A stretch of 64,000 nucleotides of DNA from Verrucomicrobiota bacterium (lineage in GTDB: Bacteria > Verrucomicrobiota > Verrucomicrobiia > Limisphaerales > UBA9464), in the NCBI GenBank assembly GCA_017309115.1, contig JAFLEF010000039.1, forward strand, positions 1 to 64,000, read 5' to 3'. A program made the position numbers and the translations under genes. Positions 1-64,000 of the stretch are shown here, piece by piece (the stretch's first letter is position 1; every line of letters begins with the position of its first letter). The notes beneath the pieces are model-generated. The model was given only the letters and a program-made list of their open reading frames with translations. It was not told the DNA's origin and did no database searches.

Positions 1-21
1 CTCTTAAACGCAACTTTCGGA

Positions 22-102
22 GTCACCGTTTGGTGTCCCGGGCGTGTGTCCGCTGATTGATCGGTTTCTTTCACAAAAACAATCAATCCACCAAACGGTG
101 AC
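22..102. repeat. Inverted repeat forming a long hairpin
   Basis: A 14-bp perfect inverted repeat, GTCACCGTTTGGTG at 22-35 and its complement at 89-102, encloses a second inner pair, GATTGAT near 54-60 and ATCAATC near 82-88. Together they can fold into a branched hairpin of about 80 nt. No T-run follows directly, so it is not a simple Rho-independent terminator. Its role is unknown. Confidence 0.5.
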
Positions 103-413
103 AACCGCCAACTGCATTGTTACGGCTGAGAGCTGAGAGCTGAGAGCTGAGAGGTCGGAAGGTAGGGATGGACCGCTGGGCCGTCCCCGGTTGGCCGGCG
201 GAGCCAGGCCAACCGACAATTGCTGGTCAGCGTCGAGAATTGCCACGCGACTCTGTCTCGAGACGGGTGATTGAGCGGGTAAGCGGTAAGCGGTAAGCGG
301 TAAGCGATGGTAGGGCGAGGCTCCGCAGAGCGTCGCCAACGGGGGCGGGGGAAAGCTGAGAGCTGAGAGCTCGGAGGGGGCAGAGTGGTAGGGCGAGGCT
401 CTGGAGCCTCGCC

Positions 414-574
414 CGCTCACCGCTCACCGCTCACCGCTCACCGCTCACCGCTCACCGCTCACCGCTCACCGCTTACCGCTCACCGCTTACCGCTCACCGC
501 TTACCGCTCACCGCTTACCGCTTACCGCTTACCGCTTACCGCTTACCGCTTACCGCTTACCGCTTACCGCTTAC
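414..574. repeat. Tandem array of 23 heptanucleotide units
   Basis: Exactly 23 consecutive 7-bp units occupy 161 bp. The first 8 are CGCTCAC. Units 9-15 alternate CGCTTAC and CGCTCAC, and units 15-23 are all CGCTTAC. The only variable position is C/T at the fifth base. It ends directly before the GCTGAGA heptads that contain the stop codon of the next gene. It is probably a slippage-prone minisatellite. Confidence 0.9.
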
Positions 575-581
575 CTACCTC

Positions 582-2780
582 TCAGCTCTCAGCTTTCTTC
601 ACAATCAGCTGCGGGGACGCGTTCGCGGGCTCGATCGACGGGGCGGAGAAGGCGGTTAGGGCGTGGATCTGAACGTCGTTCACCGCCCGCTCGAGATTCT
701 GATAGTACCGTAGGAGCTCCCGGTAGGCGTCCGCAACGTCGGCCGGCTGCTGTTCCGGTAGTTGGTAAGCAAGACGCAGGGGATTCGGTCCCGGGGTTCC
801 CTGGGTCAGACAGGTGGCAAGGGTGTCCAAGGTGCGAGCAATGAGTTGGTCCGCGGCCGGTGCGGATTCGGGCCCCGAACGGGAATCCAATGGCAGAATC
901 TTGCGCTGACGCAGCACGGCCAGCAGGGCGAGGAAAAGATCCTCCAGGCGATAGGTCAGGTCGAGCAGTCGTTCCCGTTCGGACTCCGATTTGCGGGCTT
1001 CCTGACCGAACTCCAGCTGCCAATCGCTGTACAGATTCAACGCGGCGGCGACGTTGCTATGCACCTGGAACGCGGCGGAACGGGCATTCATCCAGTTGGA
1101 CGTCGAGCTGACGCGGGCGAGTTGGGCGAGGGATTGCAAGGTCTCGACCAGTTTTCGACGCAGTCCATTCCCGGCAAAGCTGGGCCAGAGGGCAAGGTCG
1201 ATGACGCTCATCACCACGATACCCAGAAGAACTCCAACGATCCGGTCGCCCGCCGGCGCCAGGGCCAGAGCTTTACCGGGCGTGGCCAAGACCACCAACG
1301 AGAAGGCCATGACCATTTGGACGCCCATGTAGGCCGTCCGTCCGGTGCCGGTGCTGATCCAAGCTGCCGCGAACACCACCACCAGCGTCACCGCGAGAAA
1401 GGAGGCCAGCCCAAACAAATTGGGCATCAAGATGACGATCATCAGCAGCGCGGCCAATCCGCCCACCACAGCTCCGCCAAAGATCAACAGTGCGCGGGTG
1501 TAGCCGGCACCAATACTCGATTGAGCCACCAAAATGCACACGGCAACGCTGGTGGAGATCCCGGGCCAGTTGAGCGCGTGGTAGATCAGGTAGCAGATCA
1601 TTCCTGCGAGCGTTCCCTTCAGAGCGTAACGCAGGGCATCGTAATTCTTCTGATGACACGCCGGGGTGAAGAGCAGGCGGGGCGACAGGGGTTCGCGGAG
1701 CGGTTCCAGGCCGTCCTTCCAGGACGTCGCCTCCTGGCGCCCCAGTCGGAGGAAGCCGAGACAGGCATCCATAATCTGCAGGATTTGCCGAAGGCGGCGG
1801 AGAAGGGTAGGGACGGGATCGGCGCCAACGTCAGTTGAAAACGGCGGTGGAACGCGCACTTCGGCTGGGGCTTCCTCACGTTCGAGAGCTTCGGCGCGGA
1901 GCGAACATTCGTCGCGAATCTGCCGCAGCTCCTGTTGCTGATCGGCGGTGAGCGGCTGGCCAGAATCCCAAACCACCTTCTCCAGACTCCGGCTGTCCAG
2001 CAGGAGCCGTTCAAGGGTGGTGATCAGTCGGGCTTGTTCCGGATGGCGTTGGCGGAGCCAGGGACTGCGCGCTTCCGCGCTGGCCAGGAGATCCAACTGG
2101 GTGGCGAGTTGAGTGGCGACCGTTGGGGTCAATTCGGTGGGTGGCGGGCCGTTGGGCGCTTGCAACACCCGGTCCAGGATTTCGGCGGAAGTTCGCAGCC
2201 GTCGAGCCAGTTGGCCGAGGAGCAATTGCTCCGGGTTGTCCGGCCAAAGGTACAGCTGGGCGAGTGTGCCGAGAACTGATCCCAGCGTAATGATCACCAC
2301 CAGCCATACGGCGCTGTCGAGGGAGGTCGTGGGAGATCCCGACAGATTGGGAAGCAACAGCACAAAGGTGAATCCGCTGAGGATGACGGCGTAGGGAACC
2401 GTCGTGGTCCGGGAAAAAAAGAGGGTGGCGGCGATGACGCCGGCTTGGGTGAGGAAGATCCACCAGGGTTGATCGGCAAACGCGAGAATGGTGAAGATCA
2501 CGAAGAAGCCTCCCGACAGGGTTCCGAGGCCCCGGAGGACCGCCTTGCTCAGCGAGGGCCAGGCGTCCGGCATGTTCACGGCGAAAAGAAAGATCACCAG
2601 ATACAGACCGCCGGGCAGGTGAAGATACTGGGTCAGAGCGATACCCAGTAGGGCGATTGTCGTCAGGCGCAGCGTCGCGCGCCAGCGGGCGGGGGTAGGC
2701 GCGAGTTCCTCCCGGACAAACGCGAAAAAGGAGGATTCCCACCGGGGAGCTGGGATGGCTCGGTGGGAAGAGGGGATCAT
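582..2780 (-). CDS. FUSC-family inner-membrane efflux protein (MdtO-like)
   Basis: A 732-aa integral membrane protein of the FUSC/aromatic acid exporter family. It has two hydrophobic blocks, one near residues 35-175 and a second near 385-530, each followed by a soluble helical domain, which is the usual FUSC plan. It starts inside the end of the MdtN-like gene (4-bp overlap) and forms with it and the YtcA-like gene an operon matching the enterobacterial ytcA-mdtN-mdtO order. The predicted role is inner-membrane export of toxic small molecules with the MdtN-like adaptor; the substrate is unknown. The last codons, ending Ala-Glu-Ser-stop, are read from the GCTGAGA heptad repeat, so the original C-terminus may have been altered. 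Confidence 0.85.
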   Translation of the reverse strand: MIPSSHRAIPAPRWESSFFAFVREELAPTPARWRATLRLTTIALLGIALTQYLHLPGGLYLVIFLFAVNMPDAWPSLSKAVLRGLGTLSGGFFVIFTILAFADQPWWIFLTQAGVIAATLFFSRTTTVPYAVILSGFTFVLLLPNLSGSPTTSLDSAVWLVVIITLGSVLGTLAQLYLWPDNPEQLLLGQLARRLRTSAEILDRVLQAPNGPPPTELTPTVATQLATQLDLLASAEARSPWLRQRHPEQARLITTLERLLLDSRSLEKVVWDSGQPLTADQQQELRQIRDECSLRAEALEREEAPAEVRVPPPFSTDVGADPVPTLLRRLRQILQIMDACLGFLRLGRQEATSWKDGLEPLREPLSPRLLFTPACHQKNYDALRYALKGTLAGMICYLIYHALNWPGISTSVAVCILVAQSSIGAGYTRALLIFGGAVVGGLAALLMIVILMPNLFGLASFLAVTLVVVFAAAWISTGTGRTAYMGVQMVMAFSLVVLATPGKALALAPAGDRIVGVLLGIVVMSVIDLALWPSFAGNGLRRKLVETLQSLAQLARVSSTSNWMNARSAAFQVHSNVAAALNLYSDWQLEFGQEARKSESERERLLDLTYRLEDLFLALLAVLRQRKILPLDSRSGPESAPAADQLIARTLDTLATCLTQGTPGPNPLRLAYQLPEQQPADVADAYRELLRYYQNLERAVNDVQIHALTAFSAPSIEPANASPQLIVKKAES

Positions 2781-3835
2781 GGCTGGTTCGTGTTGCCGGC
2801 AGCGCGGTTGGCTTCGCGGGCGGACCGCACGGTCACCACAGCCGACAGGCCCATCCGGAAGGGAAATTCAGGAGGGGGACGGCCCAGATCGATTCGGACG
2901 GGAATGCGTTGGGCCAGTCGGACCCAATTCAAATCCGGCTTCACCTGGGCTGGGGCGCCCAAGGCCGCTTCGTCCTGGGTTTGTACCGCCCAGCCCACGC
3001 CCTGAATGGTTCCTCGGAAGGTTTGTCCCGGATACGCCATGAGAAATACGTCGGCTGGGAGCCCTGGCCGGAGGGATTCCAGGAATGTCTCGCGATAATT
3101 TGCCACCACGTACCATTGATTGAGGTCCACGAGGACGAAGATGGGCTGTCCAGCCTGGGCGTACTGACCAACGGCAATGTTAAGATTGGCTACCCGGGCG
3201 TCGAACGGAGCGCGGACTTGGCAATAGTCGACGTTCAACCGGGCCGCCTGAACGTCGGCTTCGGCGGCGCCGATTCGCGCGTTCAAGGTGCCGAACTGAC
3301 CGATCAGACTTTGTTGCCGGAGCAACTCCTGGCGGGCGGCATCCACTTCGGCCGAAGCTGTATTGCGACGAGTTCGGGCGGTATCCACGGACTCGGCGTC
3401 GATGGCCTGATCCTTCAGCAACGGTTCGTAGCGTTTGAGATCGGCTTCGGCGAGGGAGAGTTCAGCTTCCTTGACCCGGACGTTGGCCACCGCTGAGGCG
3501 ACCGAATTCGACATGGCCTGCAATTCGGCCCGCGCGAGCAGCAGGGCGGCCTCGGCATTGGCGAGCACGGCTTGGTAGGGGCGGGCGTCGATAACGAACA
3601 GGAGATCGCCGGCCTTGACCTCCTGGTTGTCCACCACGTGCAATTCCACCAGTGGACCGCTGACGTGCGGGGCGATGCCAATGAGGTTGGCCCGTACCTC
3701 GGCGTCGTTGGTTCGCGGATTGTAGAATCCGATCCAGCTGACGTACCAACCGGCGGCGATGGCGCCCGCGATGATGGCCAGGCCGAGCAAGCGGCCGAGC
3801 CAGACTAGCGCGGGGGAGGGAGTGGGTTCCGCCAT
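2777..3835 (-). CDS. HlyD-family membrane fusion protein (MdtN-like)
   Basis: A 352-aa periplasmic adaptor. One N-terminal transmembrane segment (about residues 12-32) is followed by the biotinyl-lipoyl half motif (SGPLVELHVVDNQEVKAGD), a long alpha-hairpin (about 90-190), the second lipoyl half (VRAPFDARVANLNIAVGQ) and a beta-barrel domain. The sequence agrees closely with the MdtN/EmrA/AaeA type. It begins 3 bp after the YtcA-like gene and overlaps the FUSC gene by 4 bp, so the three are very probably co-transcribed. It should bridge the FUSC protein to an outer-membrane channel, but no outer-membrane factor is encoded nearby in this window. Confidence 0.88.
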   Translation of the reverse strand: MAEPTPSPALVWLGRLLGLAIIAGAIAAGWYVSWIGFYNPRTNDAEVRANLIGIAPHVSGPLVELHVVDNQEVKAGDLLFVIDARPYQAVLANAEAALLLARAELQAMSNSVASAVANVRVKEAELSLAEADLKRYEPLLKDQAIDAESVDTARTRRNTASAEVDAARQELLRQQSLIGQFGTLNARIGAAEADVQAARLNVDYCQVRAPFDARVANLNIAVGQYAQAGQPIFVLVDLNQWYVVANYRETFLESLRPGLPADVFLMAYPGQTFRGTIQGVGWAVQTQDEAALGAPAQVKPDLNWVRLAQRIPVRIDLGRPPPEFPFRMGLSAVVTVRSAREANRAAGNTNQP

Positions 3836-3838
3836 AGG

Positions 3839-4153
3839 TCAGGGTCCAAACAGCACCAACCAACTCGCGCACGCCCACAGAAACGTCAGGGCGGGATAGA
3901 CCAAAATCAGCGGCCCCAGATGGGGCTCCAAACGGACCCAGGCCAAAATCCAACGGCTCAGCACGCACAGAACAATTCCCAGCACGAGGGCAATGACCCA
4001 GCCGGGAAAGAAAGAGCCGTAGAAGTTGATGACTGGATCGCAACCGGTGGTGAGCACCGCCAGCGTCGTCAGCGAACCTGCCGTGGCGGCAGTGCGTCCC
4101 CGGAGGCTTCCGGAGTCGGGTGAGGTCGAAGACAGATCTGAACGCGGCCGCAC
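3839..4153 (-). CDS. YtcA-family small membrane lipoprotein
   Basis: A 104-aa small protein. It has an N-terminal hydrophobic stretch ending at a lipobox-like LTTGC, then a short loop containing FYGSFFPGW and two further transmembrane helices. This matches the YtcA family, which in Escherichia coli is encoded directly upstream of mdtN-mdtO. The neighbouring genes here are an MdtN-like and an MdtO-like protein in the same order, which strongly supports the call. The biochemical role of YtcA is not established. The start is a GTG and the 38 residues before the lipobox Cys are long, so the true start may lie further in. Confidence 0.72.
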   Translation of the reverse strand: MRPRSDLSSTSPDSGSLRGRTAATAGSLTTLAVLTTGCDPVINFYGSFFPGWVIALVLGIVLCVLSRWILAWVRLEPHLGPLILVYPALTFLWACASWLVLFGP

Positions 4154-4350
4154 CGGGCGAGAGTCGGCATCTGGTGGTTGGCCGTCAACGCTCAGTCCGG
4201 AATTGGTCGATCCGTTCCGTGGCCACTCCTTTCGGGTGCCTATTCCCGGGGAGTGTTGCGGTTCGGGAGAGCAGTGCCGCGCAAAAGTGACGCGGGAGTT
4301 GCATTGGCGGCTTGCGGCGGGGTGCTTGAACCGGGTTTGCTGCCCGTGGC

Positions 4351-5736
4351 ATGTCGCTTCCGTCCTCGGGCCCTGTCCGCACCCGCTTTTTGACCCAGTG
4401 GCTTGAACGCGCGCCTGCCCCCGTGTTTGTGGCGGTGGCCATCGTGGCGGCGTTCTCGACCTACTTCGCGATGTACGCGTTTCGCAAGCCCTTTGCGGCC
4501 GCGAAATTTGAGAAGGAGTATTTTCTTGGCACCGCGGTGGCGCTGAAGACCGCCATTGTGATTAGCCAGATCATTGGCTACGCGTTGTCGAAGTATATCG
4601 GAATCAAGGTCTGCTCCGAAGTCACTCCCGCCCGACGCGCCTTCATGTTGGTCAGCTTGGTGGGCATAGCTCAGGCGGCGCTGGTGCTCTACGGCCTTGT
4701 ACCCAACGACTGGAAGGTGGCCGCGATCTTCCTGAACGGCCTTCCCCTAGGCATGATCTGGGGTCTGGTGGTTTGGTATTTGGAGGGGCGGCGAACGTCC
4801 GAACTGCTGCTGGCTGGTCTCAGCTTGTCCTACATCATGGCCAGCGGCGTGGTGAAGGACTTCGGCCGAGCCCTGATGGAAGGAACCGTCGCCAAGTGGT
4901 GGTCAGTGATTCCCGGGATTGGCGCGCCGGTGGCCGGTCTGCTCGGCAAGGTGAGCGAAGGGTGGATGCCGGCGGTGGCGGGATTCCATTTCGTGCCGGT
5001 GTTCTTGGCTTCGGTTTGGCTGTTGAACCAATTGCCCCGGCCCAATGTGGCGGATGTGGCGGCCCGGGCCGAGCGCGAACCGATGAAGGGGGCGGATCGA
5101 CTGGCGTTCGTGAAGCAGTTTGCGTTCGGACTGACGGTGTTGTGTGTCGCGTATTTCTTTCTGACGGCGTACCGGGACTTCCGCGACAACTACCAAGTCG
5201 AGATTTTCGAAGGTCTGGGCTATCCGTATGATAACAACAACAAGTCGATCATTTCCCGGGCGGAAACGATTGTGACTTTTGGGGTGATGGCGGTCTTGGC
5301 GATGCTCAATTTGGTGAGAAACAACCGGACGGGTTTGCTCTGCGCCTTTGGCATCATGACGGGTGGGGTGGTTTTGCTGGGGTTGTCGACGGCGCTGTTG
5401 CAGGCGGGATTGATCAGCGGGTTTTGGTGGATGACCCTGACTGGCTTGGGATCGTATTTGGCTTATGTGCCGTATGGTTCGGTTTTGTTCGAGCGGTTGA
5501 TGGCCTCCACGCGGGTGGTGGGGACGGCGGTGTTTGCGATCTATCTGGCGGATGCGATTGGCTACACGGGTTCGGTGGGTGTGCAGTTGTACAAGGATCT
5601 GGCGGCGGGATCCGTGTCGCGGTTTGGCTTCTTCATGGGCTTCACCTGGTTCATGTCGGTTCTGGGCGCGATCTGCCTGTTGGCGAGCGCAACTTACTTC
5701 GCGCGGCGCACACGGACTTCGTCAGCTGAGAGCTGA
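4351..5736 (+). CDS. DUF5690 family MFS-like transporter
   Basis: A 461-aa polytopic membrane protein with about 11-12 hydrophobic helices. Motifs such as TYFAMYAFRKPF near residue 37, GLPLGMIWGLV near 130 and FLTAYRDFRDNY near 270 match the DUF5690 family known from Bacteroidota and Verrucomicrobiota, distantly related to the major facilitator superfamily. The substrate is unknown. The ATG at 4351 gives a short cytoplasmic N-terminus. The gene is divergent from the ytcA-mdtN-mdtO-like operon, and 197 bp between them should hold both promoters. The stop codon lies inside the second GCTGAGA heptad, so the C-terminal Ala-Glu-Ser comes from the repeat, as in the FUSC gene at 582. Confidence 0.8.
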   Translation: MSLPSSGPVRTRFLTQWLERAPAPVFVAVAIVAAFSTYFAMYAFRKPFAAAKFEKEYFLGTAVALKTAIVISQIIGYALSKYIGIKVCSEVTPARRAFMLVSLVGIAQAALVLYGLVPNDWKVAAIFLNGLPLGMIWGLVVWYLEGRRTSELLLAGLSLSYIMASGVVKDFGRALMEGTVAKWWSVIPGIGAPVAGLLGKVSEGWMPAVAGFHFVPVFLASVWLLNQLPRPNVADVAARAEREPMKGADRLAFVKQFAFGLTVLCVAYFFLTAYRDFRDNYQVEIFEGLGYPYDNNNKSIISRAETIVTFGVMAVLAMLNLVRNNRTGLLCAFGIMTGGVVLLGLSTALLQAGLISGFWWMTLTGLGSYLAYVPYGSVLFERLMASTRVVGTAVFAIYLADAIGYTGSVGVQLYKDLAAGSVSRFGFFMGFTWFMSVLGAICLLASATYFARRTRTSSAES

Positions 5737-5752
5737 GAGCTGAGAGCTGAGA
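5725..5752. repeat. GCTGAGA heptad repeat at a gene 3' end
   Basis: Four tandem copies of GCTGAGA overlap the end of the DUF5690 gene; the TGA stop at 5734-5736 is inside the second copy. The same heptad occurs at 125-152 and, inverted, at about 581-595 and 5945-5971. Confidence 0.85.
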
Positions 5753-5769
5753 GGTCGGAAGGGGAAACC

Positions 5770-5858
5770 GGTGGGGCGACGCTCCGCGGAGCCGTTCGCG
5801 AGTGGAGTGGTGAGGCGGTGCGGTGTGCCGACTGGGTGAAACCTCGCCCTACCACGGA
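5770..5858. repeat. Dispersed palindromic intergenic element
   Basis: The segment begins GGTGGGGCGACGCTCCGCGG and ends with CCTCGCCCTACC, the complement of the start, so it can fold back. Related elements occur at 309-337, 391-414, 11395-11422, 11527-11553 and 11591-11612. It is followed by an ACCACGAATGGGC-type repeat (about 5867-5913) also found near 11685 and 13331. These are REP-like, non-coding chromosome repeats. Confidence 0.6.
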
Positions 5859-5936
5859 AACTTTTGGAACCACGAATGGGCGCAAAGAAACACGAATAGG
5901 GAACCGCACTGGGAGCTTGGAGTGGCTGCCCTTCTT

Positions 5937-5971
5937 TTTCTCTCAGCCCTCAGTTCTCAGCTCTCAGCTTT
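5937..5971. repeat. Degenerate TCTCAGC heptads after trpS
   Basis: About five imperfect TCTCAGC units (TCTCAGC, CCTCAGT, TCTCAGC and similar) sit just downstream of the trpS stop codon on its coding strand. Together with 581-595 and 5725-5752 this makes three neighbouring gene ends decorated by the same heptad. Confidence 0.7.
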
Positions 5972-5973
5972 TC

Positions 5974-6951
5974 TCAGAGTCCACAGGCCTGCCGTGCTCG
6001 TTCTAGAACGCCATCCGCGACGGCCTGGGCGCGCTGGGCGCCGTCCTGGAGCACCTGTTCCACGTAGTCGAGGTTGGCGGCGAGTTCCGCGCGACGGGTG
6101 CGGGCTGGGGCGAGGAAGTTCCAGTAGTGTTCGAAGAGCACCTTCTTGACGTCGCCGTAGCCCGTCCCGCCGGCCCGCAACTTGTCCACCCAGAGCTGAT
6201 ACACCTCCGGGGGCGCGACCAGTTTCAACAGTTGAATCGCCGTGTTTTGCTCGGCATCGGGTTTGGGCTCGGCGGGAGGCCGACTGTCCGAAACGATGCT
6301 CATGACCTTCTTCTTGAGGGCCTTTTCCTCGCCGAATAGTTCCAGGGTGTTGCCGTAGCTCTTGCTCATCTTCTGACCGTCGGTGCCGGGGACCACCGCG
6401 ACCTCCTCGCGAATTCGTGGCTCGGGCAGCACAAAGACCTCGCCGTAGATCTGGTTGAACTTGGCGGCGATGTCGCGGGTCATTTCCAAATGCTGCTTCT
6501 GGTCCTTGCCCACCGGCACCACGTTGGAATCGAAGAGCAGGATGTCAGCGGCCATCAGCACCGGGTACGCAAACAGTCCGTGGTTCACCTTCTCAATGTC
6601 GCCGGAGGCCAGTTTGTCCTTCTTGTCCTTGTAACTTGTGGCGCGTTCCAACAGGCCCATTGGGGTGACCGTACTCAGCAACCACGCCAGTTCAGTGACC
6701 CGGGGAACGGCGCTCTGACGCCAGAAGATGCACCGCTGAGGATCCAAGCCGCAGGCCAGAAAATCGAGGGCCACGTCGAGGGTGTACTGACGGCGCCTAG
6801 CGGCGTCGGTCAGCGTCGTCATCGAATGGTAGTCAGCAATGAAGTAGAACGCCTCGCCCTGCTGTTGCAGTTCGATGGCGGGCTTCATGGCGCCGAAGTA
6901 GTTGCCCAAATGGAGGGCGCCACTCGGCTGGATCCCGGTCAGAAAGCGCAT
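5974..6951 (-). CDS. trpS: Tryptophan--tRNA ligase
   Basis: A 325-aa class I aminoacyl-tRNA synthetase that charges tRNA-Trp in the cytoplasm. The HIGH-like signature is PSGALHLGN at residues 9-17 and the KMSKS loop is exact at 194-198. FIADYHSMTTL (about 37-47) and GKDQKQHLEMTRD (about 148-160) are typical TrpRS motifs. The length is normal for the bacterial enzyme. It is a single gene with no evident operon partner: the RND permease ends 117 bp upstream on the same strand. Degenerate heptad repeats follow its stop codon. Confidence 0.97.
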   Translation of the reverse strand: MRFLTGIQPSGALHLGNYFGAMKPAIELQQQGEAFYFIADYHSMTTLTDAARRRQYTLDVALDFLACGLDPQRCIFWRQSAVPRVTELAWLLSTVTPMGLLERATSYKDKKDKLASGDIEKVNHGLFAYPVLMAADILLFDSNVVPVGKDQKQHLEMTRDIAAKFNQIYGEVFVLPEPRIREEVAVVPGTDGQKMSKSYGNTLELFGEEKALKKKVMSIVSDSRPPAEPKPDAEQNTAIQLLKLVAPPEVYQLWVDKLRAGGTGYGDVKKVLFEHYWNFLAPARTRRAELAANLDYVEQVLQDGAQRAQAVADGVLERARQACGL

Positions 6952-7068
6952 GTCCGGCCAGCATGCGAAACTGGCCGGTGGGGCGAAAGAAAGAACCGTC
7001 CGAACGAGCGGAGCCGCGAGGCCAGCGGTTGCACCAGGAACCTCGCGCCGACGATTGTCCCGGACGGG

Positions 7069-10000
7069 TCACTTGGCGGGAACTTCCGTTAGACCCACAG
7101 GTGCGGGATCAGACGTGTGCGGCTGCGGACGTCGATGCGTGAGCCGTCCGAGCAAGATGTAGAACACGGGAATCACGAACAGCGTCAGGAAGGTGCTGGT
7201 GAGCATGCCGCCCACCACGGCCACGCCCATCGGCCGCCGGCTTTCCGCTCCCGCGCCGAAGCCGATGGCAATCGGCAGGATGCCGGCAATGGTGGAAAAC
7301 GCCGTCATGAGAATAGGGCGAAGTCGAACCCGGCCAGCCTCGATCATGGCATCGTAGGCGTTGGCGCCCTTTTCCATTTCCTGATTGGCGAACTCGACCA
7401 GCAGAATCGAGTTCTTGGTAACGAGTCCCACGAGCAGGACGAGTCCGATTTGGCTGAAGAGATTGAAATTCATCGCCGGGATGTCCGGAATGACATCGAT
7501 CTTGCCGAGCCAGTACAGCAGCCAGAGCGAGCCAAAAGCGCCAACGAAGGCCAGGGGCAGCGCCAGCATGACCGTGAAAGGATGGATCAGACTCTCGAAC
7601 TGGGCCGCCAGGGTCATGTACACGATGATTCCCGCCAGACCGAGCACCCACCAGATCTCCGTGGACGCCTCAGCCAAATTGCGCGCGTCGCCGTCCCACG
7701 CGTACAGGAAGCCGGCCGGCAGATCCCGAGCCAGCAGCGGTTCCACTTGCTTGACGACGGTGCCAATCGGAACGGATCCCGGGGATGCGGTGATGCTGGC
7801 TGAACGCAGTCGTCCATAATGGCTGATCGAGTTGGGCGCGGCGCCTTCCGACCGATTGACGAGACTGCTCATTTGCACGAGGTCACCGGTGGCACTCCGG
7901 ACAAAAACCTTATCGAGATCGGACGGACGCAGCCGGGAATCGCGTTCCAGTTGCACAATGACGTCGTACTCCTTGCCGTCGCGCTTGATTCGACTGAGGT
8001 CGAGTCCGCCGAAGAGTATCTGCATGGTCCGGGAAATATCGGCGACACTGACTCCCAGCGAGGCGGCGCGTCCGCGGTCAATGGCGATCCGAAGTTCGGG
8101 TTTGTTGATTTCGTAGCTGACGCGGACATTTTTCAGCAGTGGTTCGCCGGTTTCATTGGTCAGACCGCGCAGTTGGTTGGCCATGCTATCCGCAGTCTTG
8201 CTGAGGGCATCGAGATCCTGGTTTTGGAGCACCAATTCGAAGGGGGAGCTATTGAAGCTGACTTCGATGGATTTCGGCAGGTTGGCGATGGCCAAGCCGC
8301 CCTCGACTTCCATCATGAGCCGTTGAGCGATGCCGCCCGGACCGTTGACGATCTCCTGAACCGACCGTTGGCGGAGGGCTCGGTCCTGGAACGTCACGAA
8401 GACCACTCCCAGGCTCGCCTGACCGGGTCCATTGAATCCAGGCGCGACCATCGCACCATAACTCGTGACCTCGGGAATCCCAGCGATGATCTCTTCGGCC
8501 TTTCGAAGCTGACGATCGGTGAATTCGCTGGTGGATCCATTGGGAGTGATGACCAGAGTGAATAGTCGGCCTTTGTCCTCCAGCGGCAGGAAATCCTGCT
8601 CCAGTCCGCGATAGGCCAAAACCATCAACAACAGCGTGGCGCCGGTGACCCCCACCATCACCAGTCGGTGCCGCAGCGCCCAGCGGAGTCCAGAAACGTA
8701 GTGGGAAGTGATCCAATTGAATGTGCGCTCGAAGAAGTTGAAGAGCGCACCGTGCTTTTTGTTGTGAACCGGTTTGAGAAGCCGGGACGCCATGGCCGGT
8801 GACAGGGTCAGGGCGACAAAGGCGGAAATCACCACCGAGCCGGCCACGGTCAGGGCGAACTCAATGAACAGCCGTCCCGTCGTGCTCTTTTGGAACGCCA
8901 GCGGCGTGAACACCGCCACGAGGGAGATGGTGATCGCGATGACCGCATAACTGATTTCCTCCATCGCCTTGAAGGAGGCCTGCATCGGCGGCATGCCTTC
9001 CTCAATGTGCCGAAAAATCGCTTCCAGCACGACGATGGCGTCGTCCACCACGATGCCGATGCTCAACACCAGAGCGAGCATGGTCAGGATGTTGACCGAG
9101 TATCCGAAGGCGTAGAGCAGGGCGAAGGTGCCGATCAGCGACACTGGAATCGCGACCGCCGGAATCAGGGTGGAGCGGAAGTCACGGAGAAACAGAAAGA
9201 TAATCAGCACCACCAGCACGAAGGCGATGCCCAGGGTCTCCCAGACTTCACTGATGGCTTTCTCCACGAAGGTGCTGGAGTCGAACCCGACCCACAGATC
9301 GGTGCCGGGAGGCAGCCCCGGCCGGAGCCGTTCCATTTCGCGTTTCACTTCCTGGGCGACCGCCACGGTGTTGGCCTTGGCTTGTTTGACGATGCCCAGG
9401 AAGATACAGGGCTTGCCCCGGGCGCGGGCGATGGTGCGGTAGTCTTCGACACCGTCTTCGGCGCGACCGATGTCCCGAAGCTTGATCAGATTCGCGCCGT
9501 CAGCCCGGATTACGAGGTTGTTGAACTCTTCGGCGTCCTTCAGTTCCCCGCGGGTCTGAATGGTCATCTCGCGGTCCAGGTTCTCCACTCGGCCGCTCGG
9601 GAGATCTATGTTCTGGGCGCGGAGTGCATTCTGCACGTCCAGCACGGTGACACCGCGCGCGGCCATCTTCTCCGAGTCCAGCCAGAGTCGCATGGCAAAG
9701 CGTTTCTCGCCGCCGACGGTGATGGACGAGACGCCGTCGATACCCTGGAAGCGGGGCTTGAGCTGACGTTCCGCCAGGGTGGTCAGTTCGAGCGGGGAAT
9801 ACCGGTCGCTGTTCAAGGCCAGCCAGATGATGGGCTGGGCATCGGAATCCTGCTTGGCGACGATCGGTTCAAGGATGTCTTCCGGCAGGCTACCCCGGAC
9901 CCGGGAAACTCGGTCGCGCACGTCTTGGGCGGCGACGTCGATATCGCGGGACAGATCGAACTCAATGGAAATGCTGCTGACACCTTCGCGGCTTTCGGAT

Positions 10001-10242
10001 TCCAGCGTCTTGATGCCACCGATGTTGTTGATGGCTTCCTCGAGGCGTTCGGTGACTTCGGTTTCGATCACCTGGGCATTGGCCCCGGGGTAGACGGTAG
10101 TGACGGAAATGATGGGCGGATCGATGTCCGGCAATTCCCGGACTGGCAGCCGGGTGAGACCGATGATGCCAAAGAGCACCAAGGCCAGATTCATCATCAG
10201 GGCAAAGATCGGCCGCTGAATGGAGAGGCGCGGAAGGATCAT
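7069..10242 (-). CDS. RND (HAE1-type) efflux permease
   Basis: A 1057-aa resistance-nodulation-division permease. It has the usual 12-helix plan with two large periplasmic loops, the N-terminal SIQRPIFALMMNL segment, and the TM4 motif GIVVDDAIVVLEAI that carries the proton-relay aspartates near residue 400. It is proton-driven and predicted to export drugs or other hydrophobic compounds across the envelope; the substrate cannot be told. It lies 7 bp downstream of the membrane fusion protein gene, so the two form one operon. No outer-membrane channel gene is next to them. The ATG start gives the standard N-terminal helix. Confidence 0.93.
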   Translation of the reverse strand: MILPRLSIQRPIFALMMNLALVLFGIIGLTRLPVRELPDIDPPIISVTTVYPGANAQVIETEVTERLEEAINNIGGIKTLESESREGVSSISIEFDLSRDIDVAAQDVRDRVSRVRGSLPEDILEPIVAKQDSDAQPIIWLALNSDRYSPLELTTLAERQLKPRFQGIDGVSSITVGGEKRFAMRLWLDSEKMAARGVTVLDVQNALRAQNIDLPSGRVENLDREMTIQTRGELKDAEEFNNLVIRADGANLIKLRDIGRAEDGVEDYRTIARARGKPCIFLGIVKQAKANTVAVAQEVKREMERLRPGLPPGTDLWVGFDSSTFVEKAISEVWETLGIAFVLVVLIIFLFLRDFRSTLIPAVAIPVSLIGTFALLYAFGYSVNILTMLALVLSIGIVVDDAIVVLEAIFRHIEEGMPPMQASFKAMEEISYAVIAITISLVAVFTPLAFQKSTTGRLFIEFALTVAGSVVISAFVALTLSPAMASRLLKPVHNKKHGALFNFFERTFNWITSHYVSGLRWALRHRLVMVGVTGATLLLMVLAYRGLEQDFLPLEDKGRLFTLVITPNGSTSEFTDRQLRKAEEIIAGIPEVTSYGAMVAPGFNGPGQASLGVVFVTFQDRALRQRSVQEIVNGPGGIAQRLMMEVEGGLAIANLPKSIEVSFNSSPFELVLQNQDLDALSKTADSMANQLRGLTNETGEPLLKNVRVSYEINKPELRIAIDRGRAASLGVSVADISRTMQILFGGLDLSRIKRDGKEYDVIVQLERDSRLRPSDLDKVFVRSATGDLVQMSSLVNRSEGAAPNSISHYGRLRSASITASPGSVPIGTVVKQVEPLLARDLPAGFLYAWDGDARNLAEASTEIWWVLGLAGIIVYMTLAAQFESLIHPFTVMLALPLAFVGAFGSLWLLYWLGKIDVIPDIPAMNFNLFSQIGLVLLVGLVTKNSILLVEFANQEMEKGANAYDAMIEAGRVRLRPILMTAFSTIAGILPIAIGFGAGAESRRPMGVAVVGGMLTSTFLTLFVIPVFYILLGRLTHRRPQPHTSDPAPVGLTEVPAK

Positions 10243-10249
10243 GGCGGGG

Positions 10250-11323
10250 TTAGTTGAGGTAGTGCGCCGACGAGTTGGTGCTGATCGTCACCGGGGCTCC
10301 CGGGCGGAGCTTTTGCAGACCTTCCACCACGACGACTTCCCCGGCCGAGAGTCCCTTGGTGATTTCCACTTTGCCGGCCAAACGAAGTCCGGTGTTTACG
10401 GGCCGCATAAAGGCGGTGTTGGTGGAGGTGACGACGAAGACCAGGGTGGTGTCGCCGTTGTTGATGATGGCCGGTTCGGGAATGACCAAGGCCGCGTCGC
10501 GCAGTTGCAGGCGAAGTTCCAGGTTGGCGAACATGCCGCCCCGGAGCTTGCGGTCGGGATTCGCAATGCGCGCTTTGACCAGCGCGGTGCGCGTCCCGGC
10601 GTCGAGTTGAGGCGAAATGAAGAAAACCTCGCCCCGGAAGGTTTCCTTGGGGAAGGCGGCGACCTTGAACTCGACGGTCTGACCTTCCTTGAGTTGGCTC
10701 AGGTAACGTTCCGGAACGGCGACTTCGACATTTACGGTTTCCAAGTCGACGAGTTGGGTGAGTCGGGTGGATTTGGTGATGACTTGTCCGGGGCTGATTC
10801 GACGGGCCCCGGTGCTTCCCGAAAACGGGGCGACAATCCTCGTATCCCGCAGCTCTCGTCGTTTTAAGTCCACGGTCGCCTCGCTGGCGGCATAGGTAGC
10901 GGAGGCGTTGTCATATTCCTGCTGGGAGATCAGCTTGTCCTGGAAGAGCTGCTTCACGCGCTCGAACGACGTTCGGGACAATTCCAACTGGGCCTCCGCT
11001 TCGGCCAATTGCGGGGCGAACTTGGTGTCGTCCAGCAAGACCAAAACGTCGCCCTTCTTGACCGCTTCGCCTTCCTGGAAGCGGATTTCCTTCACGATGC
11101 CTTCGGTTTCGGCGTTGAGGTCGACGATTTCATTGGGCTGGATGTTGCCGATGAGCGAGACCGACTCGACGACGGGTTCGGTCTTGACCGGCACCGCCAC
11201 CACCTGCAACGCAAACCCGCCGCCGCCGGCACTCGCTCCGGCACCGGTAGCGCCTTCCTGCTTCTTGCAGCCAACTGCTAGCAAGCCGGCCAGCAGCACC
11301 CATCCAAACGCGCGAAACTCCAT
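10250..11323 (-). CDS. RND efflux periplasmic adaptor lipoprotein
   Basis: A 357-aa membrane fusion protein. The ATG at 11321-11323 is chosen because it begins a lipoprotein signal peptide ending in LLAVGC with Cys19; the open frame continues upstream only through non-coding palindromic repeats. After a Gly/Ala-rich linker come the lipoyl half (about 60-90), an alpha-hairpin of about 65 residues, the second lipoyl half (APFSGSTGARRISPGQ) and a beta-barrel plus membrane-proximal domain. It links the RND permease encoded 7 bp downstream to an outer-membrane factor located elsewhere. Confidence 0.9.
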   Translation of the reverse strand: MEFRAFGWVLLAGLLAVGCKKQEGATGAGASAGGGGFALQVVAVPVKTEPVVESVSLIGNIQPNEIVDLNAETEGIVKEIRFQEGEAVKKGDVLVLLDDTKFAPQLAEAEAQLELSRTSFERVKQLFQDKLISQQEYDNASATYAASEATVDLKRRELRDTRIVAPFSGSTGARRISPGQVITKSTRLTQLVDLETVNVEVAVPERYLSQLKEGQTVEFKVAAFPKETFRGEVFFISPQLDAGTRTALVKARIANPDRKLRGGMFANLELRLQLRDAALVIPEPAIINNGDTTLVFVVTSTNTAFMRPVNTGLRLAGKVEITKGLSAGEVVVVEGLQKLRPGAPVTISTNSSAHYLN

Positions 11324-11752
11324 GACCGGAGCAGCATGCCTGGAATCCGGGCCAGAGGCTATTCCAACGATTTGGGAAAATGGCCGCCCCCCCCGGTAGG
11401 GCGACGCTCCGCGGAGCCGTCCTATGGAGTGCGGTCGCGAAGCCTGCGTAGCTACCGCTTTCCCCTGGGCGAGGGCTCGGCAGCGGTCAAAGGGTCGGAC
11501 TCCTCGTCTGAGTCGAAAGTTGAGTGGGTAGGGCGACGTTATACTGAGCCGTTCGCGTCTCGGCAAATGACGCGTCAGGAGTCCACGGGCGCTCGGCTCC
11601 GCGGAGCCGAGCGCGGGTGGAGTCTTGGAGCGATGATTCGACCCATCGCGCCGGCCGAGTCAAACCAAGCCCGGCGATCGGGGGACGAATCCACGAATGG
11701 CCGCAAAGAATCAGGAAGGGTGGAGCACTCACTTCCCGCTTGCCGCCTTTCC
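11324..11752. other. Intergenic region filled with palindromic repeats
   Basis: No gene is seen. The region holds three palindromic elements: GGTAGGGCGACGCTCCGCGG at 11395-11422, a diverged copy at 11527-11553 and a perfect 22-bp palindrome, GCTCGGCTCCGCGGAGCCGA plus GC, at 11591-11612. A GCGAAGCCTGCGTAGCTACC-type segment (11433-11458) recurs inverted at 13425-13450, and a CCACGAATGGCCGCAAAGAA repeat lies near 11691. Confidence 0.6.
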
Positions 11753-12568
11753 TCACGGTTCCTTTAGGCGCTCCCGGTGGGGGAGACCGTCTCGATTCCA
11801 CAGCCGAAGCGCTTCGTCGGAAGTGTCGGTAAAAAGAGTCTTCAGGGTCAGTGATTCGGCGTGACCGTCACAGAAGACTACGTTGGCTCGGGCTTTGTGT
11901 CGGCGTTGAGATCGCTGGGTGCTCCCTAACGTTTCCTCCGCCAAAGGCCAACGGGACATGGACCAATGGCCATCCTCGACCACGCCGTTCCAACCGGTGA
12001 ACCCGTCCCCGGCCGCCAGAGTACCGCTTGGATTGACCACCTCATCTTCCTTCACCGGCGGGCTGGTGTTGGGTGCCATCGCGTTGAAGGTGCCACCAAT
12101 TCCTATGGTCGTTCCATTCGTTCCGACCCCCAGGCCGTTCGCGTTGTAGCCGTATTCAATGTACCCTAGGCTCCTAGGCCAGTAATCCGGTTTGGCGGTC
12201 GCTGGACAATCCCAAATGCCGCTGCTCATCCAATCGGTACCAGGGATCGGTATAAAACCAGGCTCGATCTGGAACTGGACCGACACCATCCAACCAGCCC
12301 GGTGCTCGGGATTCTTTCCCTCCGATCGACCCCGATTCAAACCCAGCGGATACTCGCCATGCTCGGTTGTGAACTGGGTGATTCCGAGACCCATTTGCCG
12401 AACGTTTTTAAGGCACACGATCCCCTTAGCTTTGGCGCGCGCGCTGACAATGGCGGTTAGGAGCAGGGCAGCCAGAACCCCAATAATTGCGACCGTACTG
12501 AGCAGTTCGATGAGGGTGAAGGCTCGAGCTTGGAGTCGTCTTGTCCGAGGGGACCAAGTGGTGTTCAT
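11753..12568 (-). CDS. Type II secretion/prepilin-like protein with H-x9-DG motif
   Basis: A 271-aa protein beginning with a short basic leader followed by FTLIELLSTVAIIGVLAAL, the classical prepilin-type cleavage and methylation signal; here Ala precedes the Phe instead of the usual Gly. The C-terminal motif HKARANVVFCDGH matches the H-x9-DG signature typical of the large PVC family of pseudopilin-like proteins. It is expected to be processed by prepilin peptidase and anchored in the inner membrane or assembled in a pseudopilus. An ATG at 12566-12568 is preferred over an in-frame GTG at 12595 because it leaves a short leader. It stands alone. Confidence 0.8.
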   Translation of the reverse strand: MNTTWSPRTRRLQARAFTLIELLSTVAIIGVLAALLLTAIVSARAKAKGIVCLKNVRQMGLGITQFTTEHGEYPLGLNRGRSEGKNPEHRAGWMVSVQFQIEPGFIPIPGTDWMSSGIWDCPATAKPDYWPRSLGYIEYGYNANGLGVGTNGTTIGIGGTFNAMAPNTSPPVKEDEVVNPSGTLAAGDGFTGWNGVVEDGHWSMSRWPLAEETLGSTQRSQRRHKARANVVFCDGHAESLTLKTLFTDTSDEALRLWNRDGLPHRERLKEP

Positions 12569-12773
12569 CGGATTGATCTGAAAAGCATGCCCCACTTCGG
12601 TCCCCGTTGGTCTCAGATTCCGTAAGCGGACATCGCCGGCGTATTTGAACTAAGCGAGCCTTTGACTTCTCTGTCAATAGGGCGCCTCGATAACGGACCG
12701 CAAGGGTTGAGGAACTAGGTGCATAGAGGACGCGGTGCCGCTTCGCTCTTCCTCATGTCGGCCAATAAACCAT

Positions 12774-13304
12774 ATGGAAACTCACGATGTACTGGAGTTT
12801 GAGTACGATTTCCTTCGGGGAGGATTTCTGTTGGGTTGGGGCCCACGGCGGTCTGGCGAGTTGACTCCCTGGTGTGGTGGCTTGCTGGGTGCCTATCTGG
12901 ATGGCGGCGGAAAGATCACGGCCCTCGAGAGCTTTTGGAGTGACCACGGGGGGCTGCCGCTGCAGGGAATTCACCACCGACTACCGAACCCGAAGGGCAG
13001 ATACGCGCTTGGTCCGGACGAATTGCGGGTCGGCGCGTTTCGTCTCGCCCAGTCGCACGACCGGTTGTCGCTGTGGTTTGGTGGCGACGAAGTGACTCCC
13101 GATCCGAACTGGTGCCGTGAGAATCCGTTTCCCGGAGTGGAACTCTGGTTTTCAAAGGAGAAAGTGGAAGCAGGTTGGCCAACTCCCGGTATTGGCGGGC
13201 GGGCTCCGGTCCCACTCCTGGCCGGGATCGCTCTCGAATTCGCCGTCACAACGATGAAGTCTCCGGCCCGGTTCCTAGTCCTCAGCGGAGCGGACTTCAA
13301 ATAG
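12774..13304 (+). CDS. Hypothetical protein (unknown family)
   Basis: A 176-aa acidic soluble protein with no signal peptide, transmembrane segment or domain I recognise. It is rich in Gly, Trp and aromatic residues. The ATG at 12774 is preferred to an upstream start at 12735 because the extra residues look non-coding. It is divergent from the prepilin-like gene and isolated, with repeats on the 3' side. GC content and third-position bias look like the neighbours, so it is probably a native gene. Confidence 0.6.
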   Translation: METHDVLEFEYDFLRGGFLLGWGPRRSGELTPWCGGLLGAYLDGGGKITALESFWSDHGGLPLQGIHHRLPNPKGRYALGPDELRVGAFRLAQSHDRLSLWFGGDEVTPDPNWCRENPFPGVELWFSKEKVEAGWPTPGIGGRAPVPLLAGIALEFAVTTMKSPARFLVLSGADFK

Positions 13305-13562
13305 CCATGGCCGATTCCCACAGGAACCTTGGAAACCACGAATGGGCTCAAAGAAGCACGAATGGGGCAGTGGAGAACTCGCTTACCGCTTGCCGCTCCA
13401 GACCCGGCCTAGGAAAATGAGAACGCGGTAGCTACGCCGGCTTCGCTACCGCACTCCATAAGGGACGACCCAGCGCCACTTCGCCCTGCCTGGAAACGGG
13501 TCCCTGATAGGGGAAGCCATTCCCCGCTACCCAAATTCGCTTCGGATCAGTAGCCTTCCGAA
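13305..13562. repeat. Repeat-containing intergenic segment
   Basis: It holds an ACCACGAATGGGCTCAAAGA repeat (13331-13373), two GCTTACC/GCTTGCC-type heptads near 13380 and the palindromic GCGGTAGC...GCTACCGC element at 13425-13452. The latter is an inverted copy of the element at 11433-11458. It precedes the PVC dehydrogenase gene, whose promoter must lie in or after it. Confidence 0.55.
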
Positions 13563-16478
13563 GTGAAGTTTCCCCGGGTTGTTTGGGCCATGATGGTGGG
13601 GGCAGGAACGCTGTCCGCGGCCGAGTTTTCCCTAAATGGGCACCGCTTCGGCGTGCCCGACGGATTCACAGTCGATCTCGCTGCCGGCACCAACCTAGTC
13701 CAGCGCCCGGTCAGCGCGAGCTTCGATGATCAGGGCCGCCTCTACGTCACGGAATCCTCCGGCTCCAATGAGGCGCCGGATCAGCAACTGCAACATCCCA
13801 ATCACCGGATTCTGCGGCTCGTCGACACCGACGGGGACGGTCGGTTCGATCAGTCAAGTGTGTATGCCGAGAAGGTCATGTTCCCGCAGGGTTGCCTGTG
13901 GCACGGCGGATCGGTCTATGTCGCGGCACCGCCCAGCATTTGGAAGTTTACTGATGCCGACGGAGATGGGGTGGCCGAAAAGCGGGAGGAATGGTTCAAG
14001 GGCGGATCGCTGACCGGTTGCGCCAACGACATTCACGGGCCTCACCTGGGTCCGGACGGCTACCTTTATTGGACCAAAGGAGCCTTTGCGGAACAGACCC
14101 ACCTGCTGGCCAATGGACGCACGCTAAAGGATAAGGCGGCGCACATCTACCGGGCCAAGCCGGATGGTTCCGGGCTGGACGTCATCATGAATGGCGGGAT
14201 GGACAATCCAGTGGAAATTGCCTTCACACCGGACGGGGAAACTCTGTTCAGCAGCACGTTCATCGACTTCAGTCAGCCGGGCTTTCGGGATGGCGTGGCC
14301 CATGCCATTTACGGAGGTGTGTTCGGTAAGGAGAACGATGTGTTGGAAGACGGCCGGGTGAAGCGCACCAGCCCAGACGTGTTCCATCCGTTCTTCCAGG
14401 CCGGGCCGGCGGCGGAGTGCGCCTTGATGCGCTACGAAGGGTCCGCCTGGGGCCCGACGTTCCAGGACAACGCCTATTCCAGCAGTTTCAATCTCCACAA
14501 AATCACCCGGCATCAGCTCCGCCCGAATGGCGCCACCTACGCGACCACGGCGACGGATTTCCTGACATCGGACAACCCCGATTTTCATCCCACGGATGTC
14601 CTCCAGGATCCCGACGGCAACCTGCTCGTGGTGGATACCGGCGGCTGGTACAAGCTATGTTGTCCCAGTTCGCAGCTCGCCAAGCCGGACGTTTTGGGAG
14701 CGATCTATCGGGTGCGGAAGTCAGACCAGCCGGCGTGGTCCGCCGAAGTACGGAAAGCCCGGGCGCGGCAATTGGCGGAACCGCCGACGCTCGCCGCGGA
14801 GGCTCCGGCCACTTCGGTGAAGCGGGCGGTCTGGCAAAATGATCCCCAGAATGCGGCGCGCTTCCGGGAGTTGATCGAGCGTCATGGTTTGCAATCGGCT
14901 GACCAGGCCCCGGTGTTGCGGGTCGCTGCGGAAGGAGTGGGTCGGCTGCGCGATCGGGGTTCGGTTCCGGCGTTGCTGACGGCCTCGGGAGCCACGCAGG
15001 ATCCGTTCCTCGCGCACGCCTATGTCTTCGCCTTGATTGAAATCGCGGCGGCGAAGGAAACGCGGGCGGGCTTGAACAGTGCGCAACCCGGAACGCAACG
15101 AGCCGCGTTGGTGGCGTTGGATCAGATGGACGGCAGCGATCTGCGCCCGGCGGAAGTGGTGCGATTCCTGGGTGTTCCGGATGAAACCCTGCGGAGAACC
15201 GCCAGCTGGATCCTGGGTCGGCATCCGGAATGGGGCGGCGAACTGGCGGGCTGGTTCCGGGAGCAGTTGCTGGCGCCGGCGGGATCTCCGGATCGGGGCG
15301 CCGCCTTGGCGCAGGCGCGAATCCTGACCCGGGAATCCGCGGGACAGAAGTTGCTGGCCGAATTCATTGCGCAACCGGTGTTCCCGGCGGATGCCCGGAT
15401 CGCTGCTTTGAAAGCCGTGGCCGAAGCCGGCCTGAAAGACTTTCCGACGGCCTGGCCTCCCGCCGTTTGTTCTGCCCTCGCCTTGCATGAGGAGGGTGGA
15501 CCCCAATTCATGTCGGTGGCCCTCAAGGCCGCCCGGGCCGTGCAGCGGGATGCGGCGGTGCAACAGGCCTTGTTGAGCGTGGCCCGGGAGAAAGAACTGC
15601 CCGGATCAGTGCGGTTGGAGGCCCTCGCGGTGCTGCCCTCCGGAGCATCTCTCAGTGCCGAGGATTTTGCGTTTGTTCGCAGTCATTTGTCGCCCAATCA
15701 AGAACCCGTGGTGCGGGTCAATGCGGCCTCCGTACTGGCGCGAAGCAAGCTGACTTCGGATCAGTTGCGGGCACTTTTGGCAGACTTGAAGACTGCGGGT
15801 CCGCTGGAACTCACTAAACTGGTCAGCGCCTACGAAGGAGGGGGAGATGAAGCCCTGGGGAACGATTTGGTGAAGGCCCTGCGGGAATCGCCCAGTGCCC
15901 GGGCCTTGACGCCGGGACAGCTGAAGCCATTTCTGGCGAAATTCCCGGCTGCCACTCAACCGCTCGCCGCTGCCTTTTTCGCCGAGTTGAACGCCGAGGC
16001 GGCGCAGCAGGCGGCCCAGTTGGATTCCCTGCTCACGGAATTGAAGCAGTTGGGCGGCGACACCCGTCGCGGCCAGGTGGTGTTCAATGGTTCCAAAGCG
16101 GCCTGTGCCAGTTGCCATCGGATTGGCTACCTGGGAGGCAATGTCGGACCGGAATTGACGAAGATCGGCGAAGTTCGCAGCGAACGCGACCTGCTGGAGG
16201 CATTGATTTATCCCAGCGTCAGCTTTGTGCGCAGCTACGAGCCCACCACGGTCGTTCTCCAGGATGGGGAAGAGGTGAACGGCATTCTGCGGCGGGAGAC
16301 GGATTCGGAACTGATTCTGGTCACAGGTCCGGCGGCGGAACAGCATCTGGCCCGGTCGGACGTAAAGGAAGTCCGCCCCGGCACGGTGAGTATTATGCCC
16401 GGTGGATTTGACCAGGCGTTGACCCGTCAGGAATTGGCGGATTTGCTGACCTTCGTGAAGACGGTGCGATGGCGTTGA
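13563..16478 (+). CDS. PVC-type dehydrogenase with C-terminal heme c domain
   Basis: A 971-aa exported protein. A signal peptide of about 20 residues (GTG start, KFPRVVWAMMVGAG...LSAAE) is followed by an NHL/glucose-dehydrogenase-like beta-propeller (about 30-390, with VDTDGDGRFD-type loops), a HEAT-like helical region (about 400-820) and a C-terminal cytochrome c domain with CASCH near residue 850. This is the PVC membrane-bound dehydrogenase plus Paracoccus-type heme-binding architecture. It is probably a periplasmic oxidoreductase acting on sugars or polyols and passing electrons through heme; the substrate is unknown. A related but heme-less protein follows 154 bp downstream. Confidence 0.85.
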   Translation: MKFPRVVWAMMVGAGTLSAAEFSLNGHRFGVPDGFTVDLAAGTNLVQRPVSASFDDQGRLYVTESSGSNEAPDQQLQHPNHRILRLVDTDGDGRFDQSSVYAEKVMFPQGCLWHGGSVYVAAPPSIWKFTDADGDGVAEKREEWFKGGSLTGCANDIHGPHLGPDGYLYWTKGAFAEQTHLLANGRTLKDKAAHIYRAKPDGSGLDVIMNGGMDNPVEIAFTPDGETLFSSTFIDFSQPGFRDGVAHAIYGGVFGKENDVLEDGRVKRTSPDVFHPFFQAGPAAECALMRYEGSAWGPTFQDNAYSSSFNLHKITRHQLRPNGATYATTATDFLTSDNPDFHPTDVLQDPDGNLLVVDTGGWYKLCCPSSQLAKPDVLGAIYRVRKSDQPAWSAEVRKARARQLAEPPTLAAEAPATSVKRAVWQNDPQNAARFRELIERHGLQSADQAPVLRVAAEGVGRLRDRGSVPALLTASGATQDPFLAHAYVFALIEIAAAKETRAGLNSAQPGTQRAALVALDQMDGSDLRPAEVVRFLGVPDETLRRTASWILGRHPEWGGELAGWFREQLLAPAGSPDRGAALAQARILTRESAGQKLLAEFIAQPVFPADARIAALKAVAEAGLKDFPTAWPPAVCSALALHEEGGPQFMSVALKAARAVQRDAAVQQALLSVAREKELPGSVRLEALAVLPSGASLSAEDFAFVRSHLSPNQEPVVRVNAASVLARSKLTSDQLRALLADLKTAGPLELTKLVSAYEGGGDEALGNDLVKALRESPSARALTPGQLKPFLAKFPAATQPLAAAFFAELNAEAAQQAAQLDSLLTELKQLGGDTRRGQVVFNGSKAACASCHRIGYLGGNVGPELTKIGEVRSERDLLEALIYPSVSFVRSYEPTTVVLQDGEEVNGILRRETDSELILVTGPAAEQHLARSDVKEVRPGTVSIMPGGFDQALTRQELADLLTFVKTVRWR

Positions 16479-16632
16479 GGGAAGCGGGGCTCGGATGTGC
16501 CGGTGACTTTGCCCGGTCGCGTGCTTGCTTCCCGATTTCGCCCCGACTTTCATGAGGCGAAGTCCGTCGACGCTGGGAATGAATGGGATTCTTCCCCATC
16601 CCGTCGACTGTCGACTAACGACGACCGCGCTT

Positions 16633-19065
16633 ATGAGCCTCTTACGTTTGATGTCCGCCGGGTTGATGCTGGTCCTGGGCCTGATCACACCACGGGCAGC
16701 GGAAGCCCCGTTTGAACTCAAGGAAGGTGACCGGGTGCTATTCCTGGGCGATACCTTTATGGAACGGGAGGTGGACTATGGATTGCTCGAGACCGCCCTG
16801 ACGACTGCCTATCCCGACCGCCAGATCACGTTCCGCAATCTGGGGTGGGCGGCGGACACGCCGCTGGGACGTTCCCGGGCGAGTTTCGATTGGAACAAGT
16901 CCGGCCAGGATTGGTTGAAGCGGGTCAAGGAACAGGTGTCACTGGTGAAACCCACCGTGGCGATCCTCAGCTACGGCATGACGGCGTCGCTCGAAGCTGC
17001 CGCGGCCAAGTCGGCGACGGAGTCGGCGGAGGTGGTGGCGAACTTCCAGAAACAGTTGGTGGAGTTGATGCGTGCGGTGGACGACGTCAGCGGCCAGAAA
17101 GTCCGCTTCGTTCTTCTCGGACCCGCGGTTCGGCCCACCGATGGTCCGGCGCCGACGGTGGTTCAGCCCGAGGCGCGGGAACGTCAGTTGGCTGCGGTCC
17201 AGCAGGCTTTGGAGAGCGTCGCTCGGGAGCAGGGGGCTCTGTGGCTCCCGGTGCAGGATTTCTCCCGGAATGCCGGGATGTCGGTGCCGAGCGCCGATGG
17301 CGTGGTACCAGAGCCGGCCGGGTATGTGGCCGTGGCGGGCAAGGTCGCGACGGGCCTGGGCGGAAAACCCGGTGGTCTAGTCGGAGCAACCCTGCCTCCC
17401 AAGGGGGGCGACGTGCAGTTCACCGCCGATGGACTGCAGACGTTGAATGCGGCGATCCGCAAGAAGAACGAGCTGTTCTTCCATCGCTGGCGGCCGGCGA
17501 ACTGGACGTATCTGTTCGGCTTCCGGAAGCACGAGCAGGGGCAGAATGCCGTGGAGATTCCGAAGTTTGATCCGCTGATTGCGGAATGGGATGCGCGGAT
17601 TGCCAAGTTGCGGAATTTGCAGGCGCAAGACCCGGCCATGCTGGCCGAGGTGAAGAAGATCTTTGCGGACGAAGCCAGCCGGGAGCATCGGGATCCTAAC
17701 TTCAAGGAACAGCCGGTGCCCACCTTCGAGACGGCACCCGGCTTTGAAGTGTCGTTGTGGGCGGAGAATCCCATGCTCTACAAGCCGATCCAGATGAACT
17801 GGGATCCGCAGGGACGCCTGTGGGTGGCGAGCTCCCGGTTGTATCCGCAAATCAAGCCGGGTCAGGACGCCGAGGATGCCGTGATCGTGTTGGAGGACAC
17901 CAATGGTGACGGTCAGGCGGACAAGCACACGGTGTTTGCGGAGGGCTTGGTCATTCCGACGGGCGTGGTTCCGGATGGCAAAGGCGGCTGTTACGTGGCG
18001 GCCAGCCATCAGTTGCTGCACTTCGCGGACACCGATGGCGATGGTAAGGGCGACGTGCGGACGATTGTGATGTCGAGTTTTGGCACTGAGGACACCCATC
18101 ACAACCTGCACACGCTGCGCTGGGGGTTTGACGGGCATCTCTATCTGAACCAATCCATCTACACTCACACGCACATTGAGACGCCGTTTGGGGTGCGCCG
18201 GCTGAACAGCGCGGGGATTTGGCGGTACAATCCGGACAATGGAGATCTGTCGATCTTTACCAAGGGCGGCTGCAATCCGTGGGGTCACCACTGGGATCAG
18301 TACGGCAATTCGTTCTTCACGGATGGTGCGGGGTTCAAGGGCGTCTATCACGCGATGGAAGGAGCGACCTACTTCACCTATGCCGACATGCGGCGCGAGG
18401 CGGAGAGCATCAGCCCGGGCAACTATCCGAAGTTCGCCAGCCTCGAAATTGTGCACAGCCCGATGTTTCCGGCCGATTGGCAAGGGAACCTGATTACTTG
18501 CGACTTCCGGGCGCATCGGGTGGTTCGCTTTGCCCTGACCGATGTGGGTTCGACGTTTCAAACCAAGGAAATGCCCGACCTTTTGCGTTCCACGAACGTG
18601 ACCTTCCGACCGATCGACCTGCGCTTTGGACCGGATGGCGCGCTCTACATTGCCGACTGGTCGAATCCGATCATTCAGCATGGTGAAGTCGATTTTCGGG
18701 ATCCGCGCCGCGATCACGAGCACGGTCGCATCTGGCGCGTCGCCTACCGTCCGGCGGCTGGCGCGCCCAAAGTGGCGCGTCAGGATCTGACGCGGCTCCC
18801 CACGCCTGCCTTGCTGGATCTCACGCTTTCCAAGAATGGCTGGGAACAGGAACAGGCCCGGGTAGTGTTGCGTCAACGGGGCGGGGCGTCGGTCCTGCCT
18901 GAGGTGAAGCCTTGGCTGGTCAAGCAAACGGATCCCCGGGCCCGGCTGGAGGCGGTCTGGCTGGGCGAAGCTTTTGGGCAACCCAACGGGGATTGGGTGG
19001 CGGAATTGGTGGCCGCTCCGGATGAACGGTTGCGTACCGCGGCGGCTCGGCAGTTGAGTCGGTGA
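16633..19065 (+). CDS. SGNH-like plus PVC-type dehydrogenase fusion protein
   Basis: An 810-aa exported protein. The ATG at 16633 gives a clean signal peptide (MSLLRLMSAGLMLVLGL...AAEA). Residues about 25-240 resemble an SGNH/GDSL hydrolase-like domain (VLFLGDTF in the block I position, with Thr in place of the Ser nucleophile). From about 365 on there is a PVC-type dehydrogenase beta-propeller (VLEDTNGDGQADKH loops), then short HEAT-like helices. Unlike its upstream neighbour it has no CxxCH motif, so it cannot bind heme c by itself. The two genes are likely co-expressed; the function is inferred only from domains. Confidence 0.8.
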   Translation: MSLLRLMSAGLMLVLGLITPRAAEAPFELKEGDRVLFLGDTFMEREVDYGLLETALTTAYPDRQITFRNLGWAADTPLGRSRASFDWNKSGQDWLKRVKEQVSLVKPTVAILSYGMTASLEAAAAKSATESAEVVANFQKQLVELMRAVDDVSGQKVRFVLLGPAVRPTDGPAPTVVQPEARERQLAAVQQALESVAREQGALWLPVQDFSRNAGMSVPSADGVVPEPAGYVAVAGKVATGLGGKPGGLVGATLPPKGGDVQFTADGLQTLNAAIRKKNELFFHRWRPANWTYLFGFRKHEQGQNAVEIPKFDPLIAEWDARIAKLRNLQAQDPAMLAEVKKIFADEASREHRDPNFKEQPVPTFETAPGFEVSLWAENPMLYKPIQMNWDPQGRLWVASSRLYPQIKPGQDAEDAVIVLEDTNGDGQADKHTVFAEGLVIPTGVVPDGKGGCYVAASHQLLHFADTDGDGKGDVRTIVMSSFGTEDTHHNLHTLRWGFDGHLYLNQSIYTHTHIETPFGVRRLNSAGIWRYNPDNGDLSIFTKGGCNPWGHHWDQYGNSFFTDGAGFKGVYHAMEGATYFTYADMRREAESISPGNYPKFASLEIVHSPMFPADWQGNLITCDFRAHRVVRFALTDVGSTFQTKEMPDLLRSTNVTFRPIDLRFGPDGALYIADWSNPIIQHGEVDFRDPRRDHEHGRIWRVAYRPAAGAPKVARQDLTRLPTPALLDLTLSKNGWEQEQARVVLRQRGGASVLPEVKPWLVKQTDPRARLEAVWLGEAFGQPNGDWVAELVAAPDERLRTAAARQLSR

Positions 19066-19103
19066 CGCAAACGGGCAGGCGGCCGGACGGGCGGCGGCAG
19101 GCG

Positions 19104-19655
19104 CTACGGATTGAGTTCGTGGAACAGCCAGGCCCGCGCGTACGCCCACCAGCGTTTGGCGGTGGCTTCAGAAATGCCCAGGAGCTCGGCCGACTCTTCA
19201 ATGGTCAGTCCAATGAAGTAGCGGAGTTTGACCAATTCAGCCTGACGGGGTTCAAGCTGGGCAAAGCGGTCCAGAGCGTCACTCAAGGCCAGCATTTGGT
19301 CCTCGGATTCCGGAGCAACCAAGTGGAGTTCGTCCAGTTCCACCCGTTCCGGATCAGACCCGCGCCGCAGGGTCTGCTTGCGGCGAGCGTGGGCAATTAG
19401 GATTCGCCGCATGGCTTCCGCTGCGGCGCCGAAGAAGTGCGCCCGATTGCTCCATGTCTGATGGGGCGAATCCACCAGGCTCATCCAGGCCTCGTGAACC
19501 AAAGCAGTTGGCTGAAGCGTGTGGTTCGCGGACTCCCGCGCCATCTTCGAAGCGGCCAGACGGCGGAGTTCGTCGTACACCAGCGGAAGCAGACGTTCGG
19601 TAGCCAAGGGTTCTCCCTGGTCGAGGGCGTCCAGGATCCGGGTGACTTCGCTCAT
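19104..19655 (-). CDS. ECF-type RNA polymerase sigma factor
   Basis: A 183-aa sigma-70-like factor. Region 2 includes [11 protein letters not shown] and [17 protein letters not shown], a signature of the acidobacterial/PVC ECF subfamily, and region 4 contains [20 protein letters not shown], the helix-turn-helix. Its ATG overlaps the TGA of the kinase gene (ATGA), so it is translationally coupled and is the last gene of the kinase/chaperone cluster. Predicted role: redirecting RNA polymerase to a regulon in response to the kinase branch. The start at 19655 is set by the coupling. Confidence 0.92.
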
Positions 19656-22600
19656 GGGGTTGTGGCGCTCCAAGACCTCCAAAACTCGGCGGCAGTCTGT
19701 TCGGGACCGACCCCAGCTTTCCAGCGAAAGCTGATTCGATCGAGCCGCGGAAGTGTTCGTAGCCGGCCGATGTCTGCCGCGCCCTCGGGCAGCATGAGTT
19801 CCTCTAGAAGGATGAGGCTGGACACTGGAGCCACGCTGGTCAGATGGGCGCAGCCGTCGACATACAGTGTCCGCAGGGGAAGGGTCATTATGGCCGCGAG
19901 TTCGGTAACGGGAGAGCCGGTGAGATAGAGCCGTTGCACGGACAGTCTGCGCAACGGGCTGAGATCGGCAACCTGGGTGGTGCCGATGTCGAGCAACTCG
20001 AGTTTGGAGCAGGATTCCAGGGGAGTGAGATCAATCAGGGCCGTTCGCGAGACTCGCAGTTCCCGCACCGAGGCGCCGAGTGGTGAATTGCGGAAGGCCT
20101 CCAAGTGGGTGAGGCGGGTACCCCGGGCGTCGAGTATCTCGATGTTGGAATCTCGCAATGGCGATAGATCGGCCACAGAGGATTCGTCCAGGCTCAACAC
20201 TCGCAGGGGAAGACCCCGAAGCAGGGCGGTGTTGGTGAAGGCCGGATCGTGAATCTCCAAATGCCAGCCGCCGCTGCGGGCAGCGCCCGCGCTGAATTGA
20301 ATGCCCTGAGACTGGAGGGTCTGGAACAACTCCGTCTGCGACGCCTGAAATTGCCAGAACTCTTCGGCCGATTCGGCGGCGCGGGCGGTAACGGGATGCC
20401 AAAGGAAGGAAATGCGATTCAAGCGAGGCAGCGAGCGAAGGACGGTTACGTTCGTGGCGCTGCGGGGGAGCAGAACTTCCTCCAGATTGGTCACAGACGC
20501 GAGCGGAGACACATCCGTTACCGCTGTTCCCGAGAAGAACAGAGTGCGCAGGGGAAGATGGCGGAGGGGGGATACATCGGAGACCGGAGTGCCCGCGATG
20601 AACAGTTGTTCCAAAGGCAGATTGACCAACGGACTCAGGTTCGTGACCGGGGTATCGGTCAGGTCGAGACGTTCGAGTGGCAGATGGCGGACTGGAGTGA
20701 GATCCGACACCTGAGTTTGTGGCAGGCTTAAGTGAACAATCGGAGCATTGGTCGGAAGGAAGGAAAGATCGCGAATCGGCTGACCGTTGAGACTGAGCGA
20801 ATACGTGCCCTTCGGGAATTTGACCAATGTAAATCCGTACAAGCCCTGGGCTCGGAGCGGTGCCGCGATGCGTTCTTCGATCTCTCGATCGCGCCAGAAG
20901 GCTTCGCTGGGCTGGGCCGTTTGCACGAGCATGCCACTCATGATCTCGACTCCGATCTGTCGTAGTTTGGGATGCGTGCGGAGTCGATTGATCGCGGCCT
21001 GTTCGGACTCCGGGAGCGAGCGAAAGGACACCGGCAGCAGGAGAATCTCCAGATCGGTCAGATCCGATAGAACGGCGTAGTTTTTGGCTTCGTCGCAGCC
21101 ATTGAGCAGGAGTTTGCGAAGGGGCATTCCCCGTAGCAGCGAAAGATCCGAGAACCGAGTTCCCTGCAGGCTTAGCGTTTGCAGGGGTCTTCCGGAAAGG
21201 GCGGAGAAATCTCGAGCAGGAATCTGGGTCAGGTCCAGGGAGCGCAACGGTAGCGAGCCAATGACCGATAAATCTGACACCTGGGTTCCGCGTAGATTGA
21301 GTTCTTCCAAGGGCATTCCCCGGAGCGGATCAAGGTCGGTGATTCCCGAACACTGATCGAGGCGCAGTCTCACGAGCGGCAGACCTTGCAGGGCCTTCAA
21401 TTCCGATACGGGCGTCCCTTGAAGAAAGAGCGTATGAAGGTTGGTGAGGGACCGCAGGGGTGAAAGATCCCGAACTTGGGTCTGGCCCAGATGAAGAACT
21501 TGGAGCGGGGACTGCCGCAGCGGTCCGAGGTCGCGAACTTCTGTGCAATCGGTCAGCCGCAGTTCACCCAGGGGCATTCCCGTGAGTGAAGAGAGTGAGG
21601 TCACCCGGGCCCCGGAAAGATCGAGGGCAAGCCGGCCGGAGGGAGTTTGGGTGAGACGCTCGGCGAGCGGACGTTCGGGGCCGGTTGGCAAATCCCGTAG
21701 ACGGGTCAGCCAGTAGTCGCGCAACAGGGCATCCTCCTGACCTAACAGACGCGACACCGGCATGAGTTCGGCGGTGGACCGCTGATCCTGATCCAGAGCC
21801 CGGCGGAGCCGGAGCAGGCTGTCCCGGGAGAGGGCGCCATTGGTCCCGGTGGGTGCGGAGAGCAGCTCGGAGCACAACTGCAGTTGCTGCTGAGCCCGGG
21901 AATTTCCGGGATCCTTCTGGAGCAGTTTTTCAAACTGAGCCTGGGCTTCGCTGAGCTTGAGTTGCGCGAGAAGCAGATCGCCTTTGGCCAGCGGGTATCG
22001 AGTTTCATCGGGACGCAGTCGGGCGGCGTAGTCGAGCTTCTCCACGGCCTCGTCAAAACGCTCCTGCTCAGTGAGAACCCGGGCTTGTTCGGCGAAGGCA
22101 GGTGCTGTGGCTCGCAGTTCATTCAAGGCGCGGCGGGCACGTGCGGCCTGCCATAGGCTGACCGTCAATCCGATGACTACGGCGAGAGCCACGGCTGATC
22201 CTGCGGCGACGCCCCAGCGATGTCGGCGGACCCATTTCTGGAGTTTGTAGCCGGCACTGGGTGGGCGTGCTGCAACAGGTTCGCTGCCCAGATGACGCTG
22301 AATGTCCAGGGCCAGCCCGTTGGCGGTCTCGTACCGGCGGTTGCGGTCCTTTTCGAGACACTTCATGACAATCCAGTCGAGGTCCCCGCGAATTCGTCCG
22401 GTGAGGTCCTCGAACGTGGCTTGGCGACGCCGGCTCATTTCCGTGGCCGTCTGCAGGTCCAGCGTTTCGAGTCGGGTGGACGGCCGGGGCGGTTCCACCT
22501 CACGCAGAATCCGGCGCAGTTCATCCAGGCCCGATCGCAGCAGTTCTTGTCCGTCGAAAGGCGGACGGCCCGTCAATAGTTCATACAACAAGACCCCCAG

Positions 22601-23431
22601 GGAGTAGATGTCGGACCGGGTGTCGACATCGACGCTGCTCAAGGCGGCCTGTTCTGGACTGGTGTAAGCGGGAGTTCCGATGAAGGCGTGGAACTGGGTG
22701 AACAGCGTCTTGTCGGTGAGTCTCTGGGCGGTGGCCTTGGCGATGCCAAAATCGATGACTTTGGGAACTGGTATGCCGTCGTTGATCGTGACGAGGATGT
22801 TCGAGGGTTTAAGGTCCCGGTGAATGATGCCTTTTTGATGGGCGTGTTGAACCGCCTGACAGACGGGAACAAAGAGCCGCAGCCGTTCGGTGGTCGTCAG
22901 CCGCGCTTGATCGCAGTAATCGGTGATCCGAATGCCGCGGACCAATTCCATGACGAAGTAGGGACGGCCTTGCGGGGTGGTGCCGCCGTCCAGAATTCGG
23001 GCGATGTTCGGATGGTCCATCATCGCCAGCGCCTGACGTTCGGCCTCGAAGCGGGCGACGACGCTCCGGGAGTCCATGCCCGGCTTGATGATTTTCAGGG
23101 CCACGCGGCGTCGGACCGGTTCTTCCTGTTCCGCCATATAGACCACCCCGCAGCCGCCTTCGCCAATCACTTCGAGTAGCTTGTAGCGACCGATTCGTTC
23201 ACCGGGCGTGCCAGTCAAATCACCGAGGGGAAGAGCATCCAGACCCGGGGTGGTGGGGCCGTCTTCGAGGAAGCGTCCGGCGCGTTCCGTGGCGCGCAGC
23301 AGGTTTTCGACGCGGGCTCGCAGAGCCGGATGGCCTAGGCAGGCCTGATCGAGGAAGGCGACCCGTAGTTGAGGGTCCTCGAGGGCCAGGGCTTCCGCGA
23401 AGATCGACTGTTCGGATGGATCCGGCTTCAT
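19652..23431 (-). CDS. Transmembrane Ser/Thr protein kinase with leucine-rich repeats
   Basis: A 1259-aa Hanks-type kinase. The catalytic domain (about 83-380) has the P-loop GEGGCGVV at 90-97, Lys113 in [14 protein letters not shown] at 204-211, DFG at 227-229 and a TSPE activation segment, so it looks active. One transmembrane helix lies at about 407-427. A TPR-like segment (about 450-510) and some twenty irregular leucine-rich repeats follow (about 600-1250; repeating VSDLSPLRxLPLxxLxLxGT). The kinase should be cytoplasmic and the repeats extracytoplasmic, likely as sensor or ligand-binding surface. It lies 85 bp downstream of the Hsp70 gene and overlaps the ECF sigma factor by 4 bp. Confidence 0.92.
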
Positions 23432-23516
23432 GGTGGGAGGCAGGGCCTCACCCCGACATGAGCAATTGGAAACGAAAAGGGCTCATCCGGCGATCGGATT
23501 TGTGAGGTTGCGAAGT

Positions 23517-25994
23517 TTAGATCAGGCCGGACTGATACCCGCGTTGGCCCAATCCGCCTCCGGGTCGCCGGTGGAGTCTGAACAGGGCTTGGACAATGCT
23601 TTTCAGGCTTTCGATGCGGCGTTCGGCGACTGCCAGTTGGCCATGTTCCACCAGGCGTTCCGCTTGGGTCACATCCGTCATGCTGTCTTTTTGAGCGGCC
23701 AAGTTATTGAACAGTTGGACCCAAAATTCCGGATCCGAGGAAGCGACCCGGAAATACAGAGAACCCGTACTTTCGATCAGCTTCCGCAGCCGATCAGGGC
23801 AATGGGCGCGAATGGCGTCATCGATCTCGTTGGAAAGTTCCTGGGCGGCATCCTGATCCTGCCGTGAGCCACGGTTCTCCGCGATTGCTTGGGTGGACCT
23901 GAGGGTGTCCCTGGCCTGGGCGGTGAGCGCCGGCCATTCGAGGCTGCCGATGATCTCGTCGAGCAGGAGTTTGAGTTCCAACAGACGCCGCTCGCATTTG
24001 GTGGCGGCGTCGGGATCACCCGGCGCCGCCGCCAGCAGTTGGCGGACTTCCGGAACCAGTGGCGATTGCTCAAATCGCTCCTGAACCTGGCCCTCCAAGC
24101 CGGGATACCTCGCTGTCTGGTTGGACTTGAGCGATTCAAACCGGTCCAATTCGATTTTGAAATCGTTCGCCAGAAGGTTCGGATCCACTTGGTGTCGGCT
24201 CAGGTCCAGACTGACGTCGAACTGTTCGTCCAGCAGGGGCGAGTAGGCCGTGATACGAATGAGTCGATTTGCGTCGATTGAAAGAGAGACCTCGATGGAA
24301 CTGTCCGAAGGCAGATCCCGACTGAGTTTGGATGCGTGAATCAATAGTTCCCCCACCCGGCGGTTCCGGTCGGCGAGGTCGTTCTCGCCCTCCACCAGGG
24401 GAATTCGAAGCAGTTCTCCCCCTTGGCCCTTTCGCAAGGCCACCAGCGACTTGAAGGTTCGTGTGGATCGCTGCGGCAGGCCGCATCCCTTGGGGAAAAA
24501 GCGATCATACCGGTTATCGGCCAGCGCGAGTCCCAGTGAGTGGATGAGCGGTTGTTCTTCGACGACCGATCCAATCGTGTAGTGAAACTCTTCGGGCAGG
24601 ATCGGCTGACGCTGTCCTTGGGGGTCGAGGAGTTCGATTGAGAACGTGTTTCGTTGACCACGAACGGCATGGACCGAAACCAGGAAGACGCCGTCGGGAC
24701 GCAGGCTGATGCGGCCGCTCCGCCATTGGGTCTGGTGGTTGGCGATCTCCACCGTGAATCCGGTGAAGTCGCTCACGGCTTCGGAACTGACCCGGGCGCC
24801 GACGCTGGGCTGATCTTCGATGCCCATGGGTGGGCAGGAGATCTCCAGGCGGAAGTCTTGAGCTGTGCGGTTGAAGGCCGGCCGCACAAGGGTGCGTTTC
24901 TGGGTGCCCGCGAAGACCGCCGCACCTTTGGCCACCGCAGTGAGCGGGTCCACCGTCAGATCCAGCGGTATTCCCAGTTCATGCGTGAGCTGCTCGCGGA
25001 AGTACGGCGCGAGCGTAGGTCCGCCGACCAGGATGACTCGGTCGATGTCGCTGGGCTCCAGTTCCTTTTCTTTCAAGACTCGCCGGCAGATCTCCACCGA
25101 GCGGCGGATGATGGGTTCGGCGACGCGGACCACGTGTTCGCGTTTCAACTCCGCCTCGAATTCGATGGTATGGCCCATGTCGTCCTCGAATCGACAGGTC
25201 TCCAGAAGAGTTCGCTCACTTCGGGAGAGATCGATTTTAGCGGTTTCGGCGGCCCGCTTGAGTTTGGCAAAGACTTGGCGCCACTTCGGATTCCCCCGCT
25301 TGAAATCATCGAGTAGATTCTGTTCGAGGAGTTGGGGAACGATCAACTCCTCCACGACTGCCCAGTCGATATCCGCCCCGCCTAGATGGTTGTCTCCTCC
25401 GTGATTTACGACCTGGATGATACCGGAATCGGATTTGATGACAGCCGCGTCGAAGGTGCCACCGCCGAAATCGTAAACCATCCAATACGACCTCTCTTCC
25501 TCTGCCTGAAATCCGTAGGCCAGTGCGGCCGCTACTGGCTCCTGGAGCAGGGGACTCTCCAGGAATCCGGCCAGTTCGGCTGCTCGCCGGGTTGCAGCGC
25601 ACTGATGCAGTTCGAAGGCAGCGGGAACCGTGATGACCGCGGCGTCAATCCATTCATTGAGACGTTGCTGGACATCCCCCCGCAAGGATTTGAGCACCTC
25701 GGACGACAAATCCTCAGGAGTTCGCACCTGTCCGCAGGACTTAAACTCGTAACGATGTTCGGTACCCATCCTCCGCTTGAACTCGGAATAGGCATCCTCA
25801 GGCGAGTAGATGAGTTTGTTTCGTGCCCGGTGGCCAACCTGGACGGTTCCCGAACGATCCAGGCTGACCGCTGAGGGCGTGATATCGCTGTCGGAGTTGT
25901 TTTTGACAACTTCGGCCGAAACCCCTTTGAGGATGGCGATGGCACTATTGGTGGTTCCGAGGTCGATTCCGAAATCGATGGTTGTGCGGTTCAT
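23517..25994 (-). CDS. Hsp70 family chaperone ATPase (DnaK-like)
   Basis: An 825-aa Hsp70-type protein. The nucleotide-binding domain shows phosphate 1 DLGTTNS at 11-17, VPAAF at 123-127, EPVAAALAYG at 152-161, phosphate 2 DFGGGTFD at 175-182 and VGGPTLAPY near 318. The substrate-binding region diverges from DnaK, and a long helical C-terminal part (about 620-825) without a DnaK-type acidic tail follows. It is larger than DnaK (about 640 aa) and is not the housekeeping gene. Upstream neighbours encode a GrpE-like and a J-like protein, so the set is a dedicated chaperone machine. It lies 61 bp after the GrpE-like gene. Confidence 0.88.
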   Translation of the reverse strand: MNRTTIDFGIDLGTTNSAIAILKGVSAEVVKNNSDSDITPSAVSLDRSGTVQVGHRARNKLIYSPEDAYSEFKRRMGTEHRYEFKSCGQVRTPEDLSSEVLKSLRGDVQQRLNEWIDAAVITVPAAFELHQCAATRRAAELAGFLESPLLQEPVAAALAYGFQAEEERSYWMVYDFGGGTFDAAVIKSDSGIIQVVNHGGDNHLGGADIDWAVVEELIVPQLLEQNLLDDFKRGNPKWRQVFAKLKRAAETAKIDLSRSERTLLETCRFEDDMGHTIEFEAELKREHVVRVAEPIIRRSVEICRRVLKEKELEPSDIDRVILVGGPTLAPYFREQLTHELGIPLDLTVDPLTAVAKGAAVFAGTQKRTLVRPAFNRTAQDFRLEISCPPMGIEDQPSVGARVSSEAVSDFTGFTVEIANHQTQWRSGRISLRPDGVFLVSVHAVRGQRNTFSIELLDPQGQRQPILPEEFHYTIGSVVEEQPLIHSLGLALADNRYDRFFPKGCGLPQRSTRTFKSLVALRKGQGGELLRIPLVEGENDLADRNRRVGELLIHASKLSRDLPSDSSIEVSLSIDANRLIRITAYSPLLDEQFDVSLDLSRHQVDPNLLANDFKIELDRFESLKSNQTARYPGLEGQVQERFEQSPLVPEVRQLLAAAPGDPDAATKCERRLLELKLLLDEIIGSLEWPALTAQARDTLRSTQAIAENRGSRQDQDAAQELSNEIDDAIRAHCPDRLRKLIESTGSLYFRVASSDPEFWVQLFNNLAAQKDSMTDVTQAERLVEHGQLAVAERRIESLKSIVQALFRLHRRPGGGLGQRGYQSGLI

Positions 25995-26055
25995 TAGGAA
26001 AGGAGGACGTTGCAGGGAGAGTGTCAGGGAAGGGATCAGGCAATGGATGGGGCGG

Positions 26056-26562
26056 TTACTTTTCAGGTACAGCGATGACGACCTCCCCAGGCTGAAGGAG
26101 GCGATGGTCCCAATAGATGGTTGGTTTGACGGTCTCGAGGACGTATTCCCGGGTCGCGCCCGGGATGGGTTGACTGGTGATCACAGTCAAAGGAAGACCG
26201 AAATCGAATGGCTCGCCGACGGGATCGTGGAGGCGCAGGCCAAGGTCCTGGAACGTGTCCTGAAGAATTTCCACATGTCGGAACAAACGTTGCAGGTCGG
26301 CAGTCGGCTGACTCGTCCTGTAACCCTGCAATCGGGCGCGGAGTTTCCAGGTCTGCGTGGCGATAACGGCCAAGCTAGTACGGAGGGTCTTGGAATTCTG
26401 GGCGTCGAGCTCCCGTCTCGTTTTGGCGAGTTCTTGGAGGAGTTCGCGTTGCACCTGAAGCAGACTCAGAATGGCCTCATCTTTCTTGGAGTGGCTCCAT
26501 GAGTTCAGGGTTTCGGGGGTGATGGGGACTGTCGGATCGGGGGAGGGCTGGGAACTGTTCAT
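26056..26562 (-). CDS. GrpE-like nucleotide exchange factor (divergent)
   Basis: A 168-aa protein; the ATG at 26560-26562 is chosen because upstream residues overlap the preceding gene. It has a Ser/Pro-rich N-terminus, a charged helix (about 25-85) that could form the GrpE coiled-coil dimer stem, and a C-terminal region ending DHRLLQPGEVVIAVPE. That region resembles the GrpE beta-domain pattern (GEPFDF..., then RxLxPAxVxV). Sequence similarity is weak; the position, directly upstream of an Hsp70 gene and after a J-like gene, is the main support. Predicted role: ADP release from the neighbouring Hsp70. Confidence 0.6.
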   Translation of the reverse strand: MNSSQPSPDPTVPITPETLNSWSHSKKDEAILSLLQVQRELLQELAKTRRELDAQNSKTLRTSLAVIATQTWKLRARLQGYRTSQPTADLQRLFRHVEILQDTFQDLGLRLHDPVGEPFDFGLPLTVITSQPIPGATREYVLETVKPTIYWDHRLLQPGEVVIAVPEK

Positions 26563-26588
26563 GGCGGGGAAGGTGTATACCGCTACGG

Positions 26589-28772
26589 CTACTGAGTTGG
26601 CAGCGACGAGGGACCCCACCCTGGAACCGGGTCCACCTTCCTGCTTTGGAAGGCCCAAATCACCAGGAGCACGAGAACGATGAGGAATCCCACGGAAATG
26701 GTAGTGGATACAGAGACCGTTCGGGGCGGGCTTCGGGGAGCACCATGGTTGAGATCTGCCTCGAGACTCCGTTTCAACTCTGGAGTGACGGCAAAAAGAA
26801 GGGCCAGTTGCAGAGCCTGATGCGCTGTAACCGGGTCGCCTTCTTGCTGGATGGCCTGAGCCGAAAGTGTTCGCAGAAGGGAGACAGTCGCAGCGGCAAG
26901 TCGATCGCGGAGTTCGGGTGCACATTCGAGGTCCTTGAGGGCTGCCTGCAGCCGGTCAAACCACCGGGAACGGAAGGTGTTCAGGCGATCCGACGGCCAT
27001 TCGTTGGTGTGTCGAAGGAGATTCAGTTCATCAATGGCCTGATCGAGGGTGGCTCCGTGAAAGTATCTGTCGCGCACCCGGACTATCCAGTCGGCCAAAC
27101 TATCCTTGCTGGACTGTCGTTTTGAATTCCAAGACGAGTTCGGTGAGTCCTCAGCTGAGTGCGGGGACTCCGGGACTTGACGGGAAAAACGGTGGGTGTC
27201 TCGGGAAAGCAGATTGAGATCTTCGGGTGAGTGGGCGAAACGGTAGGCCAGCTGGTTGGCCTTAAGGGCCGTGGCGAAATCTGAATGCCGGGCGGCCCGC
27301 AGCGAAAGCATCCTGAAAACCCGAAGGGCAGCGGAAGTGAGGGTCCGGGATGACTCCTGGTTTGGGGGTAATTCGGACACGGCGCAGAGCAGCTTGGTCA
27401 ACAGCGTGTTCTCGATGAGACGAAGGGCTTGATCGGGCACCGGTGATTCGGCCAGTTCTTCGAGACGGCGGAGGATTACATCCAGCCGGGATTCACCGAA
27501 ATGCCGTCGAAGAATGGCTTCTTCCGTTTGGTCCCAGGCGAACCGGGAGGAGGCGGCCCTCGGGATGTCACTGACCTTCGGCGGGGCGGGATACCGGGCG
27601 GCCAGAAAGTCGAGGTCTTTTGCCAGACGATCCTCCAGGTTTTTGGAGGTCACCAACTCCAGCATTTTCTGGAGGTTCTGAATCGCCGTCGGGCCATCTT
27701 GAGTCGCTTCGAAATGTCGGACCACCAGCCGATGGCAAGTTTCGGCAATTCCATTGAACAGATCGTGGGAGGTTCGTTCAACGCCGAGGAGCGTGAAGGA
27801 GGGCAGCAGGCGAAGGGCGAGACTGAGAAGTTCGTCGGCGTGTCGGTGGCCCTCAGCTGGTTCGGCAGCAGCATCTCGTTCGGCACGGCGGGAGCTTTCG
27901 AGGAGATGATGTTGGGAGGCCTTCAGGAGGCGATCCGCCGCTCGACGCGCCTCGGTCTGGTTCGAAGTCCGCTCCCGCAGGTATCGGGCATGGATCGTCG
28001 CCAAGTCACTCCGCCCGGCTTTGGCGTATCGGAGAGCTAGCTGCCCGTGAATCAGAGCCAAAGCCAGGGGTAGGGTGCGGCGAAACCGGTAACCAAATCC
28101 GGAAGTCAGGCGTGGTTCCCGGAGTCGGCGAAGACGCGCCTGAAACCGTTCCCAAAAGGGCTCGTCAATCAGTAGCCGTTCCCATCGGGATTGGGCCTGG
28201 ATCCACCAGGCGTCCACTTCCTCCCGGGTGAACTTGATGTGGCTCTGTTCTGATGGGGCTCGTTCACAATCCAAAGCCCGAAGATGCCAGTAGATCGCCA
28301 GATTGTGGGTGGCCACCGCGGAGTGTTCGGAACGTCGTTCGGTTTCGGTCCAGATCTCTACGGCTGCGGCGATGTCTCCCGAGCGAAGCGCTGTCCCGGC
28401 GGCGTCGGTGGTCGAGTTGTCGAATTCCGAAGGCCAGAACCAGAAGAACTCGTCTACCAGTCGTTCTTCTGCATCCTGGAATCGTTGGACGGCTGCTCGT
28501 AGGTCGTCCAGCGTTGGGGGCGGGTTCAACGGCAACGGCCCATGCCCGGTTTCAATCGAAACACCCAGTTCCGCCAATTGCTTGACCCGGTTGGCCCGAC
28601 GCGCGAGTTCGCGGGTCGTTGCTTCGACTCCGATTCCGAAGATGCGGAAGGCATTTCGTCGGTAGATCTCTGGATCAGCCGCAGCCAAGACCACTTCGCA
28701 CTCCAACTCCGACTCCAAGTGGGTCGGGAAGGGAGTGTTAGGAACATCCGGAGCGGACGGCTCAGGGCCCAT
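26589..28772 (-). CDS. Membrane-anchored J-domain-like protein, Hsp70 partner
   Basis: A 727-aa protein with a J-like N-terminal segment (about 34-112: RRNAFRIFGIGVEATTRELA, then a helix ending ERLVDEFFWFWP). The layout recalls DnaJ proteins, but no HPD tripeptide is present. The middle is a long helical, TPR-like region (about 120-560). A single C-terminal transmembrane helix (about 687-709, VGFLIVLVLLVIWAF) would anchor it with the bulk in the cytoplasm. It is the first gene of the five-gene cluster, 26 bp before the GrpE-like gene. The J-like call is an inference from fold pattern and context; it could instead be an unrelated helical adaptor. Confidence 0.55.
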   Translation of the reverse strand: MGPEPSAPDVPNTPFPTHLESELECEVVLAAADPEIYRRNAFRIFGIGVEATTRELARRANRVKQLAELGVSIETGHGPLPLNPPPTLDDLRAAVQRFQDAEERLVDEFFWFWPSEFDNSTTDAAGTALRSGDIAAAVEIWTETERRSEHSAVATHNLAIYWHLRALDCERAPSEQSHIKFTREEVDAWWIQAQSRWERLLIDEPFWERFQARLRRLREPRLTSGFGYRFRRTLPLALALIHGQLALRYAKAGRSDLATIHARYLRERTSNQTEARRAADRLLKASQHHLLESSRRAERDAAAEPAEGHRHADELLSLALRLLPSFTLLGVERTSHDLFNGIAETCHRLVVRHFEATQDGPTAIQNLQKMLELVTSKNLEDRLAKDLDFLAARYPAPPKVSDIPRAASSRFAWDQTEEAILRRHFGESRLDVILRRLEELAESPVPDQALRLIENTLLTKLLCAVSELPPNQESSRTLTSAALRVFRMLSLRAARHSDFATALKANQLAYRFAHSPEDLNLLSRDTHRFSRQVPESPHSAEDSPNSSWNSKRQSSKDSLADWIVRVRDRYFHGATLDQAIDELNLLRHTNEWPSDRLNTFRSRWFDRLQAALKDLECAPELRDRLAAATVSLLRTLSAQAIQQEGDPVTAHQALQLALLFAVTPELKRSLEADLNHGAPRSPPRTVSVSTTISVGFLIVLVLLVIWAFQSRKVDPVPGWGPSSLPTQ

Positions 28773-29135
28773 TTGAGGTGAAGTTGGAGGAAGTTAACGC
28801 GGTGGGAGGTCAGATCGCCCAGGAAATAAGGTGCGGGCAGCTGACCCGGCATCCAGGCGACAACGAATCGCTGGCTTGGGTTTGGCGCTCCAGGAGCAAT
28901 CCTTTGTCGACGAATCCCAGGATGGAAGGGTTGGTCGTCACGAGGTGAGCATTGGGAGGGAATCCGGAATAATGTCGGGTTCGGATAGTGGATCTAGGAG
29001 CACTTGATATGAACCCGTCTGATTGATCGTATCGGAGAAAGACTGGTCACCCGCCTTTTGTTGGCAACGCAAATCGCTATGCAATTCCGGCAACGAGCAA
29101 ACGTCGGCGCCGCATTCCAAACGCTTCGCGACCTC
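28773..29135. other. Intergenic region upstream of the chaperone cluster
   Basis: This 363-bp gap separates the bufC stop from the J-like gene on the same strand. Short open frames exist (for example 28938-29120) but none has a recognisable product, a ribosome-binding site or coding character. The promoter of the chaperone/kinase/sigma cluster should lie here; I could not single out a convincing -35/-10 pair. Confidence 0.5.
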
Positions 29136-30032
29136 CTAACCGATTTCGGTTCCCTCTTCCACGGCGATGAAGAATCCCTCGCGGGCCCAGCGGGAGAACC
29201 ATGCCTGAATCTGGGCAGGTGCGACCGGTTCGATTGCCAAGGCGGCTTCCAATGAGTCGGAAATCGTGGCGCCGCTCTGGAGGCGGGACAGGGCGGCGTG
29301 CTCGCCCACCGAGAGCGGATGCCGGCGCACGACGTAGTCACGTCGGGACAGCGCGAGATAAGTGGGCACCGGAGCGGGGAGATCCCACTCGGGCTGAGGG
29401 TCAGTGGGGGCGCTCCGGACGGCGTTGAAGTGGTCACTGACGGGGAATGCCGCTTCGAACAACTGCATTCCAGGCGCCAAGATCAGTCGACTGGCGGCAA
29501 AGGTGTCGGGATTCCCGGCGTACTGAGAGAGATCGAGATGCGGCAGATCCTCCGGGCCGGGTCCGTCGAACACTTCGAACAGCGCCCATTCGAAGCGGGC
29601 GAGGTCGATCACGAAGTCAGCCCAGTCGAGTTCGCAGGTGTTGTCCTTGGGAGGCCGCTCGCGGGCGAGAAATCCCGGGAACTCCTGGCCCAAGACATTC
29701 AACGTGTAGCGACGCGAAGGATGCGACTGCAAATAGTCGAAGGCGAGTTCGTGGAATACGTCCTCGCCTACCGTCCGCACCAGTATGGGATAGACGTCGC
29801 CCAGACATTCCAGAAGTCGCGCGTAATAGGCGTCGGCATAGACCGAGAGACGGGACTCGGCATCGAGTTTTGAAGAAGCGGTGATTCGGTCCGCAATCTG
29901 AAGGGGCGTTCCTGCTGACCCGTCAGCCGAGTGAGCCGCAGCTCCTCGGGCCACCCCGGAGGGATGCGTGATGACTGCCTGGAACCAGCGCTGAACTTCG
30001 CTCAGGTCAGGCGGTGGATTGGGCGAACTCAT
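29136..30032 (-). CDS. bufC: BufC/HvfC family peptide-modification chaperone (DUF2063)
   Basis: A 298-aa protein. The N-terminal DUF2063 domain (about 1-140) contains [12 protein letters not shown] and [22 protein letters not shown], followed by the all-helical C-terminal domain typical of HvfC/BufC. In known bufferin systems BufC binds the precursor and helps the DUF692 enzyme modify it. The start is set by the ATGA overlap with bufB and a good GGAGG ribosome-binding site 7 bp upstream. It is the last gene of the bufA-bufB-bufC operon. Confidence 0.85.
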
Positions 30033-31027
30033 AGCACCTCCGCCCAACGGCGATGGAGGGGCTGGGGAAGGGAAGGAGTTGGAGGTGGAGTGTTGAGAGG
30101 TGAGAGAGTGGACGGAGTCGCAGATCGGCTCAGCGGAAGCTTCGCCCCACCGGGGAGAGTTGAGAGATGGGATGTGGAATCGGGAACGTTGGGCACGGTC
30201 TCGCCTGATTCGTACCGTTTGGCTTTGAGAACTTCGCGATGGACGACTTCGAAAGGCGGGATGTTGGAATCCCATTCAAGGAGGGTGGACACTCCGCCAG
30301 TGAGTTGATGGGCCAGGCGGTACAGTTCCCAAACCGGATCGACCACCGGGTGATCGTGGGTGTCAATGATGTGCGTACCGCGATGGGTGTGGCCTGCCAG
30401 ATGAAACTGAACGATGCGGTGGGCCGGCATGGCCCGCAGAAAGGTCTGCGGATCGTAGTCATGATTGACCGCGCATACGTAGACATTGTTGACGTCGAGC
30501 AGAATTCCCACGTCGGCCTCTTCCGCCAGTCGAGCTACGAATTCCCATTCCGGCATGGTGGAATCACGAAAACCGATATAGGTGCTGGGATTTTCCAAGA
30601 CCAGTCGTCGACCTAGGAAATCCTGCACCGTTCGGGCCCGCTCGACGACGTGCTTTAGGCTCGCCTCGGTGAGCAGCAGGGGCAGCAGATCGTGGGTGTT
30701 TTGTCCGGCGACACCGGTCCAGCAGACGTGGTCCGAGACCCAGGCGGGCTGGATCTCGTCCGCCAGGGCCTTGAGGCGTCCTAGGTAGTCCCAATCCAAG
30801 GGATCGGTGCTGCCGATCGACAGTGACACCCCGTGTAGAATGACCGGATAGCGGGCGGCGACCTGGTTGAGGACGTGGCGGGGACGGCCCCGCGAATCCA
30901 TGTAGTTCTCGGAAATCGCCTCGAACCAATCCACTGCCGGCCACTCTTGAAGAATGTGGTGGTAGTGGGCGGTCCGCAGGCCCAGGCCGAGTCCGAGATG
31001 GGGCAGACCCAGGCGGGGAAGGGGCAT
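30029..31027 (-). CDS. bufB: DUF692 multinuclear iron oxidative enzyme (BufB)
   Basis: A 332-aa TIM-barrel enzyme of the DUF692/MNIO family that installs modifications on peptide cysteines. Expected metal ligands are visible: HGVSLSIG (His65), SDHVCW (Asp99-His100), LENPSTY (Glu145-Asn146), LDVNN (Asp178), HLAGH (His209, His213) and DTHDH (Asp222, His224). The usual family length is about 280 aa; here a low-complexity Ser/Pro/Thr tail of about 45 residues is added, coded by repeat-like TGAGAGG/TTGAGAG DNA just before bufC. It lies 22 bp after bufA. Predicted job: converting Cys of BufA to thiooxazole or a related group. Confidence 0.88.
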
Positions 31028-31049
31028 GAGGTCAGACGGGCCGGGCAGG

Positions 31050-31484
31050 TCAGGCCTTCTTTTCCGGCGCTGGTCCGAACTTCAGATTCTTCTTGGTCAT
31101 CTGGGTCTCGAAAGTCTTGCGAGCCTTCTTCCAAGCCTTGTCGTTGAGGGGCACCTCGCAGGCGCCTTGGCCTTTGCAGGAGTTCTCACCTGGATGTTCC
31201 CCGCAGCCGCCCTGGCCTTTGCAGGCGTTGTCACCGTGACAGCCGTGGGCCTCGGCGGTGGCGCAGTTGCCGACGCCGGCGCAGCTGTTGTCGGCGCCCT
31301 TGCCCTTGCCCTTGCAGGTATTGATGCCCCGGCAGACGTGGGGATCGCTCAGGATGTTGGCCGGGTCGTTGACCGCCTTTTTCTTTTCAGCGGCCTGAAC
31401 GAGGGCGTTGGAACCGAGCAGGAGACCGCCTAGGGCGGCGCCGGTGTAGCGGCCGAAATCACGGCGAGAGAAGGAGTCAGACAT
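31050..31484 (-). CDS. bufA: Bufferin-type Cys-rich precursor peptide (BufA family)
   Basis: A 144-aa exported peptide. The N-terminus has a twin-arginine motif, [10 protein letters not shown], followed by a hydrophobic core and an AxA-like cleavage site (about residue 32), suggesting Tat rather than Sec export. The mature part has nine cysteines in a regular C-x5-C ladder with Gly/Lys-rich spacers (CRGINTC, CAGVGNC, CHGDNAC, CKGQGGC, CKGQGAC). This composition matches bufferin RiPP precursors modified by DUF692 enzymes; bufB and bufC follow immediately. Known bufferins sequester copper in the periplasm, and that role is inferred here. Confidence 0.8.
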
Positions 31485-31654
31485 GAGCAGAGGTATTTTG
31501 AGGAATTGAGTCTTAATGTGGCGGTTCCGAACATCGCCATCTGGTCAGCGTTCAAGTTCCGACTAACCAGGCGGCGGATCGCAACATGGGATTTACGAGT
31601 GATCAAAGCCCGATCGTGTTCGGAAGAAAATGGGAAAAGTGAGTTCCCGTTTGT

Positions 31655-32599
31655 CTACTCCGCCAAAAGCGCGTCCCAGCGATACCCATAGATCCATTGG
31701 GCCAGCTGCTGGCGATCATCGACCGGGACCTTCGCGCCCAAGGGAGGCATGGGAACGACACCCCACTTGCCGCCACCACCTTTCTCAATCTGGGCCGCCA
31801 ACTTGGCTACCGCGTCAGGATCATTGCGATATGACGCGGCAACATCGCGATAGGCCGGTCCGACCGCTTTGATGTCGGGATTGTGGCAGGTCATACACGT
31901 GTGCTTGGTGGCGAGGGTCTGGGCTGTGCGGTTGTTGACCGAAAGAAATCGGGCAGCCAGGAGGACCCATTGGCCGTCGCGCTTGACGGGCACGCCGAAT
32001 ACGTTGACGGCGCCGGCCGGCACATCGCGGTCCTTGAGGGTTGGGGTCAGCCAAATGAGAACTTCGCCGCCCTCACCCTTGACCTTGGCTAGGCCGGAAC
32101 CGTCGAACTTCGGGGCGACAAAGGTGACGTTGGTAAGGGAGACGTATCGGCCTTCCAGCGATGAGGCATCCTGGAAGAAGGATACGCCCCGTGGCTCCGC
32201 AGATCCGAATGCCTTGTTGGTCTGGTTCAACGTGACCGAACCTTCTTTTACCTTGAGGGCGGTCACACCGTGGGGACCTTCCTGAAGCGTTCCGGTCAGA
32301 GTCACGTCATTGCGGGGGATGATCTTGGCCGCGTCGGCTGCGCTAATCAGTAGGGGAACACCGGCGGCTCCAACTGGCTGGATAACGGCGAGTACCTGGT
32401 TGCCTTCCACGGTGGCGCGGGCGCTGACAACGCCGGTTACGGAGAAGGAAGTTGTGGAGTCCTTGGGCTTGCCGGTGGCGGGATCGATCTGCTTACGGAC
32501 GTCTTCGATGGACGCCCCCAGCAGTGTTCCGGTCAGGCTCACGGAGACCGCCCAGCATTTGAACCAAATCCAGAGTGACGACGATTTCGACATATCCAT
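31655..32599 (-). CDS. Exported c-type cytochrome with N-terminal OB-fold-like domain
   Basis: A 314-aa protein. A signal peptide (about 1-30) is followed by a beta-rich region (about 50-200) resembling OB-fold domains and a C-terminal class I cytochrome c domain with CMTCH near residue 232, AVGPAYRDVAA and a distal-ligand region VPMPPL. The pattern CMTCHNPD...VGPAYRD is typical of the c551/c552 type. It probably carries electrons in the periplasm. It is 170 bp upstream of bufA on the same strand and may be a separate unit; any link to metal stress is speculative. Confidence 0.78.
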   Translation of the reverse strand: MDMSKSSSLWIWFKCWAVSVSLTGTLLGASIEDVRKQIDPATGKPKDSTTSFSVTGVVSARATVEGNQVLAVIQPVGAAGVPLLISAADAAKIIPRNDVTLTGTLQEGPHGVTALKVKEGSVTLNQTNKAFGSAEPRGVSFFQDASSLEGRYVSLTNVTFVAPKFDGSGLAKVKGEGGEVLIWLTPTLKDRDVPAGAVNVFGVPVKRDGQWVLLAARFLSVNNRTAQTLATKHTCMTCHNPDIKAVGPAYRDVAASYRNDPDAVAKLAAQIEKGGGGKWGVVPMPPLGAKVPVDDRQQLAQWIYGYRWDALLAE

Positions 32600-32843
32600 C
32601 AGTCTCCGCCGAACCGGATTGGGGACAAGGCGCTGGAATGCGGCAATTTGTCGCGTAGGCTACGGGCGCTACTTGCCCAACCAGAGGAGAACTTTTTCGT
32701 GGTCGGCTGAACTTCCCTTCGCTGGCGAAGCGAAGACCCTGAGACTAATCGCCTAGGTTTGAATAATCCCGGGCGCCTTGCCTGGGAGTCCCAAAGAGGG
32801 ACTGCATCATCGGTTGACCAGAAACGGGGACAAATACAGTCCG

Positions 32844-33146
32844 CTATGCCGGATCAATGTTCATGGAACACGGGCGTTCCCCGGCGTCATCGTTCTGACT
32901 CTGAGTCCCTTCATTTGATCGCCTTAGCAGATCGCTGGCCCGTTTAGCGTTGACGAATTCTTCCCGCTGCGCCCGTTTCGGTCGCTTCAAATCGTTGCCC
33001 GGCAAAAACTCAGTCCTTTCGCCATTGGCGAGAAGCAAAGAGTACTCGAACCCGTCGGCGACAGTCCGGGTTCTCGCTATTCCGATTCGCCCGGTGGGAC
33101 GATGTGTGACGAGCTTTCCGTGAAGGGGACCCATTCCAAAAGGCAT
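32844..33146 (-). CDS. Hypothetical protein with possible SH3-like segment
   Basis: A possible 100-aa protein starting at an ATG at 33144-33146. The part GKLVTHRPTGRIGIARTR...LLLANGER looks like a small beta-barrel (SH3/KOW-like) repeat, but I recognise no family. The same frame stays open upstream across the attachment site at 33353-33375 into the mobile element, so the real gene may once have been longer or may be chance coding. It lies on the chromosome side of the element's left end. Confidence 0.35.
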   Translation of the reverse strand: MPFGMGPLHGKLVTHRPTGRIGIARTRTVADGFEYSLLLANGERTEFLPGNDLKRPKRAQREEFVNAKRASDLLRRSNEGTQSQNDDAGERPCSMNIDPA

Positions 33147-33352
33147 TGATCGACTTTGGGCCGGAATCCAAGGGAAGCAATACTTTGAAAACGCAGAGGT
33201 GATCTTGGCTTTTGGGACGAACCCTTGCCGCAGGCTGAGGGGGAGTGGCCGATTGACTCTGATTCCTGTCGCAAGCGCATCTCGACCCATGGCCAGACCA
33301 CAGAAGGTGGCTGTAATCGTGATTGAGACCGCGGCTACTCCTGGAAAAAACG

Positions 33353-33375
33353 TGGCGGAAGGGGAGGGATTTGAA
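33353..33375. repeat. Left attachment site (attL), copy of tRNA-Ser 3' end
   Basis: The 23 bases are identical to 44643-44665, the last 23 nt of the tRNA-Ser gene including the encoded CCA. The flanking bases differ at once on both sides, as expected for the core of a tyrosine-integrase attachment site. Confidence 0.9.
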
Positions 33376-33381
33376 ACTGCG

Positions 33382-33417
33382 AAAAAGCCCCAAAAACACG
33401 CGATTTGTTGGGGTTTT
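33382..33417. terminator. Terminator-like hairpin inside the left element end
   Basis: CCCCAA at 33388-33393 pairs with TTGGGG at 33408-33413. An A-run precedes it (TTTTT on the minus strand) and TTTT follows it on the plus strand, so it could end transcription in both directions just inside attL. Confidence 0.5.
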
Positions 33418-33689
33418 GGAAGTTTTCCAGTGAAACTAGATGCAAGGAAAATCTGTTTAGAACGTGTGAATTTGTGTGATGCTCGGGGGGTGATTCCGTC
33501 GTCTTCTCCCTCCCCGGTGTGTAAACGTGTGAAAGTCTGGGAAAAACGCTTCAGGGGAGGGTTGGAGTGCAAAGCAGCAAAGCCCAAGGGGCTTGAAGAA
33601 AGCTCTCCTCGGGCTTTGGTCCGCCAGTTGGCCCGGACTTCTTTTCGTAATCCGACTGACATGCCTCCCGCAACCGGATTGCAGGGACG

Positions 33690-34106
33690 TGAGGGACGTG
33701 TTGAACATCTCGGCGACGCGGGCGGAGGATTCGCGGGCATGACTTGAAACTTCCCCAATTTGTTGGGGAGGTTTTCCCTCTTCCTTTGGCCTGCCGCCCT
33801 TCGGTTGAGCCTCCCGGATGGCCTTCAGAATCGACTCCGCTTCCACGGCAAACGCTGCCTGCCTCCGCCGATCTCCAGGGCCTTGTTCCAGACTTCTTCC
33901 CGCTTCTCAGGTGGCAGGGATGCGAGAGGGCGGGCAACGGCTTCGGATGTGGGTTTGTCCACATTTGTGGACAAGGATTGCACAACGTCACTGGCGTCCA
34001 TTAGTTGATTCGCTCGGCTTCGACTCATCCCCCACCGCTCCTTGCAGTAGGCTTCAAAGGTGGCGTGGCTTAGCCACTGGCCCCCAATTCCGGCGCCGGC
34101 ACTCAA
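33690..34106 (-). pseudogene. Frameshifted ParB-like/DNA-binding protein remnant
   Basis: Two reading frames join into one plausible protein. The upstream part has AYCKERWGMSRSRANQLMDA...RPLASLPPEKREEVWNKALE; after a one-base shift near 33850-33870 it continues QAAFAVEAESILKAIREAQP-KGGRPKEEGKPPQQIGEVSS. This pattern (Y-x-RW-x-SR, RPLAxL, then GRPxK and a GESR-like helix) occurs in ParB-like proteins of phages and plasmids. It has no good start codon (TTG at 34106), is cut at the left end and sits beyond the tape-measure terminator, so it is most likely decayed. A sequencing error at one base could also explain the shift. Confidence 0.5.
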
Positions 34107-34126
34107 CCGGCAAACCGGTTTACCGG

Positions 34127-34162
34127 AAAAGAAAAAGCCCCGGTCGGATAGCCAACCGGGGC
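34127..34162 (-). terminator. Rho-independent terminator after the tape-measure gene
   Basis: On the minus strand GCCCCGGT and its complement (34137-34144 and 34155-34162) form an 8-bp GC-rich stem with a 10-nt loop, followed by TTTTTCTTTT. It lies 16 bp after the stop codon of the tape-measure-like gene. Confidence 0.85.
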
Positions 34163-34178
34163 CTTCTTGAATCGTCCT

Positions 34179-36068
34179 TCACCGGGTCTTGTGGGCGGTC
34201 CTTCGCGCCATATCGACGAACCACGTTTCCGCGTCCTGGGAGGAGGCCCAGCGTCGGGCATCCATACGGGAGTCGAACGTCGCGATATTCACCGACCCGC
34301 CACCGGAGCCAGAAGCGGCAGCGGCAGGTTCAACCCCGTCTTGGATTGCCTGAAGCTGTGGCACCCCGACCCGCTCCACGGTGGCGGCATCCATGACGAA
34401 TTCCCTTCGATGGACAACGCCGGCAATCTCACCCAGGCCACCGCCCCCTGTGTATCCACCTTCCTGGAAGCCGGTGGCAGAACTGAGTCCGATGCTGGCA
34501 GCCTGACCAGCCGCTTGCGCCGACATGAACGCCGCCAGACCTACGCTTGCCGCAGTACCGTAGGACGCGATCGACGCGCTGATAGCGGCCGTTGTCCAGG
34601 CCGATCCCAACGATACCGCCTGAGCCTTCATCGCGGACCCGAACACTTTCGACAAGGCGAACGATACCGCCATCTCGGCGATCATTCGGGAGAAGGCCGA
34701 CACCACACTGGACAGGATGGCGGCACCGACGTTCCGGAACGCATCGGCCCAGCGCATGGTTCCCATCACCAGCCCCTGAATGCTGGTCTCGATTCCCGCC
34801 AGCACGCCACCAATCGAAGTCTGAATGGCTGTCCCTACTTGGCTGGCAGTCGTTCCTAAACTCGCCATCGTGTTTTGCAGGCCGGCCACCGCGCCCGCCC
34901 CGAATCCACCCGAGCCGCTGGCCTGTTCCTGCATCCCTGACAGGGTAAGCGATCCGTAGTTGTCGGCCGCGTTCCCGGCGAAGGTTGAACCCCGAACTTG
35001 CTCCCTGAGGCTGGCCTCGATTCCAAGCCGCACCTCCGCATTGCGTCTAAGTTCGGCCCCGACCCGGTTCAACTCCTGAACCTGTTGGCGCCACGCCGCG
35101 TTGATCTCTTGCACCTGCCGCTTGCTCTCTGCGGTGTCCTGAGCCTGTTGCTGGGCAATCCGAGACTCAACGTCTCCGATCTGGCGGTCCAGCTCCAGAA
35201 CGTCACGGCGGATCTCCAGACGCGCACGCTCGCCCATCGGTGATGCTCCCGAGGTATTCACGTACAACTCTTCCAGGGCACGCTTCTGTTTCCCCAAGAG
35301 TTCCACCTGCCGTTCGAGTGGCGAGGAGGACAGCTCCAGGGTTTCAATCTGTCGTTGGGTGGCCTCTCCGTTCGCCTTCAACCAGGCCGTGGCCTCCTTG
35401 TTGGCTTGGGCCAGTTGGTTCATGCGGATCGTCTCGTCCCCGAGTGTCCCGGTCAGTTTCTCCCGGAGTCCCCCCAGAGCGGACATCTGAGCCAGAACTT
35501 GGGTCAGCTCCTTGTTCGCGTTCTCCCATCCTCCGCTGAGCGGGTTCCGCGCGAGTGGCACAAGCTCGTTGCGGCGTTTGCTCAGACGCTCGATCTCCGC
35601 ATCTAGGTCGGAGGTTACCTTGGCCCGATCATCCTCCGAGCTGATCCCCCGAGCCCGAACCACGATGTCCCGACCCGGCGAGAACAGAGTTCCCAGGCGG
35701 GTCGAGAGCGCCTCGGCCTTTGCAGCGATGCCTTCGAAGTACAGCTCAGCACCCTTGGCCAGGGCGGCAAAGCCTGCGATCCCGCCAAGGGTCGTGTTGC
35801 TTACGGTCCCGCTCAGGACGTGCAAGGATTGCCCCAGGGCAGAGACGTGCCCGGTGAGACGCGCCAGTCCGCTGGACCCTTCGGCAGCAAACTGAGTCAT
35901 CAATGATCGGAACTTGTTCAGTCCTTCGGCTTGCTGATTCAGGCCAACCACCGACCCCGATAGGGTAGTGACCGACTTGGCGGCAGTCGTTTGGAGTTGC
36001 TTGAATCCGGAGGTCACTCCGTCGAGCCCCGTGAGGCCCAGCTTCACTGTCAGAGATTGAGTGGACAT
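34179..36068 (-). CDS. Phage tail tape-measure-like protein
   Basis: A 629-aa protein. The N-terminal region (TVKLGLTGLDGVTSGFKQLQ) and a long coiled-coil (about 150-370, Glu/Arg/Gln-rich) lead into a hydrophobic Ala/Gly/Ser-rich stretch (about 385-540). The C-terminal signature FQEGGYTGGGGLGEIAGVVH, then REFV, is typical of tail tape-measure proteins of siphophages. In phages this protein sets tail length and helps DNA entry. At 629 aa it would make a short tail. It is the only virion gene I recognise in the element, 36 bp after a 70-aa gene and followed by a strong terminator. Confidence 0.75.
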   Translation of the reverse strand: MSTQSLTVKLGLTGLDGVTSGFKQLQTTAAKSVTTLSGSVVGLNQQAEGLNKFRSLMTQFAAEGSSGLARLTGHVSALGQSLHVLSGTVSNTTLGGIAGFAALAKGAELYFEGIAAKAEALSTRLGTLFSPGRDIVVRARGISSEDDRAKVTSDLDAEIERLSKRRNELVPLARNPLSGGWENANKELTQVLAQMSALGGLREKLTGTLGDETIRMNQLAQANKEATAWLKANGEATQRQIETLELSSSPLERQVELLGKQKRALEELYVNTSGASPMGERARLEIRRDVLELDRQIGDVESRIAQQQAQDTAESKRQVQEINAAWRQQVQELNRVGAELRRNAEVRLGIEASLREQVRGSTFAGNAADNYGSLTLSGMQEQASGSGGFGAGAVAGLQNTMASLGTTASQVGTAIQTSIGGVLAGIETSIQGLVMGTMRWADAFRNVGAAILSSVVSAFSRMIAEMAVSFALSKVFGSAMKAQAVSLGSAWTTAAISASIASYGTAASVGLAAFMSAQAAGQAASIGLSSATGFQEGGYTGGGGLGEIAGVVHRREFVMDAATVERVGVPQLQAIQDGVEPAAAASGSGGGSVNIATFDSRMDARRWASSQDAETWFVDMARRTAHKTR

Positions 36069-36104
36069 GTAACTTGGTCGTTGAGTGGTGAACTGCCAAC
36101 GCGT

Positions 36105-36317
36105 TTACCGGGCGCTCCGGAATTCTGCGTAAGGTCCAACGCGAACGACGGTGGCCGTCGTGCTCTCCCGGATGTCGTGGACGATCTCAGAGACAGCCCA
36201 GCGGCTCCCATCGGCGAACGTCACGGTGTCACCCTTTTGAGGCAGCGCTTCGACTGTGTGTGTGGAGGCGAGCCCCGTCGGTGCGGTGGCGCCATGGAAC
36301 TGGAATTCGACAATCAT
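36105..36317 (-). CDS. Small unknown element protein
   Basis: A 70-aa protein (MIVEFQFHGATAP...) with alternating hydrophobic beta-like pattern and the segment GDTVTFADGSRWAVSEIVHD, resembling small beta-barrel phage proteins. Its ATG overlaps the stop of the upstream gene (ATGA) and the tape-measure gene starts 36 bp later, so it belongs to the same transcription unit. The position directly before the tape-measure gene is where tail-assembly genes usually sit; no function can be assigned. Confidence 0.6.
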   Translation of the reverse strand: MIVEFQFHGATAPTGLASTHTVEALPQKGDTVTFADGSRWAVSEIVHDIRESTTATVVRVGPYAEFRSAR

Positions 36318-36646
36318 CTTGGTTTTTTGGTTGGTGTGTGCTGGCGCCTGAGCGCCTCAAATTCAAGTCGCTGGAGTTCGGGAGTCATCGGGTGTTCCCA
36401 ACCCTGAACGACACGCCCAGAAGCCTCCCGGGCGGTGGAAAGTGGAACATGGAACACGATTCTGCGGATCTCTCGGCCGCTGTTCCACAACGTCACGATT
36501 TGCCAATCGAACTCCTTGTGAGGGTCGAAGCTCCCAAAGTAATCGTCCCAAGTCTTTATCGATTCAGGAGTTACGAGGCGTTTCCAGAAGCCATCCCAGC
36601 CTTGCGCGAAGCTGTCCAGGCCGAAGGGATTAGGCGTCAATTTCAT
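36314..36646 (-). CDS. Unknown element protein
   Basis: A 110-aa soluble protein rich in Trp and Phe (NPFGLDSFAQGWDGFWKRL) with a basic C-terminus. No family is recognised. It is coupled by ATGA to the next gene and starts 274 bp after the end of the 276-aa gene, in a gap that contains a long inverted repeat. It is the first gene of a three-gene unit ending with the tape-measure-like gene. Confidence 0.6.
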   Translation of the reverse strand: MKLTPNPFGLDSFAQGWDGFWKRLVTPESIKTWDDYFGSFDPHKEFDWQIVTLWNSGREIRRIVFHVPLSTAREASGRVVQGWEHPMTPELQRLEFEALRRQHTPTKKPR

Positions 36647-36834
36647 GGAACATTCATTTTTCCCCAGTCACTGCGAGAATGTAGCTAGGTCGCTGGACGA
36701 GCAGCCTGGGGGCTGGAAAAGGAGACTTCCTACCCGGGGGGAGGGGAGGGGGCGCCCTGCGCACCGGTGGGGGTACCACGCGGTTTTGTTTCCGGTTTGG
36801 ACTGGTGACGACATCTCCACGGGTTTAGAGGAAA

Positions 36835-36911
36835 GGCGCCCCGCCTCCATCCGACCACTCAGCCGGATTGCGCCCATGTCCAATGAATCGAGGCACGGGA
36901 GGCGGGGCACC
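36835..36911. repeat. Long-range inverted repeat in an intergenic gap
   Basis: GGCGCCCCGCCTCC (36835-36848) pairs with GGAGGCGGGGCACC (36898-36911), 14 bp with one mismatch that is a G-U wobble on one RNA strand; the loop is 49 nt. It lies just upstream of the tape-measure unit and just after the 276-aa gene. No T-run follows, so it may be a structured RNA leader, a protein site or a processing signal. Confidence 0.55.
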
Positions 36912-36919
36912 GAAGATCA

Positions 36920-37750
36920 TCATTCGGGTAGGCCGACGGCTTGTTGGGCAAGTTCCAACAACACTCCGGGCACGTGGACCGCACCGGCGAACCCGATATT
37001 GCGAACTCCCTCAGTAAGACTTTGGTCCCAACAGGGTCCGACGTGGGCTAGGTGCTCGCATTGTTGGGCGACGAGAGCAGCGGCAGCACTCTTGCCGGTC
37101 TGTTTTCCGCCGAAAAGCCGGCTGAAGAATCCCCTTTCCGCCTCTGCCGCCTGCGTTTTGAGCCGCTCGACTTCCTCGGCAATGCGCCTGTAAAACGCGC
37201 GTGCGGCTTCAGTGGTGGCCTGGAATTCGCGCATCCGCCAAAGTTCAACCGCTCGCAAGAGCAGGCCGTAGCCGTCCGGCCGAGAAGCAACCACGCTCAA
37301 GAATGTCCATTCCGTCAAAACGGCCTGGAAGTTCTCCAAAGTGATGTTTTCGGTGATGGCGTCGCGTCGCTTCCGGGCCGACTCAGCGTCGATGAGTCCG
37401 TACATCTTCGCGTCGTGATCAACGAAGATTGCGTATGCTTTCAGCAGGGCTTGCGCTTCAGCTCGACACGCCCGCAGGACCGCTTTTTGCATATCTGCCG
37501 GCAGGCTGTCTGGGGCCTCTGGAACGGGCGTGGCGGGAGCGGCAGGAACGGCAGGAACGGATTCCTTGGCAGCCTCGCGTCGTCGCTCAATGGATGCGGC
37601 GATCTCAGTAGGATTGGCCGGTTTACGGGCGCGGGGGTTCGTGTCGGGTTCCCCGGGTGCCGGCTTGGCCTCAGGGGTGTTGGACGGAACATCGAAGTCG
37701 TCTGGCATCGTGTGAACGTGTTTGCGGGTTGCGGTTGGTGTTCGAGTCAC
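36920..37750 (-). CDS. Unknown element protein, Pro/Ala-rich N-terminus
   Basis: A 276-aa protein. The first 85 residues are disordered and Pro/Ala-rich (VPAVPAAPATPVPEAP); the rest is mostly helical, with RGFFSRLFGGKQTG near residue 210. No domain is recognised. The GTG start overlaps the previous stop (GTGA); an in-frame ATG at 37708 is an alternative. Size, composition and position recall scaffold or tail-associated phage proteins, but this is only a guess. Confidence 0.6.
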   Translation of the reverse strand: MTRTPTATRKHVHTMPDDFDVPSNTPEAKPAPGEPDTNPRARKPANPTEIAASIERRREAAKESVPAVPAAPATPVPEAPDSLPADMQKAVLRACRAEAQALLKAYAIFVDHDAKMYGLIDAESARKRRDAITENITLENFQAVLTEWTFLSVVASRPDGYGLLLRAVELWRMREFQATTEAARAFYRRIAEEVERLKTQAAEAERGFFSRLFGGKQTGKSAAAALVAQQCEHLAHVGPCWDQSLTEGVRNIGFAGAVHVPGVLLELAQQAVGLPE

Positions 37751-38196
37751 TCCTCGTCGTCATCAATGGACTGGGAGGGCGGGACGGGTTGAACGGGTGC
37801 GGTCGCTGCCATCCGCGCCATTTCCGCGACACAAATTTCCGTCGCTGTCGGCGGCTTTGAAGTGGGGAGGGGACTGGCCACGGACGATTCTCGGATTCCG
37901 ACTCTGCAAAGTTCCTGTGCTGCCCGCAGGTGAACACGGGATTCGAAGTCTGCGTCCTTGGCCTTCAGCTTCGCGTTTTCGGCGCGGAGTGCTCCCAACT
38001 CGCTCTCGGCCTTCTCGGCCCGCGTATTTGCTGCGGCGAGGTCGGCTGCAAGCCTTCCGGTCTCACCGGCTGAGGTAGGTGCGATCCGGCACCGGTCCCG
38101 GATCTCCGCCAAGACCATCACGGTCTCGGCCTCATCCAGAATCGCGGGCGTCTCGGCCCCGGAAAGGATGGCGTCGGCAAGCTGTTTAGTGGTCAT
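37747..38196 (-). CDS. Unknown coiled-coil element protein
   Basis: A 149-aa protein starting MTTKQLADAILSGAETPAIL. Residues about 45-105 form a strong heptad-type coiled coil (AADLAAANTRAEKAESELGA); the tail is Pro/Ser-rich and ends in acidic residues. The ATG at 38194-38196 overlaps the end of the upstream gene by 11 bp and its stop is coupled by GTGA to the next gene. No family is recognised. Confidence 0.6.
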   Translation of the reverse strand: MTTKQLADAILSGAETPAILDEAETVMVLAEIRDRCRIAPTSAGETGRLAADLAAANTRAEKAESELGALRAENAKLKAKDADFESRVHLRAAQELCRVGIRESSVASPLPTSKPPTATEICVAEMARMAATAPVQPVPPSQSIDDDEE

Positions 38197-38401
38197 TGGG
38201 GGGAGACAGGAGGGATTGAACGATTTCACTGGCCCGTGCACCACGGTACAGCGGTGCGGTGGATTCGTGCCCACGGTGCAGAATTTCATCGTGGACGATT
38301 CCGAGCTTCTCGATCCGTCTCGCGACGGTTTGTGGCGGCAAACCAGATAAGCTGGCCAGTCCGCCAATCGTCACAAGCGCATTTGGACAAACATCGATCA
38401 T
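38186..38401 (-). CDS. Small HTH-like protein
   Basis: A 71-aa protein. LVTIGGLASLSGLPPQTVAR followed by RIEKLGI looks like a short helix-turn-helix that could bind DNA. The ATG at 38399-38401 is preferred because an AGGTG ribosome-binding site lies about 7 bp upstream. It is the start of a run of coupled genes leading to the 276-aa protein. The role is probably regulatory; the target is unknown. Confidence 0.55.
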   Translation of the reverse strand: MIDVCPNALVTIGGLASLSGLPPQTVARRIEKLGIVHDEILHRGHESTAPLYRGARASEIVQSLLSPPNDH

Positions 38402-38445
38402 GATATACACCTTTCACCTATCGCCCTCCGTGTGCCTAACTGAAC

Positions 38446-38919
38446 TCAGTTTCGCCGGATTTCCTCGGGTGAAAGCTCCTGTTTGGTGCGTTTCCGCATT
38501 TCGATCTGTTCCCGATTCTGGAGGCCGAAGTCGGCGGTTGCGCGTCTCGCGGTTCGGGAGGCTACCGACATGTGGACCCCGTAGCGCTTGGCCAAGGTGC
38601 GGAGGCTGGGGCGCCCGTCGAAGATCTCCGGGTTGATGGTCCAGGCTAACGCTAGCACGCGGTCGGCGATGACATGGCGCCGGTCTTTGGACCTGCCTGA
38701 ATTGCCCGCGCTTCTACCGGCCGCGTTGCCCAGGATGACCCAGCGCAGGATGCGACCCAGGGCGAACGCGAGACGCTGGTACTCGATGGGCTCCAGCTCA
38801 TCCTCCCCCATGAGGCGTTCGAGTTCGGCCCAGTCGAACCCCTCCGAATCCTCGCGGTTTGTGGTGGGCTCAGAACCCTCGGCGGTCTCGATCAATCGTT
38901 GTCTGGTGAACGCGTTCAC
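38446..38919 (-). CDS. Putative HTH DNA-binding protein
   Basis: A 157-aa protein. The C-terminal half contains PSLRTLAKRYGVHMSVASRT, a sigma- or phage-repressor-like helix-turn-helix, followed by a basic helix. Its GTG start overlaps the stop of the preceding 70-aa gene (GTGA). It is a likely regulator or replication accessory factor of the element. No specific family name can be given. Confidence 0.6.
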   Translation of the reverse strand: MNAFTRQRLIETAEGSEPTTNREDSEGFDWAELERLMGEDELEPIEYQRLAFALGRILRWVILGNAAGRSAGNSGRSKDRRHVIADRVLALAWTINPEIFDGRPSLRTLAKRYGVHMSVASRTARRATADFGLQNREQIEMRKRTKQELSPEEIRRN

Positions 38920-39128
38920 GGTTTGGTTGTGACTGCCTGTTCAACGGCTTCTCGAATGGCCTTGGCGATCTCGCCCGCCCTCTCAGCATCTGCCAGCGCC
39001 CGGGCAAGGACCCGTTCGCCGCCCCTGAGTGGGCGTCCGTCGTGGCGAAAGTTCGTCAAGGCGGTTAGCGCGGCATCGGCGCGTTGGATGTGGCGGGTTA
39101 GGTTTTTGAGTTCAGGCGAATTTTTCAT
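38916..39128 (-). CDS. Small unknown element protein
   Basis: A 70-aa, highly charged, predicted helical protein (LTRHIQRADAALTALTNFR). It starts 6 bp after the ERCC4-type nuclease gene and its stop overlaps the next start. No family is recognised; the coupling on the 3' side and normal codon use support a real gene. Confidence 0.55.
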   Translation of the reverse strand: MKNSPELKNLTRHIQRADAALTALTNFRHDGRPLRGGERVLARALADAERAGEIAKAIREAVEQAVTTKP

Positions 39129-39134
39129 GGATGG

Positions 39135-39623
39135 TCAATTGTTGGACGGTGAGAAGGATGGGGTGGAGCTGGAGCTGATAGCTTCAGCGGACTTGAGACA
39201 TTCCCGGGCGAACCAGTATGCCCAACGTTCAACCAGGGCGGCAGCGCGTTCAGGGCAGGGCTCAAAAACCGTGGCGACGTTGTAACGCGCCTCGAATGCT
39301 CGGACGGAGTGAAGGACGGACTTGGGTGGGAGCGCTGAGCGGTACCGGTGCTGTTCGATTTCCAGCTCGGATCCGACAATCAGCAGTCGGGCGAACCGGT
39401 AGCCTCTCAGTCTGTGCAATTCCCGTTCGAACCGTTCGCGGTTTGAACCGGCACAGCAGGCGACCAGGTCAGCGATAGACTTCCGCTCGATGGCGAAAAG
39501 CTCCTCGCCGCCTCGAAAGCTGTAGTCACCGCTCGTCAGCGTTCCGGGGACTGACGGCAATGTCCGGAAGGCCAGCGGGTCTTGCTCTCGACTGTCCACC
39601 ACGATGACAGGTTGGGTGCTCAT
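39135..39623 (-). CDS. ERCC4-type nuclease
   Basis: A 162-aa protein with the ERCC4/XPF nuclease core. IVVDSREQDPL at 7-17 carries the first acidic residues, SGDYS at 31-35 the GDY motif, and AIERKSIADLV at 44-54 the ERKxxxD catalytic signature; all expected residues are present. Such single-domain nucleases are common in phages and mobile elements, where they act on branched or flap DNA. It is coupled by ATGA to the gene before it and lacks the HhH domain of full-length XPF proteins, so partner proteins may target it. Confidence 0.85.
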   Translation of the reverse strand: MSTQPVIVVDSREQDPLAFRTLPSVPGTLTSGDYSFRGGEELFAIERKSIADLVACCAGSNRERFERELHRLRGYRFARLLIVGSELEIEQHRYRSALPPKSVLHSVRAFEARYNVATVFEPCPERAAALVERWAYWFARECLKSAEAISSSSTPSFSPSNN

Positions 39624-39874
39624 GCTCTGCTTTCCTCTCCACGATCAGCCGAATCTTCCCCCGAACGAATCCGCCGCGAGGCGTATTGTAGGTAGGGATT
39701 GTGAGCACCTATTGTGAGTACTGATTGGGGTACATATTGAAGCGGCGACACTTGCGGCGACACTTGCGGCGAAGGTTGTGGTGACACTTGCGGTGATAGT
39801 GTGGCGAAGGTGCGGTGACTCAGTGGTGACTTGCGGCGAGTTGCGGGGAATTGCGGTGAAAATGTCGGATTCAT
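39620..39874 (-). CDS. Small protein with SPQV tetrapeptide repeats
   Basis: An 84-aa protein whose N-terminal half contains repeats of Ser-Pro-Gln-Val/Pro (VSPQPSPQVSPQVSPLQ). The DNA here (about 39737-39862) has a matching 12-bp period, CTTGCGGCGACA and variants. Its start and stop overlap both neighbours by ATGA, which favours this frame over a second open frame at 39645-39890. The repeats could also act as iterons for a DNA-binding protein. No family is recognised. Confidence 0.5.
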   Translation of the reverse strand: MNPTFSPQFPATRRKSPLSHRTFATLSPQVSPQPSPQVSPQVSPLQYVPQSVLTIGAHNPYLQYASRRIRSGEDSADRGEESRA

Positions 39875-40638
39875 TGGGGTTTCTGGCCAAGAAGGCCTTT
39901 TAGTTCAGACTCAGCAGCCTTCCGGGCGGCCACTTGCTTGGGTCTGGCCGAATGAACCGCGGCAACATCCTTGGCCATGGCTGTGTAGTCGCACACCCTG
40001 GAGAAATAGACGGTCCGTCTGTCGGCCTGGAGCCGCGCCAGAAGTGACCGGGATTCCAGCCTGTCCAGCGTGTATCGGAGTTGGCTCAGGGTTGGAGGTA
40101 ACCAACCGTCCGCTCGCTTCGGCGCCAGCTTATTTGCTTGGGCTTCCTGCCAGTACCCTTGGCACCTCAAAAGGATCTGGTCGCGTCGGGAATGATCTAC
40201 GGCTTTCGATCCGATGAGCGAGTAAACAGCCATCAGCACGGCCAGTTCCCTATAGTCCAGCTTCGGAGTTCGTCCGCACCAACCGAACGAGTCTGCAAGA
40301 ATCCCGTCGTCGATTCTGACCAACGGAGAAGTAGTGGTGGCAGCGGCCTGAACTCTACGAACTTGCTCTTGTGCTTGACGCAGAGCCTCAGAGTGATGCC
40401 GGAAGTTTGAGAAATGTGTGCGGCCGCTCCGGCCAAGTATCCATTCCTTCGCGCCGTACTTCTTAAGCTCATCGGCGGTGAACTGTTCATAGCCGGGGTG
40501 GCCTGAGAGGTTCGGCTCATCTTCCATCTTTTCTAGGGCGGCTTCTCCAGCGGAATGATTAGACCACGCGACTATCATATCGCCCCGAGCATCAATGCTT
40601 TCGCCGCACGCGAGGAGGGCGAGCGGGAAGTGATTCAC
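39871..40638 (-). CDS. Unknown element protein, possibly replication related
   Basis: A 255-aa protein with GTG start overlapping the DUF3102 stop (GTGA). The region TLSQLRYTLDRLESRSLLAR followed by LQADRRTVYF resembles a winged-helix end (recognition helix plus beta wing), so it may bind DNA. The size and position, next to repeats and a DUF3102 gene, would fit a replication or regulatory protein. No family can be named with confidence. Confidence 0.55.
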   Translation of the reverse strand: MNHFPLALLACGESIDARGDMIVAWSNHSAGEAALEKMEDEPNLSGHPGYEQFTADELKKYGAKEWILGRSGRTHFSNFRHHSEALRQAQEQVRRVQAAATTTSPLVRIDDGILADSFGWCGRTPKLDYRELAVLMAVYSLIGSKAVDHSRRDQILLRCQGYWQEAQANKLAPKRADGWLPPTLSQLRYTLDRLESRSLLARLQADRRTVYFSRVCDYTAMAKDVAAVHSARPKQVAARKAAESELKGLLGQKPQ

Positions 40639-41162
40639 GCAACCTCCACAGCGTTGATAATTCGTTCACGCGAGAAACCGTCCTTGACCATCTCCAGGAC
40701 AGCGCACAGGTAATTCTTCTGGGAACCATGGGAATTCCGATGGGCTTCTTCCAGCTGGCTAGCCAAGTGCGGATTTGCCCGGACGCTGTTGACCAAATTT
40801 TCGATCTCTCGCAATCCACGCTCAACGGTGGCTTCACATTCCGCGAGTGACGGCTCGCTAGTCTGGGCAAGCATCCTGTAGGCCTCAGTTAGCCCGATAT
40901 TCCCCACAGTGGGGAATTTGTCCCGGTTGGCATAAACGGCCCGGTAACGGTCGGACGTCTGGGAACTGAACTTCACGTTGGCGCGAAGCCAAGGAAGCCA
41001 TTCGCCATGCTTCAATCTCGCCTTCTGTTCTGTGAGAAGTTCACCGATGCGGATGGCGCGTTGTAGGCATTGGCCAGCGGCTACCACGTTGTCGTGGTGG
41101 AGTTGGTTGATCTCGACAGCCACGCCCTCGGACGCGTTGGGGGACGGTAGGGCAGTGTTCAC
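40635..41162 (-). CDS. DUF3102 family protein
   Basis: A 175-aa protein. NVVAAGQCLQRAIRIGELLT followed by EQKARLKHGEWLPWLRANVKF matches the DUF3102 pattern (IGExLxxxKxxLxHGxWxxW) found in phages, plasmids and other mobile elements. The function is unknown; a role in element maintenance or regulation is usually suspected. The GTG start is set by overlap with the stop of a 39-codon gene upstream. Confidence 0.8.
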   Translation of the reverse strand: MNTALPSPNASEGVAVEINQLHHDNVVAAGQCLQRAIRIGELLTEQKARLKHGEWLPWLRANVKFSSQTSDRYRAVYANRDKFPTVGNIGLTEAYRMLAQTSEPSLAECEATVERGLREIENLVNSVRANPHLASQLEEAHRNSHGSQKNYLCAVLEMVKDGFSRERIINAVEVA

Positions 41163-41278
41163 CTTACCCTCCGACGGCAGGCTTCACTTTCCCGGTAGCG
41201 AATCTCGATCTTCCGAAGTCCTGAACCGGAGATGCCTTGGCGCTTCCGGGGTTTAACTTTGGGGTTCCTGGGTCTCAT
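41159..41278 (-). CDS. 39-aa basic peptide
   Basis: A very short frame, MRPRNPKVKPRKRQGISG and onward to CRRRVR, 39 aa with many Arg/Lys. It ends in GTGA coupling with the DUF3102 gene, the same pattern seen throughout the element, which is the main support. There is no clear ribosome-binding site and no family. It could be a DNA-binding peptide, a leader peptide or chance. Confidence 0.38.
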   Translation of the reverse strand: MRPRNPKVKPRKRQGISGSGLRKIEIRYRESEACRRRVR

Positions 41279-41320
41279 ATAAACCGGTTTGTGGGTTAGT
41301 CCCGTTGTCCAGGCGATCGA

Positions 41321-41521
41321 TCAGTTTTGACTGTGGGCTTTCCGAAGATGGGCGACCACATCGGGCCAAGAGTACCTGATGAGTCTTCCCACCCTGATAA
41401 AGGGCAAGTCCCCGGACATCCGTCGAGTGATGACGCTCCGGTGAGTGATCTTGAGTTTCTCCGCCAACTCCTTCTCATTGAGGAGCTGGTCAGGCAGGGC
41501 TTGAACAGCGTTTAAATTCAT
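41321..41521 (-). CDS. Excisionase/AlpA-type helix-turn-helix protein
   Basis: A 66-aa MerR-like small HTH protein (HTH_17 type). LLNEKELAEKLKITHRSVIT is the helix-turn-helix, and LPFIRVGRLIRYSWPDVVAH is the wing pattern typical of excisionases and AlpA regulators. It probably acts as recombination directionality factor or regulator of the integrase of this element. The ATG at 41519-41521 is preferred. An intrinsic hairpin lies just upstream. Confidence 0.8.
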   Translation of the reverse strand: MNLNAVQALPDQLLNEKELAEKLKITHRSVITRRMSGDLPFIRVGRLIRYSWPDVVAHLRKAHSQN

Positions 41522-41540
41522 CAGCGCTTTTTGTAGCACG

Positions 41541-41584
41541 CCCCAATTCCTGACTTTCGGTCCGATGCGAAAGCAGAATTGGGG
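41541..41584. repeat. Strong 44-nt hairpin upstream of the excisionase gene
   Basis: CCCCAATT (41541-41548) pairs with AATTGGGG (41577-41584) and the stem continues with CTG/CAG and CTTTCG/CGAAAG around an 8-nt loop. It lies about 20 bp upstream of the excisionase start and lacks a T-run. It may be an operator, an attenuator or an Xis/Int binding region. Confidence 0.5.
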
Positions 41585-41690
41585 ACAGATTCCTGATCTC
41601 CCGGGACAGCGAAATCAGGGAGAAAGCTGAAATGCACTGCGGCCGAGTCGGCGAACGCATGTCGACTCGCACGAAAGATGCCCAAAATAC

Positions 41691-42122
41691 CTAGCAAGCC
41701 TTTTTTTTGTCAGTGTGAGCAGTCTTGCCGTTCCTTGCGTTTGTTCGGGAAACATCCTTGGCCCACCACGCGGAGTAGGATTCTTCCAGACTCTTCAGAA
41801 TGTCGGCGTCTTCGGAATTGGCAGCAGTGGCCAGTTCGAACTGGCCGGTTTCCGTCCACCATCGATCCAAACGGTCCACCTTTTTGGCCTTGGTCCGTCC
41901 CTTGATGGTCCGTAGGAGGCTCTGCTTCAGACGCTCACTCCGCGCAGGATAGATCAGAATCTTCCTCCGCCTTTCTTCATTGGCGTTGATGAGCTTCCAG
42001 TACTGCTCGATCCAGAGGCGTTCCGCTTCCTCGCGAAGTGTGGCATCGTCCACCGTGGGCTTCAGAAGCTTCAGGACCGCCAGGACGGCGGCGATTGAGC
42101 AGAGTGCGGGATCGGGTTCCAT
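41691..42122 (-). CDS. Unknown element protein
   Basis: A 143-aa basic, Lys/Arg-rich protein that looks fully helical (ATLREEAERLWIEQYWKLIN) and ends in KKKAC. No domain is recognised. It starts 47 bp after the RHH protein gene and is separated by about 170 bp from the excisionase gene. It may be a small regulator or nucleic-acid-binding protein. Confidence 0.55.
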   Translation of the reverse strand: MEPDPALCSIAAVLAVLKLLKPTVDDATLREEAERLWIEQYWKLINANEERRRKILIYPARSERLKQSLLRTIKGRTKAKKVDRLDRWWTETGQFELATAANSEDADILKSLEESYSAWWAKDVSRTNARNGKTAHTDKKKAC

Positions 42123-42169
42123 ATAAAAGTCTGACGGGCAGGGGTAGGACCTGCCCGTCGTGTGTCGTG

Positions 42170-42391
42170 TTAGCTCGCGAGGCCCTTCCGAATCAGCCGT
42201 CGGAGAACTTCGGATCTTGTCAGGCTCTTCGCCCGTGCCAACTCGTCAACGCGTTGGCGAATTGATGGCTCGATCTTGAGGCTGATGATTCGGCCGAACA
42301 TTGGAATCGGGCCAACGGTTCGCGGTCTTTTCTCGATGGATCCAGGAACGCGCGGGTCGTCGTCGTCGATGGAGAGTCCCCGGAACTTCAT
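42170..42391 (-). CDS. Ribbon-helix-helix DNA-binding protein
   Basis: A 73-aa protein ending with a ribbon-helix-helix: a beta strand IISLKIEP, then SIRQRVDELARAKSLTRSEV followed by LRRLIRKGLA. Such proteins are usually dimeric repressors or antitoxin-like regulators. The ATG at 42389-42391 has a strong GGAGGAGG ribosome-binding site and overlaps the stop of the 59-aa gene (ATGA). It is a probable regulator of the element. Confidence 0.8.
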   Translation of the reverse strand: MKFRGLSIDDDDPRVPGSIEKRPRTVGPIPMFGRIISLKIEPSIRQRVDELARAKSLTRSEVLRRLIRKGLAS

Positions 42392-42567
42392 TGGTACCTC
42401 CTCCGGTTGAAGCGAGATCGGCAACGTGTCCGCGACGAAGGTTCGCGACGTGCTTGGAGGGCAGCCTCCAGGCTGGCGAGATATGCCCGCCACCGCTCCA
42501 CCAAGCCAGCGAGTTCTTCCGTAGAGAGTTCGCGTGTTTGCGCCTCGACTTCGTCTCGGATGTTCAT
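42388..42567 (-). CDS. 59-aa unknown protein
   Basis: A short gene encoding an acidic-to-basic helical protein, MNIRDEVEAQTRELSTEELA followed by GLVERWRAYL. Both ends overlap neighbours by ATGA: the ATG with the stop of the 170-aa gene and the TGA with the start of the RHH gene. That double coupling makes it a credible gene. It could be the partner (toxin- or antitoxin-like) of the RHH protein, but no motif proves this. Confidence 0.6.
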   Translation of the reverse strand: MNIRDEVEAQTRELSTEELAGLVERWRAYLASLEAALQARREPSSRTRCRSRFNRRRYQ

Positions 42568-43076
42568 CGGCCACCTCCACGAACGGCAGCCAGAAGGAGT
42601 TCGTGAAGCAACGCTTCCTCGGTGACGCCCCGGGCCTCAGCTTGGCCGATAAGGGCCTGAGCGAGTCCGCCACGAATCTCAACGCGAGACATGCGGCCCT
42701 TGATCTTCGCCAACTTCGCCTCTCCGCGAAGAGCGTTCAACACCGTCTCGGTCATCAAGTCGGTGCCGTGCCAATCCATGAATATGCGGATGGCTTCGAA
42801 CTGAGAGATCTCCCGGACCTCAGGGGCTCCCTTGAATCGCCTCCCGTCAGGACCAAGCGGACGAATGGCAAGAAGGTACTTGCCGCCAAGTTCGTGCAAT
42901 TCTTGAAGGGCCAAACCGGTTCGTCGGGTCCGCACTGTCCGGCCCTCACTGACGAGAGAATCGTAGAGTTCGACGCCTTCCCACCGCGGGAAAATCTCCT
43001 CATCGACGGCGAATCTTAAGACGGTGCCGTCGGGAAGGGTGGCTTCCCTGATAGTTTGACTGGATGTCGTTTGCAT
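42564..43076 (-). CDS. Unknown element protein
   Basis: A 170-aa protein (MQTTSSQTIREATLPDGTVL) with a beta-rich N-terminal half and a helical C-terminal half. No family is recognised. It is the first of three translationally coupled genes (170 aa, 59 aa, RHH protein) and lies 105 bp after the 55-aa gene. It may be a regulator module. Confidence 0.6.
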   Translation of the reverse strand: MQTTSSQTIREATLPDGTVLRFAVDEEIFPRWEGVELYDSLVSEGRTVRTRRTGLALQELHELGGKYLLAIRPLGPDGRRFKGAPEVREISQFEAIRIFMDWHGTDLMTETVLNALRGEAKLAKIKGRMSRVEIRGGLAQALIGQAEARGVTEEALLHELLLAAVRGGGR

Positions 43077-43181
43077 ACTTGTCTTTGTGCTGTGCCGGGG
43101 CGCCCGTTTGCGGCGGGGTGGCGTTGGTGTGCTTGTCTCTCCGATGCCGGCCCCGGCATTTCTGTTCGGAGAGGAAAGGGG

Positions 43182-43349
43182 TCATGCGGGTTCGAATCGG
43201 TACTCAGGCCCGAAGGTGCAAAGCAGGTAGTGCCACCCCGACGGAGTGAACACCGACAGTTCCCCCTGCCAAAGCTCGATGCGGACGGGCAGGGTATAGG
43301 GGCGCGAACTCGGGGGCGTGACGTGCATGAGGTAGTTCCCGGGTTTCAT
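43182..43349 (-). CDS. 55-aa protein coupled to the integrase
   Basis: A 55-aa protein, MKPGNYLMHVTPPSSRPYTL and onward, with a hydrophobic beta-like pattern. Its ATG overlaps the integrase stop by ATGA, which is why this start is chosen. The family is unknown; the tight link to int suggests a role in recombination or its control. Confidence 0.55.
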   Translation of the reverse strand: MKPGNYLMHVTPPSSRPYTLPVRIELWQGELSVFTPSGWHYLLCTFGPEYRFEPA

Positions 43350-44566
43350 GCTGTGGCGGGTAAGGCGATGACGTTGGAAGGGGTGGTGGGGCGGATGTCG
43401 AACCAAGACTTGGCTTCGGCTTCGGTGACCAAGGCCTTGTAGTGCGCGTGCACCATGGCGGCGGAGTTCCCGGATTCCGTGGCAACCCGGGCGGGATCCG
43501 CAGTGATGGCGAGCCGATACGAAATGTAGGAATGCCTCAGGGCGTTCCGCTTCCAGTCCACTCCCGCCAACTTGGCCCCGTCCGTGAACTTCTGGGCCAT
43601 CCATCCGGGGGTCTCCACTGGGCAGATGCGTCCTTCTCCCGTGTGGGGGAGGAGCCACTCCACCAAGTTGTCAGACAGGGGCACAACGCGACGGGATGCC
43701 GTCTTGGCTTGGTGGGCGCCCACGATCAGGACCTTTTGTTCCATCCGGATGTCCGACCAATCCAGGCGGGCAATCTCGGCCGGACGGAGGCCAGCGAAAG
43801 CCCCCAGGACGAAGGCGGGAATCATGTCGTCGGGAAGCTTGTTCAGAATCGCGGCGCATTCCTTGGGCGTGAAGATTTCCGCCTTGGCCGCTTCCGGCTT
43901 TGGCTTGTCCAACTCCGCCACTTCATCCGCCAAGGTTCGGGGAATGTACCGGAGGCGAGCGGCGAACCGGAAAAGGCCGACCACGTGACGCTGGAAGTTG
44001 AACTTGGTCCGGTTCGACAGTTGGGTGCCGTCTTGGGCCTTCAATCCCCGGAGCCACTTTAAGAGGAGGGCAGGGGTCACCGCGCCAATCTGGCACTGGA
44101 AATCATCCGCGAACCGAGCCAATCGCTTGGACGTGTCGGAAACGTGTTCAGGACTCAGCTTGCGGGCTTTGGCGTCGGCAATGAGTTCCGCGACTACCTC
44201 CGCGACTGTCCTTCGCTCATAGGTCTGACCGGAGAGGGAACCGATGTACGCTTGCACGGCCGCGTAGACTGACGCCCCCGTTCCATCCAGAAGCTTCTCC
44301 GCGGCGTCGTATTCCTGTCGTTCCTCAGGCCGGAAGCTCAGCGCATCCGGACGCCCCAGGGCGAACGCCTTGGCGGCATCGGTCGCTGCCTTGTTGGCGT
44401 CGCCTTCGTTCCCGAAATCCCGGATGACGCGCCTCCCGCCCGGTTCATGGTAGGCGAGTCGGAAGTAGTGGTACGGTCGGCCGGCGATGGTTCGCTTCGC
44501 CTTGTAGAGGGTCGCAACGAATGACCCCTTCTTGATCTGCTTGCCCTTGGCTTTGCCGCGTCTCAT
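43346..44566 (-). CDS. int: Tyrosine-type integrase
   Basis: A 406-aa site-specific recombinase. The core-binding domain is about 110-215 and the catalytic domain about 235-390. Box I arginine lies in AGLRPAEIARLDW, the beta-hairpin Lys in HQAKTASRRVVPL, box II is NALRHSYISYRLA (Asn where His is usual, Arg conserved), and the nucleophilic Tyr is in MVHAHYKALV. It lies 76 bp from the intact tRNA-Ser, whose 3' end is duplicated at 33353, so it is very likely the enzyme that integrated this element. Confidence 0.93.
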   Translation of the reverse strand: MRRGKAKGKQIKKGSFVATLYKAKRTIAGRPYHYFRLAYHEPGGRRVIRDFGNEGDANKAATDAAKAFALGRPDALSFRPEERQEYDAAEKLLDGTGASVYAAVQAYIGSLSGQTYERRTVAEVVAELIADAKARKLSPEHVSDTSKRLARFADDFQCQIGAVTPALLLKWLRGLKAQDGTQLSNRTKFNFQRHVVGLFRFAARLRYIPRTLADEVAELDKPKPEAAKAEIFTPKECAAILNKLPDDMIPAFVLGAFAGLRPAEIARLDWSDIRMEQKVLIVGAHQAKTASRRVVPLSDNLVEWLLPHTGEGRICPVETPGWMAQKFTDGAKLAGVDWKRNALRHSYISYRLAITADPARVATESGNSAAMVHAHYKALVTEAEAKSWFDIRPTTPSNVIALPATA

Positions 44567-44642
44567 TGCGTTGAGACTGTAGCAAACCGGTGGGAATCCT
44601 GTGTGAAACCGCCCTAAATCCTACGTAAGTCGTTGGTAGGCA

Positions 44643-44665
44643 TGGCGGAAGGGGAGGGATTTGAA
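44643..44665. repeat. Right attachment site (attR) within the tRNA-Ser 3' end
   Basis: Identical 23 bases to 33353-33375; covers the encoded CCA, discriminator, 3' acceptor strand and 3' half of the T arm. The integrase gene lies on the inner side. Confidence 0.9.
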
Positions 44666-44732
44666 CCCCCGGTAGGTTTTATCCTACGCCTGATTTCGAG
44701 TCAGGTGCCTTAAACCACTCAGCCACCCTTCC
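44643..44732 (-). tRNA. tRNA-Ser (anticodon CGA)
   Basis: A 90-nt tRNA with a 7-bp acceptor stem GGAAGGG/CCCTTCC, discriminator G and encoded CCA. The anticodon loop CTCGAAA gives anticodon CGA (reads UCG, Ser). A long variable arm (GTAGGATAAAACCTAC) is typical of class II serine tRNAs. Its last 23 nt serve as the attachment core for the adjacent element, and the gene remains intact after integration. Confidence 0.97.
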
Positions 44733-45145
44733 ATTATTGCGTCAGGCGAAGAAAGCAAGTTGCCGGCCCCGACGCAAGAATCGGTTTGTGGGGATAAACG
44801 CCAGCATCCGAAGGTCGCCGCACTGAACCGGCCCTCCGTTTCGGATACAGACATCTGCTGGAGAGTCTCCAGGCAGGGCGGCGGTCGCTTATCCGAAGGT
44901 CCACTTTCACTTTCACGGGACAGTTTGGATTGGCTTGTGAGGGTTTCCCAAAGCAATCCGACGGTGGCAGCCCGGTGCACCAGGCCCGATTCCTGTCAGC
45001 GTTGGAAACGGATCAACCTCAGGAAAAGGCACCCGGAGAAGTGGAGAATCCCTCGTTTTCCAGTCTCGCCCGTCAGGACTCAGAGATGATTGGCGGCTGC
45101 ATTTTTCTGAAACTTTCTGAAGAGCTGCGGCGTAAAGAGTGCGTG
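44733..45145. other. Intergenic region after tRNA-Ser
   Basis: Some 410 bp without a recognisable gene. Open frames here have no ribosome-binding site or family. It should contain the tRNA promoter (minus strand) and the promoter of the small membrane protein gene (plus strand). Confidence 0.5.
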
Positions 45146-45481
45146 ATGAGGACGACGACGATGAACGGTAAATTGAATCTGCTCGATGATATGGCCCAAG
45201 TACTGGCTGCCCCGCGGACGAAGCGGTCGGTGGCTCAGACTTCTCCGGAGATTCGGATTCGACCCACCAGGCCGGCATTGCGGGGGAATCGGCGGGTGGC
45301 AACTCGCCCGCTTTGGAAGACGAGTCTGGAGTCGGCTCGGGACACGATCGCGGAACAGTTGCTCCGCTGGACCCTGATCGTAACGGCGGCGACCGCGTTG
45401 CTCTGGTGCGGCTACACGGTGATGCAATTCGTCTTCGCCTGGAGTCATCTGGTGACCTGGGTGCGGTCGGCGATGTTGTGA
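45146..45481 (+). CDS. Small single-pass membrane protein (unknown)
   Basis: A 111-aa protein with an Arg-rich cytoplasmic N-terminal part and one transmembrane helix near the C-terminus (LRWTLIVTAATALLWCGYTV). It starts at ATG 45146; another ATG lies 15 bp later. No family is known to me. Short TTGAGAG-like repeats follow the stop codon. Confidence 0.55.
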   Translation: MRTTTMNGKLNLLDDMAQVLAAPRTKRSVAQTSPEIRIRPTRPALRGNRRVATRPLWKTSLESARDTIAEQLLRWTLIVTAATALLWCGYTVMQFVFAWSHLVTWVRSAML

Positions 45482-45564
45482 GCGAGGGAAGTTGCGAATA
45501 GAAAGTTGAGAGTAGAAAGTCCGAAAGAGTCTGGGTCGCCTCGATGGAATCTCGCCCGTGATCA

Positions 45565-46938
45565 CTAGGTCATCATTTCCGCGATCTGTTTGGTCGCGAT
45601 GCCGATCGGGCGGTCCAGCGGAATGCCGGCGCAGGTGAGCAGCGTGGTGAGCAGGTCGCCCTGATTTCCTTTGACCTCGGACAGGAAGCGGCCGGTTTTG
45701 ATGGATCCGCCGCCTTTGCCGGCAATGATGAAGGGCAGATTGTCGCGCCGGTGGTTGTCGCCGTCTTCCAAGCCGGAGCCCCACATCATGATGCAGTTGT
45801 CGAGCAGGGTGCCATCGCCTTCCTGGAGGGCGTGTATCTTCTTCACCATGTAGGCGAACTGATCGACATTGAGTTGGTTGATGGCCGCGACCTTCCGGAT
45901 CATTTCCTGATCGCTGCCGTAATGTGTCTGCGAATGGTGCTGGTTGGAAAATCCCAGCTCGGGGTAGGAAGCGCCGTTGGGCCGGGAGCCGATGTAGGTG
46001 CTGACGCGCGTGGTGTCCGTCTGGAAAGCGAGGATGGTGAGATCGCACATGACCTGCATGTATTCACTGCGCTTGTCGCCCTCGGGAATCTTCACCTCGA
46101 TGGGCGCCGAATCGGTGGCATGGCGTTTGGAAGGTCCGACACCGTTCTTCTCCAGAGCCGCGTTCTGTTGGCGGGTTTCGATAGCGGCGATGCGGCGTTC
46201 CACTGAGCGCACGCTGTCGAGATATTCGTCGAGCTTGTGCTGGTCTCCCCTGGCCAGCGTGCGACGCAGATCGCGGGCGCCGCCGAGCACCCGGTCGAGC
46301 ATCCGGCGATCCAGTGGGTTGGCCCGGGTGACTTTTCCTTCCTCGCCGCGCTTCCCGAAAAGACGGTTCAACACATTGCGGGGATCGGTCTCGGCCGGCA
46401 CGGGCTGGGTGGGCGACCGGAAACTGCAGTGGTTGTAGTATCCCTCATGCAGGCCTTCCTGATTCTCCTTCCAGGTTTGGGGCATGGTGGCCAATTCAAG
46501 CGAAGGGAGCAGGGTCTGGGCGCCGACATAGTTGGCCATGATCTGGTCGGCAGAAATGGAGATATTGATGCGGTTGCGGGAGTCGGCGTCGGGCAAGCGC
46601 GCGGTGAGCCAGGTGGACAGCTCCAGCGCGTGCGGGGCCCCGCCGAAAGGTTCGGTCGGCACGCCGGAGATGCCCTTCATCATAAGGCACTGATCCATGA
46701 TCGGTTTCAGGGACTGGATGATGGGCGGCGGTGAGTGGAGGAATTCGTCCTGACTCTTGGGCCAGAACTGATCCATGATGACCCCGTGCGGCATATACAT
46801 GAACGCCAGCCGTACCGGAGGCGTGGCCGTCGCCGTGGGCGCGGCCAAAGAATCCATAAACGGCAGCGCGAGGGAGACCCCGACTCCCTTCAGGAAAGTG
46901 CGGCGATCAACAAGAGATGGGTGATTCCTGGTGTTCAT
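45565..46938 (-). CDS. DUF1552 domain-containing exported protein
   Basis: A 457-aa protein of the DUF1552 family, common in Planctomycetota and Verrucomicrobiota. A twin-arginine signal ([18 protein letters not shown]) at about 11-28 indicates Tat export. Typical family motifs such as FMYMPHGV and [20 protein letters not shown] are present. The fold resembles the alkaline phosphatase/sulfatase superfamily and the activity is unproven. It lies 29 bp after the DUF1592 gene and is co-transcribed with it; such pairs are usually linked to degradation of complex polysaccharides. Confidence 0.88.
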
Positions 46939-46967
46939 GGTGGTGCTTTGGTCGTGGCAAATGGGGT

Positions 46968-48902
46968 TCAGTCTTCAACTCGACGATGGGTGAACAGGTA
47001 GCTGGTGATGACTTCGGTGACGATCGTTCTCACCCGGTAGCCATCCTCGGCAATTCGGGCCATCAACCGGTCGATGACAATTTCATCGTAGCCTTCCAAC
47101 GGTCGCCCGAGCGCGTGGGCCATGAACCGTTCGGTCAGGTTCCGGGCCAGGTCGGCCTCCCGCTGCGCCAGGAGTCGTTTCAATTCCGCTGGGTTGGAGA
47201 AGGCCTCACCGGTTGGAAGTCTTCCTGCCGAGTCGATCGCGACCCCGGCGTCATTCCGCTCACGCCACCGACCGATGGCGTCGAAGTTCTCCAGACCGAA
47301 ACCGATTGGGTCGAGCACCCGGTGGCAGTTGGCGCAGACGGGATCCTTCGTGTGGAGTTCGGTCCGTTGCCTCAGCGTCAAACCCTCAACGCTCTTCACT
47401 TCCTGCGCGTCGAGCTTGGGCACGTCAGGCGGCGGTGGCGGAACGCGTTCACCAAGGATCTGCTCAAGCACCCACACGCCCCGACGAACGGGGCTGGTCC
47501 GGGTCGGGAACGAGGTTGCCGCCAGCGTGGCCGCCATGCCGAGGATGCCGCCCCGGTTGGGGTCCTCCAGTTTGACCCGGCGCATCCTAGGCCCTCGAAT
47601 GGATGGCCTGAGGTCGTATAGCTCGGCGAGCGGCTCATTCAGGAAGGTGTAATCGCTGTCTACAAACCTGATAATCCGTTGGTTCTCGCGGACGATGCTT
47701 TCGAAGAACAAACGGGCTTCATTCATCATCGCTTCCCGCAGTGGCGGCGTCATATGGGGGAACAGTTTCGGATCGAAAACCTGGGATTCCAAGTCATGCA
47801 CCCGCAGCCACTGGGCACCGAACCCGTCGAACAAGGCCCGGGCCTGGGGGTGTCTCAGGAGGCGCTCGGCCTGGGTCCGCAACGTCCCGGGTTTGTGCAG
47901 TTCGCCCTTGTCGGCCAGGGCGGACAGCTCGGTGTCGGGCGGTGCCGACCACAATAGATAGGACAAGCGCGAGGCCAGGTGGTGGTCATCCAATCGCACG
48001 ATGGGTTTGTCCGATTGGACCACTTCGGCGGGCGTGATGAAGAGGAACTGGGGAGAGACAAGAATCGCTTTGAGCATCAGTCCCAGCGACGCGGTGTGGC
48101 TGAGATTGTCTTCCCGGGCGAGATCGTAAACGTCCACCAAGACTTCCAATTCCGCATCGGACACCGGTCGCCGATAGGCCTTACGGGCGAGCGTGCGAGC
48201 CACCTTCCTCGCCGCCTCGCGGAGATCGGCGCCCTGTGATGGTACCTTGCCAAAGAGTCGCTTCTGGACCGCGGTTGGCGCCTTGCCTTCCGGCGCAACA
48301 ATCTGCTCAACGACCTGGTTGGCCAGTTCGAGGAACAGTTCCGATTGCATCGGGGAAATCGAATTGAGGTAACCCTCCCCGACAGCTTCCTCGGGCAACC
48401 CGTCGGCGATCGCCGGGTCCACGCCGTATAGATCGCGCAACGTGTTGCCATACTCCACGCGAGTCAGGCGACGAATCACGTAGGGACCCGGATCTTTCGG
48501 GCTCAGGTATTTGAGTTGGCCAATCCAATCAATGAATTGGCGGCGTTCCTCGTCGGTGGGTTGCTTGGCCGCGTCTTCCGGCGGCATGTCCTGCACCTTG
48601 ACGTTCGCAACGGCCTTCTTCCAATGCAGGAATGCGGAACCGCGGCCGGGCTCCTTCAGGTCCACCTCCAAGTTGACGTTCGCCTTGGCACGGCCACCGC
48701 CGTGGCACTTCGTGCAGTAGGTCTTTACGAAGGGCCCCACCTTTTCCTTGAAGACCTTCCTCGCGTTGGCCCGCTGCGCCGCCTCCTCCGCGCTCTCACC
48801 GTCGGTCTCGGCCAGACACGGTGAGACCAGCAACCCAATCAGAGCACAGCCCAGAGCCGCGATCTTCGCAGGAACAGTCCGGACCATGCACGATGGCTGC
48901 AT
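46968..48902 (-). CDS. DUF1587/DUF1592/DUF1588/DUF1585 heme-binding protein
   Basis: A 644-aa exported protein. After a signal peptide (about 1-31) comes a heme c motif in [13 protein letters not shown] (about 57-69). The DUF1587 ([17 protein letters not shown]), DUF1592, DUF1588 ([18 protein letters not shown]) and DUF1585 domains follow in the standard order, and [19 protein letters not shown] is the second, C-terminal CxxCH. It is probably a periplasmic redox partner of the DUF1552 protein encoded downstream. Confidence 0.88.
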
Positions 48903-49528
48903 GCTTGGTATCCAAGCACAAGTGACGGGGAAATGGAATGAAGAGAATGCCGCTGCGCCAGAATTCCCTTCACCACCTGGCCGTATGCGCCGCCGGTGAG
49001 TTTGAAGTCGAGGCTGGCGTGGTGGAATAGGATGAATTGAATTTTGAGGCTGGTCGTTCTTTGTCGAAGAACCTGCCGGAGCTCGGTCGGGCAGACGTAC
49101 GCGGGTTTCGGTGCGTTTCAGTGAGGTCCTGCCGGATTCACGCGAATAGTGATTTTCGACCCCGCGCTGCTGACATTTTCACTGAGAGTGGCCATTCCGC
49201 ACCACTTAAACTCGGTGTGTGTAACAGTTGCAGATGGAGGCGAGGGTCGGAATCGTCCGCCTAACGTGCAGCGACTGGGGTCAAAATGCCCGTTTTTCCT
49301 CGGAAAACAAGGTAAACCACCCTAACCGATCCTAACCCACTTTAAGCCGTTTGGTGTCCGTTCCGGTGTCCGTTCCGGTGTCCGTGTTGCGAACTGAAAA
49401 CGCGCCCGAATCTCGCCTTTTCACCCACGCTTCTCACCGGATGCCACCGTAACTCCCATCCACCCCAATTCCACCGCGGGTGCCACGTTGAAGCAGCGCC
49501 GGAGTCCGGGCAGCCTCATCGGCACACT
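48903..49528. other. Intergenic region with the left island repeat
   Basis: No gene is recognised. It contains the promoter side of the DUF1592 operon, a 143-bp segment repeated at 59552-59694, and two or three tandem GGTGTCCGTTCC units near 49352-49385. GC content drops slightly compared with neighbouring genes. Confidence 0.6.
49235..49377. repeat. 143-bp direct repeat, left copy
   Basis: It matches 59552-59694 in the same orientation over 143 bp with about 8 mismatches (some 94 percent identity, counted by eye). It ends in GGTGTCCGTT units. The two copies enclose the AbiE and arsenic genes, so they are candidate island borders. Confidence 0.85.
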
Positions 49529-50302
49529 TCAGTCCTCCTCGCGACTCCGGGGTGGAACTTGGGCAGCCCGGTCGAGATACCCCTTTTCCAGTTGTTGCTC
49601 GCGAAACCGCCGAACCTTCGGGTGCGTGCAGCCGTTGATGGCTGCCAAAGGCAGGATCGCCGACCAGTCAACCTGATGCTGCTCACCGAATTTCCGGGCA
49701 CGCCGGGTGGTGGTCAGCTTGAGGACATGATTCACCGCCCCCAACAAGTGCGCGGCGGGCACATGTCCAGCCTCCACCTCCCCGAGGAACTCCCGCAGGA
49801 ATCCTCGAACACACGGCAACAAGATCATCACGTGCAGGGCGTCCCGCCGATTCTCCTGCGGGACCTTGGCGACCAGTTCGAGTTTGGATGCCAACAAGGA
49901 AATCGGATCCATCACCCGGATGGAGAGCCCGTTCCACTCGGCTTCGACGGCCGTCTCCTCCAGGTTCCCGGTCACCCCAGGCACCCGCCGGACGACTTCG
50001 ATGTTGGATCGAATGTCACCAATCCGGAATGGGACGGCACCCGCCAAGGCGGTCATGGCCACCGTGGGCGGAAAGATAGGCTGCGCTCCCAACTGACGCG
50101 CGATCCAACGGACGTCGTCCGAGCCCCCCTTGAAGTCGATGTCTTCGCTGGTAAACGGCAGAAGGCCCTCGAGTTCAGGCTCATTTTTCAGGTAGCGCTC
50201 CGCCCAATAGTTGACGGCTTGACCGCCAATCAGGACGTAGGGACGACCCGCGGCATTCCGCAGCTTGAAGACTTCGGAAAACTCGCGGAGTGAAAACCTC
50301 AC
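49529..50302 (-). CDS. Nucleotidyltransferase-like toxin (AbiEii-like)
   Basis: A 257-aa protein. VLIGGQAVNYWAERY (about 23-37) and PFTSEDIDFKG (about 49-59) give the G-G/S plus D-x-D signature of minimal nucleotidyltransferases; this pairing with an AbiEi-like gene upstream is the type IV toxin-antitoxin layout. Predicted toxin: transfers nucleotides to tRNA or proteins and halts growth, protecting against phages. The GTG start overlaps the stop of a 61-aa gene. It is 150 bp from the 143-bp repeat at the island's left border. Confidence 0.72.
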   Translation of the reverse strand: MRFSLREFSEVFKLRNAAGRPYVLIGGQAVNYWAERYLKNEPELEGLLPFTSEDIDFKGGSDDVRWIARQLGAQPIFPPTVAMTALAGAVPFRIGDIRSNIEVVRRVPGVTGNLEETAVEAEWNGLSIRVMDPISLLASKLELVAKVPQENRRDALHVMILLPCVRGFLREFLGEVEAGHVPAAHLLGAVNHVLKLTTTRRARKFGEQHQVDWSAILPLAAINGCTHPKVRRFREQQLEKGYLDRAAQVPPRSREED

Positions 50303-50484
50303 GTGCGCGCCCAGCCGGCCATGGCCCGGGCCACCTGCTTGAAGTTGGTGATCCGCCAGGTGACGTCCCCCACCAGCGACGCGCGGCGTTGAAGCTTCAC
50401 CGCCTGCTTCCGCCCACGGCGAGCCGATCGCAAAGCCGTCATGCGGTTGCGTGCCTCCTGCTGTTTGACTTGGTGGAGCGTCAT
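50299..50484 (-). CDS. Small basic protein between AbiEi-like and AbiEii-like genes
   Basis: A 61-aa, strongly basic protein (MTLHQVKQQEARNRMTALRS) whose stop overlaps the nucleotidyltransferase start (GTGA). Classical AbiE loci have only two genes, so this third small gene is unusual. It may be a leader that couples translation, a second antitoxin or a nucleic-acid-binding accessory. No family is recognised. Confidence 0.55.
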   Translation of the reverse strand: MTLHQVKQQEARNRMTALRSARRGRKQAVKLQRRASLVGDVTWRITNFKQVARAMAGWART

Positions 50485-50588
50485 CTCATCCTTTTCTTAC
50501 GCCGATACCGCAAAGGCGACGACGACGCAAGCACACCCCTGGAATCGTCACAGGGAATACGCCCACGGCCTGGGTATCCTCGCCTCCA

Positions 50589-51332
50589 TCATGAGGAGAG
50601 GTTGAGCCGGGTTCCGTTCTTAAGCCGGCCGGACCATCGGCTGCCGGTCAGGTGCTTGGCCGCCGCCCGGCGAGCGTCCTCCGCCCAGGGGAGCTGCAAC
50701 TCCTCCGCCCACTGGACACAGAGTCTGGCCACCTTGACGCGCTGGCAGTGCCGCAGATGCAGGGAGAGCACCTCAGGACGCAGCGAGCGGACGCCTTCCA
50801 TGAGGTTCCGGGCCTCCTCGACGCCTTGATGGATGCCGACCTCGCTCAGCATTTCGAGCAACGCGCGCTCCGGGACGGAAACGCGGACGCCCTCCGGCTG
50901 ATCCGGCAGCGGCTCCAAACCTGTTCCGACAGGCAGGCTGGGAGCGAACGGGGTGCGGGTGGTGTAGCGGGCCGGAAAACGTTCGGTAAACCAATCCGGG
51001 AGACGGAGGTTGCGTTCTCCCCACAACCACAACGGTTCCCGGGCCGGCACGTTGTGCCCGAAGCCCCGCCAGGCGAGCGCCGTCTTGCCGCCGACATGAA
51101 ATCCAGCGACCTGCAGTGCCAGAAATTGCAGGCAGTCGGCTTGCCGCAGATTGTCGTTTGGAAACCGGAAGACACCCCGCCCCAACCGGCTCAGCCAACC
51201 TGACTTCAGGTAGTGATGCGCCAAAGCTGGCGAGACTCCCAAGGCGGCCAGTTGGGCCGTCTCCACCGGGGCCCCTCTGGGCACTTCCGTCTGCAAGCGA
51301 CGGAGTATGTTGTGCCTTTCAACTAAAGCCAT
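50589..51332 (-). CDS. AbiEi-like antitoxin/transcriptional regulator
   Basis: A 247-aa protein. The N-terminal part (about 20-65, TAQLAALGVSPALAHHYLKS followed by GWLSRLGRGVFRF) is the winged-helix AbiEi N-terminal domain, which in known systems binds the operon promoter. The rest matches the AbiEi-type C-terminal region that opposes the toxin. It is the first gene of the AbiE-type operon and has a promoter placed so close that its mRNA may be leaderless. Confidence 0.72.
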   Translation of the reverse strand: MALVERHNILRRLQTEVPRGAPVETAQLAALGVSPALAHHYLKSGWLSRLGRGVFRFPNDNLRQADCLQFLALQVAGFHVGGKTALAWRGFGHNVPAREPLWLWGERNLRLPDWFTERFPARYTTRTPFAPSLPVGTGLEPLPDQPEGVRVSVPERALLEMLSEVGIHQGVEEARNLMEGVRSLRPEVLSLHLRHCQRVKVARLCVQWAEELQLPWAEDARRAAAKHLTGSRWSGRLKNGTRLNLSS

Positions 51333-51338
51333 GCTTTA

Positions 51339-51368
51339 ACTATAGCACTTATCCTATGCAGTTTGCAA
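51339..51368 (-). promoter_or_regulatory. Candidate promoter of the AbiE operon
   Basis: On the minus strand TTGCAA (51363-51368) and TATAGT (51339-51344) are 18 bp apart. The -10 ends only 6 nt before the ATG at 51332, so transcription would begin at or near the start codon, giving a leaderless mRNA. This is read from the sequence only. Confidence 0.45.
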
Positions 51369-51543
51369 CCCCGTCAAAGACCTCTTCTCGCGAAACTCTC
51401 GACCAGTCCAGCCTGCCCGAGTTCGCCCATCGACGGGGCCCCAGTCGCCCGGTGGGGACCGCGACCGAGGGTGCGCTTCGCTTCGGCCCCACCGGCTCTA
51501 GCCCCATTGATGACCTCTCCCGGACGGATGCAGTTCGCCGGAG

Positions 51544-51583
51544 GTCGAGGATCGGTAAGGCATCGGAAGGCCGCCGTCCGCGC
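51544..51583. repeat. 40-bp direct repeat left of the arsenic genes
   Basis: It matches 59250-59289 in the same orientation with one mismatch over 40 bp. The pair immediately brackets the arsenic operon and lies inside the 143-bp repeats. The rest of the gap 51369-51737 shows no gene. Confidence 0.85.
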
Positions 51584-51737
51584 GAAAGAGGTCGGCCCCT
51601 TGGGATGGCCGGCTCAGGGAAAATGGGGAGAATGGCTTTCCGATGATCAAACCCGTCATACCGCCCATGAAACTCCAGACAGCCGAGTGCCCACACTAGG
51701 TGTGCTCCCTCCTTTGAGACGAGGAAGGGAAGCGCCC

Positions 51738-53096
51738 TCAACGTTCGAGGAAGAGCGCCATTTCATCTGTACGGGTGTAGTCGCTGGTCTTGTAGAGGAG
51801 GTTTCCCCCGGAATCCATGATGACGAAGAAGGGCAGGCCCACCTTCAGCTCGGGGAAACGGGGATCGGCCTGCCATGTCCTGAACTGGGGATCGGTGTCA
51901 CGGATCTTCAACAACACGGCCTGGGCAAGAGCCGTGGCCAGTTCCCCTTGGGTCTGCGTCATCTCCTCGAAGGCCTTGCAGTTGGCGCACCAGCTGCCGA
52001 AGAAGTCGACGAAGACGGGTTTGCCCTGCGCCTTGGCTTCCGCGAGGGCCGATTCCTTGTCGAGAAACCAGGTCAGCTTTCCCTTTTGCTCGACGCGCGG
52101 CCCTGCTGAGGACGGAGCGGTGGACTGACCGGCGACCGCGACCGCCGAGTTGGGCAGGATGCCACGCGCGAGCGCCAAGGCGGAGACCACAGCGGTGAGC
52201 ACGAGCAGCGACCGCTCCGTGCGTTGGCCGGGAAGGGCTTCAGCGGACTGCAGGCGGTAGGCGGCGAAGATCAGAAGGAGCGAACCGACGAAGACGAGGC
52301 GGATGGCTCCGGACTCAAAGCCGTAGCCCGAAAGCCCCTTTTCGAGGTACACGAAGGCGAACCAGAGGATGAGCGCGCCGAGCAACCACTGGACGCGGAT
52401 CATCCAGTTGCCGGCCTTTGGCAGCCGTGCGCCGAAGAGGCCGATGACGAGGAAGGTGAAGCCGAGGCCGAACCCGAAGGCGAGCATCTTGGCCGATGCG
52501 ACGAGGGTGCCGCCAAGCTGAGAGCCGCCAGCACCACCGCTGGCGATCCCGATGAGAATGCTGACCACGAAGGGCCCGACGCAGGACGACGAAAGCAGGC
52601 CCGCGCCCATGCCCATGACGAACGTGCCAGGCAGGCCCGGGGTTTTGTCGCCCATCTGGCTACCGCCAAAGAGGTGCAGGTGGAGGAGTCCGCAGGTGGC
52701 CAGAGCCAAGACAAGGAAGACGATGGCGATGCCAAGGTTCACCGCGGGAAGCCTCAGCACGGCGTTGAAGGCACCGCCCGTGGCACCGGCAATGAGACCG
52801 AAGAGCCCATACACGATCGTGAGGCCACCGAAGTAGGCCAGGGGATGCGGCCATCGTGCGCCACCGGAGGCGGCGCGCCCCTTCACGATGCTGGCGGTGA
52901 TGGGGTAGAGCGGATAGACGCAGGGAAGGAGGCTGGCGAGCAGACCGCCGAGAAAGAGGAAAAGATAGGCGCTTGGCGATCCGGAGTTGGCTGCGAGGCG
53001 CCCCTCCACCCATGAGTTCATGCCGGAGAGCGGATCGGCGGCGCAGGCACCGGAGGAGACGCCGAGGCCGAGTAGGAGGAGGGGGAGGCGGTTCAT
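51738..53096 (-). CDS. DsbD/CcdA-type thiol:disulfide interchange protein
   Basis: A 452-aa membrane protein. After a signal-like N-terminus there are about 8 transmembrane helices of the CcdA/DsbD core with the reactive cysteines in LLPCVYPLYP (helix 1) and SSSCVGPFVV (helix 4), then a C-terminal thioredoxin domain with SWCANCKAF. The N-terminal DsbD-alpha domain is missing. It carries electrons from cytoplasmic thioredoxin to the periplasm. Being last in the arsenic operon, 12 bp after an exported ArsC-like gene, it may keep that reductase reduced. Confidence 0.85.
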   Translation of the reverse strand: MNRLPLLLLGLGVSSGACAADPLSGMNSWVEGRLAANSGSPSAYLFLFLGGLLASLLPCVYPLYPITASIVKGRAASGGARWPHPLAYFGGLTIVYGLFGLIAGATGGAFNAVLRLPAVNLGIAIVFLVLALATCGLLHLHLFGGSQMGDKTPGLPGTFVMGMGAGLLSSSCVGPFVVSILIGIASGGAGGSQLGGTLVASAKMLAFGFGLGFTFLVIGLFGARLPKAGNWMIRVQWLLGALILWFAFVYLEKGLSGYGFESGAIRLVFVGSLLLIFAAYRLQSAEALPGQRTERSLLVLTAVVSALALARGILPNSAVAVAGQSTAPSSAGPRVEQKGKLTWFLDKESALAEAKAQGKPVFVDFFGSWCANCKAFEEMTQTQGELATALAQAVLLKIRDTDPQFRTWQADPRFPELKVGLPFFVIMDSGGNLLYKTSDYTRTDEMALFLER

Positions 53097-53108
53097 GCCG
53101 GCGAGGGC

Positions 53109-53801
53109 TCAGGGGTTGACCTGCTTCATGAGGAAGAACATTTCGCGGGCGATCTGCCGGGATCGCTCATCATAGGTGGCGACCTCCTGCTCGGTGCCGT
53201 CGGAAAGCTTCGGGTCGACGTACGGAATGGGCACTCGCAGGACGCTGCCTTCCACAACCGGGCAGTTCTTGTCGGCGGTGTCGCAGGTCATGAGGGCCAC
53301 GAAGTTCGACTTCGGATTGCCTTCGCCGGAATAGATCTTCGAAAAGGCATGGATGGGATCGGCGGCGGTGCCGTACCTGACGAGATACACCGGGTTCTTC
53401 AATCCGGGAGTGGAGTTGGTGATGTCGAATCCGGCACGCTTCAGGGCGGCGACGGTACGCTCGTTGCAGGCGGTGGCCTCCGTCCCACCGGAGAAGGTTC
53501 TGATGCCGGGCACGTCGTAGTAGACCGCGGCGGTCTGCGCCCAGATCTGGCTCAGGTGGCTCCGACGGCTGTTGTGTGTGCAGATGAAGGTGAGCTGCGG
53601 ATCCTCCTTCGCCTGGATCTTGGAGCGAATGAAGAGCGCCACCTTCTTTAGCGCCTTCTGGCGCTCTGCGGGGATCTGGCTGAATTCTTGCGTGACCTGG
53701 GAGACCACGGGGCGGAGCGGCGGAAGCACATCGGAGTCCTTGGCGGACAGCGGGGCTGCCAGCAGCGTGGAGACGAAGAGGATGAGGGTGACTTTGTTCA
53801 T
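53109..53801 (-). CDS. Exported LMW-PTP/ArsC-like protein
   Basis: A 230-aa low-molecular-weight phosphatase-type protein with an N-terminal signal peptide (MNKVTLILFVSTLLAAPLSA). The P-loop FICTHNSRRSH gives the CX5R motif with Cys74 and Arg80. Cys173 and Cys180 in MTCDTADKNCP are placed like the second and third redox cysteines of thioredoxin-linked ArsC. It therefore looks like an arsenate reductase acting in the periplasm, which is unusual, since ArsC normally works in the cytoplasm. The DsbD-like protein next door could supply electrons. Confidence 0.7.
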   Translation of the reverse strand: MNKVTLILFVSTLLAAPLSAKDSDVLPPLRPVVSQVTQEFSQIPAERQKALKKVALFIRSKIQAKEDPQLTFICTHNSRRSHLSQIWAQTAAVYYDVPGIRTFSGGTEATACNERTVAALKRAGFDITNSTPGLKNPVYLVRYGTAADPIHAFSKIYSGEGNPKSNFVALMTCDTADKNCPVVEGSVLRVPIPYVDPKLSDGTEQEVATYDERSRQIAREMFFLMKQVNP

Positions 53802-53849
53802 GGCTTTCGTTGGGTTGTGGATGATGTGGAAGATGGATGAGAGGGCGAC

Positions 53850-54296
53850 TCAGGAGAGGCGTTGCTTGGACTGGTCGAGACGGCCGGCGGCGTAGGCTTC
53901 GAAAACACGACGGATCTCATCCCGGACGCGGCGGAAGACGGTCATGATCTCCTCCTCCGTGCCGGTGGCGTGCGCGGGATCGTCGAATCCCCAGTGATGG
54001 CGGTTCACTTGGCCGGGGAACATGGGGCAGGCTTGGTCAGCGTTCCCGCATACGGTAATGACGGTCTCGACCGGTTGATTGAGGAACTCGTTCATGTGCT
54101 TCGACGTGTGGGATGAAAGGTCGATTCCGATCTCGGTCATTGCCTTGACGGCCAATGGATGCACGTAACCGGCTGGCTTTGATCCGGCGCTGGCAATGGT
54201 GTAATCATCGCCAAGCGCGGCGCGTAGAATGCCCTCGGCGAGGTGGGAGCGGCAGGAGTTGCCAGTGCAGAGGATGAGGATGGTGGGTTTGCTCAT
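53850..54296 (-). CDS. arsC: Arsenate reductase (thioredoxin-coupled)
   Basis: A 148-aa LMW-PTP-fold arsenate reductase. CTGNSCRS at 10-17 is the CX5R loop, and Cys83 and Cys90 ([10 protein letters not shown]) complete the three-cysteine relay of the Trx-linked type. It reduces arsenate to arsenite for export by Acr3. The ATG at 54294-54296 is chosen; residues upstream of it are non-coding. It sits in the arsenic operon between the arsG remnant and the exported ArsC-like gene. Confidence 0.93.
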
Positions 54297-54322
54297 TTGA
54301 GTTTGGGATGAGTAGTGAGAAA

Positions 54323-54568
54323 TCAAAAGAGACGCAGGCTGTGGCGTAGGCACAGCCAGACGCCGATGAGGAGGAGCAGCCAGCCGCTGGCCGGGCTGAG
54401 CCATGACTGGGCGGACTGGATTCTGCTATAGGCGCGTCCGGCGGCCTCGCGCGAGATGCCGAGGGCGATGGCAAAGGCGAGCACGGGCGCGGCCGAGCCG
54501 ATGCCGAAGAGGCCGGGTATGCGGTCGATCCGTCCGCCACCTACGAAGCCTATAGAATTGGATGTCAT
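54323..54568 (-). pseudogene. Truncated arsG-like transporter
   Basis: An 81-aa frame that starts normally at an ATG 3 bp after the thioredoxin gene but encodes only the last two helices of an ArsG/CcdA-type permease: GLFGIGSAAPVLAFAIALGI and [15 protein letters not shown]. Full-length ArsG-type proteins are some 220-240 aa with six helices, so about two thirds are missing, apparently by an internal deletion joining the start region to the 3' part. In related operons arsG follows a small thioredoxin gene as here. Confidence 0.65.
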
Positions 54569-54571
54569 GAG

Positions 54572-54817
54572 CTATTGCTCCTTTCCGGTCAGCAGTTCCT
54601 CCATCTCCTTGGGGCTCGGAACTTGTCCGACCATGAGGAGTTTGCCATCCACTACGAGCGCAGGTATTGCCGTGATGGCATAGTCAATGAACTTCATCGG
54701 GTCGGTCGTCTTGATGATCTCGCACTCAAGGTTCAGACGTGCGGCGGCTTCGCGTACGGTCTGCTCCAACGCCTTGCAGCGCCCGCAATTCGCTCCGAGG
54801 ATTTCAATCTTCTTCAT
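54572..54817 (-). CDS. Small redox-active thioredoxin-family protein
   Basis: An 81-aa minimal thioredoxin fold with the active site CGRC at 11-14 and the cis-proline region in ITAIPALVVDGKLLMVGQVP. It belongs to the redox-active disulfide protein type often encoded in arsenic and DsbD-like operons. It may reduce ArsC or pass electrons to the (truncated) ArsG-like membrane protein encoded next. Confidence 0.88.
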   Translation of the reverse strand: MKKIEILGANCGRCKALEQTVREAAARLNLECEIIKTTDPMKFIDYAITAIPALVVDGKLLMVGQVPSPKEMEELLTGKEQ

Positions 54818-54835
54818 GGTGATGCCGGTGTTGTT

Positions 54836-55057
54836 TCAACAACACCCGCTGGGACCGCAGCCGCAGCTGCCAGCCGGTGATCCATCTCCGTCCACCTTGC
54901 TGGTCATGAGCCCCCAGCCGCCCAGGATCACGCGCCGGATGGGCTCGCCGGTCTCGGGATGCTTCGTGAGCGGTGCCTCACTGGCTGGTTGCTTGATTTC
55001 GAATTGCTTCACCGGATCGCCCTCGCTGGCCGGGATCGTCTCGTAGAGATAGGTCAT
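54836..55057 (-). CDS. FmdB-like small protein lacking zinc-ribbon cysteines
   Basis: A 73-aa protein. MTYLYETIPASEGDPVKQFE, then PLTKHPETGEPIRRVILGG, aligns with FmdB-family zinc ribbons (MPxYEYxCxxCG...PLxxCPxCGxxVRRxI), but the four zinc-binding Cys are replaced. Instead there is a new cluster at the C-terminus, GSCGCGPSGCC, ending at the stop codon. A role as thiol-rich metalloid binder or chaperone in the arsenic operon is possible but unproven. The ATG at 55055-55057 is clear. Confidence 0.6.
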   Translation of the reverse strand: MTYLYETIPASEGDPVKQFEIKQPASEAPLTKHPETGEPIRRVILGGWGLMTSKVDGDGSPAGSCGCGPSGCC

Positions 55058-55082
55058 GTTGTTTTGGATTGAGGTCGGGAAT

Positions 55083-56165
55083 TCACCGCGGGGTCGCGGG
55101 CAAGGCCCGTTGATACCAGGCGCGCGAGGCATTGCACACGCGGCAGACGGAAAGCATGACCGGCACCTCGACCAGCACGCCGACGACGGTGGCCAGAGCA
55201 GCCGGGCTGGTGGGGCCGAAAAGCGTGATAGCGACGGCGACGGCCAGCTCGAAAAAGTTGCTCGCGCCAATCAGTGCCCCCGGCGAGGCGACATCGTGCG
55301 GCACCTTGAACAGCCGCATCAGTCCGTAGGTCAGGCCGGAGTTAAAATAAACCTGGATCAGGATCGGCACGGCGAGCAGCAGCACGGCCGTCCAGTTCGT
55401 GGTGATGTTTTCGGCTTGGAAGGCAAAGATCAGAACCAGTGTGGCGAGCAGAGCGACAATCGTCACAGGACGGAACCGCGGCAGGAAATTTCCTTCGAAC
55501 CAGCCGATGCCCCGTGCGCGGATCAGCGCCGTGCGGCTCATCCAGCCCGCCGCCAGCGGAACTACGATGAACACAACGACGGACGCGACGAGCACTCCGC
55601 CGGGCACGGTCACGCCGCTGACGCCGACGAGGAAGGCGACAATGGGCGCAAAGGCAAAGACCATGATCAGGTCGTTGATGGCCACCTGCGCCAACGTGTA
55701 GGGACCGTCGCCATCGGTGAGGTAGCTCCACACGAAAACCATCGCCGTGCAGGGGGCCGCGGCGAGGATGATGAGTCCGGCGGTGTAGCTTCTCGCCGTA
55801 TCCGGTTCGATCCAACCCAGCACCGAGCCGAACAGCCATTGCATGAAGGTCCAGCCGAGCAGCGCCATGCTGAAGGGCTTCACCAGCCAGTTGACGAACA
55901 GTGTCACCAGGAGACCCTTGGGCTTCTTCGCAACACCGCGCAGGCCGCCAAAGTCAATCTTGAGCATCATCGGGTAAATCATCAGCCAGATGAGCACCGC
56001 AATGATGATGTTGACGTGCGAGTCCTTCCCGAACTCCCAATGTGCGAGCCGGGTGGTGAGGTCAGGCAGCAGTTTTCCGAGGGCGAGGCCACCCGCCATA
56101 CACAGTAGTACCCAGACGGAGAGGTTGCGCTCGAAGAAGTCGAGTTGTTTTGGCGTTTTGTTCAT
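55083..56165 (-). CDS. acr3: Acr3-family arsenite efflux permease
   Basis: A 360-aa, ten-helix membrane transporter. NWLVKPFSMALLGW and AAPCTAMVFVWSYLTDGD, the latter containing the conserved Cys, are Acr3 signatures; VYFNSGLTYG and SNFFELAVAVAI are also typical. It exports arsenite (and possibly antimonite) using the proton-motive force, here probably together with the ArsA ATPase. The ATG at 56163-56165 is chosen for a normal N-terminus. It lies in the middle of the arsenic operon, after a ferredoxin-like fragment. Confidence 0.95.
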   Translation of the reverse strand: MNKTPKQLDFFERNLSVWVLLCMAGGLALGKLLPDLTTRLAHWEFGKDSHVNIIIAVLIWLMIYPMMLKIDFGGLRGVAKKPKGLLVTLFVNWLVKPFSMALLGWTFMQWLFGSVLGWIEPDTARSYTAGLIILAAAPCTAMVFVWSYLTDGDGPYTLAQVAINDLIMVFAFAPIVAFLVGVSGVTVPGGVLVASVVVFIVVPLAAGWMSRTALIRARGIGWFEGNFLPRFRPVTIVALLATLVLIFAFQAENITTNWTAVLLLAVPILIQVYFNSGLTYGLMRLFKVPHDVASPGALIGASNFFELAVAVAITLFGPTSPAALATVVGVLVEVPVMLSVCRVCNASRAWYQRALPATPR

Positions 56166-56193
56166 CCGCAGTCGTAAAAATTGTCGGGATGCT

Positions 56194-56361
56194 TCAGCAT
56201 TTCCGCTCATCGTTCAGCACGAGCTGGTTGTCGCGGACCAATCCGCGCACCTCGTTGAGAAACCCCGTGATGTGCTGCTGCTCGATGCTTTTGGCAGGAA
56301 AAGCAACCGCCTGCGCCGGGCAACTGTTCGCACAAGTCGTGCAGCTATGGAGGTGGTTGAG
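56194..56361 (-). pseudogene. Possible ferredoxin-like gene fragment
   Basis: A frame without a start codon reads HLHSCTTCANSCPAQAVAFP, then NEVRGLVRDNQLVLNDERKC and stop. CxxCxxxCP recalls an iron-sulfur cluster loop. It is bounded by a stop at 56362-56364 and lies between the 97-aa gene and acr3. It could be a relic of a deleted gene or plain chance. Confidence 0.25.
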
Positions 56362-56386
56362 CTAGGGTGGACAGGACCGCGCATTC

Positions 56387-56680
56387 TTAAATCCCCAACA
56401 TGGCATTCTGCAGAGCCAGTTTGGCCATGCTGAGATCGTAGCAGGCTCGAAAATTGGGATGTTTGACGCACTCCTTCCAGGCTGCTTCATCCACCGTTAA
56501 GTCACGCCCCTGAATACCGAGGCCGATTGACTCCATGAAGATGGAGGCCACGCGACCGCGATTCTCCCCATTGTTTGCCAGATGGCGCAGGTCAGGGAAC
56601 AAATCCGCGGAAGCGGGTGTTTCGCAGCAGGGGCGGGACGGATCGTAGTGCAGGACTTCGCGATGCTTTTCGGCGCTCAT
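56387..56680 (-). CDS. Unknown protein in the arsenic operon
   Basis: A 97-aa soluble protein with three cysteines including a Cys-Cys pair (SRPCCETPASAD). Its ATG overlaps the arsA stop by ATGA, so it is coupled to the ATPase. It recalls small conserved genes lying between arsA and acr3 in other bacteria, but no function is established. A role as an arsenite-binding helper is possible because of the vicinal cysteines. Confidence 0.6.
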   Translation of the reverse strand: MSAEKHREVLHYDPSRPCCETPASADLFPDLRHLANNGENRGRVASIFMESIGLGIQGRDLTVDEAAWKECVKHPNFRACYDLSMAKLALQNAMLGI

Positions 56681-58479
56681 GTCAGTGCGGGTTGGAGATT
56701 TGACAAAGACAGTTTTGCCAGCGCCTCGGGGCCGGTCGGCTCTTCGGCCTGCCAGGGCAGCCAGGCGGTGCGGGTGGCTTGCTTTTGAACGACTTCGGCA
56801 ATGTAGCGGTGCTCGTTGTGCTCGCGACGTTGCAGCAAGGGATCGCAGGATCCGCTGTGGAGCAGGCTTTGATTGATGACCCAGGCGTGCGGCGCGATGC
56901 GGGCGCGGCGCAGGTCCTCCTGCAAGGCGGCGGCCTCATGCACCGGCGTGGCCTCCGGCAGGGTGACGATGAGGATGTGGGTGAAGGCAGGATCACGCAG
57001 GCGCTCCAGCAGCTTCAGCACTTCCTCTGGCTGCGTGCTGCGGGCCTGGCGCTCCAGCTCGCGTTGATAGGCCTCGCTGGCGTCGAGCAAGAGCAGCGTG
57101 TGGCCGGTGGGCGCGGTGTCCAGCACGACGAAGCGATCCGTGCCCTGACCCACCTCGCGGGCAAAGGCGCGGAAGACGGCGATCTCCTCCGTGCAGGGCG
57201 AGCGGAGGTCTTCTTCGAGCAAGGCGCGACCCGCTTCGTCCATCTGCGCTCCTTGATTGGCCATGACTTCAGCCGTGTAAGCGGCGGTCTCAGCGGCAGG
57301 ATCAATGCGGCTGACCGTCAGCCCGTCCAGTTCACCCGCCAAAGTCTGCGCCACATGCGCGGCGGGATCGGTGGTACTGAGATGCACACGATGGCCGCTC
57401 CTGGCCAAACTCACGGCGATGGCAGCGGCCACCGTGGTCTTGCCCACGCCACCTTTGCCCATGGTCATGATGACGCCGTGGCCGCGCTGTTCAATGCCGC
57501 TCACGACATCAGAGAGCCTCTGCAACTCTGGCGGTATCCACGCATCGACGGCAGGTGGTGCGGCACAAGCTGAGGTGCCATCTCCTCCCAACAACACCCG
57601 AAGGCCGCCAATGCCGAGGATGTTGATTGCCCGCAGCGGCACGATGAAGGTCGGAAGGCTGGAGATGAAAGCGGACGCAGCGCTCAGGGCCTTGGCCCCG
57701 CGCTGTTGCATGGCTTGGGCAGTCGTGTCCTCTGGGCATTGCGTCTCAAACACGCCATTGATGACGAGCTGCTGGTTCGCCACGCCGAGGGCGCGGAGTT
57801 CCTTTGAAGTGCGCTCTGCCTCACGCAGCGCGGCGAGTTGCGGACGGCTTACGAGCACGAGCGTGGTGGCCTTTTCATCCGCCAGGGTCTTCACCGTGGC
57901 CTCGTAGATCACGCGCTGCTTCTCCAACCCCGCCAGCGGCCCCAGGCAGGACGTCCCGCTGGTGTTGCTGTCCAAGAACTGATCCCAGGCCTTCGCCAGG
58001 CTCATGAGCCGCAGCGTGTGGCCCGTGGGCGCGGTGTCGAAGATGACGTGGTCGTAATCCTTCGCCGCCTCCGCGTTGCCGATGAGGCCGGAAAACTCGT
58101 CGAATGCCGCAATCTCCACCGTACAGGAGCCGGAGAGCTGCTCCTCCATGCTGCGCAGTGCCGCTTCGGGCAAGATGCCACGCATCGGGCCGATCAGCCG
58201 CTCGCGATACGCCGCCGCGGCTTCCACCGGATTGATGTTCAGCGCATCCAAGCCAGGTACGCCAGGGATGGCGGTGGGATGGTTGCTCAGGCGGGTTTCG
58301 AGCACTTCATCGAGGTTCGATGCCGGATCGGTGCTGACCAGCAGGACACGCTTCCCGGCCTCAGCCAGCTTCAGGGCCACCGCGCAGGAGAGCGAGGTCT
58401 TGCCCACGCCACCCTTGCCGGTGAAAAAGAGAAAACGGCTGGCGGCAGACGGCTCGGGCTGGAAGGGGCGCGGGTTCAT
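56677..58479 (-). CDS. arsA: Arsenical pump-driving ATPase
   Basis: A 600-aa duplicated ArsA/GET3-type ATPase. Each half has a P-loop: GKGGVGKTSL at 21-30 and GKGGVGKTTV near 340, plus DTAPTGHTLRLM and DTAPTGHTLLLL switch motifs. It binds arsenite from ArsD and energises efflux through the membrane permease. It overlaps arsD upstream by 4 bp and the 97-aa gene downstream by 4 bp. The length is that of the classical two-domain ArsA. Confidence 0.96.
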   Translation of the reverse strand: MNPRPFQPEPSAASRFLFFTGKGGVGKTSLSCAVALKLAEAGKRVLLVSTDPASNLDEVLETRLSNHPTAIPGVPGLDALNINPVEAAAAYRERLIGPMRGILPEAALRSMEEQLSGSCTVEIAAFDEFSGLIGNAEAAKDYDHVIFDTAPTGHTLRLMSLAKAWDQFLDSNTSGTSCLGPLAGLEKQRVIYEATVKTLADEKATTLVLVSRPQLAALREAERTSKELRALGVANQQLVINGVFETQCPEDTTAQAMQQRGAKALSAASAFISSLPTFIVPLRAINILGIGGLRVLLGGDGTSACAAPPAVDAWIPPELQRLSDVVSGIEQRGHGVIMTMGKGGVGKTTVAAAIAVSLARSGHRVHLSTTDPAAHVAQTLAGELDGLTVSRIDPAAETAAYTAEVMANQGAQMDEAGRALLEEDLRSPCTEEIAVFRAFAREVGQGTDRFVVLDTAPTGHTLLLLDASEAYQRELERQARSTQPEEVLKLLERLRDPAFTHILIVTLPEATPVHEAAALQEDLRRARIAPHAWVINQSLLHSGSCDPLLQRREHNEHRYIAEVVQKQATRTAWLPWQAEEPTGPEALAKLSLSNLQPALT

Positions 58480-58787
58480 GTGGTCGCCTTCCGCAACAGG
58501 ACTTCTCGCTCTTCACCCGTGGGATAGCGGCCCCGCAAGTAGACCTCGCCGTCGAGATAGATCAGCGGCAAGACCTCCATTCCCTCGCGGTTCAGCGCCT
58601 CCTTGACCGTCGCGCTCTGGGCGAAGGCCATCGGCTGCTGGGCGAGGTTGTACCGTTCGACCTTGACGCCTGAACCGGCGATCTGCCCGAGGAGCGCGGC
58701 GAAACTCACGAGGTCGGGATCGACCTCGGTGCCGCAAATGCCGGTGGAGCAGCACATGGGTGGATCGTAAACTTGCAACGTCTTCAC
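58476..58787 (-). CDS. arsD: Arsenic metallochaperone
   Basis: A 103-aa protein with the three As(III) ligands of ArsD: Cys12, Cys13 and Cys18 in MCCSTGICG. It is thioredoxin-fold-like and delivers arsenite to ArsA. It starts 65 bp after arsR, just beyond a perfect palindrome, and overlaps arsA by ATGA. The vicinal pairs seen near the C-terminus of some ArsD proteins are absent, as in many shorter homologues. Confidence 0.94.
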   Translation of the reverse strand: MKTLQVYDPPMCCSTGICGTEVDPDLVSFAALLGQIAGSGVKVERYNLAQQPMAFAQSATVKEALNREGMEVLPLIYLDGEVYLRGRYPTGEEREVLLRKATT

Positions 58788-58798
58788 AAGGCGAGACT

Positions 58799-58818
58799 AC
58801 TTGGCGATCTCGCCAAGT
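58799..58818. promoter_or_regulatory. Palindrome between arsR and arsD, likely operator
   Basis: ACTTGGCGATCTCGCCAAGT is a perfect 20-bp palindrome in the 64-bp gap between arsR and arsD, 11 bp upstream of arsD. Its position and symmetry fit an operator for a dimeric repressor such as ArsR; it could alternatively form an mRNA hairpin that sets arsR versus arsD levels. Confidence 0.5.
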
Positions 58819-58851
58819 AAAGCCTCCAGATTCGCGGCTGCTGCCCAAGGC

Positions 58852-59169
58852 TCACCGGATTTTGCGCCGACGGAGGACCGGAGTCGCAGGCGACAGGCCG
58901 TCGACACATTCGAAGAAGTCAAGAAGACAGGGACAGCGGAGCCGGTAGAAGACGTTCAGCCCGCGCTTCTCCATCTCCAGGAGACCCGCGGCCCGCATGA
59001 GGCTGAGGTGCTTCGAGACGGTGGACATGTCCGCACCCACCAGCTCGGTCAACTCGCAGACGCACCTCTCGCCGGACTGCAGCGCCTCGGCGATCGCCAG
59101 CCGGGACGGATGGGCCAACGCTTTCAGAAGGGCAATCCGGCGGGAGGTTCGGTCCGTGTGATGGGCCAT
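58852..59169 (-). CDS. arsR: ArsR/SmtB-family arsenic-responsive repressor
   Basis: A 105-aa winged-helix repressor. ALAHPSRLAIAEALQSGERC is followed by CVCELTELVG, where the CVC pair in the DNA-binding helix region is the classical As(III) site, and MSTVSKHLSLMRAAGLLEM is the recognition helix. Binding of arsenite should release it from DNA. It is the first gene of the arsenic operon. Starts at 59169, 59178 and 59181 are all possible; 59169 is preferred because the family motif begins shortly after. Confidence 0.92.
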   Translation of the reverse strand: MAHHTDRTSRRIALLKALAHPSRLAIAEALQSGERCVCELTELVGADMSTVSKHLSLMRAAGLLEMEKRGLNVFYRLRCPCLLDFFECVDGLSPATPVLRRRKIR

Positions 59170-59249
59170 GAGGCTCATCATCCGGCGATCGGGCTTCTTC
59201 GGCAAGTAAGCTCGCCGGCTTGACCCGGGGTCACCCGGGGTCACCGGAC

Positions 59250-59289
59250 GTCGAGGATCGATAAGGCATCGGAAGGCCGCCGTCCGCGC
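59250..59289. repeat. 40-bp direct repeat right of the arsenic genes
   Basis: The second copy of the repeat at 51544-51583 (one mismatch), about 80 bp upstream of arsR. A tandem ACCCGGGGTC-type decamer lies just to its left (59223-59245). The gap 59182-59753 contains no recognisable gene. Confidence 0.85.
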
Positions 59290-59551
59290 TCCGCTTTCGG
59301 GTCAAGGTATTTGCTCGCGCCTTCGGCGCCGCTGCGCTCTGCGCTCCACCGTTGACTCCTTCGCTCCGCGCGGCCGGTGACACCATTCGTTGCGGGTTGA
59401 ATTATCCTCTTCGCGAGGAATCCGCCTTAAATCCGCTGCAACGCACGGAGAATCTGAGATAAGCCTCGTTATAGACCTCGAATCGGCTTGTCTGTGCAAA
59501 CCCGAGATGTTGACGAGAAGTCGCGTTGCAACTACCTGTAGATAAGCGACT

Positions 59552-59694
59552 TGGAGGCGAGGGTCGGAATCGTCCGCCTGACGTGCAGCGACTGGGCTCA
59601 AAATGCCATTTTTTCCGAGGAAAACAAGGTAAACCACCCTAACCGATCCTAACCCACTTTAAGCCGTTTGGTGTCCGTTTTGGTGTCCGTTCCG
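59552..59694. repeat. 143-bp direct repeat, right copy
   Basis: The second copy of 49235-49377 in the same orientation, about 10.3 kb away. It includes the segment AACCGATCCTAACCCACTTT followed by AAGCCGTTTGGTGTCCGTT, also seen in short form at the window's left end (CCGTTTGGTGTCC, 27-39). Confidence 0.85.
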
Positions 59695-59753
59695 TAATCG
59701 TCATTCGTGGCCCCCCTGTTCGGCGATAGCATAGAATTCATAGGCTATGGGTT

Positions 59754-60106
59754 ATGACATCGACGAAGGGGCGGTTGGCGTTGCTGCGTGCGGACGCCCG
59801 TGGGCGTGTGCGCCGTTCGATCGCCCAGCGGGCGGAGATCCTGGCGGCGTATGACCAGAGCGGGATAAGCGCGGCGGGTTCGCGCGGCTGGTGGGGGTGA
59901 AGTATCCCACCTTGGCGGGTTGGCTGCATCGGCGCGGACGGCCGGGGAAAGCTCAGGCGGTGCGGTTCGTGGAAGCTGCGGTGCCGCCGCCGGAGACTTT
60001 CGCTCCGGTGGAAATGGAGCTGCCCGCCGGAGTGCGGGTTCGGTTCACCAGTCCAGCCCAGGTGCCGCTGGTGGTGGCGCTGCTGCGGGGGCTCGCCTCA
60101 AGCTGA
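59754..60106 (+). pseudogene. IS66-type accessory gene tnpA, frameshifted
   Basis: Two frames together make an IS66 TnpA-like protein: MTSTKGRLALLRADARGRVR, then AQRAEILAAYDQSG, and after a frame change near 59875 GFARLVGVKYPTLAGWLHRR. The C-terminal part continues to the stop at 60106. The frameshift leaves it non-functional. No IS66 tnpC is present nearby. Confidence 0.65.
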
Positions 60107-60258
60107 GTTTTGCGGGAAGCCTGAAGGTGTTCGTGGCGCTGGACCCGTGCGACCTGCGCAAGAGCTTCGACGGCCTGCACGCACTGGTTACGGAGCGCCT
60201 GCAGGAGACACCGCAGACCGGTGCCCTGTTCGTGTTCACCAACCGGCGGCGGCACCAA
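60098..60258 (+). pseudogene. IS66-type tnpB fragment
   Basis: The frame reads KLSFAGSLKVFVALDPCDLR, then KSFDGLHALVTERLQETPQT and GALFVFTNRRR, the N-terminal half of IS66 TnpB. Homology stops at about 60258, where the next gene's sequence begins. It lacks a good start and the second half, so it is a remnant. Confidence 0.7.
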
Positions 60259-60574
60259 ACGACATTCAACATACCGATTCGGCACCGTTGTCATCGCTTA
60301 CCGATGGCAGCATCCCCTGCATGGGCAAAAGCTACCCGTGGTACGCCGCAGGGGACGACGAGGCGATGAGACAGTCGATGTGGAGATCAGTCCCGGTGTC
60401 TCTCGAGAGCTGCCTGCTTGGATGACCGACGTGTCCGTGTGCCTGGCGATGTCCCTGGGCCGGCCTCAGCTCTCGGTTGCCGCCCTCAGCCAGTTGCGCG
60501 CTGTGCTACGGCCTGCCTTGGCGCCGCCATTGTTCGGGAGATCATTGGATGGAGAAAGGAAGGAGATCCAATGA
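60259..60574 (+). CDS. DUF5372-like protein, N-terminus probably replaced
   Basis: About 105 codons from the IS66 junction to the stop at 60574. AYRWQHPLHGQKLPVVRRRG and SRELPAWMTDVSV resemble the small DUF5372-type proteins usually encoded just before large serine recombinases. The natural start seems lost where the IS66 remnant joins (the open frame extends back to a GTG at 60221 in IS66 sequence). The stop overlaps the next start (ATGA). Confidence 0.5.
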
Positions 60575-60768
60575 AACGACCACCAACCACACCAGACAGT
60601 CAGTTCACGCTGGCGCTACACCGGGAACCGCCTCTGCAGTTCGACGAATTAAAAAGGCAGGAACTACTCAACGTCCTGGCGGATCTGTTCCGCGAGGCAC
60701 TGCGCGGAGATCCGAGCGTAAACGAGGGAAAACAAGAAGACGTCGATGAACCCAAAGATCACGCCTGA
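60571..60768 (+). CDS. Small protein preceding a serine recombinase
   Basis: A 65-aa protein, MKRPPTTPDSQFTLALHREP and onward, with a good AGGAG ribosome-binding site 5 nt before the ATG. It overlaps the DUF5372-like stop and the recombinase start (60746). Such small acidic genes commonly sit between DUF5372-like genes and large serine recombinases, where they may be recombination accessories. Confidence 0.6.
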   Translation: MKRPPTTPDSQFTLALHREPPLQFDELKRQELLNVLADLFREALRGDPSVNEGKQEDVDEPKDHA

Positions 60769-60863
60769 GCATCTTCGCCGGGGCGCCGTTGTTTACGTGC
60801 GCCAATCGAGCATGGGACAAGTTCTGGAGCGCACCGAAAGCAAGCGGGCCAATACGCCCTAAG
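60746..60863 (+). pseudogene. Serine recombinase, 5' fragment
   Basis: Begins MNPKITPEHLRRGAVVYVRQ, then SSMGQVLERTESKR, the catalytic start of a large serine recombinase (the Tyr-x-Arg-x-Ser region). A one-base frameshift follows TESKR, and the coding sequence is then interrupted at 60863 by the IS1380-type insertion. The continuation lies at 62383. Confidence 0.75.
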
Positions 60864-62382
60864 CCGGAACGATGCAGTTGGAATGGGTTTTACGAGTGTG
60901 GATTTGGGGTGAGTGAGGGTCTGGATTCGACTGCATTGCAGTTGGGGTAGGGGCTGGAGATCTTGTCCCAAAGGCTTCGCCACCAGTGGCGTTCCTTGTC
61001 TGGCACGGCGAGTTTGAGGGTCGTCTTGCCTGCCGGATGGCTGAGGACTCCGGCGGTGACGAACATCCAGAATCGGAGGGAGCTGATCGTGGAGTGCTTC
61101 TGCCAGCCGAGGTGCCTTTGGAAGAGGACGCTGAGGTTGTAGGTGAGGGTGGCCAGGCTGAGGGCGGCCTCGGTGGCCCAGAAGCCGCTCAGGCAGAGGG
61201 TGGCCAGGGCGAAGCCCTCGCGCAGTTCCCGGATGACGTTCTCACAGTCGGCCCGGCCGTTGTAGTGGCGCCAGACGGCCAGGGGCGTGTGGGTTGTCCC
61301 CGGCAGGCTGGTGACCAGGGCCTGGAAGCGGTGCCCCGGCACGTCCAGGAGGCGTTTGCCCGCACGGCCCCCCTCCTTCTCCTCGCGTACCCGGTGACGG
61401 ATCAGGACGAGGCGGCGGGGGTGCGGCCAGCTCATCGCCTGGTAGTCCAGCTCGGCGACCTCGGTGCCGTCGATCTCCGTGGCGGTCCACTTCAGGTCCC
61501 CGCGGAGGAGCTTCTGGATCGGCTGGCTCAACTGCGCCACCACCACGTAGGGAAGGCGCAGCTGCTCCCACAGCTCCAGCAGTTCGGGCAGGTAGAAGCC
61601 CGAATCGGCCCTCACCCCCCGCAGCCGGATGTGGCGCGGGAGATTCCCCCACAGGTCGAGGAAGAAGGCCCGGGCGTTGGAGCCGCAGGCCGTGTTGCCC
61701 GGCCGCAGCCAGAGCTGGGCGACCAGACGCACCTCCGAGATCATCGCCAACAGCGGATGCAGGCACGGCTTGAGCCCCTTGGCGGTGTAGCCCACGGCCA
61801 CCCCCTCCTGGTGGCCGTCCTCGTGGAGCAGCCGCGTGGAGTCCAGATCCAGGGTGTAGCCCCCGTTGCGTGCGCTGGGCAGCCGGTCCATTCCCCAGCG
61901 CCACAGCGGACGGAAGCAACGCAGGTTGGCCCCGGCCGAGGTGAAGCCGCCAAAGAAACGCGACAACGTCGACTGGCTGCTCACCCGCCGCACCCCCAGC
62001 AGTTCGGGCACCACCGGGTCCCGCCGCAAGTAGGCCACATGCGTCAGCTTGCGCGCGTCGCACAGCAGTCCATGCACGAAGGCCAGCGCCTTCTCTATCG
62101 GCAGCAGACTGTTGTTGGACTCCGGCACCCGGTGCGGCAGCGCCGCCCTCAGCTTCTCCACCCACCCGGCCGGATGCAGCCACCCCCAGAAGACCGCGCT
62201 CCCCGCATGAGGGGAAAGCCTCTGCTCGGTGAACCCAACCGTGATTGCCTTGCCCGCTCCCCTGATCTCAAATCCTCCGGCCACCGATTGGTGAACCGGG
62301 CGTGTGCCCTCCGATTGCGTTGTTTTCATCTACCACCAATCACTTCCCAATCGGTGGTTCCTCTTCAACGGCATCGTTCCGG
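60864..62382 (-). mobile_element. IS1380-family insertion sequence
   Basis: A 1519-bp insertion with terminal inverted repeats CCGGAACGATGCAGTTG and, complementary at the right end, CAACGGCATCGTTCCGG (one mismatch in 17). It is flanked by the direct repeat CTAAG (60859-60863 and 62383-62387), the target duplication. It carries one intact transposase gene and interrupts a serine recombinase, whose reading resumes in frame with DTAREWGF after the right end. Confidence 0.82.
60890..62329 (-). CDS. IS1380-type transposase
   Basis: A 479-aa DDE transposase. TLDLDSTRLLHEDGHQEG (first Asp and the HxxQEG pattern of IS1380), VRADSGFYLPELLELWEQL (second Asp) and HYNGRADCENVIRELREGF (the Glu with the Y-x-x-R-x-x-x-E spacing) are all present, so it looks catalytically complete. 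It fills almost the whole insertion sequence. The gene seems intact and the element recent compared with the decayed genes around it. Confidence 0.9.
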   Translation of the reverse strand: MKTTQSEGTRPVHQSVAGGFEIRGAGKAITVGFTEQRLSPHAGSAVFWGWLHPAGWVEKLRAALPHRVPESNNSLLPIEKALAFVHGLLCDARKLTHVAYLRRDPVVPELLGVRRVSSQSTLSRFFGGFTSAGANLRCFRPLWRWGMDRLPSARNGGYTLDLDSTRLLHEDGHQEGVAVGYTAKGLKPCLHPLLAMISEVRLVAQLWLRPGNTACGSNARAFFLDLWGNLPRHIRLRGVRADSGFYLPELLELWEQLRLPYVVVAQLSQPIQKLLRGDLKWTATEIDGTEVAELDYQAMSWPHPRRLVLIRHRVREEKEGGRAGKRLLDVPGHRFQALVTSLPGTTHTPLAVWRHYNGRADCENVIRELREGFALATLCLSGFWATEAALSLATLTYNLSVLFQRHLGWQKHSTISSLRFWMFVTAGVLSHPAGKTTLKLAVPDKERHWWRSLWDKISSPYPNCNAVESRPSLTPNPHS

Positions 62383-63322
62383 CTAAGTGACACCGCCCGA
62401 GAATGGGGCTTCGCTACCGTTGCGACCATTGATGATGACCTTGGACGTTCCGGCTCTGGCCTCATGGAACGTCCGGGCTTTCAGAAGCTGGTGGCGTCGG
62501 TCTGCGGAGGTTCGGTGGGAGCGGTCTTTAGCATCGAGGCCTCGCGATTGGCTCGTAATGGACGCGACTGGCACCACTTGATCGATCTCTGCGCTTTGGT
62601 CTTTGGTCGGAACTTTGGTCGTCGATCATGACGGCGTTTACGATCCCCGGTTGATTAATGATCGGCTTCTGTTGGGATTGAAGGGGACGATGTCGGATTA
62701 CGAATTACTGCCAGGTGAGCAAGTTAGTTAGGCGACAGTTTCCTCCGGCGTACTGCCCCAAATCCGAGAGATCAGCCCAACCATTGTAGCATAAAGCGCT
62801 CACCAATCAGTAAGTCTCCTTCGACAGCGAGGGTTGGCTGCAAGGGACGCCAAGGCTCAACGCGGTGAACTGCGTTTCGCTTTACCCCCAGGATACTGCT
62901 GGAATGAACTGGGCCGGATTGAAATCGATCCCGACGAGCGTATCGCCGAAGCGATCCGCCTCGTGTTCCGCAAATTCCAAGAGCTTGGAAGTGTGCGCCA
63001 GGTCTTCCTCTGGACGGCGCAGGCAGGACTGAAGCTGCTGGTCCTACGCCAAGGACCCGCTGGCTGCCGAATCGAATGGCGGGAGGCGGCCTACCACACC
63101 GTGCTGCAGATCCTTCGGCACCCGATGTATGCGGGAGCCTACGTATTTGGTCGCACGACGCAGCGGACTCAGGTTTTGGTGGGGCGAGCCCGAAAGAGCG
63201 ACGGCCATTCCAAGCCCATGGAGAGCTGGAATGTTTTGATCCGCGACCATCATCCAAGATACACTGAATCAATCTTGCTGCCGAGTAATTTGAAACGCTG
63301 GGGACCGAAGCGGCGGCGATAG
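62383..63322 (+). pseudogene. Serine recombinase, 3' fragments
   Basis: After the IS the frame continues LSDTAREWGFATVATIDDDL, then GRSGSGLMERPGF and SIEASRLARNGRDWH, still resolvase catalytic domain. A 7-bp tandem duplication, TTTGGTC at 62595-62608, shifts the frame before VVDHDGVYDPRLINDRLLLG. Homology breaks at about 62715, with roughly 115 bp of foreign sequence, then resumes near 62835 (AKAQRGELRFALPPGYCW) and ends early at 63322 after the recombinase-domain part. The gene is dead through an insertion, frameshifts and C-terminal loss. Confidence 0.72.
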
Positions 63323-63352
63323 ATCACGCGCCGCTCCGGCACAAAATACCAA

Positions 63353-63820
63353 CTACTTCTTGTCTTGTTCCATGCCCTTTGTCGGTCCACCGGAAGGCTT
63401 CGTGGCGCAGCAAAACGCCGAATCGTCGCCACATGCCTTGCACGAATGCTTGAGGACCTCTTTCTTGTCGATCCGCTGACCAGTGATCTCAATTGTTGAC
63501 TTGCACCCGGCACAGTCGTGAGTCCCGATCAACTCCTTGGGACGGTTCATATTCATCAGTAATTGAGCACCTTTGACACCCTGCTTGACGCGCGTGACAT
63601 ACACCGTCTTGCACTTGGCACAGACCATTGCGACCGTGTCGTCGGGCTTTAGCGCGTCCGCCTGCTCCTTGGTCTCGACCTTGTTCAGCATGAGCAGATG
63701 CTCCGCACCCTTCATCGGTTTCATCGGCTCGGCCGCGTTGAGGCTACCGGGCAGCCAGGCCGCGAGGGCGACCACCACGGCAATTCCAGTCCTGAGGATG
63801 TAGTTATTCAATAGTTTCAT
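63353..63820 (-). CDS. Exported Cys-rich protein (zinc-ribbon-like)
   Basis: A 155-aa protein with a signal peptide (about 1-29, ending LPGSLNAAE) and four Cys clusters: MVCAKCKTVY, HDCAGCKST, HSCKACGDD and AFCCATK. The paired CxxC motifs suggest a metal-binding or ribbon-like fold in the periplasm. A good GGAG ribosome-binding site precedes the ATG at 63818-63820. The family is unknown to me. It may be linked to metal handling, but it is not in the arsenic operon. Confidence 0.65.
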   Translation of the reverse strand: MKLLNNYILRTGIAVVVALAAWLPGSLNAAEPMKPMKGAEHLLMLNKVETKEQADALKPDDTVAMVCAKCKTVYVTRVKQGVKGAQLLMNMNRPKELIGTHDCAGCKSTIEITGQRIDKKEVLKHSCKACGDDSAFCCATKPSGGPTKGMEQDKK

Positions 63821-64000
63821 CTATTCTCCTTGAGTTTGTGCTATTGTTTCGGCGAGCAGATTGTTGCTACGCTTGACAATGAATACGCCGCAGGCAGGCG
63901 AATCCCTCGGAGAACCACGCATCGAAAATTGTCTTGTGTCCCCCAAATTTTGGCGTCGCGGAGGATATAGCTGGAGAGAAAGCACTCAGAAAGCGGTACG

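Follow-up and report, generated by a model that had tools for sequence, protein, structure and literature searches.

The gene cluster at 19104-28772 of the window, the term used here for the entire 64,000-nucleotide stretch of Verrucomicrobiota DNA that was analyzed, consists of two joined modules, a chaperone triad and an LRR kinase-ECF sigma factor pair. The triad is a recurrent but rare and patchily distributed unit, and a Ser/Thr kinase adjoins it in 9 of the 11 resolved J-family loci (12 loci in all, one unresolved). Only in this window was the triad found joined to this ECF. The original prediction had joined chaperones, kinase, and sigma factor into one signaling path; the recurrence of a kinase beside the triad bears out one part of that union, but the LRR kinase-ECF pair proved to be a separate module. 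Our searches of open-access papers brought up no description of this gene set.

Layout of the cluster and its junctions

All five genes lie on the minus strand of the window, which belongs to contig C45 in a draft genome of 7.53 Mb. They encode a J-like protein (26589-28772, 727 aa), a GrpE-like protein (26056-26562, 168 aa), an Hsp70 (23517-25994, 825 aa), a Ser/Thr kinase (19652-23431, 1259 aa), and an ECF sigma factor (19104-19655, 183 aa counted from the ATG inside the ATGA overlap). Successive genes are separated by 26, 61, and 85 bp, and the kinase and sigma genes overlap by 4 bases (ATGA); the coordinates, strand, gaps, and overlap claimed for these five genes were all reproduced, except that the genes are clustered and not "fused," as the title of the original prediction had it, since there is no gene fusion. 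A pattern scan of the four junctions revealed no promoter-like or terminator-like site, the promoter part of the scan being limited to sigma-70-type promoters, and the 85 bp between the Hsp70 and kinase genes leave room for a promoter. Across the cluster region there was no excess of either signal over shuffled sequences (promoter-like, 1 versus 1.8; terminator-like, 5 versus 10.1). On the 5' side of the J-like gene, a 363-bp gap (28773-29135, minus strand), which holds a weak terminator-like site at 28848-28834, is the probable start of the transcription unit; on the sigma side, a convergent frame ends 38 bp past the sigma gene. The original prediction had made the unity of the cluster depend on junctions free of internal promoters and terminators and on conserved co-occurrence in relatives. 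In the scan, the junctions are free of such sites, and the triad with a kinase recurs, but no second case of the triad beside this ECF came to light.

Directly upstream of the cluster, at 29136-31484 on the minus strand, are a DUF2063 gene, a gene for an MbnB/TglH/ChrH (MNIO) enzyme, and a gene for a small Cys-rich protein with a weak DUF7640 match. This order of DUF2063, MNIO, and Cys-rich genes is bufferin-like.

An altered J-Hsp70 contact

The protein identities originally assigned were clear in Pfam for the kinase, the sigma factor, and the Hsp70, whereas the J-like protein has no Pfam DnaJ match and the GrpE-like assignment is marginal. For the J-like protein, a profile of the N-terminal domain (11 rows) was compared with the PDB; J-domain proteins made up 16 of the 22 rows returned, and all DnaJ rows align over one common stretch. 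Since the best E value is only 0.012, these matches are individually unconvincing, and three of the remaining six rows are PARP-1. An AlphaFold2 model of residues 20-361, built from three sequences (mean pLDDT, 78.9), places helices at 41-45, 53-68, 88-99, and 101-109 (positions given after a shift of 19 in model numbering), which is the J-domain order. With this model, in which the solenoid part dominates, Foldseek retrieved nothing at an E value of ≤0.001 from either the PDB or a set of viral models. The loop lacks HPD in 11 of 11 aligned rows; in the L056 protein, the letters HPD occur before helix I, outside the loop. The protein can be described as a putative degenerate J domain without HPD (~35-115), a helical solenoid, and a C-terminal membrane segment (690-708), a predicted tail anchor. 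The membrane anchor originally assigned to this protein is borne out by a plain hydropathy window, in which 690-708 is strongly hydrophobic, and such a segment is present in 11 of the 17 J-like frames examined, which include partial ones (L054, L056, and L041) and a second L056 frame that has no membrane segment. The likeness of the 168-residue GrpE-like protein to GrpE is confined to its C-terminal part and is marginal: the Pfam GrpE match (E value, 0.015) falls below the curated cutoff, and the match to GrpE in the PDB (E value, 0.062) moved to 0.28, third in the list, when more rows were used.

The Hsp70 (Pfam match, 1.6e-77) has a full nucleotide-binding domain (residues 1-368), ~105 extra residues that replace the DnaK linker, a substrate-binding part from ~485 with a weaker match (i-Evalue, 2.6e-7), and a helical C terminus; the structural comparison in effect covered residues 2-368. 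Between the matched blocks lie 117 residues in the family, as against 12 in Mycobacterium tuberculosis DnaK. The extra segment is mostly beta, with strands predicted at 381-474, in a model whose placement of the domains is unreliable because its pTM is 0.45. Six aligned triad Hsp70s are 34 to 47% identical to that of the window. Elsewhere in the window's genome (G000:C35:160742-163426), neighboring frames of 611 and 931 residues have weak Hsp70 matches.

The residues through which DnaK receives a J protein were compared between 14 triad-type Hsp70s and 30 controls. Nine of the 14 come from J-family loci, and the other five are more loosely related (L040, L052, L076, L103, and L104); the L041 Hsp70 was excluded. 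The controls are the Hsp70 frames of L001, L002, and L011-L038, all from the window's genome and family, that passed a DLGTT and EP-x-A filter. The DnaK-type linker, Arg167, and Asn170 are absent from all 14 triad-type proteins and kept in all 30 controls; the Thr173 position likewise holds another residue in 14/14 and is kept in 30/30. The GGGTFD phosphate motif is found in all 44. We take Asn170 and Thr173 to belong to the same contact site of DnaK as Arg167. The residues named in the available text of PMC8215388 are His33 of the HPD motif, which touches the linker (Leu391), and Asp35, which touches Arg167 and Gln378; the same text describes a loss of DnaK stimulation when the H or D of HPD is changed in a J protein. 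Since HPD is missing from the J-like protein and the linker and Arg167 are missing from the Hsp70, both contact sides are non-canonical, with the phosphate motif retained; as read from the sequences, the canonical J-Hsp70 contact is rewritten on both sides of the triad.

Distribution of the triad and its neighbors

Among 387 genomes sampled from the phylum, a profile search with up to 5 candidates scored per genome detected the J family in 6, and a BLAST search with up to 2 candidates scored per genome detected it in 8. G173 and G258 (BLAST E values, 3.0e-4 and 9.8e-4) were dropped as members, the profile search having failed to recover them. The family is present in 5 of 144 genomes of G409's order and 2 of 177 of G193's order; the three samples belong to one phylum, overlap, and all contain known members. 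Of 51 genomes in the window's family, two have a near-full-length Hsp70 match: the window's own genome and G013, whose Hsp70 is a looser relative at 30% identity. The triad held up as a conserved unit, in that the order J, GrpE-like, Hsp70 recurs in eight further loci (L053, L055, L056, L057, L073, L074, L075, and the planctomycete L039). In L041, the order is present with broken frames (kinase, first J gene, and Hsp70), which, like the broken J frame of L056, were kept unrepaired; L054 and L058 stop at contig ends. By eye, positions 1-1520 of L039 hold repeated short motifs in an array-like arrangement, and a frame at 3746-7216 joins a sulfatase-modifying-enzyme-like stretch to a J-like protein.

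Pseudomonas hygromyciniae and Aminobacter sp. MSH1 carry looser triads, recognized by position and length, on plasmids; the products are annotated as hypothetical proteins and an Hsp70 family protein, and transposase or integrase genes are close by. The C-terminal part of the Hsp70 retrieved 3 weak plasmid records (22 to 25% identity), two of which were inspected, and no match among phages. The J region had no match on plasmids and no confirmed relative in IMG/VR, and the plasmid Hsp70 DNA had no match in E. coli genomes. In L040, L052, L103, and L104, the GrpE and J roles were assigned by position and length, and the J-like protein of L076 was assigned by eye. The plasmid three-gene sets L103 (8022-13002) and L104 (7840-13278) end in an Hsp70 family protein of 833 to 843 residues, and in L104 the C terminus of the first protein gives a peptidoglycan-binding match. 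The distant IMG/VR contig L076 (2128-12360) carries, in one run, genes for a protein that looks J-like, a Sel1 protein, a short protein, a triad-type Hsp70, and a kinase-AAA fusion.

At 8 of the 12 J-family loci (L053, L054, L058, L074, L039, L041, L073, and L075), the kinase beside the triad is a small protein of ~366 residues encoded upstream of J, whereas the window has an LRR kinase downstream of Hsp70. The small kinases are 49 to 53% identical to that of L053 and contain the HRD and DFG motifs; those of L041, L073, and L075 have broken frames or run off a contig end, and L073 has a 141-residue frame that separates the small kinase from J. No kinase was found near the triads of L056 and L057, and in L055, the unresolved locus, 544 bp of sequence precede the first J gene. 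In a survey of the 387 genomes, with up to 5 candidates scored per genome, the small kinase was detected at an E value of ≤1e-75 in 3 places in 2 genomes, all three adjoining J. The window's genome has no small kinase at this threshold among 5 scored of 73 candidates. The triad-kinase association is recurrent and therefore probably meaningful.

Two further stretches near small kinases are recorded here. In L054, a 1192-residue frame (4029-7607, minus strand) combining AAA_2, AAA, and peptidase M41 lies directly upstream of the small-kinase and J-like genes. In the IMG/VR contig L101 (737-5612), genes for a Fic-like protein and a Mokosh-like helicase are followed by a truncated small-kinase start, which is 84% identical to that of L053 over 74 residues.

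The window kinase (Pfam Pkinase, 2.6e-44; LRR_4, 8.5e-28) comprises a kinase domain (83-370), a membrane segment (408-426), TPR, and leucine-rich repeats, the last of which probably lie across the membrane from the Hsp70. It is one of 33 similar kinases in its own genome, 12 others being 59 to 66% identical over the searched region; with 33 such kinases and an estimated ~6,000 genes, the chance of finding one on a given side of the triad is below 1%. Its partner is a clear ECF sigma factor (Sigma70_ECF, 4e-64; PF07638, TIGR02999). Five strong PF07638 sigmas (E value, <1e-40) are encoded in the host genome, 21 in all at an E value of ≤0.001; a kinase gene is downstream of three of the five, near none in one case, and upstream of the window's. 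G033, from a different genus of the window's family, encodes a sigma that is 71% identical to the window's and comes after its kinase, again with a 4-base overlap; the 14-kb stretch read there has no triad. Because G033 has the pair without the triad, and given the 33 similar kinases in the host genome, we regard the LRR kinase-ECF pair as a separate module. Elsewhere, a sigma gene close to the triad on the same strand was encountered only in L041, where a sigma-70-like gene of a different kind lies 0.9 kb upstream of the broken kinase.

At the DAED position of other sigmas, the window sigma has Thr50 within QPTA, and three other sigmas of the host genome have QPTA or QATA there. Two features of kinase-controlled ECF pairs, an adjoining kinase gene and a Thr replacing DAED, are both present in the window. 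According to the text available from PMC8103513, phosphorylation of EcfP at the DAED-equivalent position by a neighboring kinase activates the sigma factor, and the accessible part of PMC13147305 likewise has the kinase next to EcfK switching its sigma on by phosphorylation at this position. Given the position of Thr50 and these precedents, action of the window kinase on its sigma factor may be soundly inferred.

Explanations and known systems

We tentatively propose that the triad is a non-canonical Hsp70 machine coupled to a kinase, and that the LRR kinase-ECF switch stands in here for the usual kinase, a reading that we hold to be possible, at somewhat less than an even chance. In its favor are the conserved order of the triad, the loss of HPD and of the Hsp70-side contact residues, the kinase at 9 of 11 resolved loci and its low likelihood as a chance neighbor in this genome, the position of Thr50, and the lack of terminator-like sites in the junctions. 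The J-like protein would tether the triad Hsp70 to the membrane's inner face, with a coupling of the two proteins that would not need the HPD trigger. Control would be supplied by the triad's kinase, most simply via phosphorylation of the J-like protein or the Hsp70. In the window's genome, the local LRR kinase would fill the place of the usual small kinase and would also phosphorylate the sigma factor at Thr50; the sigma factor would then drive the operon, so that an envelope signal would both raise and activate the chaperone machine. It counts against this proposal that the LRR kinase comes from a large local family and not from the small-kinase family. Further points against it are the kinase-ECF pair without a triad in G033, the lack of a nearby kinase at L056 and L057, the 85-bp gap with its room for a promoter, the weak similarity behind the GrpE and J assignments, and the probable location of the leucine-rich repeats across the membrane from the Hsp70.

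It is conceivable, if somewhat unlikely, that the modules merely stand side by side, a mobile accessory triad having landed upstream of an older kinase-ECF pair with no mutual regulation or contact. Such an origin would fit the pair without a triad in G033 and the triads without the pair at the other loci read, the numerous similar kinases of the host genome, and the patchy occurrence of the triad (6/387, 5/144, and 2/177 in overlapping samples), with transposase or integrase genes near the looser plasmid triads. It sits less easily with the recurrence of a kinase beside the triad in other lineages and with the tight, same-strand packing of the genes and the lack of terminator-like sites in their junctions. 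Somewhat doubtful, too, is a reading in which the chaperones are output only: an envelope-sensing kinase would activate the sigma at Thr50 for transcription of the triad, whose proteins would be ordinary, unphosphorylated targets. The placement of Thr50 at a known switch position, with EcfP and EcfK as precedents in the available texts of PMC8103513 and PMC13147305, and the location of the kinase-sigma pair at the close of the same-strand gene run are consistent with this arrangement, which nevertheless leaves the small kinases at 8 loci without an adjacent ECF gene unexplained.

We consider it quite improbable that the triad, the kinase, and AAA+ neighbors constitute a conflict or defense system in which the Hsp70 machine would hold or sense a target. 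The patchy spread and plasmid forms would suit a defense role, as would AAA+ genes near L041, L054, and L075 and in L076 and GmrSD-type, AlbA_2-type, GajA/GajB-like, or Mokosh-like genes near L041, L074, L104, and L101; HSP70, GrpE, and DnaJ are also part of GTPase-centered conflict systems in the portion of PMC7159879 available. The scanned neighbor genes were, however, hand-picked, without a background rate, no PADLOC model matched the J-like, GrpE-like, Hsp70, or sigma proteins, the kinase matched general kinase models, and the 8 window proteins scanned hold no defense effector or GTPase.

The proposal of a kinase-coupled machine could be taken further. The HPD trigger and its receptor would have been lost together, with kinase phosphorylation of the J-like protein or the Hsp70 setting the ATPase cycle instead and the same kinase activating the sigma factor, thus tying the chaperone state to transcription; we view this extension as unlikely. 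Since HPD and the Hsp70-side contact are both lost and the phosphate motif, the J-like helix order, and the GrpE-like partner are kept, an Hsp70 would here be driven in another way. If true, this would show that routes other than the docking of HPD on the linker can drive an Hsp70. The recurrent kinase neighbor is a direct candidate for this alternative drive, and the window would connect the candidate to a sigma factor.

The triad resembles DnaK-DnaJ-GrpE in combining, in one run, an Hsp70 nucleotide-binding domain containing GGGTFD with J-domain-like and GrpE-like partners, but it differs in the absence of HPD and of the linker and Arg167, in the ~105 extra interdomain residues, and in the membrane anchor on J. 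The GAP1-N2 GTPase conflict systems (Kaur et al. 2020), as far as the text of PMC7159879 was available, also bring together HSP70, GrpE, and a DnaJ or TPR protein, with kinases appearing in another theme of the group; in contrast, Pfam detected no GTPase in the 8 window proteins, and no FNIII match was found in the 6 J-like proteins scanned (the window's and five others). Like EcfP, PknS-EcfK, and ECF43, the window has a transmembrane kinase adjoining an ECF sigma in which Thr replaces the acidic DAED residue (available parts of PMC8103513 and PMC13147305). Unlike in those pairs, the kinase comes first and the sigma last, with a 4-base overlap and behind a chaperone triad; in three other kinase-ECF pairs of the host genome, the sigma is first. 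E. coli HscC with DjlB/DjlC likewise unites a specialized Hsp70 with a membrane-anchored J partner; the accessible portions of PMC8215388 and PMC3861889 include a reference title that describes DjlC as tail-anchored and a report that HscC binds sigma70. HscC is stimulated by its J partner DjlC, is 550 to 580 residues long, and reportedly does without GrpE (PMC8215388, available text), whereas the triad Hsp70 has 825 residues and an adjoining GrpE-like gene. HscC, different as it is in length and GrpE use, is the nearest functional parallel to the triad Hsp70.
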